A stretch of DNA of 64,000 bases, from assembly GCA_964007475.1 (NCBI GenBank), contig OZ023274.1, forward strand, positions 56,257,851 to 56,321,850. The letters run 5' to 3'. The translations under genes and the position numbers were made by a program. The stretch comes from Hybos culiciformis. Lineage: Eukaryota; Arthropoda; Insecta; Diptera; Hybotidae. This document shows, in pieces, positions 1 to 64,000 of this stretch. The stretch's first letter is position 1. Every line of letters starts with the position of its first letter. A model generated the notes under the pieces. The model had not been told where the DNA came from and did no database searches. It saw nothing but the letters and a program-made list of their open reading frames with translations.

Positions 1-206
1 ATAGATAATCCAGTCCTGTTTAATTGTAGCACGCAAGTAATTTTTAAGGAGCTTAAGTTTGATAAAACTTCTATCTCCATTAGCCACAGTTACTGGAAGT
101 CTTAGTAAAACTCGTAAAGCAACATAAATATTTGGAAATGTTTCACACAAATCACTTCATTTTCAGGGTTTAGTAAATGTTACGAATTAAATTATGGTTG
201 AAAAAC

Positions 207-237
207 GGGAGGGGGGGGGGGGGGGGGGGGGCGGGGG
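207..237 (+). repeat. G-rich tract with a 21-G run
   Basis: An uninterrupted run of 21 G (211-231) is followed by C and five more G, inside strongly AT-rich DNA. It could form a quadruplex. Runs of this kind are also prone to length errors in assembly. Confidence 0.9.
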
Positions 238-1300
238 TGTGTATAAGCACAAAAATTCTGAGTTCAAGATGAACTCTGAGAAATTTATCATAAAAATTAT
301 GATAAAATAAAAAAGGAAAGTGGTGAAAGTAGAGGCAAAAGAAGGTGCTCTACTTTCAAAATTTTAAGCTGGTGCCGAGTCCACTGTCTAGGACATCCTG
401 TTCTCAGACCGGGTCTAAGCTCGTCGTTGGGTGGGTACGCAACAGTGAACACCAGAGGGTTCATAACAATATTTATAGGATATCTTTTTAAGATAGAAGG
501 TAAAAGGAGGTATAAAAAAAAGGATATTTCAAAAACCCCAACCAATTCAAAAATAACAAAAAAACATAAATCTAAATTACTAAGGAGTCATTCTTCAGCT
601 TGTGGCTATGGCCACCTATAGCTGGACCTTACACTTGCATTTCTTTTATCTAATAGGACCTGTGAAAATAATAAATTAAGTCAAAGGCATTATGAATTTC
701 ATGTTCAAATTTAAATTTTATTGACAAAAAAGAAACTTAAATATACCTACGACAATTTTATTCTAAACTAACGTAAACTAAAATAAAGTTGGCTGCTTAT
801 GCCGCATGATACAATAATTGCTATTATTATTGTATTTTTTTTTTTACATAGATGTAAATTTTTTTGACATATCTCGTTAATATTTTATTTACATTTCAAA
901 ATTTTTCTTTTGCTTGATTTTATTGTTTTAATTTTACAACAATAAGCATTTTTTTTATTATTCTATAAATTAGAACAAATTATTTACTGACTTAATATGA
1001 CTTATATATGTTTTTTGTAGGTATATTATTTGTAGTTTTTTTGTTTTTATTAAACATAATTATTTCTTACATATATACAATACATATTGCATATTTAAAT
1101 TTATGTGCAGCTTTCTTTCAATAAAAAATGTGCAGGTTATTGTTTGTTGTTTTAATATGATTCTGGTTCTGGTTCTGTTGTAAGCTGAGTTTGTTTTTTT
1201 TTTTTTTGCATAAAAAAGGGTATGCATCACACAGTATGAAATTTTCATGGTTTATTTATATGAACTTCATAATTTTGTTTGGAAGGGTTTTTTTTTTTTT

Positions 1301-1328
1301 TTTATCGTAAGACAATAAAAATTGATAT
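1301..1328 (+). repeat. 28-bp direct repeat, first copy (second at 2857-2884)
   Basis: A poly-T stretch followed by tttatcgtaagacaataa and ten further matching bases occurs identically at 2857-2884. The two copies are 1,556 bp apart in the same orientation and are the only obvious shared sequence of the two places. They may bound one inserted element. No coding sequence is recognisable between them. Confidence 0.6.
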
Positions 1329-2459
1329 ATAAAAAATAAAAATAGAAAATTTTAATTAGATAAATTATTTAATTTTAAACAAAATATTAGAAATATAAAA
1401 AATAGAAATGTAGCTTAGCTATACAAAATACAAGAATTTCCCTGTCAGAAAAATTCTATATCAGCGAAATTATTTAATATCGGGCATAACGTATTTTTAA
1501 AAAAATTAACTACCATATAATTTTTATTTAGAATTAATTTAGTATTAAGTTTTCTTTTTTTATTCAGGAAAAAAGTTCATTAATATAGGTAAAAAAAATT
1601 ACATGCGGTCATATTGTTTTTATTTAAAAGAATGATTCTTAACCGGCGTTCCGCGAAATTTCAATTTTAAATGTATTGAAAATTAGAAACTTAAGAAAGA
1701 TACTTTTATATTAATTTCTTTTTTATTAATTTATTTTTATTTTATTTTATTTTATTATTATTATTTTTTTTTATTCATTCGATTCATTCGATTTTTTTTT
1801 TTTTTTTATTAATTTAAAGTTCTTGCTAAATATCGAACCACTGAATTAAAAGTTAATTAGGAAAAGAAAAATAAAATTTTATTAAATTTATTTCAAATTT
1901 AATTTCCATTCTGGAAAATCTTTGACGAAGAAATTTGGCTGAGATTCTTTTATTTAAAAAAAATTTAAAGTAGTTCTAAAGGGTATGAAGATTTACAAAC
2001 ACGACACTATGTTTATAAATTTATCGAAATACATAATAACTTGAAAAAAATCTTATGTTGTGTCGTATAAAAATCAAAAACTTTTTTTTTTGTTGTTGAA
2101 GCTATAGCTTCACTTACGTAAGGGGGTTTAGTGACCTTAAAATATTTTATTATGGTCGGTCAGTTTTTTTTTTTTTTATTTACATATATTTTTGATTGTA
2201 ATTAAATAAACAAGGTGAAAAGTTTTTACTTCACCAAAACTTTTAAAGAATGAGGAAAATTATTTTAAAATTTTCTCTTTCTCTTTATTATTATTTATGG
2301 GATTTTAAATTTTTTTTTTTTTTTTGAATAAAAGCCATTTTAGAAATAATTTTTGAAAATTTAATTATTTCTACACAAAAAAATTAGATCCCTACATGAC
2401 TTGTATTCCGTAGGCTAACTTTGTTAGTATTGGAAAAATTGAAAGTTAGTAAAATAAAT

Positions 2460-2830
2460 TTTGAAGTTATAGAAGATGTCAAGTGACATCTCCTGATTGA
2501 TCGGATGAATCAACATTAGTCAGTTTTACTCTAATTCACATTTAAAAATCAATTGAACGACCAATGAGTCCGTCCATTTATGACTGGTCTCCTCTGTCAC
2601 TGTCAATGGACACAAGATCATGATTGCTTAGTGATCCTGAATTCATTGATAGTGGCAGGTGAACCAGTCATAATACCACAACGTAGTATGGGTACTCCCG
2701 CAGGAGTATCCATGTGGTGACCGGTATCGGAGCATTCCATCCTAATATCTGGAGTTGTCATCCTAGGCAAGGGATTCAACCCACTTGGCTTCGGATAAGA
2801 ACTCCAGCACCTAAAGAGAAAAAAACAAGG
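2460..2830. other. GC-richer segment with nested hairpin potential, identity unknown
   Basis: The base composition is clearly higher in GC than the flanks. It contains a hairpin (ggtactcc, loop cgca, ggagtatcc) near 2690-2715. A second, longer stem (ctggagtt pairing with aactccag) is at about 2750-2815. On the minus strand, gggttgaatccc resembles a tRNA T-loop. It may be the 3' or 5' end of a SINE or LINE, but I could not assign a family. Confidence 0.35.
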
Positions 2831-3404
2831 GCATATATACTTATTTACCTTTTTTTTTTATCGTAAGACAATAAAAATTGATATGAAATTGTTTTCGAAA
2901 ATGCACCTCTTTTATATGGTTAAAATTATTGCATTTCCAACAAAAATTTCATACAAAAACAAAAAAAAAGGTAAAATTTAGAATTGCTAATTAGGCATAT
3001 TTTATCATATAAAATTATTATTATATGCACTGTTGAGAATTAAAATTAAAAACAAGTTTTAAACTTCACGGTAACACAAATTAACGAAAAAATATTTTTG
3101 AAGAAATTTACGTAAATTTACTAGAATTCTGAAATTTTGTATAAACGGTAATAAATCATGTTTACTAAGTAAAACTGTTTAAAATTTGTAAAATGTAAAA
3201 TGAGTGAGTGCATTATGTGAGCGCTTTTTTAATTAGGCGCCTATTGCCGGCGCCATGTTTGCCATACCCTAGTTACAGCTCTGCTGCAAGGTATGCTAGA
3301 TATTGAAGCCAACTACACAATCCCATTTGGCTCATTTTCATCACCGGTTCATGTAAAACCAAAACTTAAATAATCTTCATCAGATTTTTTTATTTTGCGA
3401 CTGG

Positions 3405-3485
3405 GGAATACAATCCCGGGTATAGAGTATCCGGGTATTCCGAGTACCTCGATACCCGGATATTTTGCAGAATACCCGGGAGGAG
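3405..3485. repeat. Palindromic atacccggg-rich cluster
   Basis: The motif atacccgg and its complement recur several times within 80 bp, including a perfect 10-bp inverted pair (atccgggtat and atacccggat). The function is unknown. Confidence 0.55.
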
Positions 3486-3713
3486 TATGTAATTCTTTTT
3501 TTATATTAATAGTTGGAAGGTTTTTTTTAATTTTGATTATTTTGAATCACGCAATTTACATTTAGATAGCGAAACACTTTGATTTGTAACAAATTTGAGA
3601 ATTATTTGTGATAAACTAAAAAAATGTTCAAATTCATCAATGTGGCCTTTCACTTGATATTAAGAGATTGACATTAAATAATGCACCGAAGGAGAGAAAA
3701 AAACACGAAGCAG

Positions 3714-3925
3714 TCATAGGAACTGCCGAAAGAAGTTTATACTTAAAGCTTTAAACTATGAAATAACAGTGGCTATAAATGATGGGTTGCTCAGTACAAA
3801 ATGTAAATTAAAATAAAAATCAGTCCAGGAGTCCAAAAGCAGTCCCTTATTTGTAGTCATTGTTATTTCATAGTTTAAAGCTTTAAGTATAAACTTCTTT
3901 CGGCAGTTCCTATGACTGCTTCGTG
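3714..3925. repeat. Fold-back hairpin repeat, copy 1
   Basis: It is bounded by CACGAAGCAGTCATAGGAAC and its complement. The arms are perfect for about 65 bp, with a short unpaired centre. Related copies are at 25,517-25,734, 27,507-27,724 and 46,276-46,497. The arms contain AGAAGTTTATACTT, which resembles the palindromic terminus at the other end of the same arm. Confidence 0.8.
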
Positions 3926-3944
3926 TTTTTTTTTATATTTTGAG

Positions 3945-4110
3945 CCAGGACGACTCCAAAAGTTTTGGGTAGCTAGCTACCCAAAACTTTTGGGCAGGTA
4001 ATCTATATTTCACCGGCGCTACCTATTTAAAAAACTTTTTTTTTTGCATATTTTAAGCAGGGAAGACCCTAACCATAGCTCCCTATCCTAAATTTTTGGT
4101 CAGGTAATTC
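3945..4110 (-). repeat. Two ~100-bp units bearing ccaaaa/ttttgg palindromes
   Basis: The units contain ggtagctccggtgaaataaa-like sequence, ggtaatct and cccaaaactttTGGG-type palindromes on the minus strand. Related units recur at 5985-6240, 24,601-24,810, 44,015-44,260 and 46,098-46,260, so this is a dispersed tandem family. Confidence 0.65.
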
Positions 4111-5984
4111 CACCCGCACTTCCAATCTAACTTCCGCCCTCACTTCCGCCCTCACTTCCGCCCTCACTTCCGCCCTCACTTCCGCCCTCACTTCCGCCCT
4201 CACTTCCGCCCTCACTTCCGCCCTCACTTCCGTCCTCACTTCCGCCCTCACTTTCGCCCGCACTTCCGCCCTCACTTCCGCCTTCATTTCCGCCTTCACT
4301 TCCGCCCGCACTTCCGCCCGCACTTCCGCCCTCACTTCCGCCCTCATTTCCGCCCTCACTTCTGCCCTAACTACCAACCCCTTTCGGCCCTCACTTCCAC
4401 CCTGATTTCTGCCCTGATTACCGCCCTCACTTACGCCCTGATTTCTGTCCTGATTTCCGCCCTCACTTCTGCAATCACTTCCGCCCTCACTTCCGCCTTC
4501 ACTTCCGCCCTCTCTTCCGGCCTCACTTCCGCCCGCACTTCCGCCCTCACTTCCGCCCTCACTTCCGCCCTCACTACCACCCTCGCTTCCGCCCTCACTT
4601 CCCTCCTCACTTCCGCCCTCACTTCCGCCCTCACTTCCGTCCTCACTTCCGCTCTCACTTCCGCCCTCACTTCCGCCCTCACTTCCGCCCTCACTTCCGT
4701 TCTCAATTCCGCCCTCACTTCCGCCCTCACTTCCGCCCTCACTTCCGCCCTCACTTCCGCCCTCACTTCCGCCCTCACTTCCGCCCTCACTTCCGCCCTC
4801 ACTTCCGCCCTCACTACCACCCTCACTACCACCCTCGTTTCCGCCCTCACTTCCGCCCTCACTTCCGCCCTCACTACCACCCTCGCTCCCGCCGTCGCTC
4901 CCGCCGTCACTTCCGCCGTCACTTCCGCCCTCACTTCTGCCCTCACTTCTGCCCTCACTTCCGCCCTCACTTCCGCCCTCACTTCCGCCCTCACTTCCGC
5001 CCTCACTTCCGCCCTCACTTCCGCCCTCACTTCTGCCCTCACTTCCTCCCTCACTTCCTCCCTCACTTCCTCCCTCACTAACGCCCTCACTTCCGTCCTC
5101 ACTTCCGTCCTCACTTCCGTCCTCAGTTCCGCCCTCACTTCCGTCCTCACTTCCGTCCTCACTTCCGTCCTCATTTCCGTCCTCACTTCCGTCCTCACTT
5201 CCGTCCTCACTTCCGCCCTCACTTCCGCCCTCACTACCACCCTCGTTTCCGCCCTCACTACCACCCTCGCTCCCGCCGTCACATCCGCCCTCACTTCCGC
5301 CCTCACTTCCGCCCTCACTTCAGCCCTCACTTCCGCCCTCACTTCCCCCCACTTCCGCTCTCACTTCCGCCCTCACTTCCGCCCTCAGTTCCGGCCTCAC
5401 TTCCGCCCTCACTTCTGCCCTCACTTCCTCCCTCACTTCCTCCCTCACTAACGCCCTCACTTCCGTCCTCACTTCCGTCCTCACTTCCGTCCTCACTTCC
5501 GTCCTCACTTCCGTCCTCACTTCCGTCGTCATTTCCGTCCTCACTTCCGTCCTCACTTCCGTCCTCACTTCCGCCCTAACTTCCGCCCTCACTTCCGCCC
5601 TCACTTCCGCCCTCACTTCCGCCCTCACTTCCGCCCTCGCTTCCGCCCTCACCTCCTCCCTCACTTCCTCCTTCACTAACGCTTTCACTTCCACCCTAAC
5701 TTCCGCCCTCACTTCCGCCCTCACTACCAACCTCTGTTCCGCCTCACTTCCGCCCTCACTTCCGCCCTCACTTCCGCCCTCACTTCCGCCCTCACTTCCG
5801 CCTTCACTTCCAACCTCACTTCCGCCCTCACTTCCGTCCTCACTTCCGTCCTCACTTCCGTCCTCACTTCCGTCCTCACTTCCGACCTTATTTCTGCCCT
5901 CACTTCCGACCTCTCTTCAGCCCTCTCTTCAGCCTTTACTGCCGCCCTCTCTTCAGCCCTTACTGCCGCCCTCACTTCCTTCCT
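4111..5984 (-). repeat. 12-bp minisatellite, unit GAAGTGAGGGCG (minus strand)
   Basis: About 155 copies of a 12-mer, with C-rich sequence on the plus strand. Local variants form blocks: GTCCTCACTTCC runs at 5095-5215 and 5460-5570, and CTCCCTCACTTC pairs. Because 12 is a multiple of 3, the array stays open in several frames and would read as Ala-Glu-Val-Arg repeats. I regard that as a by-product of the repeat, not a gene. The array lies inside a ~100-bp unit of the arm. Confidence 0.95.
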
Positions 5985-6240
5985 TTTTTTTGGGCAGGTA
6001 ATCTCCATTTCCGAGCTACACCTATTTTGAAAAAAAATTATTTTGGTATATTTTGAGGCGGGAAGACTCTAACTGTAGCTCCGTACCCAAAATTTTTGGT
6101 CAGGTAATCTAATTATTTCACCGGAGGGAAAATTTTTTTTTAACATATTTTGAGCCGGCACGACCTAACCGTAGGTCCCTGCCCAAAAAATTTTCGGCAC
6201 GTAATCTTTATTTCACCGGACCTACCTATTTTGAAAAATA
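5985..6240 (-). repeat. Three ~100-bp arm units
   Basis: Three consecutive diverged units, each with a ggtaatct block, a caaaatttttgg-type palindrome and a gggaagactctaac-like block. They match 44,015-44,260 inverted. Confidence 0.6.
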
Positions 6241-6888
6241 AATTTTAGTTGTTAAATAATTTGTAAACGAAAGATTTTTAAAAAATAATTTGAATTTAAA
6301 TTTTCCGCGCTAAATTATTTTGTTTTTATAAATGACAAATGATTATTGAACTACCTAATTTGAAAAAAAAATTAAATTTTAAAAAATTTGTAAACGAAAG
6401 ATTTTTAAAAATAATTTGAATTTAAATTTTTCGCGCCAAATTATTTTGTTTTTATAAATAACAAATGATTATTGAGTGGACTCATTTTTTTGAGTATTCA
6501 AACGGTACAGCATGTCGTTTTTTTTTAACTCGAAATTCGAATGAGTAAAATAATTTTTCCCCCTACCTAAAGAAGTATAAACTTCAAAAATTGTATTCCA
6601 ATAAGAAAAAATAGTTTATTTTTTATTTTCTTCAAATCAAAAACGTAAGGTTTTATTTAAAATTAGATGTTGGTTATACAATTTAGTTTTTAACGTTTTT
6701 TATATTATATCCATTTTTAATAGGGAATACCAAGAAATTCCAAATAAAAGACTTAAATAAATAATAAAGTGGATTAATTTTAATTTTGTAATAATATTGT
6801 AAAATATATTTAAATTAAAAAAAAATTTTTTTTTTAAAAATAATATTTATTGCAAATTCCATAAAATATTTAAATTTTGATTTTTTTT

Positions 6889-6965
6889 GAAGTGAAACTT
6901 CTTTAGAGGCACTGTGATTGAGAGTGAAAAAAATGTAAGTGTCAAAAACAGAACAATTATTGTCA
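6889..6965 (+). repeat. Palindromic element terminus GAAGTGAAACTTC, copy shared with 60,091
   Basis: The motif GAAGTGAAACTTCTTTAGAG continues into about 50 further bases almost identical to 60,091-60,150. It resembles the GAAGTTTATACTTC termini at 6575 (minus), 19,158 and 43,624, so it is probably the end of a related non-autonomous element. Confidence 0.55.
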
Positions 6966-8839
6966 AAAAATCAAACGATTATTGTCAAAATTCAAACGAT
7001 TATTGTCAAAAAAAAAGGCAAAAAAAAAAAGAAAAAAGAAAAAATTTATGTGTCAGCTGATGATAAACCGACAGCCGCTAGCAACTTAATGAAGCTAATC
7101 AGCGCAATAACCTGCTCTATATTGGCTCTGAATTAAAGTCGAAAATACTATTTTTTTTTTCGATTGAAAGGAAAATAAAATTTATTTTAAATTATTGAAT
7201 AACAAATATTTCATTTATTAATTATTAGTGCCATAGATAAGATATAGTAATAGATGGCCCACTCAAAAGATTTACTACAGCGCCTGATGGATTTGTGGAG
7301 GGAAGGTGAACTAAAAAAATAAAATTTTTGTAGGTGGCAGTATTTCTAATATTTCAAATAAAATTATTAAAATTCAAATTTGCAGGAAAAAAAGAAGATT
7401 ATGAATAAAAGATAAATTTATTTTTATAGCAATTTTTTTATTTTCTTAATTTTTTTAGTTTTTATAAAATGTTTTCTGAAATATATTATTGTATTTTTTT
7501 TTCTATTTGATCACTTATATAATTCTAACATTTTCACTTAAAATTCTATTTATTTTATTGCAATAATTATTAATTAATAAATTAAATGTATAATCTTAAA
7601 TTAACTTAAATTCCAATAAATCCAACTTTGTTTTTGTTTTTGTTTTTTTTTAAATAAAATCCACAATTAAAATTCAAATATGTACATTCAACTTTTATTC
7701 AGTTTCTTTTTTTCTTAAATAATATCTTCTATGACTTTTATAATAATTTAGTCTGTTTTCTAAAATAAGTTCAAAATTTAACTTCAATTAAAATTGTTTT
7801 TCAAAAATCCAGTTTATAATTTTTTTTAATAAAATTCAAATTATTTTTTTCTCAAAATTAATCACCTACACGTCTAAATGCTTTTATTTCAAAAAAATGA
7901 ATAAATAAGAAAAAAAGCTCAGCCGGCTGGGTTGACAATAAAACAAAACGTAAACAAACAAGAGCGCCGCATGTGGTTGAAAGGTGAAACACATTAAGAA
8001 ACTGAAATTAATTTTGTTCTAAGTGAACCTACCATGATTAGTGCTAATTTTCAAAAAGTTTTTGGAATACAAATATGTATTCTGAATAAAAATGTTCCAA
8101 TGCACCTTTTTTGTAGATAATTTATTTTTGATATTAATTTTTTAATTTGTAGTTTGTTAGTGTAATTTATTTTTGACATTGAATTACACTAATAAAATGC
8201 AGGAGGAATATGTTTGTTACAATTCCATTTCAGAAGAAGTACTAATAAACATGAAATTTTTCAGGCATATTTGAAAAAGTTATTTTACGTTAAACTTTTC
8301 GGGCAACAAAAAGAAAACATGATTTAAGCCACGCTGCTGTTTTTTCATACATTATTGTCGCTAATATTCAGAATTGTGTTTACAGCTTAAAATATAGTAG
8401 AAATTATCTGCAATCAGTGTTGCCATAAATCTAGCCATTTTGAAATAATTTTATGCCACTAAACTTTTTGAGCTTAAAAAGTATTTAGAATTTTTAAATG
8501 CTTTTATCTCTAATATGGTGTTCGCATTAGGAGAATATTTGTGGAATATGCTGTTTTCCGGAATATTTCAGGAAAATGAACTGGATTTTTCATATAAAAA
8601 CATATTCCGGAATATGTATATTGCACTTTCATATTCTAGTTTGTCAGGGTTAAAATTCTATATTTATAGTTACTTTCACTCACTTTTTGAAATTTTATTA
8701 GTTGGCAACAATTTTTTTTGTCAAATTCGAGTCAAAATGAAAAAAAAAAACCAAATAAAATTGATAAAAAGTGAGATAAAAAGTCAAAATTTTCAACAAC
8801 TAAAATTTTTTCTCTTTCTAAATTTTTGTATACATCATT

Positions 8840-9160
8840 AAATTCCACTTCTCATCAAATTTTGTAATGCGAACGGTAATTTGTTTTCCGGAATATAATT
8901 GGAATTAAAATTAGACTGCGAACGAGGTACAAGCAGTCGCTGGGTTTTAATTTTTTCTAAGCCGCCGAATTCCCCAAAACAAGTAGTTTTAAGTCGACTG
9001 GCCGCAGCATTCGAAGGGCAAAAATCAACTAGTCGCCGTCGATAAAATCGATCGGCCTCATATCTTATATGCACTTCGCCATTTTAAATATTTATTTAGC
9101 CTTCCCAGAAAATACTACTTGCCATGAAGTTTCACTTCTTCCGTGAGTCCCGAGACTCAC
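8840..9160. other. GC-richer unassigned segment ending in a GAAGTTTCACTTC motif
   Basis: Composition rises relative to the neighbours, with several cga/tcg-rich words and a palindrome gtgagtcccgagactcac near 9142-9160. The minus strand is open for 78 codons but shows no family motif. It might be a 5' untranslated or promoter part of an element, but I cannot identify it. Confidence 0.3.
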
Positions 9161-10548
9161 ATATGTTTTTTTTATATTTATTTTTCGCGATTGAACGGCG
9201 TTGAACATAATAGGTAAAAAAAAACAGTTTTGTCTATTGGGTATTTGTAAATAAAAATTCTGAAGTTTATTTTGATCACTTTGTTTATTTTTTCTTATCT
9301 CTTCGATCTTTATAAATTTTTTCTTAGTTTCTAGTTTCTATTAAATCCAATTTTAGAATTTTTCTTATTAAAATTTTTATATTTAATTTTTATTCATTTG
9401 TTTCAAAATTATTTATCAAAAGTAAGTAATATTATTCTTTTTATTTCTTAATTTCTATTTATACTAAACAATTTTTTTTATATTTTTACTAAATCCAATT
9501 TTAGGAAGAGAAAAAATAAAGAGTTATTCGATTTTAGAATTTACTTTATTTTTTATTAGTGAAATTATTAAATTTTTTAAGCCGACTAATTTGTACGAAT
9601 CTTCAAGACTAAGCTTTTAATTTTTATTTAATTAATTTTACAATTCCTATTTCTAAAAGAAATGCCTCAAATTCATTTAAATAACCAATTAAATTGTTTC
9701 TACTAAATTTATTGATATTGCAACACGTTTTGCAATTTTGTATTTTTCTGTGAACGGAAATCAATTGGTATTTATTAAATATGAATTTTATACTTTTTGA
9801 ATTTCAATTTAATGAAATTTGCTTATTCCGAAAATTTGTTTTATTTTTTCTTACAATTAAGTGTTTGACAAAATAGTTATTTATTTATATGATCTTTTTT
9901 TGAGATTTTCCTAATATATCTATCTGATCTTAAAATAACAGCATTTGGTAAGTATTATTAATAGTATCTATTTTAATATTCTTTTTAAATTTTCAGACAT
10001 TTCTAATATATGATTGGTTTATCAACATTTGGTAAGTATTATTCGTAGTATCTAAATTAATGTTTTCCCTTTTTACATTTTAGATTGTTCTGATGGTGAA
10101 GTGGATAACATAACTCGTGCGAAAATGCGAGTGTACGCGCGTGAATTACGTTGACCATATCTCTACTATAAAGTTACGTTTTTATTTACATGCTATGGAT
10201 TAGTGAAAAAATTTAAAAAAAAATACTTAGAAAATTTAAAAAGCAAATACTACTTTGATTAATGTTAAGTTAATACTTAATTGTACTCAAAACTAATTTT
10301 TGATTGAAAAAGAAAAATATTTACATTTAATCTGTAATTAAATAAATAATAGATATAGATTTTATATAAGTTTTTTTATATTATTTCCGCCTAAGAACTG
10401 TATCAGAAAAAAAAAGGACCACTTTCATATGCTTACAAAAACCGTTAAAATACTTTTTTTTTTAAATTAAACCAAAGTAGTCGATGTCTTATAGTTCAAA
10501 AATAAATAAAAAATTTCGTTTCATTGTGATTCTTTCATTTAAAAAAAA

Positions 10549-11265
10549 ATGAAGGTCGAACAAGTTAAAAGAAGAAAATTAATTTTGTATAAACACCTTG
10601 AAAATCAAAATTTGTCTCAGCGTGCACCATCAAAACTATTGAAAATTGCCAAAAGTATTAAGTATTAAGTAAGTTTAAGGAAGTTCAGAGTGTGGACAGA
10701 AAGCAAGGGTCAGGAAGAAAAATCGGTTTTGTCGATAAAAAATTAAAAAGTCGCGTCATTTCCGCAATGAAGCGAAACCCTAACTCTTCGGTTAGAGATG
10801 TGGCAAAAAAACTTGAAACATCAAAGTCAGACCAGGCTGGAATGACAAGTTTCAAAGTTCGAATTGTTCCAGATCGGTCCGTAGAGCAACATCTGAGGGC
10901 AAAACACGCGATCGAAAATTGTATCAACAATTTTTAACAAAATTTTCCAGTTGTGTTATGGATGATGAAACTTATTGTAAAGCCGATTTTCAAAAAATTT
11001 GTGATCAAGATTTTTATGTTACTTCTGGTAGGGGAGAAGTTGCAGATAAATTTAAAAATAGAAAACAAGCCAAATTTCCGAAAAAATTCCTTATTTGGCA
11101 TGCTATTTGTTCTTGCGGCTTCAAGTCTAAGACTTTCGTGACAACTAGAAGCAATAATTCTGAAATTTACTTGAAAGAATGTCTCAAGAAAGGCTTATTC
11201 CATTTATAAAGTCTCATAGCACTCCTACTTTATTTTAGCAACTTGTCATTACCCAACTAGCAAAT
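10549..11265 (+). pseudogene. Mariner/Tc1-type transposase remnant
   Basis: This is a decayed transposase of the Tc1/mariner superfamily, the DDE/D enzymes that cut and paste at TA sites. The N-terminal part starts at ATG 10,549 in one frame and hits a stop near 10,665. The helix-turn-helix part continues in another frame from 10,692 (SVRDVAKKLETSK). The catalytic part is in a third stretch, 10,919-11,209, with VMDDETYCKAD (first Asp), FLIWHAICSCG and YLKECL. Sequence after 11,209 still resembles the second catalytic block, but a deletion or stop removes its Asp. The expected length is about 340 aa. At least two frameshifts and an internal loss make it non-functional. Terminal inverted repeats could not be delimited. 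Confidence 0.75.
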
Positions 11266-11394
11266 TATTCTTGTAAATAAGTGTTATACCAACTATAAGT
11301 TGTATAAGATTCTAGTGAAACTATTCGTGATACTGAATCAGTGATCTTGTTATGCAACATTTATAAGAATTCTATATAAAAAAAAAATTTCATC

Positions 11395-12125
11395 AAAAAC
11401 TATAATCAGCTCTTTAATGCCGGTTTCGGTCTTCCTATTAGAATTTATCATATCACAAAATTCTCTTTTACTTTGTACATATGAATAAAAAGGAAAAAAA
11501 ATTCTCTTTAATGTCGGCTGTGATCCTGCTATTAGCTTTTATATTTGTTATAAAAAAATTTTTTTTTTCTCTTTTCCTTCTTATATGTGAGTAAAAAGGA
11601 AAAAAAATGCTCTTTAATGCCGGCGGTGATCTTGCTATTAGCTTTTATATTTATAATAAAAAGATTTTTTTTCTCTTTTATTTCTTACATATGAGTAAGA
11701 AGGAAAAAAAATGCTCTTTAATACCGGCCGTGATCTTGCTATTAGCTTTTATATTTATAATAAAAAGATTTTTTTCTCTTTTACTTCTTACATATGAGTA
11801 AGAAGGAAAAAAAATGCTTTTTAATGCCGGCCGTGATCTTGCTATTAGCTTTTATATTTATAATAAAAAGATTTTTTTTCTCTTTTATTTCTTACATATG
11901 AGTAAGAAGGAAAAAAAATGCTCTTTAATGCCGGCCGTGATCTTGCTATTAGCTTTTATATTATAATAAAAAGATTTTTTTTCTCTTTTACTTCTTACAT
12001 ATGAGTAAAAAGAAAAAAAAATGCTCTTTAATGCCGGCCGTGATCTTGCTATTAGCTTTTATTTTTATAACAAAACTATTTTTTTTTCTCTTTTACTTCT
12101 TACATATGAGTAAAAAGAAAAAAAA
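11395..12125 (+). repeat. ~103-bp tandem array, seven units
   Basis: The word ctctttaatg recurs at about 11,410, 11,504, 11,610, 11,714, 11,818 (ctttttaatg), 11,921 and 12,024. Each is followed by a gatcttgctattagctttta block, a T-rich stretch and catatgagta. Units are 94-106 bp, mostly 103-104. The array ends 130 bp before the start of the CACTA-type transposase and might be its subterminal repeat region. Open frames across it are accidental. Confidence 0.85.
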
Positions 12126-12257
12126 TCGTGTGATGTGTGATGTGTGTGTAAGTATAAATAAAAAAGTTGTTAGTGTACCTACGATATATTTTTGAGAAAA
12201 AATAATATAATAAAATAAAATAATATTAAAATAAATAATAAATTAAAAAAAATAATT

Positions 12258-15200
12258 ATGAGCTTAATGGACAAATATAAAAAATATAAAAAAAGTGGTA
12301 CATACTACAGAAAAACACATCCGTATCAAAAAAAAGAAGAAACTGGAATATGGGTTGAAAATCCAATTAACGACCACCAAAATTGTTTGAATCAATCAAG
12401 CTTATCGGACGGATGCGATTCAGATAAGAATTATACCGAGAGCAGTGAAGACGAATTTGATCAAGATCAACATAATATTGAAGACATTCAGCGCGATTTG
12501 CGATCTTGGGCTCTTTCTCATAATATAAATCATTTAGCAATGAGAGATTTGTTGAACATTTTGCGAAAGACTTTTCCTCATTTATGTAAAGATCCACGCA
12601 CATTATTAGAAACTCCTAATGAGAAGATTGCTCTTATGGAGCTTGGTAATGATGGTGAGTGTTTTTTTTAAACATTTAGCCATATATTTCAGAAATTAAG
12701 TTTTCAATTCAGTGCTTATCATGCAACTTTGAGCAATCTACAGCTTTTAACTATGAATAATTTGAAAAAATATTATTTTCGGAGTAGTTTTAAGTATTTT
12801 TTTTTTTTTTTTTTTTTCTCATTAATCAATTTACTATTAGTATTACTGTGTAGTTGAGAAGGGTTGATTCTATTCAATTAGCTATCAATACATTTAACTG
12901 TAGGTTTGTTTAATTTTAGTTTTACTGAATATTATAAATCGATCTCGTTAAGTGTCAGTTAGTGAGTCAGCGCATGTACTTACAGTCAAATGTAATTATA
13001 TTCATATTTTATTGTCAAATGACAAAATTCCTCCACTCCTATTTTAGTATTAACATAATTTGCATTTATTAGTTCGAATATGTTATAAATCACTAGATTC
13101 TCTTTCAATTTTTCAACTGTAATTTAAGGATCTTATTAGCATAAGGTTTTCAAACAGACGTCGTCTATACTGACTTAAGTAAAGCTTTTGACATCTTACC
13201 ACATAGCGTAATTCTTCTTAAAATGAAAGCTTACGGCTTCCCTGAATATTTTCTAAACTGGATACAGTCTTACCTGTCGGGGAGAAGTTACAATGTCACT
13301 TTCAGAGGCGTTACATCATCTCCGATTTCAGCAAACTCCGGAGTTCCCCAAGGTAGTCACTTAGGCCCATTACTTTTTATCATTTCTGTAAATGACGTCA
13401 TTTCCGTTCTAAATCATTGTGACGTGCAGATATATGCAGATGATATGAAATTTTTCAAAAAAATTGTGAATGAATCTGATAGCTCTCTGCTTCAACATGA
13501 CCTAGACGACTTCTATAATTGGTGTCAGGTTAATAATCTTAAGCTTAATATTGGCAAATGCCAATTTGTGACTTATTCTCGTCGAGTAAATAGAATTCAA
13601 ACATCTTACTCTTTTAACAACGAACCTTTGGAAAGAGTTCAATCAATCAAAGATCTCGGCATTTACTTTGATGAAAAACTTTCTTTCAAAAATCATTACA
13701 CCTATATCATAAACAAAGCTAATTCAATGTTGGGTTTCGTTAAACGATGGTCCAAAGATTTTCCAGATCCCTATACTTTAAAAGCTCTTTTTATGACTTT
13801 GGTCCGACCCAATCTGGAATATGCCAGCCAAGTCTGGTCTCCGTTCTATCAAGTTCATATTGATAGAATTGAATCCATTCAGAAAAAATTTCTGAGATTT
13901 GCTTTACGCAACTTACCTTGGTCTGACCCACTTGTTCTTCCATCTTATCAGAATAGACTTAATTTGATTAATTTGACTTCATTAGAGAAAAGGCGAGAGG
14001 TGGCTGATCTCATTTTCCTAATTGAAATTATTAACAATAATATAGTATCCAAATATATTTCCAATAACATTTATTTTACTACAAATTTTAGATTGCGCTC
14101 CCCAAATCTCTTTGTTACTTTTCCCCATAGAACTAATTATTGTAAATTTGAACCTGTCAATCGAATGTTGATTTTGGGTAATAGATACAAAGATTTGATT
14201 GACCTTTCCTTATCAAAACAAATTCAAAAAACTCGATTATTTAACCATATTGACTTTCGCTTATAATATTTTATTTCTTACGAATAGAATTATGTTTGTA
14301 ATTTAATTCTTGCTAAGATAATTATTTTTTTGTTTTTTTAGTATAATAAATATTAAATAATAAATTCTTTCATTTATTATGTAAGTTAATTTTTGCTTAG
14401 ATATTGTATATTTTTTGTAAACTGTAGATTTAAGCTTTTTTGTAAACTGTTTGTATTAAGCAGATATGAAATAAATAAATAATGGTGTAGAAAAGTGTTT
14501 GCGGTTAAGTTTCCGCGATTTGGATCGCCCTTTGAAAATTGAAATAAATGTAAATATTGATGGTTTGCCAGTTTTTAAAAGTTCAAAGATACAGTTTTGG
14601 CCTATACTGTTCAATGTGCATGAGATGGACATGAAGCCAATGGTTGCAGGAATTTTTTGTGGAACAACTAAGCCATCAAATGTCACTGAATTTTTAAATC
14701 CGTTTGTGACGGAGTTATCCCACATTCTGAAAACTGGAATTAAAATCAAAGGAAATATTTTGACAGTATCAGTTCGAGCCATTATTTGTGATTCACCTGC
14801 TCGAGTTTATAAAAGGTAAAAGTCTTAATGTTCAGATAATATTTATCTCAAGATATTATTTCAATAGGTGTAAGTTACTTTAATGCCCAGCATGGCTGTT
14901 TGAAATGCACGACTATCGGTGAATATTCGTATGAAAAACGATGCAATATATTCCCGAGAACTGTGTGTCCAAAACGAACAAATGCAGCTTTCAGGGAAAA
15001 TAAGTACGATGAACATCAAAAAATCGAAACACCATTAAAAGAACTTCCAATAGACTTAATTGAAGATATCGTTGTCGGGGACGAATTGCATTTGCTGCAC
15101 TTGGGCATAATGAAGCGTTTTTTTGTGGGTTTAAGTCGAAATTCTAAATGGTCTGCATTTCAAATTTCGACAATATCACATATTTTGCATGAAATTAAGC

Positions 15201-16182
15201 TTCCCTCTGAGATTCATCGATCTGTTCGTGGACTAGACTGTTTAGCTCATTGGAAAGGAACAGAGTATAGAACATTTCTGCTATATTTAGCAATTGTAGT
15301 TTTAAAAGATTTTTTGCCTGACCACTGTTATAAGAACTTTCTTTCAATGTTTTGTGCTGTCACAATATGTTCAACCGAAGTTCACTCTAAATTACTACCA
15401 GTTGCTGAACAATTAATGCAGCATTTTTTGGAAAAATTCAAAGAAATTTATGGACAGCAACACATGACCAGCAACTTTCACAATCTAATTCACTTAGTGG
15501 ATGAAGTTAAGAGGTAGATATTTTAATTTATGTGTAAAATCAAGTTTAAAATATAATATATATTTCATTTCTTTTTTATTTAAAAGATTTGGAATCTTAT
15601 CCAGCTTCAGTGCTTATCCATTTGAAAATATGCTGGGATACATTAAGCGACTTTTAAGTTTTAAGGAATGGTTCTAATCCACTTGCACAAGCAGCTAGAA
15701 GAATTGAGGAATGTGCAAATTTTAATTGCATAAAAAAACAACAAGAATCATATCCCCTCTTGGGAAAGCAAAAAGATTACCATGAAAATGAAGAAGTTGA
15801 ATTTTTATCCATTTTTCCTTCACAAAAAATAATTTCTATTTCGAATAAAATTTGTTTGAGTTCAAATTTTTCTCTTGATGAAAGTTTCAAGAATAAATTT
15901 TTCTTAACTTCTGATAAGAAAGTGGTGGCAATGTCCAAGGCAATTAAAACTAACTCAGATATTTACATAAAAGGTTTTAATGTGGAATGTAATTTAAATA
16001 GCTTTTTTGAAACGCCAATCGACTCTAAATTTTTAAACATTTCAATTTCAAAGAAAACAGATTTAAATTCAGTTGCAAACTTCTACACCATCAACAATAT
16101 TTTAAGTAAGATAGTTGCTATTCCGTACGGACAACAATTAGTTTTTATTCCTCTATTACATACATATCGTCTAAAAAACTAA
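12258..16182 (+). pseudogene. CACTA/EnSpm-type transposase (Tnp2-like), split and broken
   Basis: The conserved core resembles the Transposase_21 (tnp2) family: EINVNIDGLPVFKSSKIQFW, GIFCGTTKPSN, ICDSPAR and an NAQHGCLKC zinc-type motif. The C-terminal part (NFHNLIHLVDEVKR then AYPFENMLGYIKR) resembles DUF4218. Likely exons are 12,258-12,654 (acidic N-terminus, donor gtgagt), exon 2 from about 13,129 resuming at 14,483 to 14,815, exon 3 14,868-15,513, and exon 4 15,587-16,182. A LINE sits inside exon 2, the exon 2/3 junction does not join in frame as read, and a frameshift lies near 15,665. The DUF4806 gene faces it from the other side. It cannot encode a full protein now. The family assignment is from motifs only. 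Confidence 0.7.
13139..14482 (+). mobile_element. 5'-truncated Jockey-type LINE inserted in transposase exon 2
   Basis: The fragment starts inside the reverse transcriptase at the TDLSKAFD block (about 13,160). It continues open to a stop at 14,264-14,266, with SGVPQGSHLGPLLF, the catalytic QIYADDMKFF, and the thumb-side blocks SMLGFVKRWSKDF and RIESIQKKFLRFALRN. The 3' end is a gaaataaataaataa tail at 14,467-14,482. Endonuclease and ORF1 are absent, as expected of target-primed insertion that stopped early. The ~350-codon frame is uninterrupted, so insertion is fairly recent. Its C-terminal blocks resemble those of the LINE at 20.8-24.6 kb, so both belong to the same clade. Confidence 0.8.
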
Positions 16183-17363
16183 CTAATTTATAATTGTACC
16201 ACAATAAATTAAAAATTAACATGCTTTTGTGATTAAATGTTGTGATTATAAATCAAAATTAACGCAAAACATTGCAAAATGATAGAAAACCTGTATAATG
16301 AATAAAAAAACAAACAAATAATATTTTTGATGATAATGAAATATTTTTCATTTATTAAATTTATTTTTGTAAATTTTTAATAATCATGCTTCATACAAAT
16401 GAAAATTAATAATGCATTGCAACCAAAATATAAAAAATAAAATAAATTTCCAATTAAATATAAAAAATAATATAATAATTACAAATAAAAGAATGTTAAT
16501 AAATGAATATGTAAGATATTTGTCAAAAGAAATTAATAATATATAAATATACTTGAAATTGAAAAAAGATTTTTCGTTAAAAAAAAGTTAAAAATGTTTT
16601 ATCCAAAATACAAAATAAAATACTAGAAACAAAAATAAATAAGTGGTTTCCATTATTCCCAAATTATAATATAATAATAATATTAATAAAAAATTAAAAT
16701 GGATTTTATAAATGAATAATAATAAAAAAAATTTGTTTTTAATTCTAAAAAACCTTTTTTTATAAATACAAAGCTATGTATAAAATTGACGACAAAAATT
16801 CATTAGTGTGTAGAAACGAAAAATGTGTTAGTAAATGTTATGAAAGTACAATTTAAATTGAAAACGTGGAAATATATACCGTGAATCAGAAGTATAGAAC
16901 CAAACTATTCTACATTCTTAAATTTTCTTGATTTTTATATTTAGAGATTTATAGATACAAACAATTAATTAACAAAAGATATCTACGTTAACTTTTGTAT
17001 CATTGATCATAAAAAGATTAAAATTTAAACTTTCCGAAATTTATTTTTCATTGAAACTTTAATTTGAAAAATAAATATTTTTTAAACAAAAATTTTCATA
17101 TGAACTTTTTTTATATGATAAAAATTTCAAACTTAGAAAAAAAGTAAAATTGTTGTACTAAAAATATGACAACGAAGTGGTTCTATATTTTTGAATCACC
17201 CCGTAGTTAATACATCTAGCATCTAGAAAAATATTAATGAAATTAACATATTTTAATTGCAAACATTAAATAAAATTAAATACGCTCTATTAAACTTTTG
17301 CCGTCGATATTTCAATAGATACAGAAGTTAATAAAAATTGGATATATTAAATTAAATAGACAA
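16183..17363. other. Spacer between two convergent genes
   Basis: Very AT-rich sequence between the 3' ends of the CACTA-type transposase and the DUF4806 gene. It should hold both polyadenylation regions; aataaa words are frequent, so none can be singled out. No other gene seen. Confidence 0.6.
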
Positions 17364-18571
17364 TTATTCAATGACAATTTTATTTGCTGGGATTCTAATT
17401 TTAGGACGAGAAGCTCTTTGGATTGGGGTTTCAGCTCGTCGTTTGCTATTTTTTAATATTATTTTGAAAAATTTATGGCATTCGTTTACGCTGAAAGTAT
17501 CATCAGCAAGTCTTATAGCATATGTAAAACATTCTATGGTATTTTTATAGACCTGTAAACATAGTCTCTTCTCGTCTTTTTTTGTTGAAGTGCCTGTCCA
17601 TGAAAATAATTTAAATAAGTTTCGGTCAAAAAGATAGTCAACCAATTCATAGCAACATGCCAGTCCTTGACCAATTCGGCGAGTACCAATAATATTTTTT
17701 AATTTCGAAGCCTAAGAAAAAAAATTATGAATTTAGATAGGGCATTGTTAAATTGTTATAATAATTTTAAAAAAATAAATATCCTGGATAAAAATGAAAA
17801 AATATTTATTAGTTTTAAAATTTTATTTCTGTTATAAAACCTAATAATTTTTAAACCAATAAACATATTAAAATTTCAGTGGTAACTTACCATTTCACCA
17901 AAATATTCTTTATTTAATAGCTTTTCTTCAAAATGATTTAAATCAATGATAGAAGCTATTTTCACTAAATCATTATTTACTTGTTTTCCAGCATTATTTT
18001 CCTTTAACTGATCACATATTGCCTTAAGTCCAAACTCAAATTTATTATTAAGTGCATTAATATTATTTTTAGTTTCAGTTTGGATATTTATAATTTCTTG
18101 TTGTTGTTGTTCAATCCTTATTAATTTTTCCATTATTTGTTGAAAATTTGGGCAATTTTCTTCTAAAACCGGAACACAAACTTCACTTGGGTCTAATTCG
18201 TTTGTTGTAAAAGATTCATTTCTGTCTGATACCTCATTTATATCAGTTGCATCTAAGAATTCATTTGAGCATAATATTTCATTTGATTTATCAATAATTT
18301 TTTCAGTGGGATTTGTATTAGCCGTATCTTCAAAACACATCTTCACTAATTCGTCGAAGTTCTCGAAATTAGGCTTACTTTTCATTTTTTTTTGTTTTTC
18401 ATGTTCTTCTTCCGTATCAGAATAATTTATCATTTTTTCTATTATATTTTCAGCTTCTTGAAATGTTGAAATTTCAGATCTTTTCACAAAACATGACATT
18501 TGAAGTGTATTTTTATCCGGCTTTGAATTCTTATCCCTCATTGATTTTTTGAAATTGTGACCAATTGCCAT
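17364..18571 (-). CDS. Two-exon DUF4806-type protein, companion of the CACTA-type transposase
   Basis: Exon 1 runs from ATG 18,571 to 17,891 (donor gtaagt) and exon 2 from 17,711 (acceptor ttcttag) to the stop at 17,364. Both are intact and join in phase, giving about 342 aa. The N-terminal half is acidic and polar, and residues ~145-200 are Gln/Glu/Asn-rich with coiled-coil character (RIEQQQQEIINIQTETK). The C-terminal exon has LVDYLFDRNLFKLFSWTG and FFKIILKNSKRR, which resemble the DUF4806 domain of unknown function found in insects. The open frame extends upstream of the chosen ATG for about 30 codons (ELTAIPHLWEEDGVLFWP), so a further 5' exon is likely. The convergent position opposite the transposase suggests a DNA-binding accessory protein of the same element; that role is inference. 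Confidence 0.7.
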
Positions 18572-18661
18572 TTTTGGCCAAAATAATACTCCATCTTCTT
18601 CCCATAAATGGGGTATAGCAGTCAGTTCTTTCTTGCCTCGATAGTTTGAATTATTTTAAAC

Positions 18662-19041
18662 ATTGTCTAAATTTTATAAAAAGTAAGCAAAATAAAAATG
18701 ATTAAAGTTTCTTTTTTGTCGTAAATAAATATAATAATCAAAAATAATATTGGTTTAAATTAGATTGAAACGTTGAATCAAATAGATTTTACAATGGTGG
18801 GTATCATTTGAGCCCGACTCCCTATAATAACATAAAAAGCAATTTTAATACTTTCAGCTAAAAGCACATACAAAAATGAAAACTAAAATTTTGAATTTAA
18901 TTATTTTTTATTTAATTTAATTTATTTAATTTAATTATTTATTTATTTTATTTTGAAATTTTTAATGCAAAAATAAAATTAACAGAGTTTTCAAAAAATA
19001 TATTATTTACCAAAATTACCAACCTAAAAAATAAAAAAAAT
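18662..19041. other. Spacer upstream of the DUF4806 gene
   Basis: AT-rich, with no recognisable coding sequence. It may contain the 5' exon or promoter of the DUF4806 gene, but I could not identify either. Confidence 0.4.
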
Positions 19042-19150
19042 AGCTTGATCTCTTTTTCTCCTATACTTTTATATAACAGATAACAAAAAAAAAAGGCTTG
19101 ATCTCTTTTTCTCCTATACTTTTATATAGGAGAAAAAGAGATCAAGCTAT
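19042..19150. repeat. Duplicated and inverted gcttgatctctttttctcc block (perfect hairpin)
   Basis: A ~34-bp block beginning gcttgatctctttttctcc occurs twice in tandem (about 19,044 and 19,097). The second copy is followed at once by its inverse, forming a stem of about 24 bp. A palindromic element terminus follows at 19,158. Confidence 0.8.
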
Positions 19151-19157
19151 TTTTTGA

Positions 19158-19210
19158 AGTTTATACTTCTTTAGCGGCGTTTGATGATTTTTGGTAGAGG
19201 GTAAAAATCC
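19158..19210 (+). repeat. Element terminus GAAGTTTATACTTC
   Basis: GAAGTTTATACTTC is followed by tttagcggcgtttgatgat and gagggtaaaaat. It matches the inner ends of both 2.9 kb arms (6575 on minus, 43,624 on plus), so it marks a third end of that family here. Confidence 0.6.
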
Positions 19211-19289
19211 ATTTTCATATCGAATTTTTCTCAGAATCGTCATCATTTTTCTCAGAAAAATTAGAATAAGAATACTTATTTTTTTTATT

Positions 19290-19605
19290 ATATTTAAGAA
19301 ACCCAAAATCATATGGACAATATGGCTTGGTGGCTAGAACATCAGACTATAAGTCTGAAGGTGCCTGGTTCGATTCCCAATGACAAGATTTTTTTTAATT
19401 TCAAATATATGTAGGGCCCAAGCAAAAAAATTACATATTCTACCAATAAAAAAATTATGTTCAAAAAAATTAAAAATTATTATGTTCAAAAAAATTAACA
19501 AAATTAAAAAAAAAATGTATTCATTGTGGAATCGAACCTGAACCTTTACTCTCATAGTCTGATGTTCTAGCCACTAAACCATATAGTCCATATGATTTTG
19601 GATTT
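19290..19605. mobile_element. Inverted-repeat element whose arms contain tRNA-like sequences
   Basis: The plus-strand arm (19,323-19,386) has an A-box-like tggcttggtggctagaac, a 5-bp anticodon-type stem tcaga/tctga around a 7-nt loop, and a perfect B box ggttcgattcc. The other arm (19,525-19,600) is the same structure on the minus strand. Both arms begin outside with aaaatcatatgga. The tRNA cloverleaf is degraded in the T-stem and no functional tRNA is claimed. It resembles a SINE-type head captured in an inverted-repeat element. Confidence 0.65.
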
Positions 19606-19614
19606 CTAAAATAT

Positions 19615-19905
19615 AATAAAAAAATTCTAATTTATGACATTTTATTATAAGTTATAATGTGCAGTGCAATTTTTCCCTCTTTTTTATTATCTAATATGTT
19701 TGTAAACTTCTGTTCTAGATTTTAAGATTTTAAAAGTAGAATAAAACTCGCAAATTTTTTTGATATTTTGTTATAAGTTGCAATGTGCAGTGCGAATTTT
19801 TCCCTTTTTTATTTCGAACGGTTGTCTTCTGTTTTAGGAAACATAATTTTTTTGCATTATACACTTAATATTGGTAATCAGGATGAATATTATTGAAAAA
19901 TAAAA
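19615..19905. repeat. Repeat module shared with 25,065-25,505 and 27,055-27,495
   Basis: It contains repeated ttataagttgcaatgtgcag blocks followed by actcgcaaattttttt and ggtaatcaggatgaatatt. The same order follows the tRNA-like arm in all three places, so arm and module belong to one dispersed repeat. Confidence 0.75.
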
Positions 19906-20847
19906 ATTTTTTTTTTAATAGGAAACAAAATTTTTTTGCATTATATACTTAATATTGGTAATCTGGATGAATATTTTTTTGAGATATTTAAACAAACCAA
20001 AATGTTTTTATCAGCCACAAATTTATAATTTTTTTTTAATTTTCTGTAATTTTCTGTAATTTTCTATATACATATTTTATTTTTGAAGCAAAACACAGAG
20101 CTAAGTAAAATTGTAGCAAATTTGATGGCAAAGGTTATTTTTTGGTTCAATAAAATTTGCAAATTAGGCGCTCTTTGATTTTTTATTTTAATTTATATAA
20201 ATGGAAAAAACTTTAAATAATAAATAGTGTTTTATAATTTTATAATACATATTATAAAATTAAAATGTAGCTAAAAACTTATTTGAGAACTTAGTTGAAA
20301 ACTGTAAAATTACATATATGAATTAATGCAATTGAATATGGCTATAAAATGGATGTAAATCATATTGGAAACGTTGACAGATAAATAAATTTTTCAATAT
20401 TGTGGGCAGCGTTCTGCAATATTCACAGCTTTTTCTTGCAATCTTATTTTCACAATAGAATTAACATAATCTTGTGATCATTCATAAAAAAATGAAGACA
20501 CCGGATAAAATTTCACTAAAGTCCCAACTAATTTTCAAACATGTTTTACCACTTACTATGACAAGACAGTTATATGTATATATGTATTTAAACAAGCATT
20601 TGTTAATCCTGTTGTAGTTAATAAGATAATAAACGCTAAAAAAAGTACTAATTTTCCGGGAGAAAAATAAGTAAGAAAAGTGATCACATTTCATTTCATG
20701 TTTCATGTTTTTGTTTTATTTTTTTTACAGAGATCATGTAACCACTAAAGTTATAAACATTATATCCTATAAAACAAATTTATAATATTGGACGCACTAA
20801 ACTCGTTACAAACAAGTTTATTAAAGCCTTGAGAAACAATATAGATA
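19906..20847. other. AT-rich spacer, no gene seen
   Basis: It includes a second ggtaatctggatgaatatt piece near 19,950 and a tttctgtaat triplication near 20,040. Open frames are short and without motif. Confidence 0.55.
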
Positions 20848-23800
20848 TATTTTATTTTTATTTATTTATTTCATTTTAATCTATCGGATCATAAACCTTA
20901 CAGATTTTTAACTTAAATTAAAAACTTACATAATATTCAATTTAATAAAAATATAACAACTTCATATATAATTCATAAAAATAATCTTTTATTTATATAA
21001 TTTTCATTCAATCTCTTCATTAATTAAATAAAAATATAATAATTCATATAAATGCATAAAAATATTCAACCATTCCTACATTTATTTATTTAATCTAATA
21101 GAAATACATATCCTAACTAAATTTATAATACAAGAATAAGTATAAATATTTATATATTCGTAAATTGAAAACATAATTATGAAAAGTTAAATTAAAAAAA
21201 GAATAAAAGTTAAATAGAAATATTAAAGATTAAATTACAAAAGATTCATGTGAAGAATTAGTAAAAATTCAATTCTAAATAATGTAAGATTATTTACACC
21301 TTCAATTTGTGATCAAAGTATGAATCCTCATAAATTTCTGCAACATATTTTTAAATGTATATCTAGAGTGATGAAAATCTAACACATCATAACATAAATT
21401 GAGATTCCTCAGACAATTTGACATGGGTTCAAAGAAGCCATAGTTTGTCCTGTGGAACGGAATATATAAAAGCGGAGCGGTTCGCAATCCAGACCTCGGT
21501 ATTTCAAATGCGCACAGACTCAATAACTCCTCACAATTTATATTATTATTTAATAAATCATAAGCAAACATTATACTTAAAAATTTACGTCTAAACTCAA
21601 GAGTGTCTAAATCAATCAACTTACATTTATCAATGTATGAAGATATATGCGGTTGAAAATTCATGTTACGTAAAGCATATCTCACGAAACGCTTCTGAAC
21701 ACTCTCAATCCTTTTAATATGGATTCCATAAAAAGGCATCCAAACAACAACATCAAATTCCAAGTGTACTCTCACTAGGGAATTATATAAAACCTTTAAT
21801 GTATAAACATCAGTGAATTCTTTAGAATTACGTTTAACGAAACCTAGCATTGAGTAAGATTTACAAACAATCATTTCAATATGTTTAACAAAGGTCAAAT
21901 CGTGACTAAAAATAACACCAAGGTCCTTAATCTGCTTTACCCTATTTAAATTTATATTATGAAAAGAATAGTCATAAAAAATTGGATATTTAGATTTATA
22001 GTAAGATACTACATTACATTTGCTTACATTCAATAAAATGTTATTTTTATCACACCAATACTCTAAGTTCTCTAGATCCTTTTGTAACAATGCACAATCA
22101 TCAATATTAGAGACTGTAGAATATAACTTAAGATCATCAACAAAAATCAGACAATTGCATTTTTTAAAAATAGAAGAAACGTCGTTTATAAAAATTATAA
22201 AAAACAATGGACCTAAATGCGTACCTTGCCCTACACCTGAATTTACGTTAATAATAAAATTTGATATAAAACCCTCGATCATAACTACATGTTTCCTATT
22301 TTTTAAATATCATTGCACCCACTGTAAAAACATGGAATGTATTCCAAGCGCTCTTAGTTTCAAAATTAACAAATCATGATTTACCCTATCAAATGCTTTG
22401 GCAAAATCTGTGTAGATACAATCAATTTGAAAACCCGATTCAATTCCATTTAAGGAATAATTCAAAAATGAAACTAAATTAGTTACACATGATTTTCCTT
22501 TCAAAAAACCATGTTGAGCAGAACAAATATGATTTTTTATGTGAAAATAAAGTCGATCTTTAATTACTGATTTAAAAATCTTTACAATTACTGGTATTTT
22601 CACTATACTACGGTAATTTTCAACACAGAATTTCGATCCAGACTTAAAAATAGGTTTAATAGAAGAAATCTTCCAAGCATCAAGAAAAATTCCTTCAGCA
22701 AGCGACTTATTAAATATGTAGGTTAAAGGCTCAACAAATATATCAGCAAAAAGTTTAATTATCGCTGAAGGAATACCGTCTAATCCTGTATAATAGCTAT
22801 CATCTAGAACTTTAATTTTAGCAAGGACTTCCTCAGAAGAAATTACAATAGAACCTAAATCATAAATAGAAGTTAAATCACTAAAATCTACATCAATCCT
22901 CCTTAACAAAAATTGTTTGAAAATATCTAGCAAATAGTTCAACTGTAGCTTGCATATCTGAAGCCACTTCATTTTCATAAGATATTCCTGATGGAAATTC
23001 AGTGCAAACCCTGAGTTTTTTCATGTAAACCCAAAACGATTTAGAATTTTCCTTAATGTAAGATTCAGTATTCCATAAGAATTGACGGTAAAGAAAAGAA
23101 TTAAGAAATTCATATTCCTTACGCAAACGGATAAAAACAACTTTATCTTCATTTAAATTAGATAATTTAAATTTTTTATGGGCCTTATTTCAAGCATTTT
23201 TAAGCGAAAGTAGCCTTTTATTTCTCCATGGCAAACAAAAATTTCTTTTGATTATTTGCCTCGGTACAAATAAATCAAACGATGAAAACAATTTAGAAGA
23301 AAATAATTCATAACAGCTAATTAAATTCAGACCACTAAAATCACACAAATTGAAAGAAGATAATAAATAATCATACATACCTTCAAAATTACAATTTTTA
23401 AAATCATATTTAGAATCAATAGAACAATTCAATTCAATATAATCAATACAGTTTAGTTTTAAATATATTGGAGGATGATAATAATCAGCATTTACTTAAA
23501 AATATTCACTTTTATCAATATCATAAGATAAATTCTCAGAAATAAAGACAAGATCCAATATCTTTTCAGCCAAGTATCCAAAAGTGTTTATTTGAATCAA
23601 GTCTAGAGACATAAACGAGTCAATAAGCAACGATTCAAAATCTCTCGTAACATTATACGGAATAAGAATATTATCATCCTCATTAAATTTCCAGATAAGA
23701 TTACTTAAATTAAAATCTCCCAATATACAACAATAGGAATTCACCCCATTTTGATTCTCCATAACTAAATTTATGTTATTTACATGATTCAAACAACAAT

Positions 23801-24600
23801 TCATTCTATTATCAGACGACAAAGAAGGTGAGATATAACTTAAAAAAAGAAATAAATTTGATTTCTTGCCATTAATCATTAAATTTTTCATCACAACACA
23901 CAATTGTTCAACATCAGATTCAACATAGGTAAGCGAGATCTGCTCGCATAAAAAAGAAGACCTAACGGCAATTAAAACACCACCACCGTAGCGTTGCCCC
24001 AGATCTTCATATTTTCTATCACATCTGAAAACCGAGAGCATAGATTCATCAAAATATTCAGATGAAAAAATATTTGGATGAAGCCATGTCTCAGATAAAG
24101 CAATTATGTCAACATCAATAATATTTAAAGATGAGAAAAAAATATCTTTTTTTGTCCTCAAACCTCTTACATTCTGATAATATAAAAAAATGCTGTTAAT
24201 ACTATCTAATGAACCAGATAAATTAAGAAAATTTGTTTCATCTAATGAACGAGAAAAATTAAGAGAATTTGTTTCAGCATCAACAAGTGAATGCGATACA
24301 TTAACAGAATCTCTATTAGTTTTATTAATATCTGTATACGATAATTGGAATGAATTCATATTATTGTTTATAACTGAGAAATTATTAGAAGAAAAAAATT
24401 TGTTTATAGAAATATAATTATTACTTTTAACAAAAGAATTAATATTTAAATTTGTTTTGCCTAATTCATTAAAATTACCAGCTAGTTTTTTGAACCTCGA
24501 AATTCAAAATCCTTAACTTTGATTCCATTTGGCCAGAATGACGAACACATAACTACATCATTGGCATTGATAGTATAGATATCGATCAAGTAATTTATTA
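20848..24600 (-). mobile_element. Decayed Jockey-type LINE (ORF1 end, endonuclease, reverse transcriptase)
   Basis: Read on the minus strand: the C-terminal remnant of ORF1 (FWPNGIKVKDFEFRG, stop at 24,484), the AP endonuclease (24,359-23,496, with LSETWLHP, YGGGVLIAV and ILGDFNL), a linker with the DYYHPP block, then reverse transcriptase in two frames (22,978-22,310 and 22,282-21,302). RT blocks seen are YTDFAKAFDRVNHD, GVGQGTHLGPLFF and the catalytic box as IFVDDLKLY, where YADD is usual. The 3' end is an aaataaataaataaa tail near 20,850-20,870. At least one stop (about 23,495) and frameshifts near 23,180 and 22,300 make it dead. It is fuller and older than the related copy at 13.1-14.5 kb. 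Confidence 0.8.
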
Positions 24601-24810
24601 TTATAGGTTTTCCCAGCTCAAAATATGCAAAAAAAATTTTTTCAAAATAGATAGCTCCGTTGAAATAAAGATTACCTGCCCAAAAATTTTGGGTAGGGCT
24701 CTACGGTTAGGGTTTTCCCGGCTCAAAATATGCAAAAAAAAAATTTCCAAAATAGGTAGCTCCGGTGAAATAAAGATTACCAGACCAAACATTTTGGGTA
24801 GGAATTCATA
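24601..24810 (+). repeat. Two ~107-bp units of the arm family
   Basis: Two tandem copies of ggttttcccggctcaaaata ... ggtagctccggtgaaataaa ... attttgggtagg. These are the same units that flank both minisatellites, here without a minisatellite. Confidence 0.75.
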
Positions 24811-24834
24811 ATTATCATACTGCTGCCTGGCACT

Positions 24835-25056
24835 TTCAGACTTTTTTAATTTCAAATATATGTATATATAGGACCCAATATTACAAGCAAAAAAATTACA
24901 TAGCCTACCAATAAAAAAATTTTTGTTTCTTAAACCTATTATTATGTTCAAAAAAATTTAAAAATTTAAAAAAAAAAAAGTATTCTTTGGGAATCGAACC
25001 TGACACCCTCACTCTCATAGTCTGAAGTTCTAGCCACTAAGCCATATCGTCCATAT
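24835..25056 (-). mobile_element. Second copy of the tRNA-like inverted-repeat element, left arm lost
   Basis: The inner part (aatttcaaatatatg to aaaaaaagtattc) matches 19,390-19,520. The right arm on the minus strand (25,056-24,991) keeps the A-box-like tggcttagtggctagaac and the B box ggttcgattcc. The left arm is cut near 24,835. Confidence 0.65.
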
Positions 25057-25516
25057 GATTTTGGATTTCTAAAATATAATTAAAAAATTCTAATTTATGA
25101 CATTTTATTATAAGTTATAATGTGCAGTGCCATTTTTCCCTCTATTTTATTATCTAATATGTTTATAAAACTTCTGTTTTAGATTTTAAGATTTTTAAAG
25201 TAGAATAAAACTCGCACATTTTTTTATGATATTTTGTTATAAGTTGCAATGTGCAGTGCGATTTTTTTCCTTTTTTTTATTATCTAATATTTATTATCTA
25301 ATATTGAATGTTTGTTAACTTGTTTTAGATTTTAAGATTTTTAAAGTAGAATAAAACTCGCACATCTTTTTATGATATTTTATTATAAGTTGCAATGTGC
25401 AGACGAATTTTTTCCCTTTTTTATTTAGAACGGTTGTCTTCTGTTTTAGAAAACATAATTTTTTTGCATTATACAATTAATATTGGTAATCAGGATGAAT
25501 ATTATTGAAAAAAACA

Positions 25517-25734
25517 CACGAAGCAGTCATAGAATTGCCTACAGAAGTTTATACTTGAAAATTTAAACTATGGAATAACAGTGGCTACAAATGATAGGCT
25601 GCTGAGTACAAAATGTAAATTAAAATAAAAATATTTTAATTTACATTTTGTACTGTCATTTGTAGCCACTGTTATTTCATAGTTTAATTTTTTTAAGTAT
25701 AAACTTCTGTAGGCAGTTCTATGACTGCTTCGTG
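25517..25734. repeat. Fold-back hairpin repeat, copy 2
   Basis: Same ends (CACGAAGCAGTCAT) as the hairpin at 3714 but a diverged subtype: ttgcctacagaagtttat in place of ctgccgaaagaagtttat, and longer pairing towards the centre. Confidence 0.8.
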
Positions 25735-26306
25735 TTTTTTTTGTTATCTTTTGTGTTGGTGTTTTTTGAGTTACCATTTTGATTAAGAAAATATAATTTT
25801 TAATTAATGCAAAATTTGTATAAAGTGAATCGTATTTTTTAATTAGAGACCAATTTTTTTTTAATTTTCTTAGTTATTATATTTTTGAGACCCAAATTGA
25901 ATAAAACTAAGATCATGTTTTTTGTGTAAAAAATTATTTCCAAAAAAAATATTACTTACCTATCCTTTTTTTATCCTATTGTAAAAAATATAAATAAGTC
26001 TTTTAATGAATCTTTTAAAATCTTTTGATGAATCTTTTAATTAAAATTAATTTAGTTAAATTCAAATTGTTTTGGTAATAATTTTTTTTCAATTTTATTA
26101 GGTACTTGTTTATTTAAAGCAAAACTTACAACTTTATTATAATTTTGTGTAATTTCTTTGCAGATCGTGATTTAAAAATGCTACACTTATTGTCCCGAAA
26201 TATAAAAAAATTATTGTGTAGATGATGTTGATTAGAATACATTACAATATTTAACTTTGTACACTAAAATTTCAGTTCAGGATACTATTTTAAAACTGAG
26301 TATGTA

Positions 26307-26734
26307 AGTTAATTTCTTACCTAATTAAAACTCTTTTTTAATTTATTTTTTTAATATTTTATTTATTGATTATTTAAATTTTAAAATATAATTCAGTCAA
26401 AGATCTAATAATAACTAAACTTAATTTCTAAATACATTTTATTTATATAAAAGGTGTAATACAATTTTACAAAACGAAATAAAGTATTAGTGACACATTT
26501 AACTTACTAAAGGTAAACGATCTTTTGTTTTGATTTAAGGTAATTAAAACAATTCTAAAGGTCAATGTCTCTTGAAGTGAAAATGATGAAAATGCAAAAT
26601 AATGCAATTTGAAACATTAAGAAATTGAGCATATAAAGAAATAATAGTTTTGTTGATTAATTAAGAAATTGTTTTTCTAAGCTAAGAATAATTTATTAAG
26701 AAATAATATTTCAAAATTAACTTGGTCGTTAACT
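26307..26734 (-). repeat. LTR copy inside the first duplication unit
   Basis: Same 428-bp sequence as 28,297-28,724, including AGTTAA/TTAACT ends. It is present because of the 1,990-bp tandem duplication, not because of a separate insertion. Confidence 0.85.
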
Positions 26735-26980
26735 CTTCCCCTCTTAAAAGCGAATGTCCTCATTTGCTTAAGGTAGAGACGTTAAATAAAATTCTCGGCT
26801 TTGGAACAATGGGTTCATATGGTTTGAGTTCATTTTCGTTTCTTATGGTTGCCGAAGATGGCTGTGGTTCCTTCAGATTATTTTCTACTTTAATAACACT
26901 TTTATTTCTTTTTCTGAGGACAAGGATTACCAAAAAAATGATTACAATGATTATGATAAGGCTATAATTGATGGTTTGAT
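26735..26980 (-). pseudogene. Duplicated 3' end of the env gene
   Basis: The minus strand carries the last ~75 codons of the env gene at 28.7-30.1 kb (the hydrophobic IIIIVIIFLVILVL segment and the cytoplasmic tail). It is cut at the duplication junction at 26,980, so it has no upstream part. Confidence 0.85.
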
Positions 26981-27506
26981 GAATCGAACCTGACACCCTC
27001 ACTCTCATAGTCTGAAGTTCTAGCCACTAAGCCATATCGTCCATATGATTTTGGATTTCTAAAATATAATTAAAAAATTCTAATTTATGACATTTTATTA
27101 TAAGTTATAATGTGCAGTGCCATTTTTCCCTCTATTTTATTATCTAATATGTTTATAAAACTTCTGTTTTAGATTTTAAGATTTTTAAAGTAGAATAAAA
27201 CTCGCACATTTTTTTATGATATTTTGTTATAAGTTGCAATGTGCAGTGCGATTTTTTTCCTTTTTTTTATTATCTAATATTTATTATCTAATATTGAATG
27301 TTTGTTAACTTGTTTTAGATTTTAAGATTTTTAAAGTAGAATAAAACTCGCACATCTTTTTATGATATTTTATTATAAGTTGCAATGTGCAGACGAATTT
27401 TTTCCCTTTTTTATTTAGAACGGTTGTCTTCTGTTTTAGAAAACATAATTTTTTTGCATTATACAATTAATATTGGTAATCAGGATGAATATTATTGAAA
27501 AAAACA

Positions 27507-27724
27507 CACGAAGCAGTCATAGAATTGCCTACAGAAGTTTATACTTGAAAATTTAAACTATGGAATAACAGTGGCTACAAATGATAGGCTGCTGAGTACA
27601 AAATGTAAATTAAAATAAAAATATTTTAATTTACATTTTGTACTGTCATTTGTAGCCACTGTTATTTCATAGTTTAATTTTTTTAAGTATAAACTTCTGT
27701 AGGCAGTTCTATGACTGCTTCGTG
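27507..27724. repeat. Fold-back hairpin repeat, copy 3 (duplicate of copy 2)
   Basis: It appears identical to 25,517-25,734, offset by 1,990 bp as part of the tandem duplication. Confidence 0.8.
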
Positions 27725-28296
27725 TTTTTTTTGTTATCTTTTGTGTTGGTGTTTTTTGAGTTACCATTTTGATTAAGAAAATATAATTTTTAATTAATGC
27801 AAAATTTGTATAAAGTGAATCGTATTTTTTAATTAGAGACCAATTTTTTTTTAATTTTCTTAGTTATTATATTTTTGAGACCCAAATTGAATAAAACTAA
27901 GATCATGTTTTTTGTGTAAAAAATTATTTCCAAAAAAAATATTACTTACCTATCCTTTTTTTATCCTATTGTAAAAAATATAAATAAGTCTTTTAATGAA
28001 TCTTTTAAAATCTTTTGATGAATCTTTTAATTAAAATTAATTTAGTTAAATTCAAATTGTTTTGGTAATAATTTTTTTTCAATTTTATTAGGTACTTGTT
28101 TATTTAAAGCAAAACTTACAACTTTATTATAATTTTGTGTAATTTCTTTGCAGATCGTGATTTAAAAATGCTACACTTATTGTCCCGAAATATAAAAAAA
28201 TTATTGTGTAGATGATGTTGATTAGAATACATTACAATATTTAACTTTGTACACTAAAATTTCAGTTCAGGATACTATTTTAAAACTGAGTATGTA

Positions 28297-28724
28297 AGTT
28301 AATTTCTTACCTAATTAAAACTCTTTTTTAATTTATTTTTTTAATATTTTATTTATTGATTATTTAAATTTTAAAATATAATTCAGTCAAAGATCTAATA
28401 ATAACTAAACTTAATTTCTAAATACATTTTATTTATATAAAAGGTGTAATACAATTTTACAAAACGAAATAAAGTATTAGTGACACATTTAACTTACTAA
28501 AGGTAAACGATCTTTTGTTTTGATTTAAGGTAATTAAAACAATTCTAAAGGTCAATGTCTCTTGAAGTGAAAATGATGAAAATGCAAAATAATGCAATTT
28601 GAAACATTAAGAAATTGAGCATATAAAGAAATAATAGTTTTGTTGATTAATTAAGAAATTGTTTTTCTAAGCTAAGAATAATTTATTAAGAAATAATATT
28701 TCAAAATTAACTTGGTCGTTAACT
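28297..28724 (-). repeat. 3' LTR of the errantivirus-like element
   Basis: On the minus strand it starts AGTTAACGACC right after a purine tract and ends in AATTAACT, giving perfect 6-bp inverted ends AGTTAA/TTAACT. Length is 428 bp. It is about 99% identical over 330 bp to the truncated LTR at 56,168-56,498. Confidence 0.85.
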
Positions 28725-28739
28725 CTTCCCCTCTTAAAA
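28725..28739 (-). promoter_or_regulatory. Polypurine tract
   Basis: The minus strand reads cttttaagaggggaag directly before the LTR start. This is the expected place for the plus-strand primer of reverse transcription. Confidence 0.75.
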
Positions 28740-28749
28740 GCGAATGTCC

Positions 28750-30099
28750 TCATTTGCTTAAGGTAGAGACGTTAAATAAAATTCTCGGCTTTGGAACAAT
28801 GGGTTCATATGGTTTGAGTTCATTTTCGTTTCTTATGGTTGCCGAAGATGGCTGTGGTTCCTTCAGATTATTTTCTACTTTAATAACACTTTTATTTCTT
28901 TTTCTGAGGACAAGGATTACCAAAAAAATGATTACAATGATTATGATAAGGCTATAATTGATGGTTTGATGAATTATTTTTTCTGTTTGAATTTCATGGA
29001 TTTTAAGAGTGTTATTTATCTGAAGCTCTTTCATTGATTCTAACGATAGTATTTCATGGAAATCTTTTTTAAATGAAGCGGGTTGTAATATTGCAGGAAG
29101 TGGATTGAAAGAAGATATTTCTTTCGAAATAAATGATTTGTTATCAATTTTTACAGTTGAATTATGAAATTTAATAAGAAACGTTCCGTTAAGAAAATAA
29201 GACTTATTACCATTGAATTGATTCAGTAGCAAAATTCCTTCTGATATTTCGCTCACCGTTGAAATATGATGCGAATTTATTTTATTACAGGTAGATTCTA
29301 AGCTTTTCAGAAGATTGGGGATGCAAGTAGAATTTTTTATATTACTTAAGTTGTTTATATTACAAATGGTTATTTTATTGATCGTTTTACATGAAGTTTT
29401 TTTGATACCAAAAATATTTTTATTATTTTTGAAAATATTATTAAAAGTTAACTCTGGAATTATATTATTGTTTTTAATTGGGTATAATGACAATTTATTA
29501 TAAGTTTCATTAGTAGTGAGAGGAATATTTATGATGTAAAGTAAACAAACATTATTTGTAGAAATTTTTATTTCATTAAAGTCTAAAGCTTCTTCAGGCG
29601 TGTCAAACGGCAAATTTTCGGATTCTAAAGTTTGTGTAGCTAATTTTAATTCGGATTGAGATAGCAACATTGAATTAACCATTCTCAATTTCGCCCAATG
29701 AATTGCGTAGACAATATTAGTTTGTTCTTCTTTTACAATTTTGATTTTATATTGAAGATGGTGGATTAATTCATTGTCAGCATAATTTGATTGTTTTAAT
29801 GCATTAGAAATGTAATTTGTTATTTTCGTAATATTATTAATTCTATCATTATAAAGTTGATTTATGATAACCTGTTTATTATTATTTTGCAGAGCTTTAT
29901 TGATTTTATTTGTGATTATTTGGAAATCTTCGTGATCAGGATTTCCAGCAATCCATTTCCAAGTGGTACCTATGATATCGAGGGATCTCTTCTTAATGTT
30001 GTGTGGTTTTAGGTTCTGTAATAGGTCTCGTATTTGGATTGTTTCATAATTGAGATAGGGGTAAAGTGAATTTTCCTTACTAATATTCATTTGAGCCAA
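28750..30099 (-). CDS. env: Envelope-type protein of the errantivirus-like element
   Basis: An uninterrupted 449-codon frame directly upstream of the 3' LTR, after pol. The features fit the envelope of insect errantiviruses, a family related to baculovirus F proteins. A basic motif (KKRS, about residue 37) is placed like a furin-type cleavage site and is followed by a Gly-containing hydrophobic stretch. Asn-linked glycosylation motifs are frequent. A transmembrane segment IIIIVIIFLVILVL lies about 65 residues before the end, with a charged cytoplasmic tail. I see no N-terminal signal peptide at the chosen Met, so the start may lie further upstream or in a spliced leader. It is the only frame of this element without a visible break. 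Confidence 0.7.
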   Translation of the reverse strand: MAQMNISKENSLYPYLNYETIQIRDLLQNLKPHNIKKRSLDIIGTTWKWIAGNPDHEDFQIITNKINKALQNNNKQVIINQLYNDRINNITKITNYISNALKQSNYADNELIHHLQYKIKIVKEEQTNIVYAIHWAKLRMVNSMLLSQSELKLATQTLESENLPFDTPEEALDFNEIKISTNNVCLLYIINIPLTTNETYNKLSLYPIKNNNIIPELTFNNIFKNNKNIFGIKKTSCKTINKITICNINNLSNIKNSTCIPNLLKSLESTCNKINSHHISTVSEISEGILLLNQFNGNKSYFLNGTFLIKFHNSTVKIDNKSFISKEISSFNPLPAILQPASFKKDFHEILSLESMKELQINNTLKIHEIQTEKIIHQTINYSLIIIIVIIFLVILVLRKRNKSVIKVENNLKEPQPSSATIRNENELKPYEPIVPKPRILFNVSTLSK

Positions 30100-30280
30100 T
30101 TGAAGTTCTTTAAAGAATTCGAAATAATTGTTTAACTCTACAATGTGAATAAGTTTGAAGTTTCAGTCTTTTATTTTCGCAATACCCTCATGAATAGCGA
30201 TAATTTGGGAGTTAGAATAGTCCAAAATTTCGGCATCACCCGTGGTGGAATGAAGAAACAACTTGAAACATTAAACAGTA

Positions 30281-33200
30281 TTAGTTTTTTATATGGCTCT
30301 TGTGAATTGTTCGGCCTGACTCGGTTATGAAAAGGGTATCTTTATTTTCTTTTACAATTTCCTTTTTAAAGCGCGATGTTAATTTTGAACCTAGTCTTTT
30401 ATTAGTTTTAACGTAGATTATTTGGCCTTTTTCGTATTGTTTAATTGGTTTTCTTCTTTTATTATGAAATTGAAGGTTTTTAGTTTGTTTTTCCACAAGT
30501 TTCTTAATATTTTCGGAGCGTATTTTTTCTATATCTTTAAGTTTTACTCTTGGAAATCTTCCATAAAATAATTCGACGGGTTTTTTTCCAGTAACCGAAT
30601 GAATAGAGTAATTGTATTCATTAATGGATCGCTCGAGGAGTTCATCGAAATTTCGAGACATACCATCAGTATTTAAGCATCTCATTATTTCGGATAACGT
30701 AGAGTGAAATCTTTCTATTTGGCCGTTAATTTCACTTTTATATGAGGGAGTGTTATAAACCGTGATTCACATTTCATCTTCTAGCATGGATGTTATACTA
30801 GCAGAACTTAGAGAAGGTTCGTTGTCCATAACAACTGAATTTGGCACACAAGTGCAAATAGTAATTCCCTGAGAGGGTTCCTGACATCCGCTATAGCTCG
30901 AGATTTAATAATTTTAGCTTGGACAAATTTAGTAAATATATCTATTGCGGTTAAGACAAGTTTGCGTTCGGTTGAAAAAATGTCTATATGAATTATGTGG
31001 CCGGGATATTCAGGGATTGGAGTAGTCTTGAGAGCTTGGTTATTTGGATGTCTGTCGTATTTGTGTTCTTTGCATATCTTACATAATTTAATAAAATGTT
31101 TAATTTTTTTGCTCATTTTTGGAAAATAATATTTTTCTAAAATTTGTAATTTGTTTTCCTCAGCGTGTCGGTGGGCTCGATGGTGTGTTGTGAGATATCG
31201 TCTTGTTCAATATCGTCAGTAATATCGTGTACTATTTTCTGAGTGAATCTGATTTTGTAGTTACCAAAGTGTAAGCGATAAATTTTTTGAATCTTAGCCA
31301 TAATTTTTTCTTCGGTAGAGAGGCCATTTATAACATTAGGTTTAGATAATTTTTAAAAATTTTTATTAATTCGTCTTCGGAAAAACTGGGTCTTACTATA
31401 AGATGTCTGTTATGAGAAGGAAAAGGATTTGAAAATTTGTAACTACTTGAAGTTTAAATTTTTAAAATTAATTGGTTTTTAAAAACATTTATTGGACTTT
31501 CTACAGAAGGAATTAAATTGTGTGAAGAGCTGTCGTCACTATGTTGTGTAACAGTCATAGAATTTAGTATGGGTGGCATTCTAGACAATGCATCAGCTAC
31601 AACATTGGTTTTGCCAGGTTTATAGGAAAGTTCATAATTATATTCTTCTAAGATAGCTTTCCATCTTCTCATTTTACTATTTGAGTTTTTATTACTTAAG
31701 GCGTAAGTTAAAGGTTGATGGTCAGTTAATATTTTTAATTTTTTGGATCCGTAAAGGAAATTTCGAAGTGAATTTAAAGCCCAAATAATGGCAAGTATTT
31801 CTTTCTCATTTGTAGCATAATTTTCTTCTGTCTTGCTAAGAGTTCTTGATAAAAACATTATAGGTCTTTTATTTATAACTGCGCCGATTGCGAAGTTCGA
31901 AGCGTCCGTAGTTAATTCGAAGTCTTGTTTAAAGTCGGGGTATGAAAGCATGACCTCTTGAGAAATGTTTTATGTTATTGAAAGCTTCTATTGCTTCTTG
32001 GTCTAATTCTATTTTTTTATTTTTTGAAATATTTTTGGACACTCGTCCATCTTCCTCTCTTAAAAGAGAAGTTAGTGGCTTTACTAACTTCGCATAATCT
32101 TGGATAAAACTTCTATAATATCCTGACATTCCAATAAAGGATCTTAAATCTCTAAGGGTTTTGGGAATTGGAAAAGCTGAAATAGCTTCGACTTTTTTGG
32201 GATTTGTTTTAATGCCCTTGGTAGAAACAAGAAAACCTAAGAATTCGTCTTCCGTTTTTAAGAATTCGCACTTATCGAGTTGTATTTTCATATTTGCGGC
32301 TTCAAGGGCTTCAAGGGCTGCGGCTTCAAAATAGTTTCTAGGTTGTTAAAATGATCTTGTTCATTTTTACCAAGAATTATTATGTCGTCAATGTAAACGT
32401 AACAGACTCTACCGATATGATCTCTCAGAATGTCGTCCAAAGCTCGTTGAAAAATTGAAGGAGTATTCTTGAGACCGAAAGGTAAGCGAGTAAACTCGTA
32501 TTTCCCGTTATTTACTGAGAAAGCTGTCTTTTCTATGTCGGATTCCTTCAATGGAATCTGATGAAAGCCACTTTTCAAGCCAAGGATAGAAAAATATCTG
32601 TTTTCTCCTAAATTGGAGAGAACTTCGTTTATTTCGGGAATAGGGTATCTGTCAGGAATAGTGACTGTATTTAATTTTCTATAGTCGATGACCATACGAT
32701 ATTTCTTCGTTCCTGAAGCGTCAGCTTTTTTTGGTACAATCCAGACGGGTGAATTGAAGGGGGACTTAGAAGGTCGAATTATCCCGTCATTTAGAAGGGT
32801 TTTCAGTTGTTCTTCAACTTCATTTTTAAGGCACATCGGGTAAGGGTAAGATTTTGAGTAAATGGGATCTTGAGAAGTAGTCCTAATTTCTCCTTTAACA
32901 GTTGTCGTATAAGTTAATTTTTCGCCGGGATCGGTAAATAAATTGGGGCAATATTTAATTTTTTTCAAAAGAATTTCCTTTTGTTGTGAATTTAGATGAG
33001 AAGTTCTGATATCAACTTCATTTACAGACTGAGTTAATTGTTGTTTGAGAGGAATTTTAATTTTAGAATTAAGGATCATATAGTTCTTATTAGTATGAAT
33101 AACAGCATCAAGTTTTTTAAGACTGTCGTTGCCAATAATACCATCAAAAGAAGTGAGATTAGGTAAAATAAAAAATTTCAATTTAGGGGTATTTAAGCCG

Positions 33201-33391
33201 AATAAATTGATAAAAGCATGATGAGAAATTTTAGTATTTCCTCCTACAGAATGTGCATACAATTTTTTTCGTTTTCGATAGGATTTTTAATATATTTTGG
33301 TTGAATATAATTTTTATTTGACCCTGCATCTACAAAAATTTTAAAATTAAGCCGCTCTTCGCTTTGTGTTCAATATAAGGTAGCGAAGAGC
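30281..33391 (-). pseudogene. pol: pol of the errantivirus-like element, several breaks
   Basis: Order on the minus strand: protease (VDAGSNKNYI near 33,330), reverse transcriptase (33,262-32,288, with YRMVIDYRKLN, LPFGLKNTPSIFQ and YVYIDDIIIL), RNase H (31,951-31,454, with TTDASNFAIGAV and LTDHQPL), then integrase (zinc-binding part, HIDIFSTERK core near 31,000, GQIERF near 30,720, and C-terminal part to 30,281). In RT the block that normally reads DLKSGFHQI is GLKSGFHQI, so the first catalytic Asp is lost. Frameshifts lie near 33,270, 32,300 (beside a ggcttcaag slippage duplication), 31,940, 31,400-31,150 and 30,800-30,700. The element cannot make Pol. The family is Gypsy (Metaviridae), errantivirus branch, because env follows. 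Confidence 0.85.
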
Positions 33392-34837
33392 TCACAAGTC
33401 TAAAAAATAGAACTCATCAGTATTTTCAAGTTTTGCAGAATTTTCATCTTGGACCTCTGTATAATTTTCTAAAGATTGATCGAAGTTTTCGTCCTGATTT
33501 TCGAGTTCCTTTTCGTATTTTTCAATTTCATGTGATTCCTCAACTTGCGGTTCAGTATGGAAAACTTTTTGATTATTATTTAGGAAACTTCCCTGTGCTG
33601 GTGAAAATTTTTTGTATTGAAATTGGTTACGTTGTGGACGATTTTTATAATTAATTTGTCTTGAATGTAAAGAATGATCAATGTCCATGGGCTCTGGCCT
33701 TGGGAGTGGTTTTGGAGGAAGTGAATTATAATTTTTAGGGTGTTGTGGTAAAAAATTTTGTTGATATGGTTTGGGAAAAGAAGGTGGTGTTGAAAAATTT
33801 GGTGTTGAAAAATTTGGTTTTGAAAAATTTGGTTGAAATGGTTTTAAAAAAAATGGTTTAGTAAATCTTTAGGGATTATTCAAAAGTTCAGGATGGAATC
33901 CAGATTTGGTAATTTGTAGTTGGACTTGGTAAGGTCGTCTTATAGGAATCGGTGGAGGTTTTTGGTATTGAGTGAGCTTAACACTACTGTGACTATGTTG
34001 TATTCTGTAATCAATATTTTGAAGTTTCAGACAGACGTAATGCCTGGGGTAAATCAACAGGTTCTTTCATACTCAATAGTCGTGGCAGGTCTCCCTTAAG
34101 TCCTCGAATAAATGTATCTAAGGCTTTATCGCGATAAGATTTCGTTATAACATTAAGAGATTCTTGACTCATTTGTTCAAGATTAGAGATAAGTGGTAAT
34201 AAACAGCTTGATAGAATTCTTGAATTGTTTCGTTTTTTTGAACAAGCATGTCATTTGATATTCTAATGTACCAAGATCTCTTTTCGGCGTAATGAGAAGT
34301 AAGGCATTGAGAAATAAGTCTCCAATTTAGTGGAGTGTTATAAGATTCTAACACAGTGTCTGCTTCTCCTGTTATTTTATTACGAACTGTGTTTAAAATA
34401 CCGAAATATTTTGCAGATCCTTGAAGTGGTTCGTAAGTGGTTAAAATCCTGTCTACACTTTTTTTCCATGAAGAAAATTGACCGGACTGACCAGAAATTT
34501 CTCGTAAACTTTTGACTATATCTGGGATTTTGTCTAATTCGTCAAGATTTTGACCATTTCCCTCAACGTGTACTATATTATTACGAGGTTGGGGTTGGGG
34601 TTGAATTTGGGGGGGATTTTGGAGTTTAATTTGGGGGCCTTAAAATCGCAGTTCGTTATCTTGCATTACGACTTGAATAATTTTGGTCGTTTCTGTAGAT
34701 ATCATTTCTGAAATAAGTTTTCTTAAATCATCTAGAGTGAAATTATTTGGAGGAGGGGTTTGAGATGTAGTTCCTTCGTTTGAATTTTCATTTATATTAA
34801 GGCTAGATGGCTTAAGGATATCGTTATTTCTACTCAT
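33392..34837 (-). pseudogene. gag: gag of the errantivirus-like element, broken
   Basis: It starts at ATG 34,837 (acidic, Asn/Thr-rich N-terminus) and is open to 34,640. It then runs through a Pro/Asn-rich stretch and several frames (34,354-34,169, about 34,170-34,020, 34,057-33,869). A final open part at 33,688-33,392 ends in a highly acidic tail (NTDEFYFLDL) next to the protease. Parts such as [13 protein letters not shown] resemble Gypsy capsid sequences. A Pro/Phe-rich linker with repeated ggtgttgaaaaatttgg lies at 33,770-33,840. No zinc knuckle is visible, as is common in errantiviruses. Confidence 0.75.
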
Positions 34838-35616
34838 TTTTTCTCAATTTGAATTTAAAATTACGAAAAAAAAAATTTTTTCTAGACATTAATGTTTAGA
34901 AGATTTATTAATATATGCTTTAGGTTTTCCTTATTTTGGTCTACTCGTTTCTTTTTCGTTTTTTTTTTTTTTGTAAATAATGTTTGTTTTGTATAAAAAA
35001 ATTTAAATTTCTTCAAATTTAATAAGATATCGTTACTAAAATATGGGTATTGAAAAAATTAAAAAGTTTTTTTTATAAAATGCTAAAAATATATTTTTTT
35101 ATTAAGAGAATTTTTTGTATCTTATCCCAATTAAAATTAAAATAAAATTTTATTACACTTTAAAATTTTCGATGGTTTTTTTATTTATATTTTATATTTA
35201 AGTTTACTCCAATTTTACAAAATTTATTTTAATTATTAAAAAATTATTTCTCGCGATAAAAAATTATTTCTCAAAAAATATTTATTTTAATTTTTCAAAA
35301 TTTTCTTATAAAAAAAAATTTAATTATTTTTCTTTTTATTGCAGTAATGAAATTATTTTTCAATAAAAATTATGTATAAAATTTCAAAAACTTAATTTTC
35401 AAATACAATAACATTTAATTTAATTGATTTTAATTTTAACAATTCTTTAATATTACAAAATAAAATTTTATTTACTATAAATATATTATTTTTTTACTAT
35501 ATTTTTTTAAATTCAATAAAAATTTTTTTATTTTTAATTATTTCTTTTTAATATGAATTATTTTTTTCATTTAAACATTTTTCTAAATTCTATAAAAATT
35601 ATTTTATTCTTCTTAA
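34838..35616 (-). other. AT-rich 5' leader of the errantivirus-like element
   Basis: No coding sequence. On the minus strand it is A-rich and continues up to a LINE fragment. The 5' LTR expected upstream is missing here; a matching LTR with its primer-binding site lies at 56,155-56,498. Confidence 0.5.
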
Positions 35617-35905
35617 TATTTTTTTTTTTTTTTTTTATTAAAGTTACCAAATCGCTAGGTGGGATACCTTTTATACTATAAGAAGTATAGATTTCGTAGT
35701 GAGGACAGGAAGTTTAGACAGGATTAAACAGTGGGACAGTTAGTAGGTAATCATTTACACTTTTCTTAAAGCGGCGCAAGTCCTAAATCAAGCGTCCTCC
35801 AGCTGTCGGAAACAACTTTAATGGGAGAGCACTCCACATTCGCGAGGTGCGAATTGAAAACGAATCTCCGAAGCTCGTTCTATCACATCTGGGAATTTTT
35901 ACGAA
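35617..35905 (-). mobile_element. Short 3' LINE fragment with poly(A) tail
   Basis: The minus strand shows a frame resembling the C-terminal end of LINE ORF2 (RFVFNSHLANVE, then LKKSVNDYLL after one frame interruption). It continues to a 3' untranslated part ending in a poly(A) run at 35,617-35,637. The clade is uncertain. Confidence 0.45.
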
Positions 35906-35987
35906 ATATGAAAAAAGAAAAAATGTAGATAGAAAAATAGAAAAAATAATAAATTTATAAATTATATTTGTGCTTCACCCTTAAAAA

Positions 35988-36402
35988 AATTTAAGAATTT
36001 CAAATTCTGAATTTCAAATTCGTAATGTATTTTGTTAGTGTGATTTAATGTCAAAAAAAAGTTTCGCACGACATTAAATCACACTAACAAAATACATTAC
36101 TTTTTTTCACTTTTTTTCATAAATTTAAAATATTAATGACAAAGCTGCCAGAGTAGGATTTTCTTTAGAGGATTTTATTACATCGGGGCAAAAATTATGA
36201 ACAAAAAATTATTGTACAAGGAAAATCAATTAGAATGACAGAACTTGAAATTCAAAAATTTTTTTTGTTGTGTGAATTTCAAATACACGTCTCAGCCAGA
36301 GCGTGTATTTGAGATTCACAACAACAAAAAAAAATTTGAATTTTACACAACAAAACACATTAGCAATTTGAAATTCAAAATTTGAAATTCTTATAGTAGA
36401 TT
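35988..36402. mobile_element. Fold-back element with two internal hairpins
   Basis: Outer arms of ~50 bp (aagaatttcaaattctgaat and its inverse near 36,400) enclose two near-perfect hairpins. One has ~31-bp stems around 36,022-36,100 (taatgtattttgttagtgtg). The other is at 36,248-36,345 (gtgaatttcaaatacacg). No coding sequence. Confidence 0.7.
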
Positions 36403-36503
36403 ATAATATATGTTAACTAAATTTGTTATTAATTACGATGTGTCTATACACACAAACACATAGACACTAGTCAAAATTATATCACGAGACCGAAGGTCGA
36501 GTG

Positions 36504-37369
36504 GGCAGTACGAAATAATTTATACGGACATAATTTATACGAGAAAAACGACATTGTTCATACGATAAATAATGTCGTTTGAAAGCGACATTATTTATAC
36601 AAAAAAAAAACGACATTATTCATACGATAAATAATGCCGTTTTTTTTTGTATAAATATTGTCGCTTTTAAAACGACATTATTTATCGTATGAACAATGTC
36701 GTTTTTTTATCGTATGAATAATGTCATTTTTAAGACGACGCTATCGTATGTGAGTAAAAAAAAAATAGTTGGGAGCTAGACACACGGGGAAAGAGGGCGC
36801 CAGCCGCAAATCCCACTGACCAACCGCCCGCCCGCCGTCCTGCTTCCCCCCTTCCCGTGTATACCTCACAGTATCTCCGATAAAATTTTGTGAGGTTAGC
36901 AAAAGGGGAAGGGGGAGGGCAGCAGGGCGGCGGGTGGGCGGTTGGCGCCGCAAATCCCACTGACCAACCGCCCACGCGCCGCCCTGCTGCCCCCCTTCCC
37001 CTTTTGCTTAGAACACAATATTCGCGGTTATGTCAGTTGACCTACATTTTGTACGGCCAACATTCGTTTTTACTCACATACGATAAATAGTGTCGTTTTA
37101 AAAATGACATTATTCATACGATCAAAAAACGACTTTATTCATGTAGAAATAATGTCGTTTAGAGGCGACATTATTTATACGAAAAAAAAAAGACTTTATT
37201 CATATGATAAATAATGTCATTTTAAAAGCGACACTATTTATACGAAAAAAAACGACTTTATTCATATATAAATTATGACGTGCCTGAAAGCGACATAATT
37301 CATTTGTATGGTAGGAATAATGTCGTTTTTTCGTATAAATTATGTCCGTATAAATTATTTCGGGACCCC
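36504..37369. mobile_element. Mutator-like non-autonomous element with 9-bp TSD
   Basis: Target duplication GGTCGAGTG is at 36,495-36,503 and 37,370-37,378. The terminal repeats share CGAAATAATTTATACGGACA and a further 12 bases, perfectly inverted. The 866-bp body is a chain of inverted cgacattatttatacg/cgataaataatgtcg motifs around a GC-rich core, with no transposase. A 9-bp duplication is typical of Mutator-like elements; the assignment rests on that and the long TIRs. Confidence 0.75.
36771..37010. repeat. GC-rich hairpin core inside the Mutator-like element
   Basis: 36,899-36,944 (gcaaaaggggaagggggagg...) pairs almost perfectly with 36,964-37,007 around the loop cgccgcaaatcccactga. A third partial copy (ccaaccgcccgcccgccg) is at about 36,820-36,860. 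It is flanked on both sides by inverted cgtatgtgagtaaaaa. The G-rich arm has many GGG runs and quadruplex potential. It is the strongest GC island in the window. Confidence 0.85.
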
Positions 37370-37535
37370 GGTCGAGTGATATAATATTGACAAGTGTCTT
37401 ATGTGTTTGTGTGTATAGACAACGAGTTGTTATATCAAATTTTGTTAACATATCTTATGTATTGCTTTAATGCGTAGGGGAGAGGTAGTTGCAAAGAGAG
37501 AATATAGAGATAATTTATAATAAGAAATAAAGTGC

Positions 37536-38101
37536 TGTCTCCACTTCAGTGTGAAACGTGTTTTACACAGGAAAGAAGTTTCGTTCTTCGTTTAAAGTAG
37601 TTTTGTCCATATAAAAATTTGAAGTTGTTTGTAAGTTTTGCCCAAAACTACTAAAATTTAGGGGTGCCAACCATACAAATTCACAATTTTTTAAGAAATT
37701 TTCACTCAATATGGCACACTTTTTGTTGGATGGATCAAAAATTGGAAAAAATCAACCGGTTGTCAAAAATATGTAAATAAAAATATTTTAAAGCAAAATA
37801 TAATTTATTATTTGAAAGCAAAATATAGTTAAAATATTTGAAAAATTTGAAATATTTTATGAGTAAAATTTTTTGTGACTATTCATTTTTATTTTTATTT
37901 TTTTATTTAAAAATTATGAATTGGAAAAATTTATTTTAAATTAAATGTTTTGTTATTAAAATATTATTTTGTTTACTTCAATATTAAAAGTTTACAAATA
38001 ATTTTTTATTTTTTCGTCATGTCAAAGTAAACAGAATTTGTAGTGTATACGCTTGTAGTTTTAAACAAGTTTAACACTACTTTGAACCTGAAGTGGAGAC
38101 A
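37536..38101. mobile_element. Possible short TIR element
   Basis: TGTCTCCACTTCA at 37,536-37,548 is exactly inverted at 38,089-38,101, enclosing 566 bp of AT-rich non-coding sequence. I could not see a convincing target duplication. Confidence 0.45.
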
Positions 38102-38707
38102 AGGTATAAAGAACAAGACAAAATAAAACATAAAAATTCCCTTCTCTTTTGAGAAGAAAATATAAAGAAGAAAATACAAAAGAGAAAAAAGTACCGTTTT
38201 TTTATATTCAAATACGAAGTTATTGAAGAAGAGGTAGAAGGGGTAAGAAATATTGCTTGAAAAAAAAATAAATTATGTTCCCGTTACTTTGTTTATTTTT
38301 CTTCTTTTATCTTCTTCTTTACAAAGCTCCAAGTCGACTTTTACCGACCACTCACTGCTAAAAGAAAATTACCAACGACCGCGACTGGAGCGACTCAAAT
38401 CGGCTCCATACTAAAAAATTTATAAAAATTATTGAAAAAAAATCAAAAATATAAAAAATTTCACAGCCGATTGTAGCTGATTTTTTGGATCGACGGCGAC
38501 CAATTAATTTTTTGCCAATTTCTTCGGCGACGGTTGTGTTTGACCGACTGAGGTCAGCGACTTCGCGCTCTGCTTCTTTATTTAAATTTTATTTTAATTT
38601 CTCTCAAAATAAACAAAAGTGATAAACAAAATTGACAATGTATTTGTGCAAAAATAATAATAAATCATCGGATAATCGTAAAATCAAATTTAATTACGAG
38701 ATTTTAG
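38102..38707. other. Former upstream region of the Crypton gene, plus unassigned sequence
   Basis: If the unit 38,708-53,102 is removed, this sequence lies directly 5' of the Crypton gene. 38,641-38,684 is an imperfect direct repeat of 54,688-54,731. A second shared block, actttgtttatttttcttct, is at 38,286 and 54,764. 38,335-38,575 is GC-richer with several cga/tcg words and is unidentified. The target duplication gattttag is at 38,700-38,707. Confidence 0.5.
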
Positions 38708-39404
38708 CAGGGCTGCCAGATTGGGGAATTTTTTCCCCAAACTGAGGAAATTTTTATTCTCGGGGGGAAAAAAAAAGTTAAAAAAAAACGTGGGGAAAAA
38801 TTTGAGGAAAATATTTTTTTCTGAGGAAAATTTGAAGAAATTCAAAAATATTGTGCTAACGTTGGCAATCAACAATATTTAAAATTTCAGACTCGTCAAT
38901 TTTTTTTACCCTAATAATTTTAAGAAATTGATGTCATTACCATTCTTGGCGCCGTGACATTTGTCCGCGGGACATTTGTCCGCGATGAAATTTGTATGGA
39001 AAACTTCGCGGACAAATGTCATTTTTATGTCCACGTTACAAAAACAAATCGCGGACAAATGTCCCGCGGACAAATGTCCAACCCCCCCATTCTTCTACGT
39101 ACCTTGAACTCAAAATCCATTGTTGGAACTAAACTTTTTGATTTAGAACATTATAAGTACCGCATAAAATCTGAACATATTAAAAATTTGAGGAAATCTT
39201 GCAAAAATAAGCTGTTTTTGGGGAAAAACTGCAGTGAGTAAAACAGTTAAAAAATTGTTTTTTCTAATTTAGGGCAAAAAAAAATTTTAGAACACGAAGA
39301 TATAAAAAAAAAAAAATTTGAGGAATTTTTTTCAAAAAGTGTCTGTTTTGGGGAAATTTCTTAAGAATTTGAGGAAATTTCATTAATTCCATCTGGCAGC
39401 CCTG
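38708..39404 (+). mobile_element. hAT-like non-autonomous element, copy 1
   Basis: Perfect 14-bp terminal inverted repeats CAGGGCTGCCAGAT and 697 bp. Internally it has short inverted repeats around gacatttgtccgcg (38,956-39,080). The left flank is gattttag and the right flank is ctctcagc, so the 8-bp flanks do not match each other; they match those of copy 2 crosswise. It has no transposase. An open frame of about 95 codons at 38,954 spans the internal repeats and is not a gene. Confidence 0.85.
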
Positions 39405-39412
39405 CTCTCAGC

Positions 39413-41955
39413 GGAAGTCATAGTACAAAAAGAAAGGTAATTGAAAAGCCCGTGTTTTTCTAAAACATTGTATATGTCTAAATCCTACACTGAGAAAAAT
39501 CGTAGAGCAAAAACTTTTAAATTTCCTGTTTTTGTTCTAGAATTTTTTACAGTGTCGAAGATAGGGCTGAATCCATAGTACGAAAAGAAAGGTAATTGAA
39601 AAGCCCGTGTTTTTTTAGAACATTATATATGTCTAAATCCTACACTGAGAAAAATTCTAGAACAAAAACTTTTAAATTTCCTGTTTTTGTTCTAGAATTT
39701 TTTACAGTGTAGAAGATAGAGCTGAATCCATGGTACGAAACGAAAAGTAATTGAAAAGCCCCTGTTTTTCTAAAACATTGTATATGTCTAAATCCTACAG
39801 TGAGAAAAATCGTAGAACAAAAACTTTTAAATTTCCTGTTTTTGTTCTAGAATTTTTTACAGTGTAGAAGATAAGGCTAAATCCATAGTACGAAAAGAAA
39901 GGTAATTGAAAAGCCCGTGTTTTTCTTGAACATTGTATATGTCTAAATCCTACACTGAGAAAAATTCTAGAACAAAAACTTTTAAATTTCCTGTTTTTGT
40001 TCTAGAATTTTTTACAGTGTAGAAGATAGGGCTGAACTCATGGTACGAAACGAAAGGTAATTGAAAAGCCCGTGTTTTTCTGGAACATTATATATGTCTA
40101 GATCCGACACTGAAAAAAATTGTAGAACAAAAACTTTTAAATTTCCTGTTTTTGTTCTAGAATTTTTCACAGTGTAGAAGATAGGGCTGAATCCATGGTA
40201 CGAAACGAAAGGTAATTGAAAAGCCCGTGTTTTTCTAGAACATTATAAATGTCTAGATCCTACACTGAAAAAAATTGTAGAACAAAAACTTTTAAATTTC
40301 CTGTTTTTGTTCTAGAATTTTTCACAGTGTAGAAGATAGGGCGGAAGTCATAGTACAAAAAGAAAGGTAATTGAAAAGCCCGTGTTTTTCTAGAACATTG
40401 TATATGTCTAAATCCTACACTGAGAAAAATTCTAAAACAAAAACTTTTAAATTTCCTGTTTTTGTTCTAGAATTTTTTACAGTGTAGAAGATAGGGCTGA
40501 ATCCATGGTACGAAACGAAAGGTAATTGAAAAGCCCGTGTTTTTCTAGAACATTATATATGTCTAGATCCTACACTGAAAAAAATTGTAGAACAAAAACT
40601 TTTAAATTTCCTGTTTTTGTTCTAGAATTTTTCACAGTGTAGAAGATAGGGCGGAAGTCATAGTACAAAAAGAAAGGTAATTGAAAAGCCCGTGTTTTTC
40701 TAGAACATTGTATATGTCTAAATCCTACACTGAGAAAAATTCTAGAACAAAAACTTTTAAATTTCCTGTTTTTGTTCTAGAATTTTTTACAGTGTAGAAG
40801 ATAGGGCTGAATCCATGGTACGAAACGAAAGGTAATTGAAAAGCCCGTGTTTTTCTAGAACATTATATATGTCTAGATCCTACACTGAAAAAAATTGTAG
40901 AACAAAAACTTTTAAATTTCCTGTTTTTGTTCTAGAATTTTTCACAGTGTAGAAGATAGGGCGGAAGTCATAGTACAAAAAGAAAGGTAATTGAAAAGCC
41001 CGTGTTTTTCTAGAACATTGTATATGTCTAAATCCTACACTGAGAAAAATTCTAGAACAAAAACTTTTAAATTTCCTGTTTTTGTTCTAGAATTTTTCAC
41101 AGTGTAGAAGATAGGGCGGAAGTCATAGTACAAAAAGAAAGGTAATTGAAAAGCCCGTGTTTTTCTAGAACATTGTATATGTCTAAATCCTACACTGAGA
41201 AAAAATCTAGAACAAAAACTTTTAAATTTCCTGTTTTTGTTCTAGAATTTTTTACAGTGTAGAAGATAGGGCTGAATCCATGGTACGAAACGAAAGGTAA
41301 TTGAAAAGCCCGTGTTTTTCTAGAACATTATATATGTCTAGATCCTACACTGAAAACAATTGTAGAACAAAAACTTTTAAATTTCCTGTTTTTGTTCTAG
41401 AATTTTTCACAGTGTAGAAGATAGGGCGGAAATCATAGTACAAAAAGAAAGGTAATTGAAAAGCCCGTGTTTTTCTAGAACATTGTATATGTCTAAATCC
41501 TACACTGAGAAAAATTCTAGAACAAAAACTTTTAAATTTCCTGTTTTTGTTCTAGAATTTTTTACAGTGTAGAAGATAGGGCTGAACTCATGGTACGAAA
41601 CGAAAGGTAATTGAAAAGCCCGTGTTTTTCTGGAACATTATATATGTCTAGATCCGACACTGAAAAAAATTGTAGAACAAAAACTTTTAAATTTCCTGTT
41701 TTTGTTCTAGAATTTTTCACAGTGTAGAAGATAGGGCGGAAGTCATAGTACAAAAAGAAAGGTAATTGAAAAGCCCGTGTTTTTCTAGAACATTGTATAT
41801 GTCTAAATCCTACACTGAGAAAAATTCTAGAACAAAAACTTTTAAATTTCCTGTTTTTGTTCTAGAATTTTTTACAGTGTAGAAGATAGGGCTGAATCCA
41901 TGGTACGAAACGAAAGGTAATTGAAAAGCCCGTGTTTTTCTAGAACATTATTTTT
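39413..41955 (+). repeat. 155-bp satellite, 17 monomers, with dimeric higher-order pattern
   Basis: The block ggtaattgaaaagcccgtg recurs every 155 bp from 39,436 to 41,916. Two monomer types alternate in the middle of the array: one with gcggaagtcatagtacaaaa and one with gctgaatccatggtacgaaa. Each monomer contains an almost perfect hairpin of ~30-bp stem (ctacactgagaaaaattct ... tttttacagtgtag) around aaatttcct. Confidence 0.95.
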
Positions 41956-42578
41956 TGATCATTTTCCTGTTTTACATTTCACAAAACTATAACCCAAAAG
42001 CAATATAGAAAAATTTTAAATAGCAACGGCCTAAATGAATTAAATAAATAAATAAAATAAAAAATTAAATAAATAAATTATATAAATAAATTAAATAATT
42101 TATTTATTTATTTAATTTATTTATTTAATTTGTTAATTTAATTTATTTATATAATTTATTTATTTCATTTTTTATTAAATTTATTTATTAAATTCGTTTA
42201 GGCCGTTGCTATTTAAAATTTTTCTATATTGCTTTTGGGTTATAGTTTTGTGAACTGTAAAAAAAAAAAATACATTTCACAAAACTATAACCCAAAAGCA
42301 ATATAGAAAAATTTTAAATAGCAACGGCCTAAATGAATTAAATAAATAAATAAAATAAAAAATTAAATAAATAAATTATATAAATAAATTAAATAATTTA
42401 TTTATTTATTTAATTTATTTATTTAATTTGTTAATTTAATTTATTTATATAATTTATTTATTTCATTTTTTATTAAATTTATTTATTAAATTCATTTAGG
42501 CCGTTGCTATTTAAAATTTTTCTATATTGCTTTTGGGTTATAGTTTTGTGTACTGTAAAACAGGAAATTGATCAAAAA
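41951..42578. mobile_element. Two tandem ~290-bp palindromes within one fold-back element
   Basis: 41,973-42,259 and 42,271-42,559 are nearly identical. Each is a perfect palindrome with arms tttcacaaaactataaccca ... ggccgttgct and an AT-only centre (aaataaataaat). Outer ends ttttgatcattttcctgttt and its inverse enclose both, suggesting an internal duplication of one fold-back. Confidence 0.85.
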
Positions 42579-43623
42579 TATAAACGAAATAAAACCGATA
42601 TAAATATAATACCATGAACTCTTCAAATTTGTTCGAACTTTGTTTTATTTTCGGATTTAAATAAAAAATTGTTTTTGGATAACTAAAAAATTTTATGAGG
42701 TTTTTGTATGGTTAACTATGAAAAGTATTAGAAGTACAATAAGCGCTACGACAGTCTAGATAATTTTTTTTTTTGTTCTGTTTTCAAAATTCACATTTAG
42801 TTATCGCACCTACCTTGTGTATCTTCAAGTGTTGTTAATTTGTTTAAATTTTTACCCATCGGTGTCTGAGGTTGAGTAGAATGTCTCTGGTTAATATACT
42901 TGAACTCTTTAAATTGAGTCAAATATTTATTTTTGTTGTGACTGTCCAAAGAAGAACAGAACAAATTTTAATTTCCAATTTCAAATAATTCTTATGTTAT
43001 TCAGCCCAATAATTATTATTGATTTTTATTTTTTTCTTGGTTTTTCGTCGAAGCTATTTTTTTTTGGTATGTGTTAATTTTACTTTTTAAATAAAAATTT
43101 ATTAAATATGAATATTTATTTTTTTGAAATAATTTATTTATACTTATTTGTCGAGACTTGTTATTAAAATATTTAGAATAATAAAATAAAATATTTTCTT
43201 ATTTAATTAAAAATCCAAATAAAAATGAGTTCAAAAATGTCAAAAATTCGAATGAGCATATTTAAAATTTCTTATTTTTTTCTGTCTGGGCCTTACTTTG
43301 TTTTTTTTTTTTCCTTTTTTTTTATGGAAATTATTTATTTATTTAAAACTTTTAATTTTCCTTTTCACTTTTTTTTTTTTTTATTTAATATTTGTAAGAG
43401 CCACGAACTCAATATAATGGTTATTTGGGCTCTGAAATCGTTTTAGTAAATTCATTTACTTATTCTTATATAATATTTATCATTATTTTTTACAAAGTTT
43501 GATTACATAATTAAGTTCTATTAATTTTTTAACAATATAATAATACTCCTTGTTTAGTGAGAAAAAAAAATAACAAATTAAAATTAAATTTTCTTTCCAG
43601 TTTTTATGTAACAAATTTTTTGA
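42579..43623. other. AT-rich spacer, no gene seen
   Basis: No motif-bearing frame. The 73-codon open frame near 43,225 is poly-Phe from T runs. Confidence 0.55.
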
Positions 43624-44260
43624 AGTTTATACTTCTTTTAACGCGGTGTATGATATAAATGAGTAATTCTGTAGGGGGTAAAAATTTTTTTACTCATTCG
43701 AATTTGAGTTAAAAAAAAAAACGACATGCTGTACCGTTTGAATACTCAAAAAAAATGAGTCAACTCAATAATCATTTGTTATTTATAAAAACAAAATAAT
43801 TTGGCGCGAAAAATTTAAATTCAAATTATTTTTAAAAATCTTTCGTTTACAAATTTTTTAAAATTTAAATTTTTTTTCAAATTAGGTAGTTCAATAATCA
43901 TTTGTCATTTATAAAAACAAAATAATTTAGCACGGAAAATTTAAATTCAAATTATTTTTTAAAAATCTTTCGTTTACAAATTATCTAACAACTAAAATTT
44001 ATTTTTCAAAATAGGTAGGTCCGGTGAAATAAAGATTACCTGCCGAAAATTTTTTGGGCAGTGACCTACGGTTAGGTCGTGCCGGCTCAAAATATGTTAA
44101 AAAAAATTTTTTCCTCCGATCAAATAATTAGATTACCTGACCAAAAATTTTGGATACGGAGCTACAGTTAGAGTCTTCCCGCCTCAAAATATACCAAAAT
44201 AATTTTTTTTTTTTAAATAGGTAGCTCGGGTGAGAAATAAAGATTACCTGCCCAAAAAAA

Positions 44261-46097
44261 AGGAAGGAAGTGAAGGCGGCAGTAAGGGCTGAAGAGAGGG
44301 CGGCAGTAAGGGCTGAAGAGTGGTCGGAAGGGAGGGCGGAACGGAGTACAGAAGTTAGGGCGGAAGTTAGGGCGGAAGTTAGGGCGGAAGTGAGGGCGGA
44401 AGTTAGGGCGGAAGTGAGGGCGGAAGTGAGGGAGGAAGTGAGGGTGGAAGTGAGGGCGGAAGTGAGGGCGGAAGTGAGGGCGGAAGTGAGGGCGGAAGTG
44501 AGGGCGGAAGTGAGGGCGGAAGTGAGGGCAGAAGTGAGGGAGGAAGTAAGGGCGGAAGTGCGGGCGGAAGTGAGGGCGGAAGTGAGGGCGGAAGTGAGGG
44601 CGTAAGTGAGGGCGTAAGTGAGGGCAGAAATGAGGGCAGAAGTGAGGGCGGAAGTGAGGGCGGAAGTGAGGGCGGAAGTGAGGGCGGAAGTGAGGGCGGA
44701 AGTGAGGGCGGAAGTGAGGGCGGAAGTGAGGTCGGAAGTGAGGGCGGAAGTGAGGGCGGAAGTGAGGGCGGAAGTGAGGGCGGAAGTGAGGGCGGAAGTG
44801 AGGGCGGAAGTGAGGGCAGAAGTGAGGGCAGAAGTGAGGGCGGAAGTGAGGGCGGAAATGAGGGCAGAAGTGAGGGCGGAAGTGAGGGCGGAAGTGAGGG
44901 CGGAAGTGAGGGCGGAAGTGAGGGCGGAAGTGAGGGCGGAAGTGAGGGCGGAAGTGAGGGCGGAAGTGAGGACGGAAGTGAGGACGGAAGTGAGGACGGA
45001 AGTGAGGGCGGAAGTGAGGTTGGAAGTGAGGACGGAAGGGCGGGCGGAAGGGAGGGCGGAACGGAGGACAGAAGTTAGGGCGGAAGTTAGGGCGGAAGTA
45101 AGGGCGGAAGTTAGGGCGGAAGTGAGGGCGGAAGTGAGGGAGGAAGTGAGGGTGGAAGTGCGGGCGGAAGTGAGGGCGGAAGTGAGGGCGGAAGTGAGGG
45201 TGGAAGTGAGGGCGGAAGTGAGGGCGGAAGTGAGGGCGGAAGTGAGGGCGGAAGTGAGGCGGAAGTGAGGGCGGAAGTGAGGGCGGAAGTGAGGGCGGAA
45301 GTGAGAGAGGAAGTGAGGGCGGAAGCGAGGGTGGTAGTGAGGGCGGAAATCAGGGTGGAAATCAGGACGGAAGTGAGGGCGGAAGAGAGGTTGGTAGTTA
45401 GGGCAGAAGTGAGGACGGAAGTGAGGGCGGAAGTGAGGTTGGAAGTGAGGGCGGAAGTGAGGGCGGAAGTGAGGGCGGAAGTGAGGGCGGAAGTGAGGTC
45501 GGAAGTGAGGGCGGAAGTGAGGGCGGAAGTGAGTGCAGAAGTGAGGGCGGAAGTGAGAGTGGAAGTGAGGGCGGAAGTGCGGGCAGAAGTGAGTGCGGAA
45601 GTGAGGGCGGAATTAAGGTGGAAGTGAGGGTGGAAGTGAGGGCGGAAGTGAGGGCGGAAGTGAGGTCGGAAGTGAGGGCGGAAGTGAGGGCGGAAGTGAG
45701 GGCGGAAGTGAGGGTGGAAGTGAGGGCGGAAGTGAGGGCGGAGGTGAAGGCGGAAGTGAGGGCGGAAGTGAGGGCGGAAGTGAGGGCGGAAGTAAGGGCG
45801 GAAGTGAGGGCGGAAGTGAGAGCGGAAGTGATGGCGGAAGTGAGGGCGGAAGTGAGGGCGGAAGTGTGGGCGGAAGTGAGGGCGGAAGTGAGGGCGGAAG
45901 TGAGGGCGGAAGTGAGGGCGGAAGTGAGGGCGGAAGTGAGGGCGGAAGTGAGGGCGGAAGTGAGGGCGGAAGTGAGTGCGGAAGTGAGGGCGGAAGCGAG
46001 GGTGGTAGTGAGGGCGGAAATCAGGTTGGTAGGGCGGAATCAGGTTGGTAGTTAGGGCAGAAGTGAGGGCGGAAGTGAGGGCGGAAGTGAGGGTGGA
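44261..46097 (+). repeat. 12-bp minisatellite, unit GAAGTGAGGGCG (plus strand)
   Basis: About 153 units, inverted relative to the array at 4111-5984 and placed at the same point of the arm. It is purine-rich on the plus strand. Variant blocks (gaagttagggcg at 44,350-44,410 and 45,070-45,120, gaagtgaggacg at 44,965-45,000) differ in order from the left array, so the two arrays have evolved separately. Long Ala-Glu-Val-Arg frames across it are repeat artefacts. Confidence 0.95.
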
Positions 46098-46275
46098 ATT
46101 ACCTGACCAAAAATTTTGGAGAGGGAGCTATGGTTAGGGTCTTCCCTGCTTAAAATATGCAAAAAAAAATGTTTTTTAAATAGGTAGCGCCGGTGAAATA
46201 AAGATTACCTGCCCAAAAGTTTTGGGTAGTTAGCTACTTTTAGAGTCGTCCTGGCTCAAAATATAAAAAAAAACA

Positions 46276-46497
46276 CACGAAGCAGTCATAGGAACTGCCG
46301 AAAGAAGTTTATACTTAAAGCTTTAAACTATGAAATAACAGTGGCTATAAATGATGGGCTGCTCAGTACAAAATGTAAATTAAAATAAAAATCAGTCCAG
46401 CAGTCCAAAAGCAGTCCATTATTTGTAGTCATTGTTATTTCATAGTTTAAAGCTTTAAGTATAAACTTCTTTCGGCAGTTCCTATGACTGCTTCGTG
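46276..46497. repeat. Fold-back hairpin repeat, copy 4
   Basis: CACGAAGCAGTCATAGGAAC ends, nearly identical to the copy at 3714-3925, placed at the outer end of the right arm. A long T run follows. Confidence 0.8.
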
Positions 46498-46700
46498 TGT
46501 TTTTTTTTTTTTTTTTGGAACATATTTTTCGCTTTATTCTTATTTTATTTCATTTATTTATTTATTTATTTTTTTTTAACTTAATATTTGAGATTTGACA
46601 TTTATATTTATTATATATATTATACAAATTGGAAAAAATGTCGGTTTTATTTTTAATTTTTTTTTTTTTTTTTGCCTCTTGCATATTTAAATTATATTTT

Positions 46701-49700
46701 TTAAATTTTGTTATATATTCCAATCTTTTTTATGAAACTTATTATTTTTTGATAGTTTTTCTTACTATCAGAAGAAAGAATTTTTATGCTATTTATGTTA
46801 AATATAATCCTTTGCCTGTTATATAAGGAACAGTTTTCAAATATATGTTTTACTGTAAGTTTTTCTTGTAACTGGTTGGAGTTACAAATTGGGGGGGTTA
46901 TTTTTTTAAAAATATGATCATGAGTTAATGCTGTGTGTCCATGTCTTAATCTTGAAATAATTATTGTATCTTTTCTTTTTAGTTTATTTAAGTTTTTCCA
47001 AATGGGTATGCTATCTGTAATTTCTTTTAACTTGTCCGTGCGTTCATATGCTCTCCATATTAGTTTGAATATTTCTTTTATTTCTAAGTTGACAACACTT
47101 TGAAAGTCTGTATAAATACAATTATATTTTTTATCAATAGGTAGAGTGATAGATTCTTTTGCCAGTTTATCGACTTCTTCGTTGCCACGTATATTTACAT
47201 GAGACGGTACCCATATGAAAGCAAATGAGTTTTTGGATAAATATATATTGTGTTTTATTTTTTGAGCTAATGTGGGGACGGGAATGGGTTTTTTAATTGC
47301 AAGGAGTGCACTGAGTGAATCTGAAACTATTAATATATTTTTTTGAGAGAAATTTTTATTTACGTAGTTGATCGCGGCACTGATGGCATATAATTCGGCA
47401 GAAAATATACTGGTATGTTCGGGTAGATGAATTAATTTTTTATATTTGTTGAATTTGAAGGCACATCCAGTTTGATTTCCATGGAGGGATCCGTCAGTAA
47501 AGATTCTTTCGAAATTTTTAAATTTTGTATTTATTAATTCAAAAAATTTTTTTCGAATAATTTTTGGCAGCGTGTTTTCTTTTTTTCCAGAAGTTACTGT
47601 AAGGTCTATATTTATTGGGTTTCCGCACCAATAAGGATGTTGTAAATGTTGTTGTGTTTCAATTTTTTTATCTTTTATTATATGTTCTATTTGTTTTTTT
47701 ATTCTTACATAACAAGGTTGGATTCTTTCTTTTCCATTTACTAGGCTTTTATAAGTGTTTTGGCCTCTAATATGGCTGGTGAGAGGATGATTATTAAACG
47801 ACAAAATTTTTAATCCGTAAAGCATAGCTTGTTTTTGTCGTCTTAGTCCTAGAGATAATTGCCCATTGTCTACTAATAAGCTTGTAATAGGAGAAGTTCT
47901 ATGTGCTCCTGTTGCAATCCTAATACCTGTGTATAAAATAGAGTCAAGAGAGTTAAGTAATGTTTTGCTAGCTGAACTATAAATCCAGCTGCCATACTCC
48001 AAAGTAGGAAGAATAATTTGATTCAAAATTTTCAGTAAGGTTTTGTAATCTGATCCACAATAAGAATGACTGAGAATTTTTAATATATTTAAATTTCTTT
48101 GAGCTTTAGCTTTTATTTCTTTTAAGTGTACTTTCCAATTTAATTTTGTATCGAATGTTATACCTAATAATTTTTGTAGTTGGACATATTTAATTTTTTC
48201 ATCGTAGAAATATAGATCGGGATAGTAAAAATTTTTTGTACGTCTAGTAAAGAGCATATCTACCGTTTTAGTTTGAGAGAATTGGGATCCAGTTTTTTCT
48301 GACCAAATAGTTAGTTTATTTAGAATATTTTGCATGTTTTTTTGCATAATTTTAAGATTCCGACCAGTAATGAAAACCGTAAGATCATCAGCGTAAATAG
48401 TAAAATTTGCTGTAGGCGCTATTTCCTTAACCACACTGTTAATATGAACTAAAAATAATAGGACTGAAAGAACAGATCCTTGCAAAATTCCGTTTTCAAT
48501 TGTTTTCTCTTCCGATATTTCATTTGCAGCAGAAATTTCTATTTTTCTTTCCTTTAAAAAATTATAGACAAAAAACAATAAATTCCCTGTTATTCCAATT
48601 TTTTTTAATTCCTCTATTACCCCTCTTCTCCAAGTCATATCATAGGCTTTTTCGATATCGAAAAAGATAGATAGTGTAAATTGGCCTTTTGAGAATCCAT
48701 TCATTATTTCACTCTCGAAATAAGATAGATTATCTAAAGTAGATCTTTTTTTTCGAAAACCTGATTGATAGTCAGATATAATATTATTTTTTTCCAGGAA
48801 CCAAGAAAATCTTTTACATATCATTCTTTCCAAAAGTTTACACAGACAACTTGTTAAAGATATTGGCCTGTAATTATTAACATTGGTGGAAGTTTTCCCT
48901 GGTTTTAGTATTGGGATTAAAGTAGCTTTTCTCCATGAATCTGGAAAGATACCCTTTTCCCAGATTTTATTATATAAATCTAAAAGTATTATTCTATCAC
49001 ATTTATTTAAGTTTTTTAACATATCATAATGAATTTGGTCTGGCCCTGGTGAGCTTCCTTTACATTCATTTTGGCAGTTTTCCATTTCATTAAGCGAAAA
49101 AGGTATGTTATAATTTTCAGCTGAAGATAAGTGTAGATTTAAAGGAGATTTTTCAATCTTATTTTTATATTGCACAAATTTTTCATCATAATTTTTAGTA
49201 CTAGATATTTTGTGAAATTGTTTCAAAAATTTTTTACATATTTCTTTTTTATCAGTAATTATTTCATTATTATCGACTAGAGCAGTTATTTCTTTTCTAG
49301 ATTTTTTGCCATTTATTGATCTTATTTTGTTAAAAACTTCCGTTGGTCTTGTATTAACGTTAATAGAAGATACGAAATTTTCCCAGCTTTCCTTTTTTTT
49401 TTGTCTTATAAGCTTTCGAGCTTCATATTTTGCACGAATAAATTTTTTGTAGTCCTCAATTTTCATTGTATTTTAATATTTTTTTAGTAGTTTTTTTCTG
49501 TTTTTAATTAGGATGCTAATATCATGGTCCCACCAAGGAACGGTTTTTTTAAAAGAGGATCCTTTATTTATTGGTATCGATTTCTTGGCAGCATTTATAA
49601 TAGAGGAGGTTATTTCTACTGTATATTTATTAATATTACTTTGTGTTATTTCATAATCTGATTTTTTTAGTTTGATATTTTCCCGAAAATAATCCCAATT

Positions 49701-50394
49701 TGCTTTTTTTATTGACCATGTACTTTTAGATTTGGGAGGGCAGTTTGTAGGATATGCAGTTATAATTATGGGAAAGTGATCGCTACTATAAAGATCTTCT
49801 TCAACTTTCCAATGAAATAATTTTGAATTACCGGGCTACAAATAGCTAAATCGATAGCACTATAAGATTTATGGGAAAAACTAAAAAAGGTTGGGCTACC
49901 GTTATTCATTATGCTTAGTCCTAGATTGTGAATTAACTGTTCAACCATTTTTCCCCTTTTGTCGATTTTTTTTGAACCCATAGATAATTGTGACAGTTAA
50001 AATCCCCAACTATTAGGAAAGGACTATCAAATTGTTTAATTATTGTCAGAATTTCATTTTCACTAATATTTCTATTATTTTCTAAATATATATTGCATAG
50101 TATAAATTTTATTGGATACAAAATTTTCACAGCAACTACCTGAAGATTTGTATTCAAAACAATTTCATTAGAATTTACAGAATCTTTAATATATATTGCA
50201 ACACCACCGTGAGCTACAGAGTTTGAATCAAGATTTTTATAGTAAATATTATAATTCTTCTTTTTTGGAATATGATTTGATCGGAATTTAGTTTCCTGTA
50301 TACAACAGGCTAAAGGATTATATTTTTTAATTAGTAGATCGAATTCTTCTAGATGACTATACAACCCATCAGAATTCCATTGTATTATGTCCAT
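46701..50394 (-). pseudogene. ORF2 of an I-clade LINE: endonuclease, reverse transcriptase, RNase H
   Basis: ORF2 starts at ATG 50,394 (MDIIQWNSDGLY), overlapping the ORF1 stop by 26 nt. Endonuclease blocks are CIQETKF, HGGVAIYI, IVGDFNCHN and SSDHFP. The last 921 codons (49,466-46,701) are uninterrupted: RT with FFDIEKAYDMTW (about residue 270 of this stretch) and the catalytic YADD (358-361), then RNase H with IFTDGS, SAELYAI, VSDSLSAL and NEEVDKLAK, so all four acidic residues are kept, and a Cys-rich end. An RNase H domain fused after RT is typical of the I clade. Breaks: frameshifts in the endonuclease near 49,975 and 49,800, and one in-frame stop near 49,470. The polymerase half looks intact. 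Confidence 0.85.
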
Positions 50395-51689
50395 GTGGAA
50401 TATTGGTGTCGAAAAGATCATCATCTTCACTACTATTAGTGATATTACTACCACTAAAATTGAACATATTTTTTTCATCTGAATTAATTCTTTCTATTCT
50501 TTTTTTTTTTCTTTCTTTATTTAATTTTTTAAGTTCATTTTTTTTTTTTTGAGAAATATTTTTGCTTATAATTATATTACCATTTTCTAAGATTTTTGAG
50601 GCAGAAATATTTTGTGTTGTTAATTTTTTTTCGTTGTTATTATTTGACATTTTTATATTTTCTATTTTATTTTGATTTTTTACAAAATTTTGTGTTGGAA
50701 TATTATTTACCTTAAAATTAGCGCTATTTGAGGTAGTTGGCTCTTCAGGATTCCTTTCATAATTTCCATTGCAAGAACATTTACAGCCACAGGTTTTCGT
50801 ACTATTTCCAGCTACTGTTGCAAAAGTTTTTGTGAAAGGGAAGCGAGCATTGTATCTTCTTATTGCTTCTTTTATGTCCACGTTCTCTTTAATTTTAATT
50901 GTTTTTATTTCTTTTTCTTTTAAAAATTTGGGACATTTGTTATTTAAAGCATTATGTTCTTCTTTACAGTTGACGCATTTGGGAGTTTTTTCACATTTTG
51001 CATTTTGTTCGAGATGATAATTCTCACCACAATTGAGAACATATTTTTATTTTTTTACATTTTTCAGAAACATGGTTGAAGCTGAGGCAGTTGAAACATC
51101 TTAATGGTAACGGGACAAATTGCCTAACATTGTATCTCTGATACCCTACATATACTTCATTTGGTAAAGTTGGAGTTGCGAATTTTAGACAGTATAGACC
51201 AGTTTCCTTAACATCATCACCTATTTTCTTTCTGAATCTTTTAATTTCAACTACTTTTTGGTCTTTCATTTCTTCCAGAAACTCTTGATCTGTGATGTAT
51301 TGTATATCTGAACTGTAAATTACACCTCTGGCAAAGTTGAGAGACTTATGTTCCTCAATTTCAACATTAATGTTATTATTAAAACTTGTTATTTGAACTA
51401 ATTTTTCAGCTTGTTTAATGTTTTTAACTTGAACGAGAACTGTTCCGTCTCTAATTTTGACGCATTTTTCCACATCACCAGCCACACTTTGAATTACTTT
51501 TTTTAGTAAGAAGGGTGAGACCGAGCTCATATCTTTGTTTGCATCTACTCTTTTGATAATTAGAAACCTTTGTCCCTCGTTTTGGTTAGACAATTTTTTC
51601 GATTGATCAGAAAAGATTGATGGATTTGTCGAAAAATTTTGTGAATGGAACATTCCTCCTGTCGGAGGAAGTCCAGTTCCAAACATCAT
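50369..51689 (-). pseudogene. ORF1 (gag-like) of the I-clade LINE
   Basis: It starts at ATG 51,689. The N-terminal part has an RRM-like segment (VLVQVKNIKQAEKLVQI) and a GVIYSSDIQYITD block. Zinc knuckles follow: CFNCLSFNHVSEKC (CX2CX4HX4C), then after a frameshift near 51,030 CVNCKEEHNALNNKC. The C-terminal half is Asn/Lys-rich and low complexity and ends MEF at 50,369. This is the nucleic-acid chaperone partner of ORF2. One frameshift separates two otherwise open halves. Confidence 0.75.
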
Positions 51690-52065
51690 AAAGTTATTTA
51701 TTTTACTTTTGAAATTAATTTATTCTTTTTTTTTTTTTTTTTAAAGATTCCAAAAGATAAAGTATATAGACCCTTTTTTTTTTTTTTTTTTAGGTATAAT
51801 ATTTTTGATCTTAATGCTTTTGTTTTATTTTTTAATTATTATACTTGAAAATTGGCAAAAAAACAGGTCTGCTCTGCACAAGAGTGAATAGGAGACTGTC
51901 CTTTTCACTATTTCTTATTTTTTATTTTTTTAAATATTTTTAAATTTATTTTAATTTTTAATATTTTTATTAATTTATTATTATTACAAAGAAAAAAAAA
52001 AAAATTAAATTGAATATGCGAAAAAGAAAAACAAACGTATTGTTGTCAAATTTTATTTTATGTGT
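51690..52065 (-). other. Probable 5' untranslated region of the I-clade LINE
   Basis: T-rich on the plus strand (A-rich in the sense of the LINE), with a ttggcaaaaaaacaggtctg / gtgaataggagactgtcc block near 51,850-51,900. The exact 5' end was not found. Confidence 0.4.
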
Positions 52066-52350
52066 GTTTAGTGTCAGACGCCGACGCCGATGTGTTTTTG
52101 TCCGCGCTGACGAGCGTTGAAAAAAAAAAGTAAGCGACGGGTAGCGCCATCGGCGTGCAAAAAAAAAACAAACAAAAAAAAATAAAAAAAAAAATAAAAA
52201 ATAAATAAAAAAAAAAGCCACAAAACAAAAAAAATGTGAAAAAAAGAACTAAATAACCGAAAAAATATAAGAAATTTTTTTGGCACGCCGATAAAAAATA
52301 TAAAATTCTCCGCCGAGCATTTTCTTCTCGGCGTCGGCGTCTGTTTAGTG
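52066..52350. mobile_element. Short fold-back element with cggcgtcggcgtct ends
   Basis: agacgccgacgccga at 52,077-52,091 is inverted at about 52,331-52,345, and an inner pair atcggcgtgc/gcacgccgat borders poly-A. The core is almost only A with some C. No TSD seen. Confidence 0.6.
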
Positions 52351-52406
52351 TAGCTTGTGTGTGTGTAGCTTGTGTGTGCGTTGCACAATAAAATATGTCT
52401 CTCAGC

Positions 52407-53102
52407 CAGAGCTGCCTGATTGGGGAATTTTTTCCCCAAACTGAGGAAATTTTTATTCTCGGGGGGAAAAAAAAAGTTAAAAAAAACGTGGGGTAAAATT
52501 TGAGGAAAATATTTTTTTCTGAGGAAAATTTGAAGAAATTCAAAAATATTGTGCTAACGTTGGCAATCAACAATATTTAAAATTTCAGACTCGTCAATTT
52601 TTTTTACCCTAATAATTTTAAGAAATTGATGTCATTACCATTCTTGGCGCCGTGACATTTGTCCGCGGGACATTTGTCCGCGATGAAATTTGTATGGAAA
52701 ACTTCGCGTACAAATGTCATTTTTATGTCCACGATACAAAAACAAATCGCGGACAAATGTCCCGCGGACAAATGTCCAACCCCCCCATTCTTCTACATAC
52801 CTTGAACTCAAAATCCATTGTTGGAACTAAACTTTTTGATTTAGAACATTATAAGTACCGCATAAAATCTGAACATATTAAAAATTTGAGGAAATCTTGC
52901 AAAAATAAGCTGTTTTTGGGGAAAAACTGCAGTGAGTAAAACAGTTAAAAAATTGTTTTTTCTAATTTAGGGCAAAAAAAAATTTTAGAACACGAAGATA
53001 TAAAAAAAAAAAAATTTGAGGAATTTTTTTCAAAAAGTGTCTGTTTTGGGGAAATTTCTTAAGAATTTGAGGAAATTTCATTAATTCCATCTGGCAGCCC
53101 TG
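52407..53102 (+). mobile_element. hAT-like non-autonomous element, copy 2
   Basis: About 99% identical to 38,708-39,404 in the same orientation, 696 bp. The left end has two changes (cagagctgcctgat) and the right end is perfect. The left flank is ctctcagc (52,399-52,406) and the right flank is gattttag (53,103-53,110), the reverse assignment of copy 1. Confidence 0.85.
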
Positions 53103-53179
53103 GATTTTAGTTTAATATTAGCATTGGTGCAGTAGAGTATAAAGTTTTGTGTGCGAATTTAATATTACGCTATACTACA

Positions 53180-54503
53180 ATGGAATCGGACAGTGACTTT
53201 GAACCAGAAAGCATTATTCAAGCTGTAAAATCTGCAGAAAACAATATCATCCCAGAAACATCCAAAATAAATTACAAAAAAGCTTATGACGATTTCTTAA
53301 ATTGGAAAACATCAATTTTTGCTAAATCTAATTCAGAAGACGTTTTACTGGCGTATTTTTTTGAATTATCTAAAAAGTGCAAACCGACTAACATTTGGGC
53401 GTATTATTCCATGGTAAAATCTATGATGAAATTACATGACAAAATTGATATTAGCAGCTATCATAAATTGACTGCTTTCTTGAAAAACAACGCTGTTGGA
53501 TACATGCCTGTTAAGGCAACCGTTTTTTCTGAAGCAGAACTTAATAAATTAATTTCGGACGCGGCAGATATTGAATGGTTAGATGTGAAGGTGAGTACAA
53601 AGTCAAATCTTAATGTACGAATGTATGGTTTGTTATCTTAATTTTTTTTTTGTTCATTACAGGTTGTTTGCATTTTCGGCATCTGTGGGGCATTGCGAAC
53701 GGACGAAATAGCTAAAATAGCTGTTGCAGACGTTAAAAACCATAATAATTTGTTTCTGGTGAAAATTCCAAAAACAAAAACAAAAGTGCCACGATCATTC
53801 ACGATTACTGGAAAGTTCTTCGATGTGGTCCATAAATATGCTGGTTTACGAAGTCCAAGAACACTTGATCGACGTTTTTTTGTTAATTACAGAGCTGGAA
53901 AATGCACAATTCAGCCAATCGGGAAAAATAAGTTCAGCAAAATGCCACAGAAAATTGCTGCATATTTGAAGTTAGCGGATTCGCAGAAATACACAGGTGA
54001 GTTTAAATTATGGTAGCAACTTGGATATATTAGCAATTACATTTTTTTTTATTTGTAGGTCACTCGTTTAGACGAACGTCTGCGTCAATGTTGGCCAATT
54101 CAGGGGCCAGTATCGAAAGAATAAAGAAACACGGTGGGTGGCGCTCAAGTCAGGTTGCCGAGGGATACATTGAAGACTCTCTTCGCTACAAAAAAACAAC
54201 CGGCGATTTAATAACATCTACAGTAACATCAACCACCCAGGGTTATATGCATCAAATTGCAGAATTTAGCAATGCTGACGAGACAATAGATACAATAAAT
54301 CCATTGCTGACGAGACAATAGATACAATAAATCCATTGCGGGCAATGGATCCGGTAGTAGTTGATAAATTGGAAAATTGCAATGACCAATTCCTGAACAC
54401 AAAAACTGTTTTCGACACAGGTGCTATGAATCAATTGCAAAATCAAAGCGGGAAAAATGCTTTCAATTTTGCCAATTGTTCGATTAATTTTAATTTTCAT
54501 TGA
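53180..54503 (+). CDS. Crypton-type tyrosine recombinase, three exons
   Basis: Exons are 53,180-53,590, 53,663-53,996 and 54,059-54,503, with gtgagt donors and ag acceptors, in phase. The family is the tyrosine recombinases that move Crypton DNA elements. The catalytic set is visible: Arg in GALRTDE (about residue 149), HSFRRT (His250, Arg253), KKHGGW (His273, Trp276) and the nucleophile in EGYIEDS (Tyr285). The N-terminal ~130 residues look like a SAM-like core-binding domain (YKKAYDDFLNW). A 32-bp tandem duplication (54,274-54,305 and 54,306-54,337) shifts the frame and brings a stop at 54,319-54,321, after the catalytic part; without it the frame would run to 54,503. So the enzyme core is intact and only the tail is altered. 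The inserted 14.4 kb unit ends only 77 bp before the ATG, separating the gene from its original upstream DNA. Confidence 0.8.
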
Positions 54504-54687
54504 AATATATAATAATATAACATAAGCCTGTGCATTAAAAACAAATTAATAAAATTAATTTTTGTTGAATAAAGAAGACTGCTTTTATTTGCATTTTTTA
54601 TTTCGGTCTTTACTATATAACAAAACTAAAGGTTTTTGTTAACAAAACTGTGTTTGTGTACGAAACAATCTCTAAAAGTTGGCAATA

Positions 54688-54731
54688 TATTTGTTCAAAA
54701 ATATTAATAAATCATCGCATAACCGTAAAAT
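54688..54731 (+). repeat. Direct repeat of 38,641-38,684 flanking the Crypton gene
   Basis: tatttgttcaaaaatattaa and the next 24 bases match 38,641-38,684 with a few changes. With the 14.4 kb unit removed, the two copies would be about 1.65 kb apart on either side of the recombinase gene, and might mark Crypton ends. Confidence 0.5.
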
Positions 54732-54839
54732 AGAGCGACACGTTCTTTCTAGCTTAATTACATACTTTGTTTATTTTTCTTCTTTTATCTTTTCCTTTCT
54801 CTTTCTTTTAGTGATATTATATTTGTGTATGAATTACGT

Positions 54840-55153
54840 AGTTCTCATTTTTCTCATTTTTTTTTTTGTATTTGGCTGTATTGAAATATTGTGAGAGATA
54901 TTATGTGTGTATAGGTATTACGTAATATTCAATACGAAACATCTAAATGATTTCATTATTTACGCTGATGCATCTAAATTTTTTCATTATATACGCTGAT
55001 GCATCTAAATTTTTTCATTATTTACGCAGATGCATCTAAATGATTGCATGTGTATTGACGCATATAATACTCCATTTAGTGATCTAAATTCTATAGCACT
55101 AAATACAACATAACGATCCCCTACGCATTAAAATTTTTTTAGGGTGAAGCACA
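54840..55153 (-). repeat. Repeat with tandem gatgcatctaaat units, inverted relative to 58,665-58,920
   Basis: It holds three tandem tttcattatttacgctgatg/catctaaat units, then gatctaaattctatagcact and ccctacgcattaaaattt, ending in agggtgaagcacaa. The same order is inverted at 58,665-58,920. The terminal ttgtgcttcaccct is inverted relative to 35,967-35,985. Confidence 0.7.
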
Positions 55154-56154
55154 ATTATTATTAACATAAACAAACGAAACATAAAATAAACCACATATAC
55201 AAAAATAATTCAAATTAGAATAAAACTTTATAAAAAGTAATATAAAATAAATACAATTATTGAAATTAGAAAAAAATTAGTTAATTAATGAGATCAATTA
55301 TTTCTTAAAGGTATTAATAACTTTGTTTTGGAACAAATGATACTATAGCTAAATGAAAACAAAGTAAAATGACATCTACTGGTGAATGGCTTATGGGAAT
55401 TTCTTTTTTACTTTAAAATTATTAATTTTGAAAAAAACTTTTAAAATTTTTCTTGTATAAAAATATTTAATATTTAATTTTTTTGATTTATTCTTTTAAT
55501 TTTTATTTTTATTTTTAAGATTCTTATTTATTTAATTATTTAATTTTATTTTCATAATAAAAAATTCTTACGTGATAATAGTTATTATAATTAACATGTT
55601 TGGTTTCTGGTTCGGCTGCTAATCTCCTTTCTACAGGTATAGGCGGCTGTTGAACAATACTTGATTTTACTGGACAACTCCGTTTTATCTTTGGTTCTCG
55701 ATTACTTCGGGGCCTCGTTTCCTATACCTTTATTATGTAAAAAGGCTGTTTCGCAATGGTTAGCGATAATTTTAATTATTTTTAACACAATAAAATTTTA
55801 TTTTTCTTTAATAATTCGTTTAATTTTTTATTTAATTGATTAATTTTTTTTGTTTTTTTTGATATAGTAATGTTTTATATTTTATTTATTTATGAAATAT
55901 ATTTTTAATAAAATAAAAATTTTTTTTTTTTTTTTTTTAAATTATTTTTCTATAATTTTTAGATACAAATATCTTTTCTTTTTTTTTTCTTTAAAAATTT
56001 TCAGATAAAAAAAATTCACTTTTTTTTCTTTAGAATTTTATAGATTTTCTTTAAAATTTAATATTTTGTCTTAAAAAATTTTCTTTATTTAAAATTTTAT
56101 ATTTTGTGTTAAAAAAATTTAATTTTTTGATTTTACCAACTAACTAACCGAACA
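55154..56154 (-). other. AT-rich region, probably part of the errantivirus 5' leader
   Basis: On the minus strand it follows a primer-binding site and is A-rich like 34,838-35,616. A GC-richer patch at 55,600-55,740 is open for ~45 codons on the minus strand without a recognisable motif. No gene called. Confidence 0.4.
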
Positions 56155-56168
56155 CTGCTCGGGCGCCA
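56155..56168 (-). promoter_or_regulatory. Primer-binding site, tRNA-Lys type
   Basis: The minus strand reads TGGCGCCCGAGCAG directly after the LTR end TTAACT. It is complementary to a tRNA-Lys 3' end with one mismatch to the usual form. Confidence 0.75.
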
Positions 56169-56498
56169 GTTAATTTGTTACCTAATTAAAACTCTTTTTT
56201 AATTTATTTTTTTAATATTTTATTTATTGATTATTTAAATTTTAAAATATAATTGAGTCAAAGATCTAATAATAACTAAACTTAATTTCTAAATACATTT
56301 TATTTATATAAAAGGTGTAATACAATTTTACAAAACGAAATAAAGTATAAGTGACACATTTAACTTACTAAAGGTAAACGATCTTTTGTTTTGATTTAAG
56401 GTAATTAAAACAATTCTAAAGGTAAATGTCTCTTGAAGTGAAAATGATGAAAATGCAAAATAATGCAATTTGAAACATTAAGAAACATTAAGAAATTA
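56168..56498 (-). repeat. Truncated 5' LTR of an errantivirus-like element
   Basis: It matches the 3' LTR at 28,297 for ~330 bp with about four changes plus a short gaaacattaa duplication, then stops. About 100 bp of the LTR U3 end are missing. It may be the displaced 5' end of the element at 28.3-35.6 kb, or a separate copy. Confidence 0.8.
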
Positions 56499-56540
56499 AG
56501 AACGAATTTTTGTCTCAATCATCGGACTTAGCTGTCAGAT

Positions 56541-57164
56541 TAGGCTTGCCAGATAAAAATTTCTAAAAAAACGTACCCACAAAAATTGAAGTACATTAAA
56601 AATAAAATAAAATATAGATAATTTTTTTTAATTACACATTATCAACAAATTATATAATATGTTAATATGTTATTATCAACAAATTATATAATATGTAAAA
56701 ATTAATGACAAGGTCTATAATTCTGCCTCAAAAAAAATAATTATATCACTTCAATTTTATTAATTAATATTTAGGTTTATATTACTATAATAATTTAAAA
56801 AAATAAATAACCAAGACTTTAATTCTGCCTTTAAAAAAATCAATTATATCACCTGAATAAAATATTAAAATTATATTAATTAATAGTATAACAATTATAT
56901 TAATAGTATAACAGCAGTATACGAAACTGTTCGTAATACGTAAATAGTAAATTGATGTTTTCCTTTTCGCGTATTTATTATAATCATTTCGTTTAAATTA
57001 CAACAATTTTTAAAAAATGTGACTGTCATTGATACTTCAAAAATAATCAGTAAAAAACGTACCTTTGGGTACGTTTTCACAAATTTCGGGTATAACGTAA
57101 ATTCTAATTTTTTAAGCCAAAATAACGTACGGTACGTTCAAATAACGTACACCTGACAATCCTA
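56541..57164. mobile_element. hAT-like non-autonomous element with 8-bp TSD
   Basis: TGTCAGAT is at 56,533-56,540 and 57,165-57,172. Ends are TAGGCTTGCCAG and the inverse of TAGGATTGTCAG. Inside, acgtacc/ggtacgt words recur near both ends. 624 bp, no transposase. Confidence 0.75.
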
Positions 57165-57513
57165 TGTCAGATATTGTCGTTCCAAAAGTAAATTTGTCAC
57201 AGGACTGAGGTATTGTTCTGTGTGGAGGGTACCCGAGACTTATGGAACGTACTATAAATGAATATTTGAGATCCTATATAAATGATAATCGCGATAATTG
57301 GGACGAATATTTAAAATTTTTTACTTACAATTATAACGTAACGCCAACGTAAATTTCAATTTAAAACTTCGATAGTTATGCTACAAAAGTAAAACATCAA
57401 TTACAAACATCGCATAAAATAGTAAAAGAATTTTTAGAACATAGAAAAATCAAACAAAAAGAATTTTACAATAAAAGGTCAAAACATGAAAACTATAAAA
57501 TAAATCATTTATA

Positions 57514-59294
57514 GTACGTTCAGTAAGTACAGATTGTCCTTAGCTAATGACAAAATCCTACGTTGCAGAAAGACAAAATCTGCCAGCTAAAGTCCTTAAA
57601 TACAGACATATTCTACAAAAAATGGTTCAGTAATGCAATCCTACCTCAAAACTTCTGCAAAGGGAAATTTTATAATTTCCCATAATAGTCCGTATTCTGG
57701 GAGTACTTTTTAGTTGGCCTTAGCTAAGGACATGGATAATTTTGATTAAAAACAAACAAAAAAAAGTTAATTTTAACAAAATTTTTTGTTTTCCTAAATA
57801 AAATTTGAAATTTTATATTTTTATTTTAATAAAACACAAAATTTTAAATAAAAATATAAAATGTTTAATAAAAATATAAAATTTTTAATTTTATTTACAT
57901 ATTTTATCAAATTTAGTTCAACCCATATACTTTAAAAAGGTTTATACCGAGTTCTTGTTTACATTTCACTACAAGCTATCCTTCCTTTATGATGATTTTT
58001 TTTCAATCAATTATGCAAATTAAATAAAAATTTTCGATATCTTCCTTAGTTTTCGAGATATCAAACATTTTATCTTTTAAATAAAAATTCGCTACAACAA
58101 GAAAATATTAAGAAACTTCGTAAAGAAGGGAGAACGGCAACATACATTAGCATAATGTTAATAAGACATCAGTTCAGGTGCTTTGTATTTTTAATATTTG
58201 TTCAACAATAGCATGACACTAGTTTTAGAAATAGAAATACTTTTTCATTGGTGAACCACTAGTGAATAGGAAGTAATAATTCATGTTGAAGTGAGGCAAG
58301 ATCCTATTTAAAAAGTAAATTGTTCGTACTTTTTTGCTCTACTAAAGAACTTGCAAGCGATATTCAGTTTGATTCAATAGAGAGTAGGAAACATAAATAT
58401 ATGTAAAAAAAACACATTCACTCAATTTTTGTTCATGCATTTTACTAGACAATTTGTATTAAGTAAGTTTTATTTTTCATAATTTTTATTAGATATGTGT
58501 TAGCTTAAATACATTTAAAAAAAAGGCAGAATTTTTGAAATTTCATTAAATTTGTATTTCCTTAAACAATATACATGCATATTATTGATAAATGTTACAA
58601 ATGATTCTTTAAAATCTGAAATACAACAAATGACACATTTCAATATGCACATATAAAATTTTTAATGCGTTGGGGATCGTTATGTTGTATTTAGTGCTAT
58701 AGAATTTAGATCACTAAATGGAGTATTATATGCGTCAATACACATGCAATCATTTAGATGCATCTGCGTAAATAATGAAAAAATTTAGATGCATCAGCGT
58801 ATATAATGAAAAAATTTAGATGCATCAGCGTAAAAAATGAAATCATTTAGATGTTTCGTATTGAATATTACGTAATATCTAAATCTCTCACAATATTTCA
58901 ATACAGCCAAATACAAAAAAAAAAAAATGAGAAAAAATGTTCTCTCTTTGCAACTACCTCTCCCCTACGCATTAAAACAGTATATTGGATATGTAAACAA
59001 AATTTGTTATACAACTCGTTCTGTATTTACACAAAAATACATTGACAATTGTCAAATTATATCACTCGACCGTCGGTCTCGTGACTCGTGTCAATGTATT
59101 TTTGTGTATACAGAACTCTTAATTAATAACAAATTTAGTTTACATATATGTACAATAATCTACTATTAATGTATATGATTTTAAAATGAAATGTCACAGC
59201 TTTCCTTATCGTAGGGGTTTGCTGAAGTTATTTGCAGGATTTTGCAGAAAAGGGAATTCCTTAGCTACGGACAACCGGTACTTACTGAACGTAC
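57514..59294. mobile_element. 1.78 kb TIR element with TA target duplication
   Basis: TIRs GTACGTTCAGTAAGTAC plus nine further bases with two mismatches, flanked by TA on both sides (57,512-57,513 and 59,295-59,296). The integrase frame is consistent across the insertion once one TA is discounted. No transposase is visible. It carries the gatgcatctaaat repeat (58,665-58,920) and a palindrome (58,960-59,170), so other repeats appear to have nested inside it. Confidence 0.7.
58960..59170. repeat. Palindrome related to 36,403-37,500
   Basis: Arms acaaaatttgtta ... tacacaaaaatacattgaca pair with the inverse around the centre tatatcactcgaccgtcggt. The left side has gcaactacctctcccctacg, matching the inverse of 37,470-37,495. 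This copy has no insertion at its centre. Confidence 0.7.
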
Positions 59295-59434
59295 TATTAA
59301 TATTACTAAAAGATGAAAGTCGGAAAAAATTAGACCCAATGTATAAAGGTCCATTTAAAATAATAAAAATAGATAATGACCTCAACTTAGCTAGTCGTGT
59401 CACTAGCGCGACAGTAAAATCAATATTTAACTAA

Positions 59435-61433
59435 TCACAAAAGCGCCAAATTTGTCACTTAAAGTGAGAACTACCATATTTTGGTAGTCACTTGCGCGTT
59501 TTCTTTCACGAAAATATATAATATTTCTCTCACCTGCAATTTAATGGGTGACTAGTATAAAAAATAAGAAAAGTGAGCAAAATATAAGAAAAATTCTAAA
59601 ATTATGGGTCTTGAGTATTATTTAGGTAATAAATTAAAAAAAATAAATTATTTTTAATATTAGATGAAAATGTATTTTTTTATTTTTATTTTATTTTTTT
59701 AAAGAAACACAAAATTATAAAACAGAATTCATTATTTGATTCTTATTAGATAAACATATATCTAAGTAGCTGGAATTCCAAATTAGAGACTCGTGGTATG
59801 ATCCGTGCTTATTGGCGTCAACATATAAAATTCTTCTTTCACTGTCACTTATCTAAAAAATAAAAAAAAATAAAATCATAAGAAAAGCTAATTTAAAATT
59901 TTGTATTTTTAACTTACCAGCATAACATTTAAACTGTAGAATTCGAATTTCTTTTCAATTTTTTCTAAAATCTAAAAATTTTTTATAAATCTGAAGCGCA
60001 AAAATTTTATATTATGGGTAGGTAGATATACAAAGGCGGGCACTTACATGTTTTCTGGAAGCTCAAATGGATTTGACCTGTCTCGAATTTTTGAAGTGAA
60101 ACTTCTTTAGAGGCGTTGTGATTGAGAGTGAAAAAAATGTAAGTGTCAAAAATGTAACGCCGAATGTCAAAAATGCCTCGTTTATTGACAAAAAAAAAGA
60201 CGAGCGCGAAGTTATCCACTGTCAAAATTTAAACTCAGCGACATAAACGACGCGACAAATTCTAATTCAATATTTTGAAAGCGACAGAGCAAAATAAATA
60301 TTTTTTAGTATTGAATGTAAACAAAAAATTGAGCGGTCAACTTTGAATTTTAAAATATGTACAAGAAAACTATGAGAAATTTTTTTTTTAAATTAAATGT
60401 TTATAAAAATTAAGATTATTCAATTAAATAAAATTATTTTTTTTTAAATGCGAATATGAATATGAATACGTTACATATAGTATGTATGTATTATATGAAT
60501 TTTGTTAATCTAAGAAATGTGTAGGATAGATTCATAAATTAATAAAATACAATATGTTTTGGATAAAAATAGATTTAGAATTTTATTTTTAATTATAACT
60601 TTATTAAATTTTAATTATTATATATACTTTTCTGAATTGTAATACTTCTGACAATAATTTGTATAAACCTCTTGAATGGTTTTTTTTATTGTAATATGAA
60701 TAGTAAATAAATAAATAAAATAAATTAAAATAGTATTCATAATTTTTATTTTTATACACACTTGCCCAACAATTCCTGTTAAGGAGAGCTTCTTTGGGGC
60801 CCAATGCATTGTCCCACCAAGCTGAGTTTTAAATCAGCGTATTTTCGTATATGTCTGTGAAAAATTGAAATAAGATTTTGTGCTAAATCGAAAAATGCTA
60901 ACTTGAGTTAAATATTTTCCCACGAATTGAATAACGAATTTCACAATTTATGTCTAAATCGTAACTTGAGCCTGGATTTTTGGATATTTAAGGAGGAAAA
61001 TTTTACTTTTTTATTCAAAATTAAAGTTTAAATCAAACAGTGTAAATCTTATAAAATATAGTGTGTTTAAAACTAGAGTAATTAAAATCTAAAAATTTGA
61101 AAATAATTAAATTTAAAGCTGAAATTAATAAATATATAAAAATATAATTTTTAACTCTTGAAGATACATTTAGACAAAAATAAAATAAAATTTGCGCAAA
61201 GTTTTTATAAATAAATAAAATTATAAAGAGTTAATTAAGAATTTTAAAATAAGTACAGCTGAAATCAATAAAGTTCAAAAATAAAAAAAATGACTCTTTA
61301 AAAGTCATTTTCATTTTATCCAAAAATAAAAGAGGTGAGTAAAAAATTTAATTTTGTATTATATTTATAATTTATGTTTTTCGAAGATTTAATAACACAA
61401 AATTAAACTTAATTTCAGACGAAATATTTTAAA
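59435..61433. other. AT-rich spacer with one element terminus, no gene seen
   Basis: 60,091-60,150 is the GAAGTGAAACTTCTTTAGAG terminus shared with 6889. Beyond it are gtcaaaaatg repeats and long A/T stretches. 61,280-61,433 precedes the polymerase-type gene and may hold its promoter; a short intron-like stretch ends in aatttcag at 61,412-61,419. Confidence 0.5.
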
Positions 61434-63125
61434 ATGGTTGTTACATGCCAAATCTGTAATCAAGAATTTACAATGAACAGAAATCTTCTTCGTCATGTTC
61501 GAAATAAACATACCCCCGTTAATAGTGGATCTGTAATGCAAAATAGGGTTGTAGTTTGTCAAATTTGTGATGCAGAATTTTCGAGGTCTGATGTGCTTAG
61601 GCGTCATATTAATTTGTAGCATATTCAACCATCTAAAAAGGCGAAATATGGAAGCGATAATGTAGCTGTTGCTGATATTGAGAGTGACGATGATGATTCC
61701 ATTCATATTATTGAAAATGATGCTGACAAAATTGATAATGATGGCGATGAGAATTTAGATAATGCTGACAATATTGGTAATGATCCCGGTACATCTCATG
61801 GCGGTTTTTCAACAAGTAAGCAGTTATATTTAAGAAAAACGAATTTTTGTGATACTTGTAAGGTTAGTTATGTAAGTTGGCCATCGCATATTAGGAAAAC
61901 TTCACACAAAAATTTGACGTGTAGTAATATTGAAAATATTGAGAATCTCTCGAAAATCTCACATTGCTTTAAATCTCGAATAAGCTCATTTTGTTATAAA
62001 AATTCAGATGAGGGTTTAATAATACCAACTGAATTTCTTCAAAACTCCAAAAATGTAGTATCTACCCTACTCGCAGACCACTTAATAGTTCATAATTTCG
62101 TTAAATTTAATTTAGAAATTTTCATTTGGTATGTTAAGATAGTTATTAGTACAGATGAAATGATTGAAAGTTTGAAATCTTTTCAAACAAAAATGAAGGT
62201 ATTGTTGAATATTGATGAATTCGATTCAATTTTTGAGGCAATGGTTTCTGATATAAATGCGAAAACAGACGAGTTTCAGGAAAGTAATTCAGGTTGGGCA
62301 TTAACAAAAATAGAACATATAGAAATAAATATTAATAAATATGATTCAATAAGAGGTGGATCTTTTATTGAACTTCCTAAAAATATTTCCAATAAAAAAG
62401 CCTGCACTAATATTCAAAATAGTCATAACTATTGTTTCAAGTGGTGTATAATTGCAGCTCTTAAAAAGTTTGTTTCAGATAAAAATCGTCCTCAGTCATA
62501 TGAAATTACTAATATTGCAGCTACTAAAATTCATATTCCTGATTTCGGATATATAAATTTCGAAAAACTCAAATTTCCCTTGATGCAAAATGACATTAAG
62601 GTATTTGAGGAAAATAATGAGAATATTAGTATTAATGTTTTTGAGCTCTGTGAAAATAATATTTCTATTGTTGGGCCTACTTACAAAACAAAAGAGTTGA
62701 AACGAAATCATATAAATTTGCTTTGGATAGAAAATGAAAGTAATTTTCATTATGTTTTAATAAATGATTTGTCTAGATTAATATGTACCCAACTTTCAAA
62801 TCGTAATGGGAAAAAATATATTTGTAATTTTTGTTTACTTTATTTTCGATCTGAAGAATCTCTAAAGAATCACGAATCTGAATGCAATAAAATCGTTACA
62901 AAAATGCCTGATGAAGACCATGCTATTCTCCGATTTGAACATTTTGAGAGATGCTTCGAATTACCTTTCGTTATATACACAGATTTTGAATCCGTATTAG
63001 AAAAAAATTTATTTGCTGTGCAAGAACCTGCAAAGTCTTCAACTGTCGTAGTGCATACTCATAAGCCCTGTGCTTACGGCTTTTATATAAAATGCAATTA
63101 CGATGATATTATAACATGTTTTTGA
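61434..63125 (+). pseudogene. N-terminal part of a Polinton/Maverick-type DNA polymerase B with zinc fingers
   Basis: The frame opens at ATG 61,434 with two C2H2 fingers (CQICNQEFTMNRNLLRHVRN and CQICDAEFSRSDVLRRH). It meets one in-frame TAG at 61,617-61,619, then stays open in the same frame to 63,125. After an acidic Asp-rich linker come another Cys/His pair (CDTCKVSYVSWPSH), the block CFKWCIIAAL, NVFELCENNI, NHINLLWIENESNFHYV, a finger CNFCLLYFRSEESLKNH and FVIYTDFESVLEK (about residue 513), which fits the Exo I motif (DxE) of protein-primed family B polymerases. The palm and all later motifs are missing because a LINE begins near 63,125. The assignment as Polinton-type rests on this order of blocks. 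No other Polinton gene is in the window. Confidence 0.6.
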
Positions 63126-64000
63126 TGATAATTACAAACATGTTTTTCAAGCATGAAGAAAATGAACTGATAGAAAGTCTAAGAAATCAAAATCTTATAT
63201 TAAAAAACGGTTATATAAAAGTAGTATAAAACAAAAGAATGTACCAATCAAGAAATTATAAATAAGTGCATAAATTGCATTCGTGCAAATGAAAATTTAA
63301 ATCTTGATAATGATGTAAACCACTCAACATACGATAGACAATGTCCAGTTTATCAACAAAAGCTAATGGCCAGAAAGAATAAAATAGGATATTAGCAATT
63401 AAATACAATAAAAGGCATTTATACCAATATTCAGGGATTTTTAAATAATTTTAGTGATCTCGAATTAATAGTTACCAACAATGATTTTGATTTTCTAGTA
63501 TTAAGCGAAACACATATAACAACAAATATTGATGAAAATGAAATTATTTTAAAGGGATACAATAACGTACAATGTGTTTCTAATTCAACAAGAACGGGGG
63601 GTGTATCAATATATGTAAAAAGTAATTGGAAAATAATCGAAATTTTAAAAAAATCAATTGATTCGAAAATGTGGATGTTGGCGTGTGAATGTAAGCTCGA
63701 CAATCTAAGTGTATTATTGTTGCGATATATCGTTCACCAAGCGGCTCAGAAAGGGAATTTTGCAATTTTTTTAAAGAACACATCGAAACTCTAACAGATT
63801 CAGCGACGGATATAATAATAGCGGGTGATTTTAACATCTATTGGTGTAAGAACGATATATATAAACGAGACATTGAAAGTTTTTTAAATGACAAGTGCAT
63901 GAGTCAAAAAATCTCAGAATATACCAGAGTAACAGAACGATCAAAAACTTTAACGTTATAACAAACACTCATAATTTAACAGCAAATGTGTGTACAAATA
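63126..64000 (+). mobile_element. LINE with ORF1 end and endonuclease start, runs off the window
   Basis: 63,139-63,230 resembles ORF1 (ENELIESLRNQNLILKNGY). 63,260-63,393 has a zinc-knuckle end (CINCIRANENLNLDNDVNHS ... CPVYQQKL) with a stop at 63,393-63,395. ORF2 then begins with an AP endonuclease: SDLELIVTNNDFDFLVLSET, TGGVSIYVKSN and, in another frame after about 63,720, IIIAGDFNI. The clade is undetermined. ORF1 is internally deleted and ORF2 has a frameshift, so this copy is dead. Confidence 0.65.

Follow-up and report, generated by a model that had tools for sequence, protein, structure and literature searches.

We suggest that two copies of a short hAT element and the DNA that they enclose most likely moved through the genome of Hybos culiciformis as one unit, i.e. 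that the hAT-cargo-hAT arrangement is a composite ('macro') transposon, a movement deduced from the assembled sequence. Together with an origin of the composite by sister-copy transposition at a CTCTCAGC site, which we infer, this reading is the best explanation of the observations as a whole, and we hold it to be probable. In the window (the whole stretch of 64,000 nucleotides that was analysed, in which positions are counted), the block is built as follows:

38700-38707, unstranded: left outer target duplication GATTTTAG, a single octamer in the counterparts without the block
38708-39404, plus strand: left hAT copy, non-autonomous, 697 bp, its 5' end forming the left end of the putative composite
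39405-39415, unstranded: inner octamer CTCTCAGC (39405-39412) and GGA
39411-41951, plus strand: 155-bp satellite, ~16 units
41973-42560, plus strand: tandem pair of near-identical MITE-like units of 298 bp, found in both blocks
42561-43330, plus strand: middle segment
43331-43369, plus strand: first part of the stretch with homology to the host site at C1:81.87 Mb, its start being uncertain by ~20 bp
43370-51899, minus strand: LINE flanked by CCTTTTCACT, absent from the C1 block
51900-52406, plus strand: rest of the captured host left flank, from 51900-51909 to CTCTCAGC
52407-53102, plus strand: right hAT copy, its 3' end forming the right end of the putative composite
53103-53110, unstranded: right outer target duplication GATTTTAG

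Crosswise octamers around two related hAT copies

The initial annotation had described the flanks of the two hAT copies as swapped, with GATTTTAG outside, CTCTCAGC inside and both copies in direct orientation, and this is exact to the letter, the second inner octamer CTCTCAGC lying at 52399-52406 directly before the right copy. Both copies are complete and on the plus strand, and they are 98.996% identical over 697 alignment columns; the left one (38708-39404) contains a nested insert of ~140 bp (a MITE). At the right end both have an intact terminal repeat, ATCTGGCAGCCCTG; at the left end the terminal repeat of copy 1 reads CAGGGCTGCCAGAT, and that of copy 2, its inner 5' repeat, has two changes and reads CAGAGCTGCCTGAT. 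Because both inner flanks carry the same octamer, the two copies appear to descend from one insertion. By chance, two random octamers of the window would be equal with p=2.2e-4 and two such pairs would occur with p=4.8e-8. Since the octamers match crosswise in the window (p ~5e-8) and again in a second block on contig C1, two independent hAT insertions were rejected as an explanation.

A frequent chance association of these octamers with other hAT copies was also raised in the initial annotation. In genome searches at <=1 mismatch for two of the junctions, a hAT 3' end joined to CTCTCAGC occurs at two places, which are the two blocks, and GATTTTAG before a hAT 5' end, a less special junction, has three matches including the window. 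The copy at C1:125029742 has exactly GATTTTAG before its 5' end and the copy at C1:6836702 has AATTTTAG. Because both lie in surroundings that differ from those of the window and are devoid of the nested MITE, we discarded them as window relatives and read their neighbouring octamers as chance or site preference.

The behaviour of the hAT family, with the terminal inverted repeats CAGGGCTGCCAGAT/ATCTGGCAGCCCTG, served as a control. With up to four substitutions allowed, 26 of the 28 loci examined contained 27 complete copies with both ends, four of which are the ends of the two blocks; the remaining two loci (L035 and L042) contained no complete copy. Outside the blocks, 21 of 23 copies have their own matching 8-bp duplication (20 perfect and one with one mismatch), the exceptions being L037 and one copy of the palindromic pair L027. 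An inverted hAT pair at C1:58.296 Mb was rejected as a second composite and reads as a palindromic duplication of one insertion and its flank. The MITE-bearing kind of element is less common: of 40 scored copies, 10 match the whole length of the MITE-bearing query and the insert is missing from the other 30; because only these 40 of 1745 candidate hAT matches were scored, the copy numbers are lower bounds. hAT transposase domains are abundant in the genome (150 scored matches to PF05699); among 30 loci examined from these matches, none has both of these hAT ends within a short flanking stretch.

A second block, its cargo and the sites without it

A second copy of the block is located on the minus strand at C1:79453882-79459810, on a chromosome-scale contig other than that of the window. 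In window orientation its flanks read AATAAGAT/CTCTCAGC ... CTCTCAGC/AATAAGAT; it agrees with the window block in the CTCTCAGC junctions inside and in the cargo (satellite, middle and left flank), and departs from it in the outer octamer. Both blocks consist of two directly oriented hAT copies with outer ends bounded by one duplication, GATTTTAG in the window and AATAAGAT on C1. The shared cargo comprises ~3-4.5 kb and diverges by ~1-2% between the blocks (7/427 differences in mid1, some of them at the alignment end, 8/347 in mid2 and 5/481 in the left flank).

Sequences resembling the two targets are found elsewhere without the block. The window target has a counterpart with a single GATTTTAG and 0 mismatches at C506:16568-16602 and another, with 1 mismatch and an octamer that reads AATTTTAG, at C1:66067651, and the target of the C1 block has a counterpart with a single octamer and 1 mismatch on C388, the match figures at C506, C1:66.07 Mb and C388 being taken partly from the longest matches listed. 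These counterparts may be paralogues, and an earlier solo hAT at the site would be compatible with them. From the shared inner junctions, the different outer octamers and the single octamer of the block-free counterparts, we suggest that the block behaved as a composite and was inserted at two places, with an 8-bp duplication each time.

The cargo is heterogeneous. The satellite, which has ~6.6 units in the C1 block, occurs with further units at C1:85.96 Mb and a few other places, at the former inside a tandem 5.8-kb repeat. Because the 30 longest matches between this repeat and the block all lie in the satellite, the repeat is a satellite relative that bears no evidence on the source of the cargo, and it was dismissed as that source. 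Two patterns from the middle segment (37 and 41 bases, <=3 mismatches) match the genome in the two blocks only, and a source of this segment was not found by this two-pattern search.

The LINE (43370-51899) has endonuclease, reverse transcriptase and RNase H domains, is framed by a 10-bp duplication CCTTTTCACT (left copy 43360-43369, right copy 51900-51909) and contains a 12-bp minisatellite element (43671-46504) within its 3' part. LINE and minisatellite are both missing from the C1 block, in which the LINE target is uninterrupted, and for this reason we suggest that they came later. The initial annotation had LINE and minisatellite travel with the rest as a single 14.4-kb block, a proposal that is therefore not supported. 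It is possible, although less simple, that the LINE entered a parent of the window block and then rode along.

A host site free of hAT at C1:81872115, on the same strand as the C1 block and 2.4 Mb away from it, reads straight through CTCTCAGCGGATGCGG and carries the right-hand ~540 bp of the cargo. At this site the left flank, the octamer and GGA are uninterrupted, whereas in the block they lie at opposite ends with other DNA between them. In the longest matches listed, homology of the block to the host site stops 3 bp past the inner octamer at a 5-bp microhomology, GCGGA, with the satellite; the right flank kept in the block is 11 bp long, 5 bp of which also match the satellite. The other cargo junction lies in AT-rich sequence. 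Neither a hAT nor a footprint is present at C1:81.87 Mb. Given that this site differs from the captured flank by ~7% (34/464 aligned columns, many in poly-A), the sequence at C1:81.87 Mb may be related to the donor without being the donor itself.

Proposed origin of the putative composite and competing explanations

Combining the junctions with the host site, we suggest the following scheme. A single hAT would have resided at a host CTCTCAGC site like that at C1:81.87 Mb. On a replicating chromosome, transposase would have paired the ends of two sister hAT copies, and the broken flanks (11 bp on the right and ~540 bp on the left) would have been joined via captured satellite and middle DNA by microhomology repair to give hAT-CTCTCAGC...CTCTCAGC-hAT inside a new duplication. 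A further transposition would then have started from either of the two blocks or from a parent that has been lost, and the LINE would have entered the lineage of the window after that. In this movement hAT transposase supplied in trans would act on the two outermost ends, 5' in the left copy and 3' in the right copy, and whatever lies between them would move as one element that makes an 8-bp target duplication. Because homology to the hAT-free site ends 3 bp past the octamer at a microhomology, aberrant hAT transposition combined with break repair (a 'composite insertion', by analogy with the maize Ac/Ds route) would fit better than two circle integrations.

The initial annotation had offered both a composite transposon and a circle. 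The former gains from the second block, its identical inner junctions, its new outer duplication and the counterparts without the block; the latter we regard as unlikely. In that scenario a circle with one hAT and the cargo recombined by homology with a hAT already resident at GATTTTAG, and something similar took place at AATAAGAT. Such recombination yields exactly the swapped flanks, an initial solo hAT would likewise account for the outer duplications and the block-free counterparts, and the likeness of hAT copies within a locus could come from different circle variants. However, two independent integrations would be required, each into a MITE-bearing resident, the minority kind among the scored copies; reciprocal exchange with one same circle cannot give sites that are shared within a locus and differ at the other locus; and the three matches of the search for GATTTTAG before the 5' end include no solo hAT in the target context of the window. 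A tandem array as parent, in which a hAT entered one satellite-middle-left flank unit, reached the adjacent unit by unequal exchange and then transposed together with the unit as hAT-unit-hAT, would explain the identical inner octamers as well as a block at two places with two outer duplications, and the satellite does occur in a tandem repeat at C1:85.96 Mb. Nevertheless, the hAT-free junction of a tandem unit or circle (CTCTCAGCGGA) has 0 matches in a genome search at <=3 mismatches, a result that speaks against the tandemly duplicated parent of the initial annotation. Moreover, the middle patterns are confined to the two blocks, the longest matches of the 5.8-kb repeat are satellite throughout, and the breakpoint of the unit must by chance fall within 3 bp of the hAT duplication; we consider such a parent improbable.

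An assembly error, by which two separate hAT loci were cross-joined at a repeat, is conceivable in so far as the hAT copies form near-identical repeats, 697 bp in length. Such an artefact would in addition require cargo running from one flank to the other, and it is difficult to reconcile with the recurrence of the inner junctions on a further chromosome-scale contig, where the matched outer pair is a different one, and with block-free targets that match both outer pairs. We attach very little weight to it.

Within the hAT alignment, columns 188 and 190 are common to the two C1 copies against all others, and at column 691 the two window copies agree with a solo copy on C3 and differ from the C1 copies as well as from three more distant ones; a grouping of the left copies with each other, or of the right copies with each other, is seen in no column. 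This likeness by locus at columns 188, 190 and 691 would not be predicted by a plain move of the block, and would be compatible with a block move if copies of one locus exchange sequence by gene conversion.

A more far-reaching version, to which we give a small but real chance, is that insect hAT ends form composites by sister-copy transposition in replication, capture promoter-like host DNA and satellite and spread as mobile units, and that each block even budded from a reusable circular hAT-cargo source. Separate budding from a circle would be one way to read the likeness of the end copies locus by locus.

Relation to known composite elements

Composite DNA transposons are textbook examples in bacteria. 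For hAT elements, Huang and Dooner reportedly described in 2008 macrotransposition by linked Ac/Ds in direct orientation, in which the outer ends mobilise the DNA between them; the two elements are said to have inserted separately. The block described here differs in that the same octamer is present at both inner flanks, pointing to one ancestral insertion. In the literature searched, cases are known from maize and no composite hAT element was found in an insect.

Composite insertions and macrotransposons have been described for maize Ac (Zhang et al. 2014, PMC4270019; PMC9910405). According to the accessible parts of these reports, the maize composite insertions come from marked Ac/fAc ends in reversed orientation and are seen within generations. 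They have in common with the blocks described here the outward hAT ends and the 8-bp duplication outside; the switched donor flanks fused at a new inner junction and the later movement of the whole block to a second place would also be shared if the origin suggested above holds (PMC4270019; PMC9910405). In contrast to Ac/fAc as presented there, the ends in H. culiciformis are two complete non-autonomous copies known from the assembled genome alone, one flank is reduced to 11 bp and the junction contains ~2.4-3.9 kb of other DNA. A natural compound element of 7344 bp, Ds-l4-483, is known from maize B73 and, in the sections of the report available to us, consists of a complete Ds-like copy with its duplication, foreign DNA, a second copy whose terminal repeat is perfect, and the duplication once more, an order that is likewise found in the block (PMC3260210). 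The second copy of Ds-l4-483 is truncated and one compound element is described in those sections, whereas the present block has two complete copies, inner octamers unlike the outer ones and two genomic locations. The same source mentions a Ds/Ac macrotransposon mobilising up to 100 kb (PMC3260210).

In H. culiciformis, an ordinary assembled genome offers one probable composite in two copies whose octamers are clean, together with block-free targets and a site that is likely related to the donor. The blocks suggest how host DNA and satellite may become mobile through a short non-autonomous hAT element, and they make the sister-copy model testable outside plants. They also suggest that composite blocks may be found in any assembly by searching for transposon pairs with swapped octamers.

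Two blocks and their flanking octamers

Re-examination of the window (C2:56257851-56321850) bore out exactly the coordinates and octamers that the initial annotation had assigned to two hAT copies. The copies are 697 and 696 bp long, 98.996% identical and in one orientation, and their flanks are swapped: GATTTTAG is the outer octamer and CTCTCAGC the inner one. Two random window octamers are equal by chance with p=2.2e-4, and two pairs with p=4.8e-8. In a family control in which 28 hAT loci gave 27 complete copies from 26 loci, 21 of the 23 complete copies outside the block ends have their own 8-bp duplication (20 perfect) and, therefore, swapped flanks are no habit of this hAT family. Both window copies contain a palindromic insert with TGTCCGCG repeats, which is present in 10/40 scored hAT copies and in a longer version in some (810 bp in all).

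In the genome searched (342 Mb, 509 contigs), the full MITE-bearing query, i.e. a hAT copy with the nested insert, is covered by 10 of the 40 scored copies, five of which have at least 96% identity: both window copies, a solo copy with a duplication of its own (ATGCAATA) on contig C3, and, on contig C1, a pair that brackets the cargo of the window block.

hAT copies of the two blocks
38708-39404, plus strand: window copy 1, insert at 38953-39078
52407-53102, plus strand: window copy 2, insert at 52651-52776
C1:79453882-79454593, minus strand: first copy of the C1 pair
C1:79459118-79459810, minus strand: second copy of the C1 pair

In the C1 pair, the inner octamer is CTCTCAGC at both sides, as in the window, and the outer octamer is AATAAGAT at both sides (window orientation). 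The genome thus contains the block, with its ends, twice, each time within a different target duplication. Over three stretches, the cargos of the two blocks differ at 7/427 (a figure that counts mismatches at the alignment end), 8/347 and 5/481 aligned bases.

Composition and origin of the cargo

The cargo common to both blocks begins with CTCTCAGCGGA and continues with a 155-bp satellite (~16 units in the window, ~6.6 units on C1), two 298-bp MITE-like units, a middle segment and ~540 bp ending in CTCTCAGC. The window block alone has a LINE.

Elements private to the window block
43370-51899: LINE with endonuclease, reverse transcriptase and RNase H domains, between two CCTTTTCACT copies
43671-46504: 12-bp minisatellite element inside the LINE interval, with an inverted relative at 3697-6566

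The LINE target is uninterrupted in the C1 block and, therefore, the LINE and the minisatellite are later than the separation of the blocks. Thus, the proposal that 14.4 kb moved as one block is supported for the satellite, which is in both blocks, but not supported for the LINE and the minisatellite. The two minisatellite elements match in inverted orientation at 88%, are built on the 12-bp TTCCGCCCTCAC and have a strong GC skew. The C1 block has a private 1.6-kb insertion in its interior (~C1:79455.4-79457.0 kb, L009/L010) with ends GGAACGTAGTTCCTTA and TAAGGAACTACGTTCC. Elsewhere in the window, two 1.99-kb direct copies (24991-26984 and 26981-28974), head to tail and 100% identical, adjoin a Gypsy-like element with an envelope-like frame (PF07253) at 28750-30099; they may be terminal repeats or have arisen by a recent duplication.

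A 32-base pattern (≤3 mismatches) identified one further genomic relative of the 540-bp part at C1:81872115, which is 2.4 Mb from the C1 block and shares its strand. At this host site there is neither hAT nor satellite, and the sequence continues through CTCTCAGC and on into GGATGCGGCGCGG without a break. Homology between block and host site ends after CTCTCAGCGGA, from where the block continues as satellite; the satellite also reads GCGGA at this point, and the junction therefore lies within a 5-bp microhomology. The captured flank and the host site differ in ~7% of aligned columns (34/464), much of this in poly-A stretches, and judging from sequence the host site would be a relative of the donor or the donor itself after long separation. 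For the middle segment, two patterns (37 and 41 bases, ≤3 mismatches) had no genomic match outside the two blocks. The satellite pattern has 19 genomic matches, 10 in the two blocks and 6 in a tandem repeat at C1:85.96 Mb; the 30 longest matches between this repeat and the block all lie within the satellite. The repeat (C1:85958000-85971100; its first 8 kb are locus L079) consists of 5.83-kb units, each with several 155-bp satellite units.

By eye, the captured flank at the host site (L017) resembles a promoter or first exon, and immediately beyond the octamer there is a possible exon, after which comes GTAAAATA; no gene was identified at C1:81872 kb. Nearby, L017 9123-9641 (C1:81875123-81875641) is by eye a candidate hAT transposase C-terminal-like frame.

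Target sites and alternative origins

Counterparts of the empty site that the initial annotation had proposed to search for are present in the genome, possibly as paralogues: the target minus the block, with GATTTTAG once, occurs at C506:16568-16602 (0 mismatches) and C1:66067651 (1 mismatch, in the octamer). Both sites are members of the repeat that hosts the window block. Beside the target, C506 has 94-98% identity to the window on two sides, lower and patchy farther out; at C1:66.07 Mb, identity to the window is 93% on the right side, and a 737-column alignment with C506 that spans the target gives 93.9%. The C1-block target without a block occurs at C388:89694 (1 mismatch), where similarity to C1 covers ~2 kb at 91-97% to one side of the target and 0.3 kb at 98% to the opposite side, past which come a C1-only 8-kb stretch and 1.6 kb more similarity (93%). 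Because similarity ends within the stretches compared, all three block-free sites may be paralogues rather than alleles; as far as can be read from their alignments, they show the pre-insertion form of the targets.

The pairing of the octamers is strong evidence. As for their chance occurrence beside other hAT copies, GATTTTAG is also beside one unrelated MITE-less copy, and this octamer alone is therefore weak evidence; CTCTCAGC after the hAT 3' end (≤1 mismatch) was found at no place in the genome beyond the two blocks. In an alignment of the five closest and three more distant hAT copies, columns 188 and 190 group the two C1 copies, column 691 groups the window pair with the solo C3 copy, and among these eight no column links the left copies of the two blocks to each other, or the right copies. 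Gene conversion between direct copies of one locus explains these locus-wise sites; an independent origin of each block from one circular or tandem source would likewise account for them and, therefore, recombination of a circle with a resident hAT copy keeps some probability. However, circle recombination requires two integrations into MITE-bearing resident copies. No solo hAT copy in the target context of the window was present among the three matches to GATTTTAG plus the 5' end (≤1 mismatch). Both ends were found in 0/30 transposase loci examined for an autonomous partner.

A model for block formation and movement

We suggest that the block most likely moves as a hAT macrotransposon via its outer ends and, less certainly, that it derives from a single hAT insertion at CTCTCAGC. 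Transposase would bring together two hAT ends from different sister copies, the 5' end from one and the 3' end from the other, and insert them at a new target; fusion of the broken flanks would follow. By our derivation, this predicts a hAT copy followed by the right flank, a new junction, the left flank and a second hAT copy, with a new octamer outside. The observed block has this structure except for other DNA at the junction, and the C1 block and the host site are oriented to each other as, also by derivation, the sister-copy model requires when the target is on the right-flank side. Random hAT entry into a pre-existing repeat unit would hardly explain the breakpoint 3 bp past the octamer.

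Such a product from reversed Ac ends is named a composite insertion by Zhang et al. (PMC4270019), re-insertion of a 10.3-kb composite insertion is described (PMC9910405), and sister chromatid transposition with directly oriented ends is described as giving bridges, breaks, inverted duplications and deletions (PMC3744419). At C1:58295900-58298150 (L027), two hAT copies separated by ~400 bp form a palindromic pair, which we read as a single insertion duplicated in inverted orientation together with its flank, a geometry suited to reversed-ends transposition.

By title, the papers on macrotransposons in the literature searched deal with maize, Chinese cabbage and the fish element Teratorn, and the term macrotransposition occurs once each in works titled on Drosophila Galileo inversions and Anopheles P elements. 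Among the matches listed in the literature searched, titles and abstract beginnings gave no composite hAT element in an insect. Natural compound hAT elements are described in maize (PMC3260210), where Ds-l4-483 combines a complete copy with foreign DNA, a second but truncated copy and another copy of the duplication. We file the probable composite hAT element of Hybos culiciformis as a further case of this already known kind of element.
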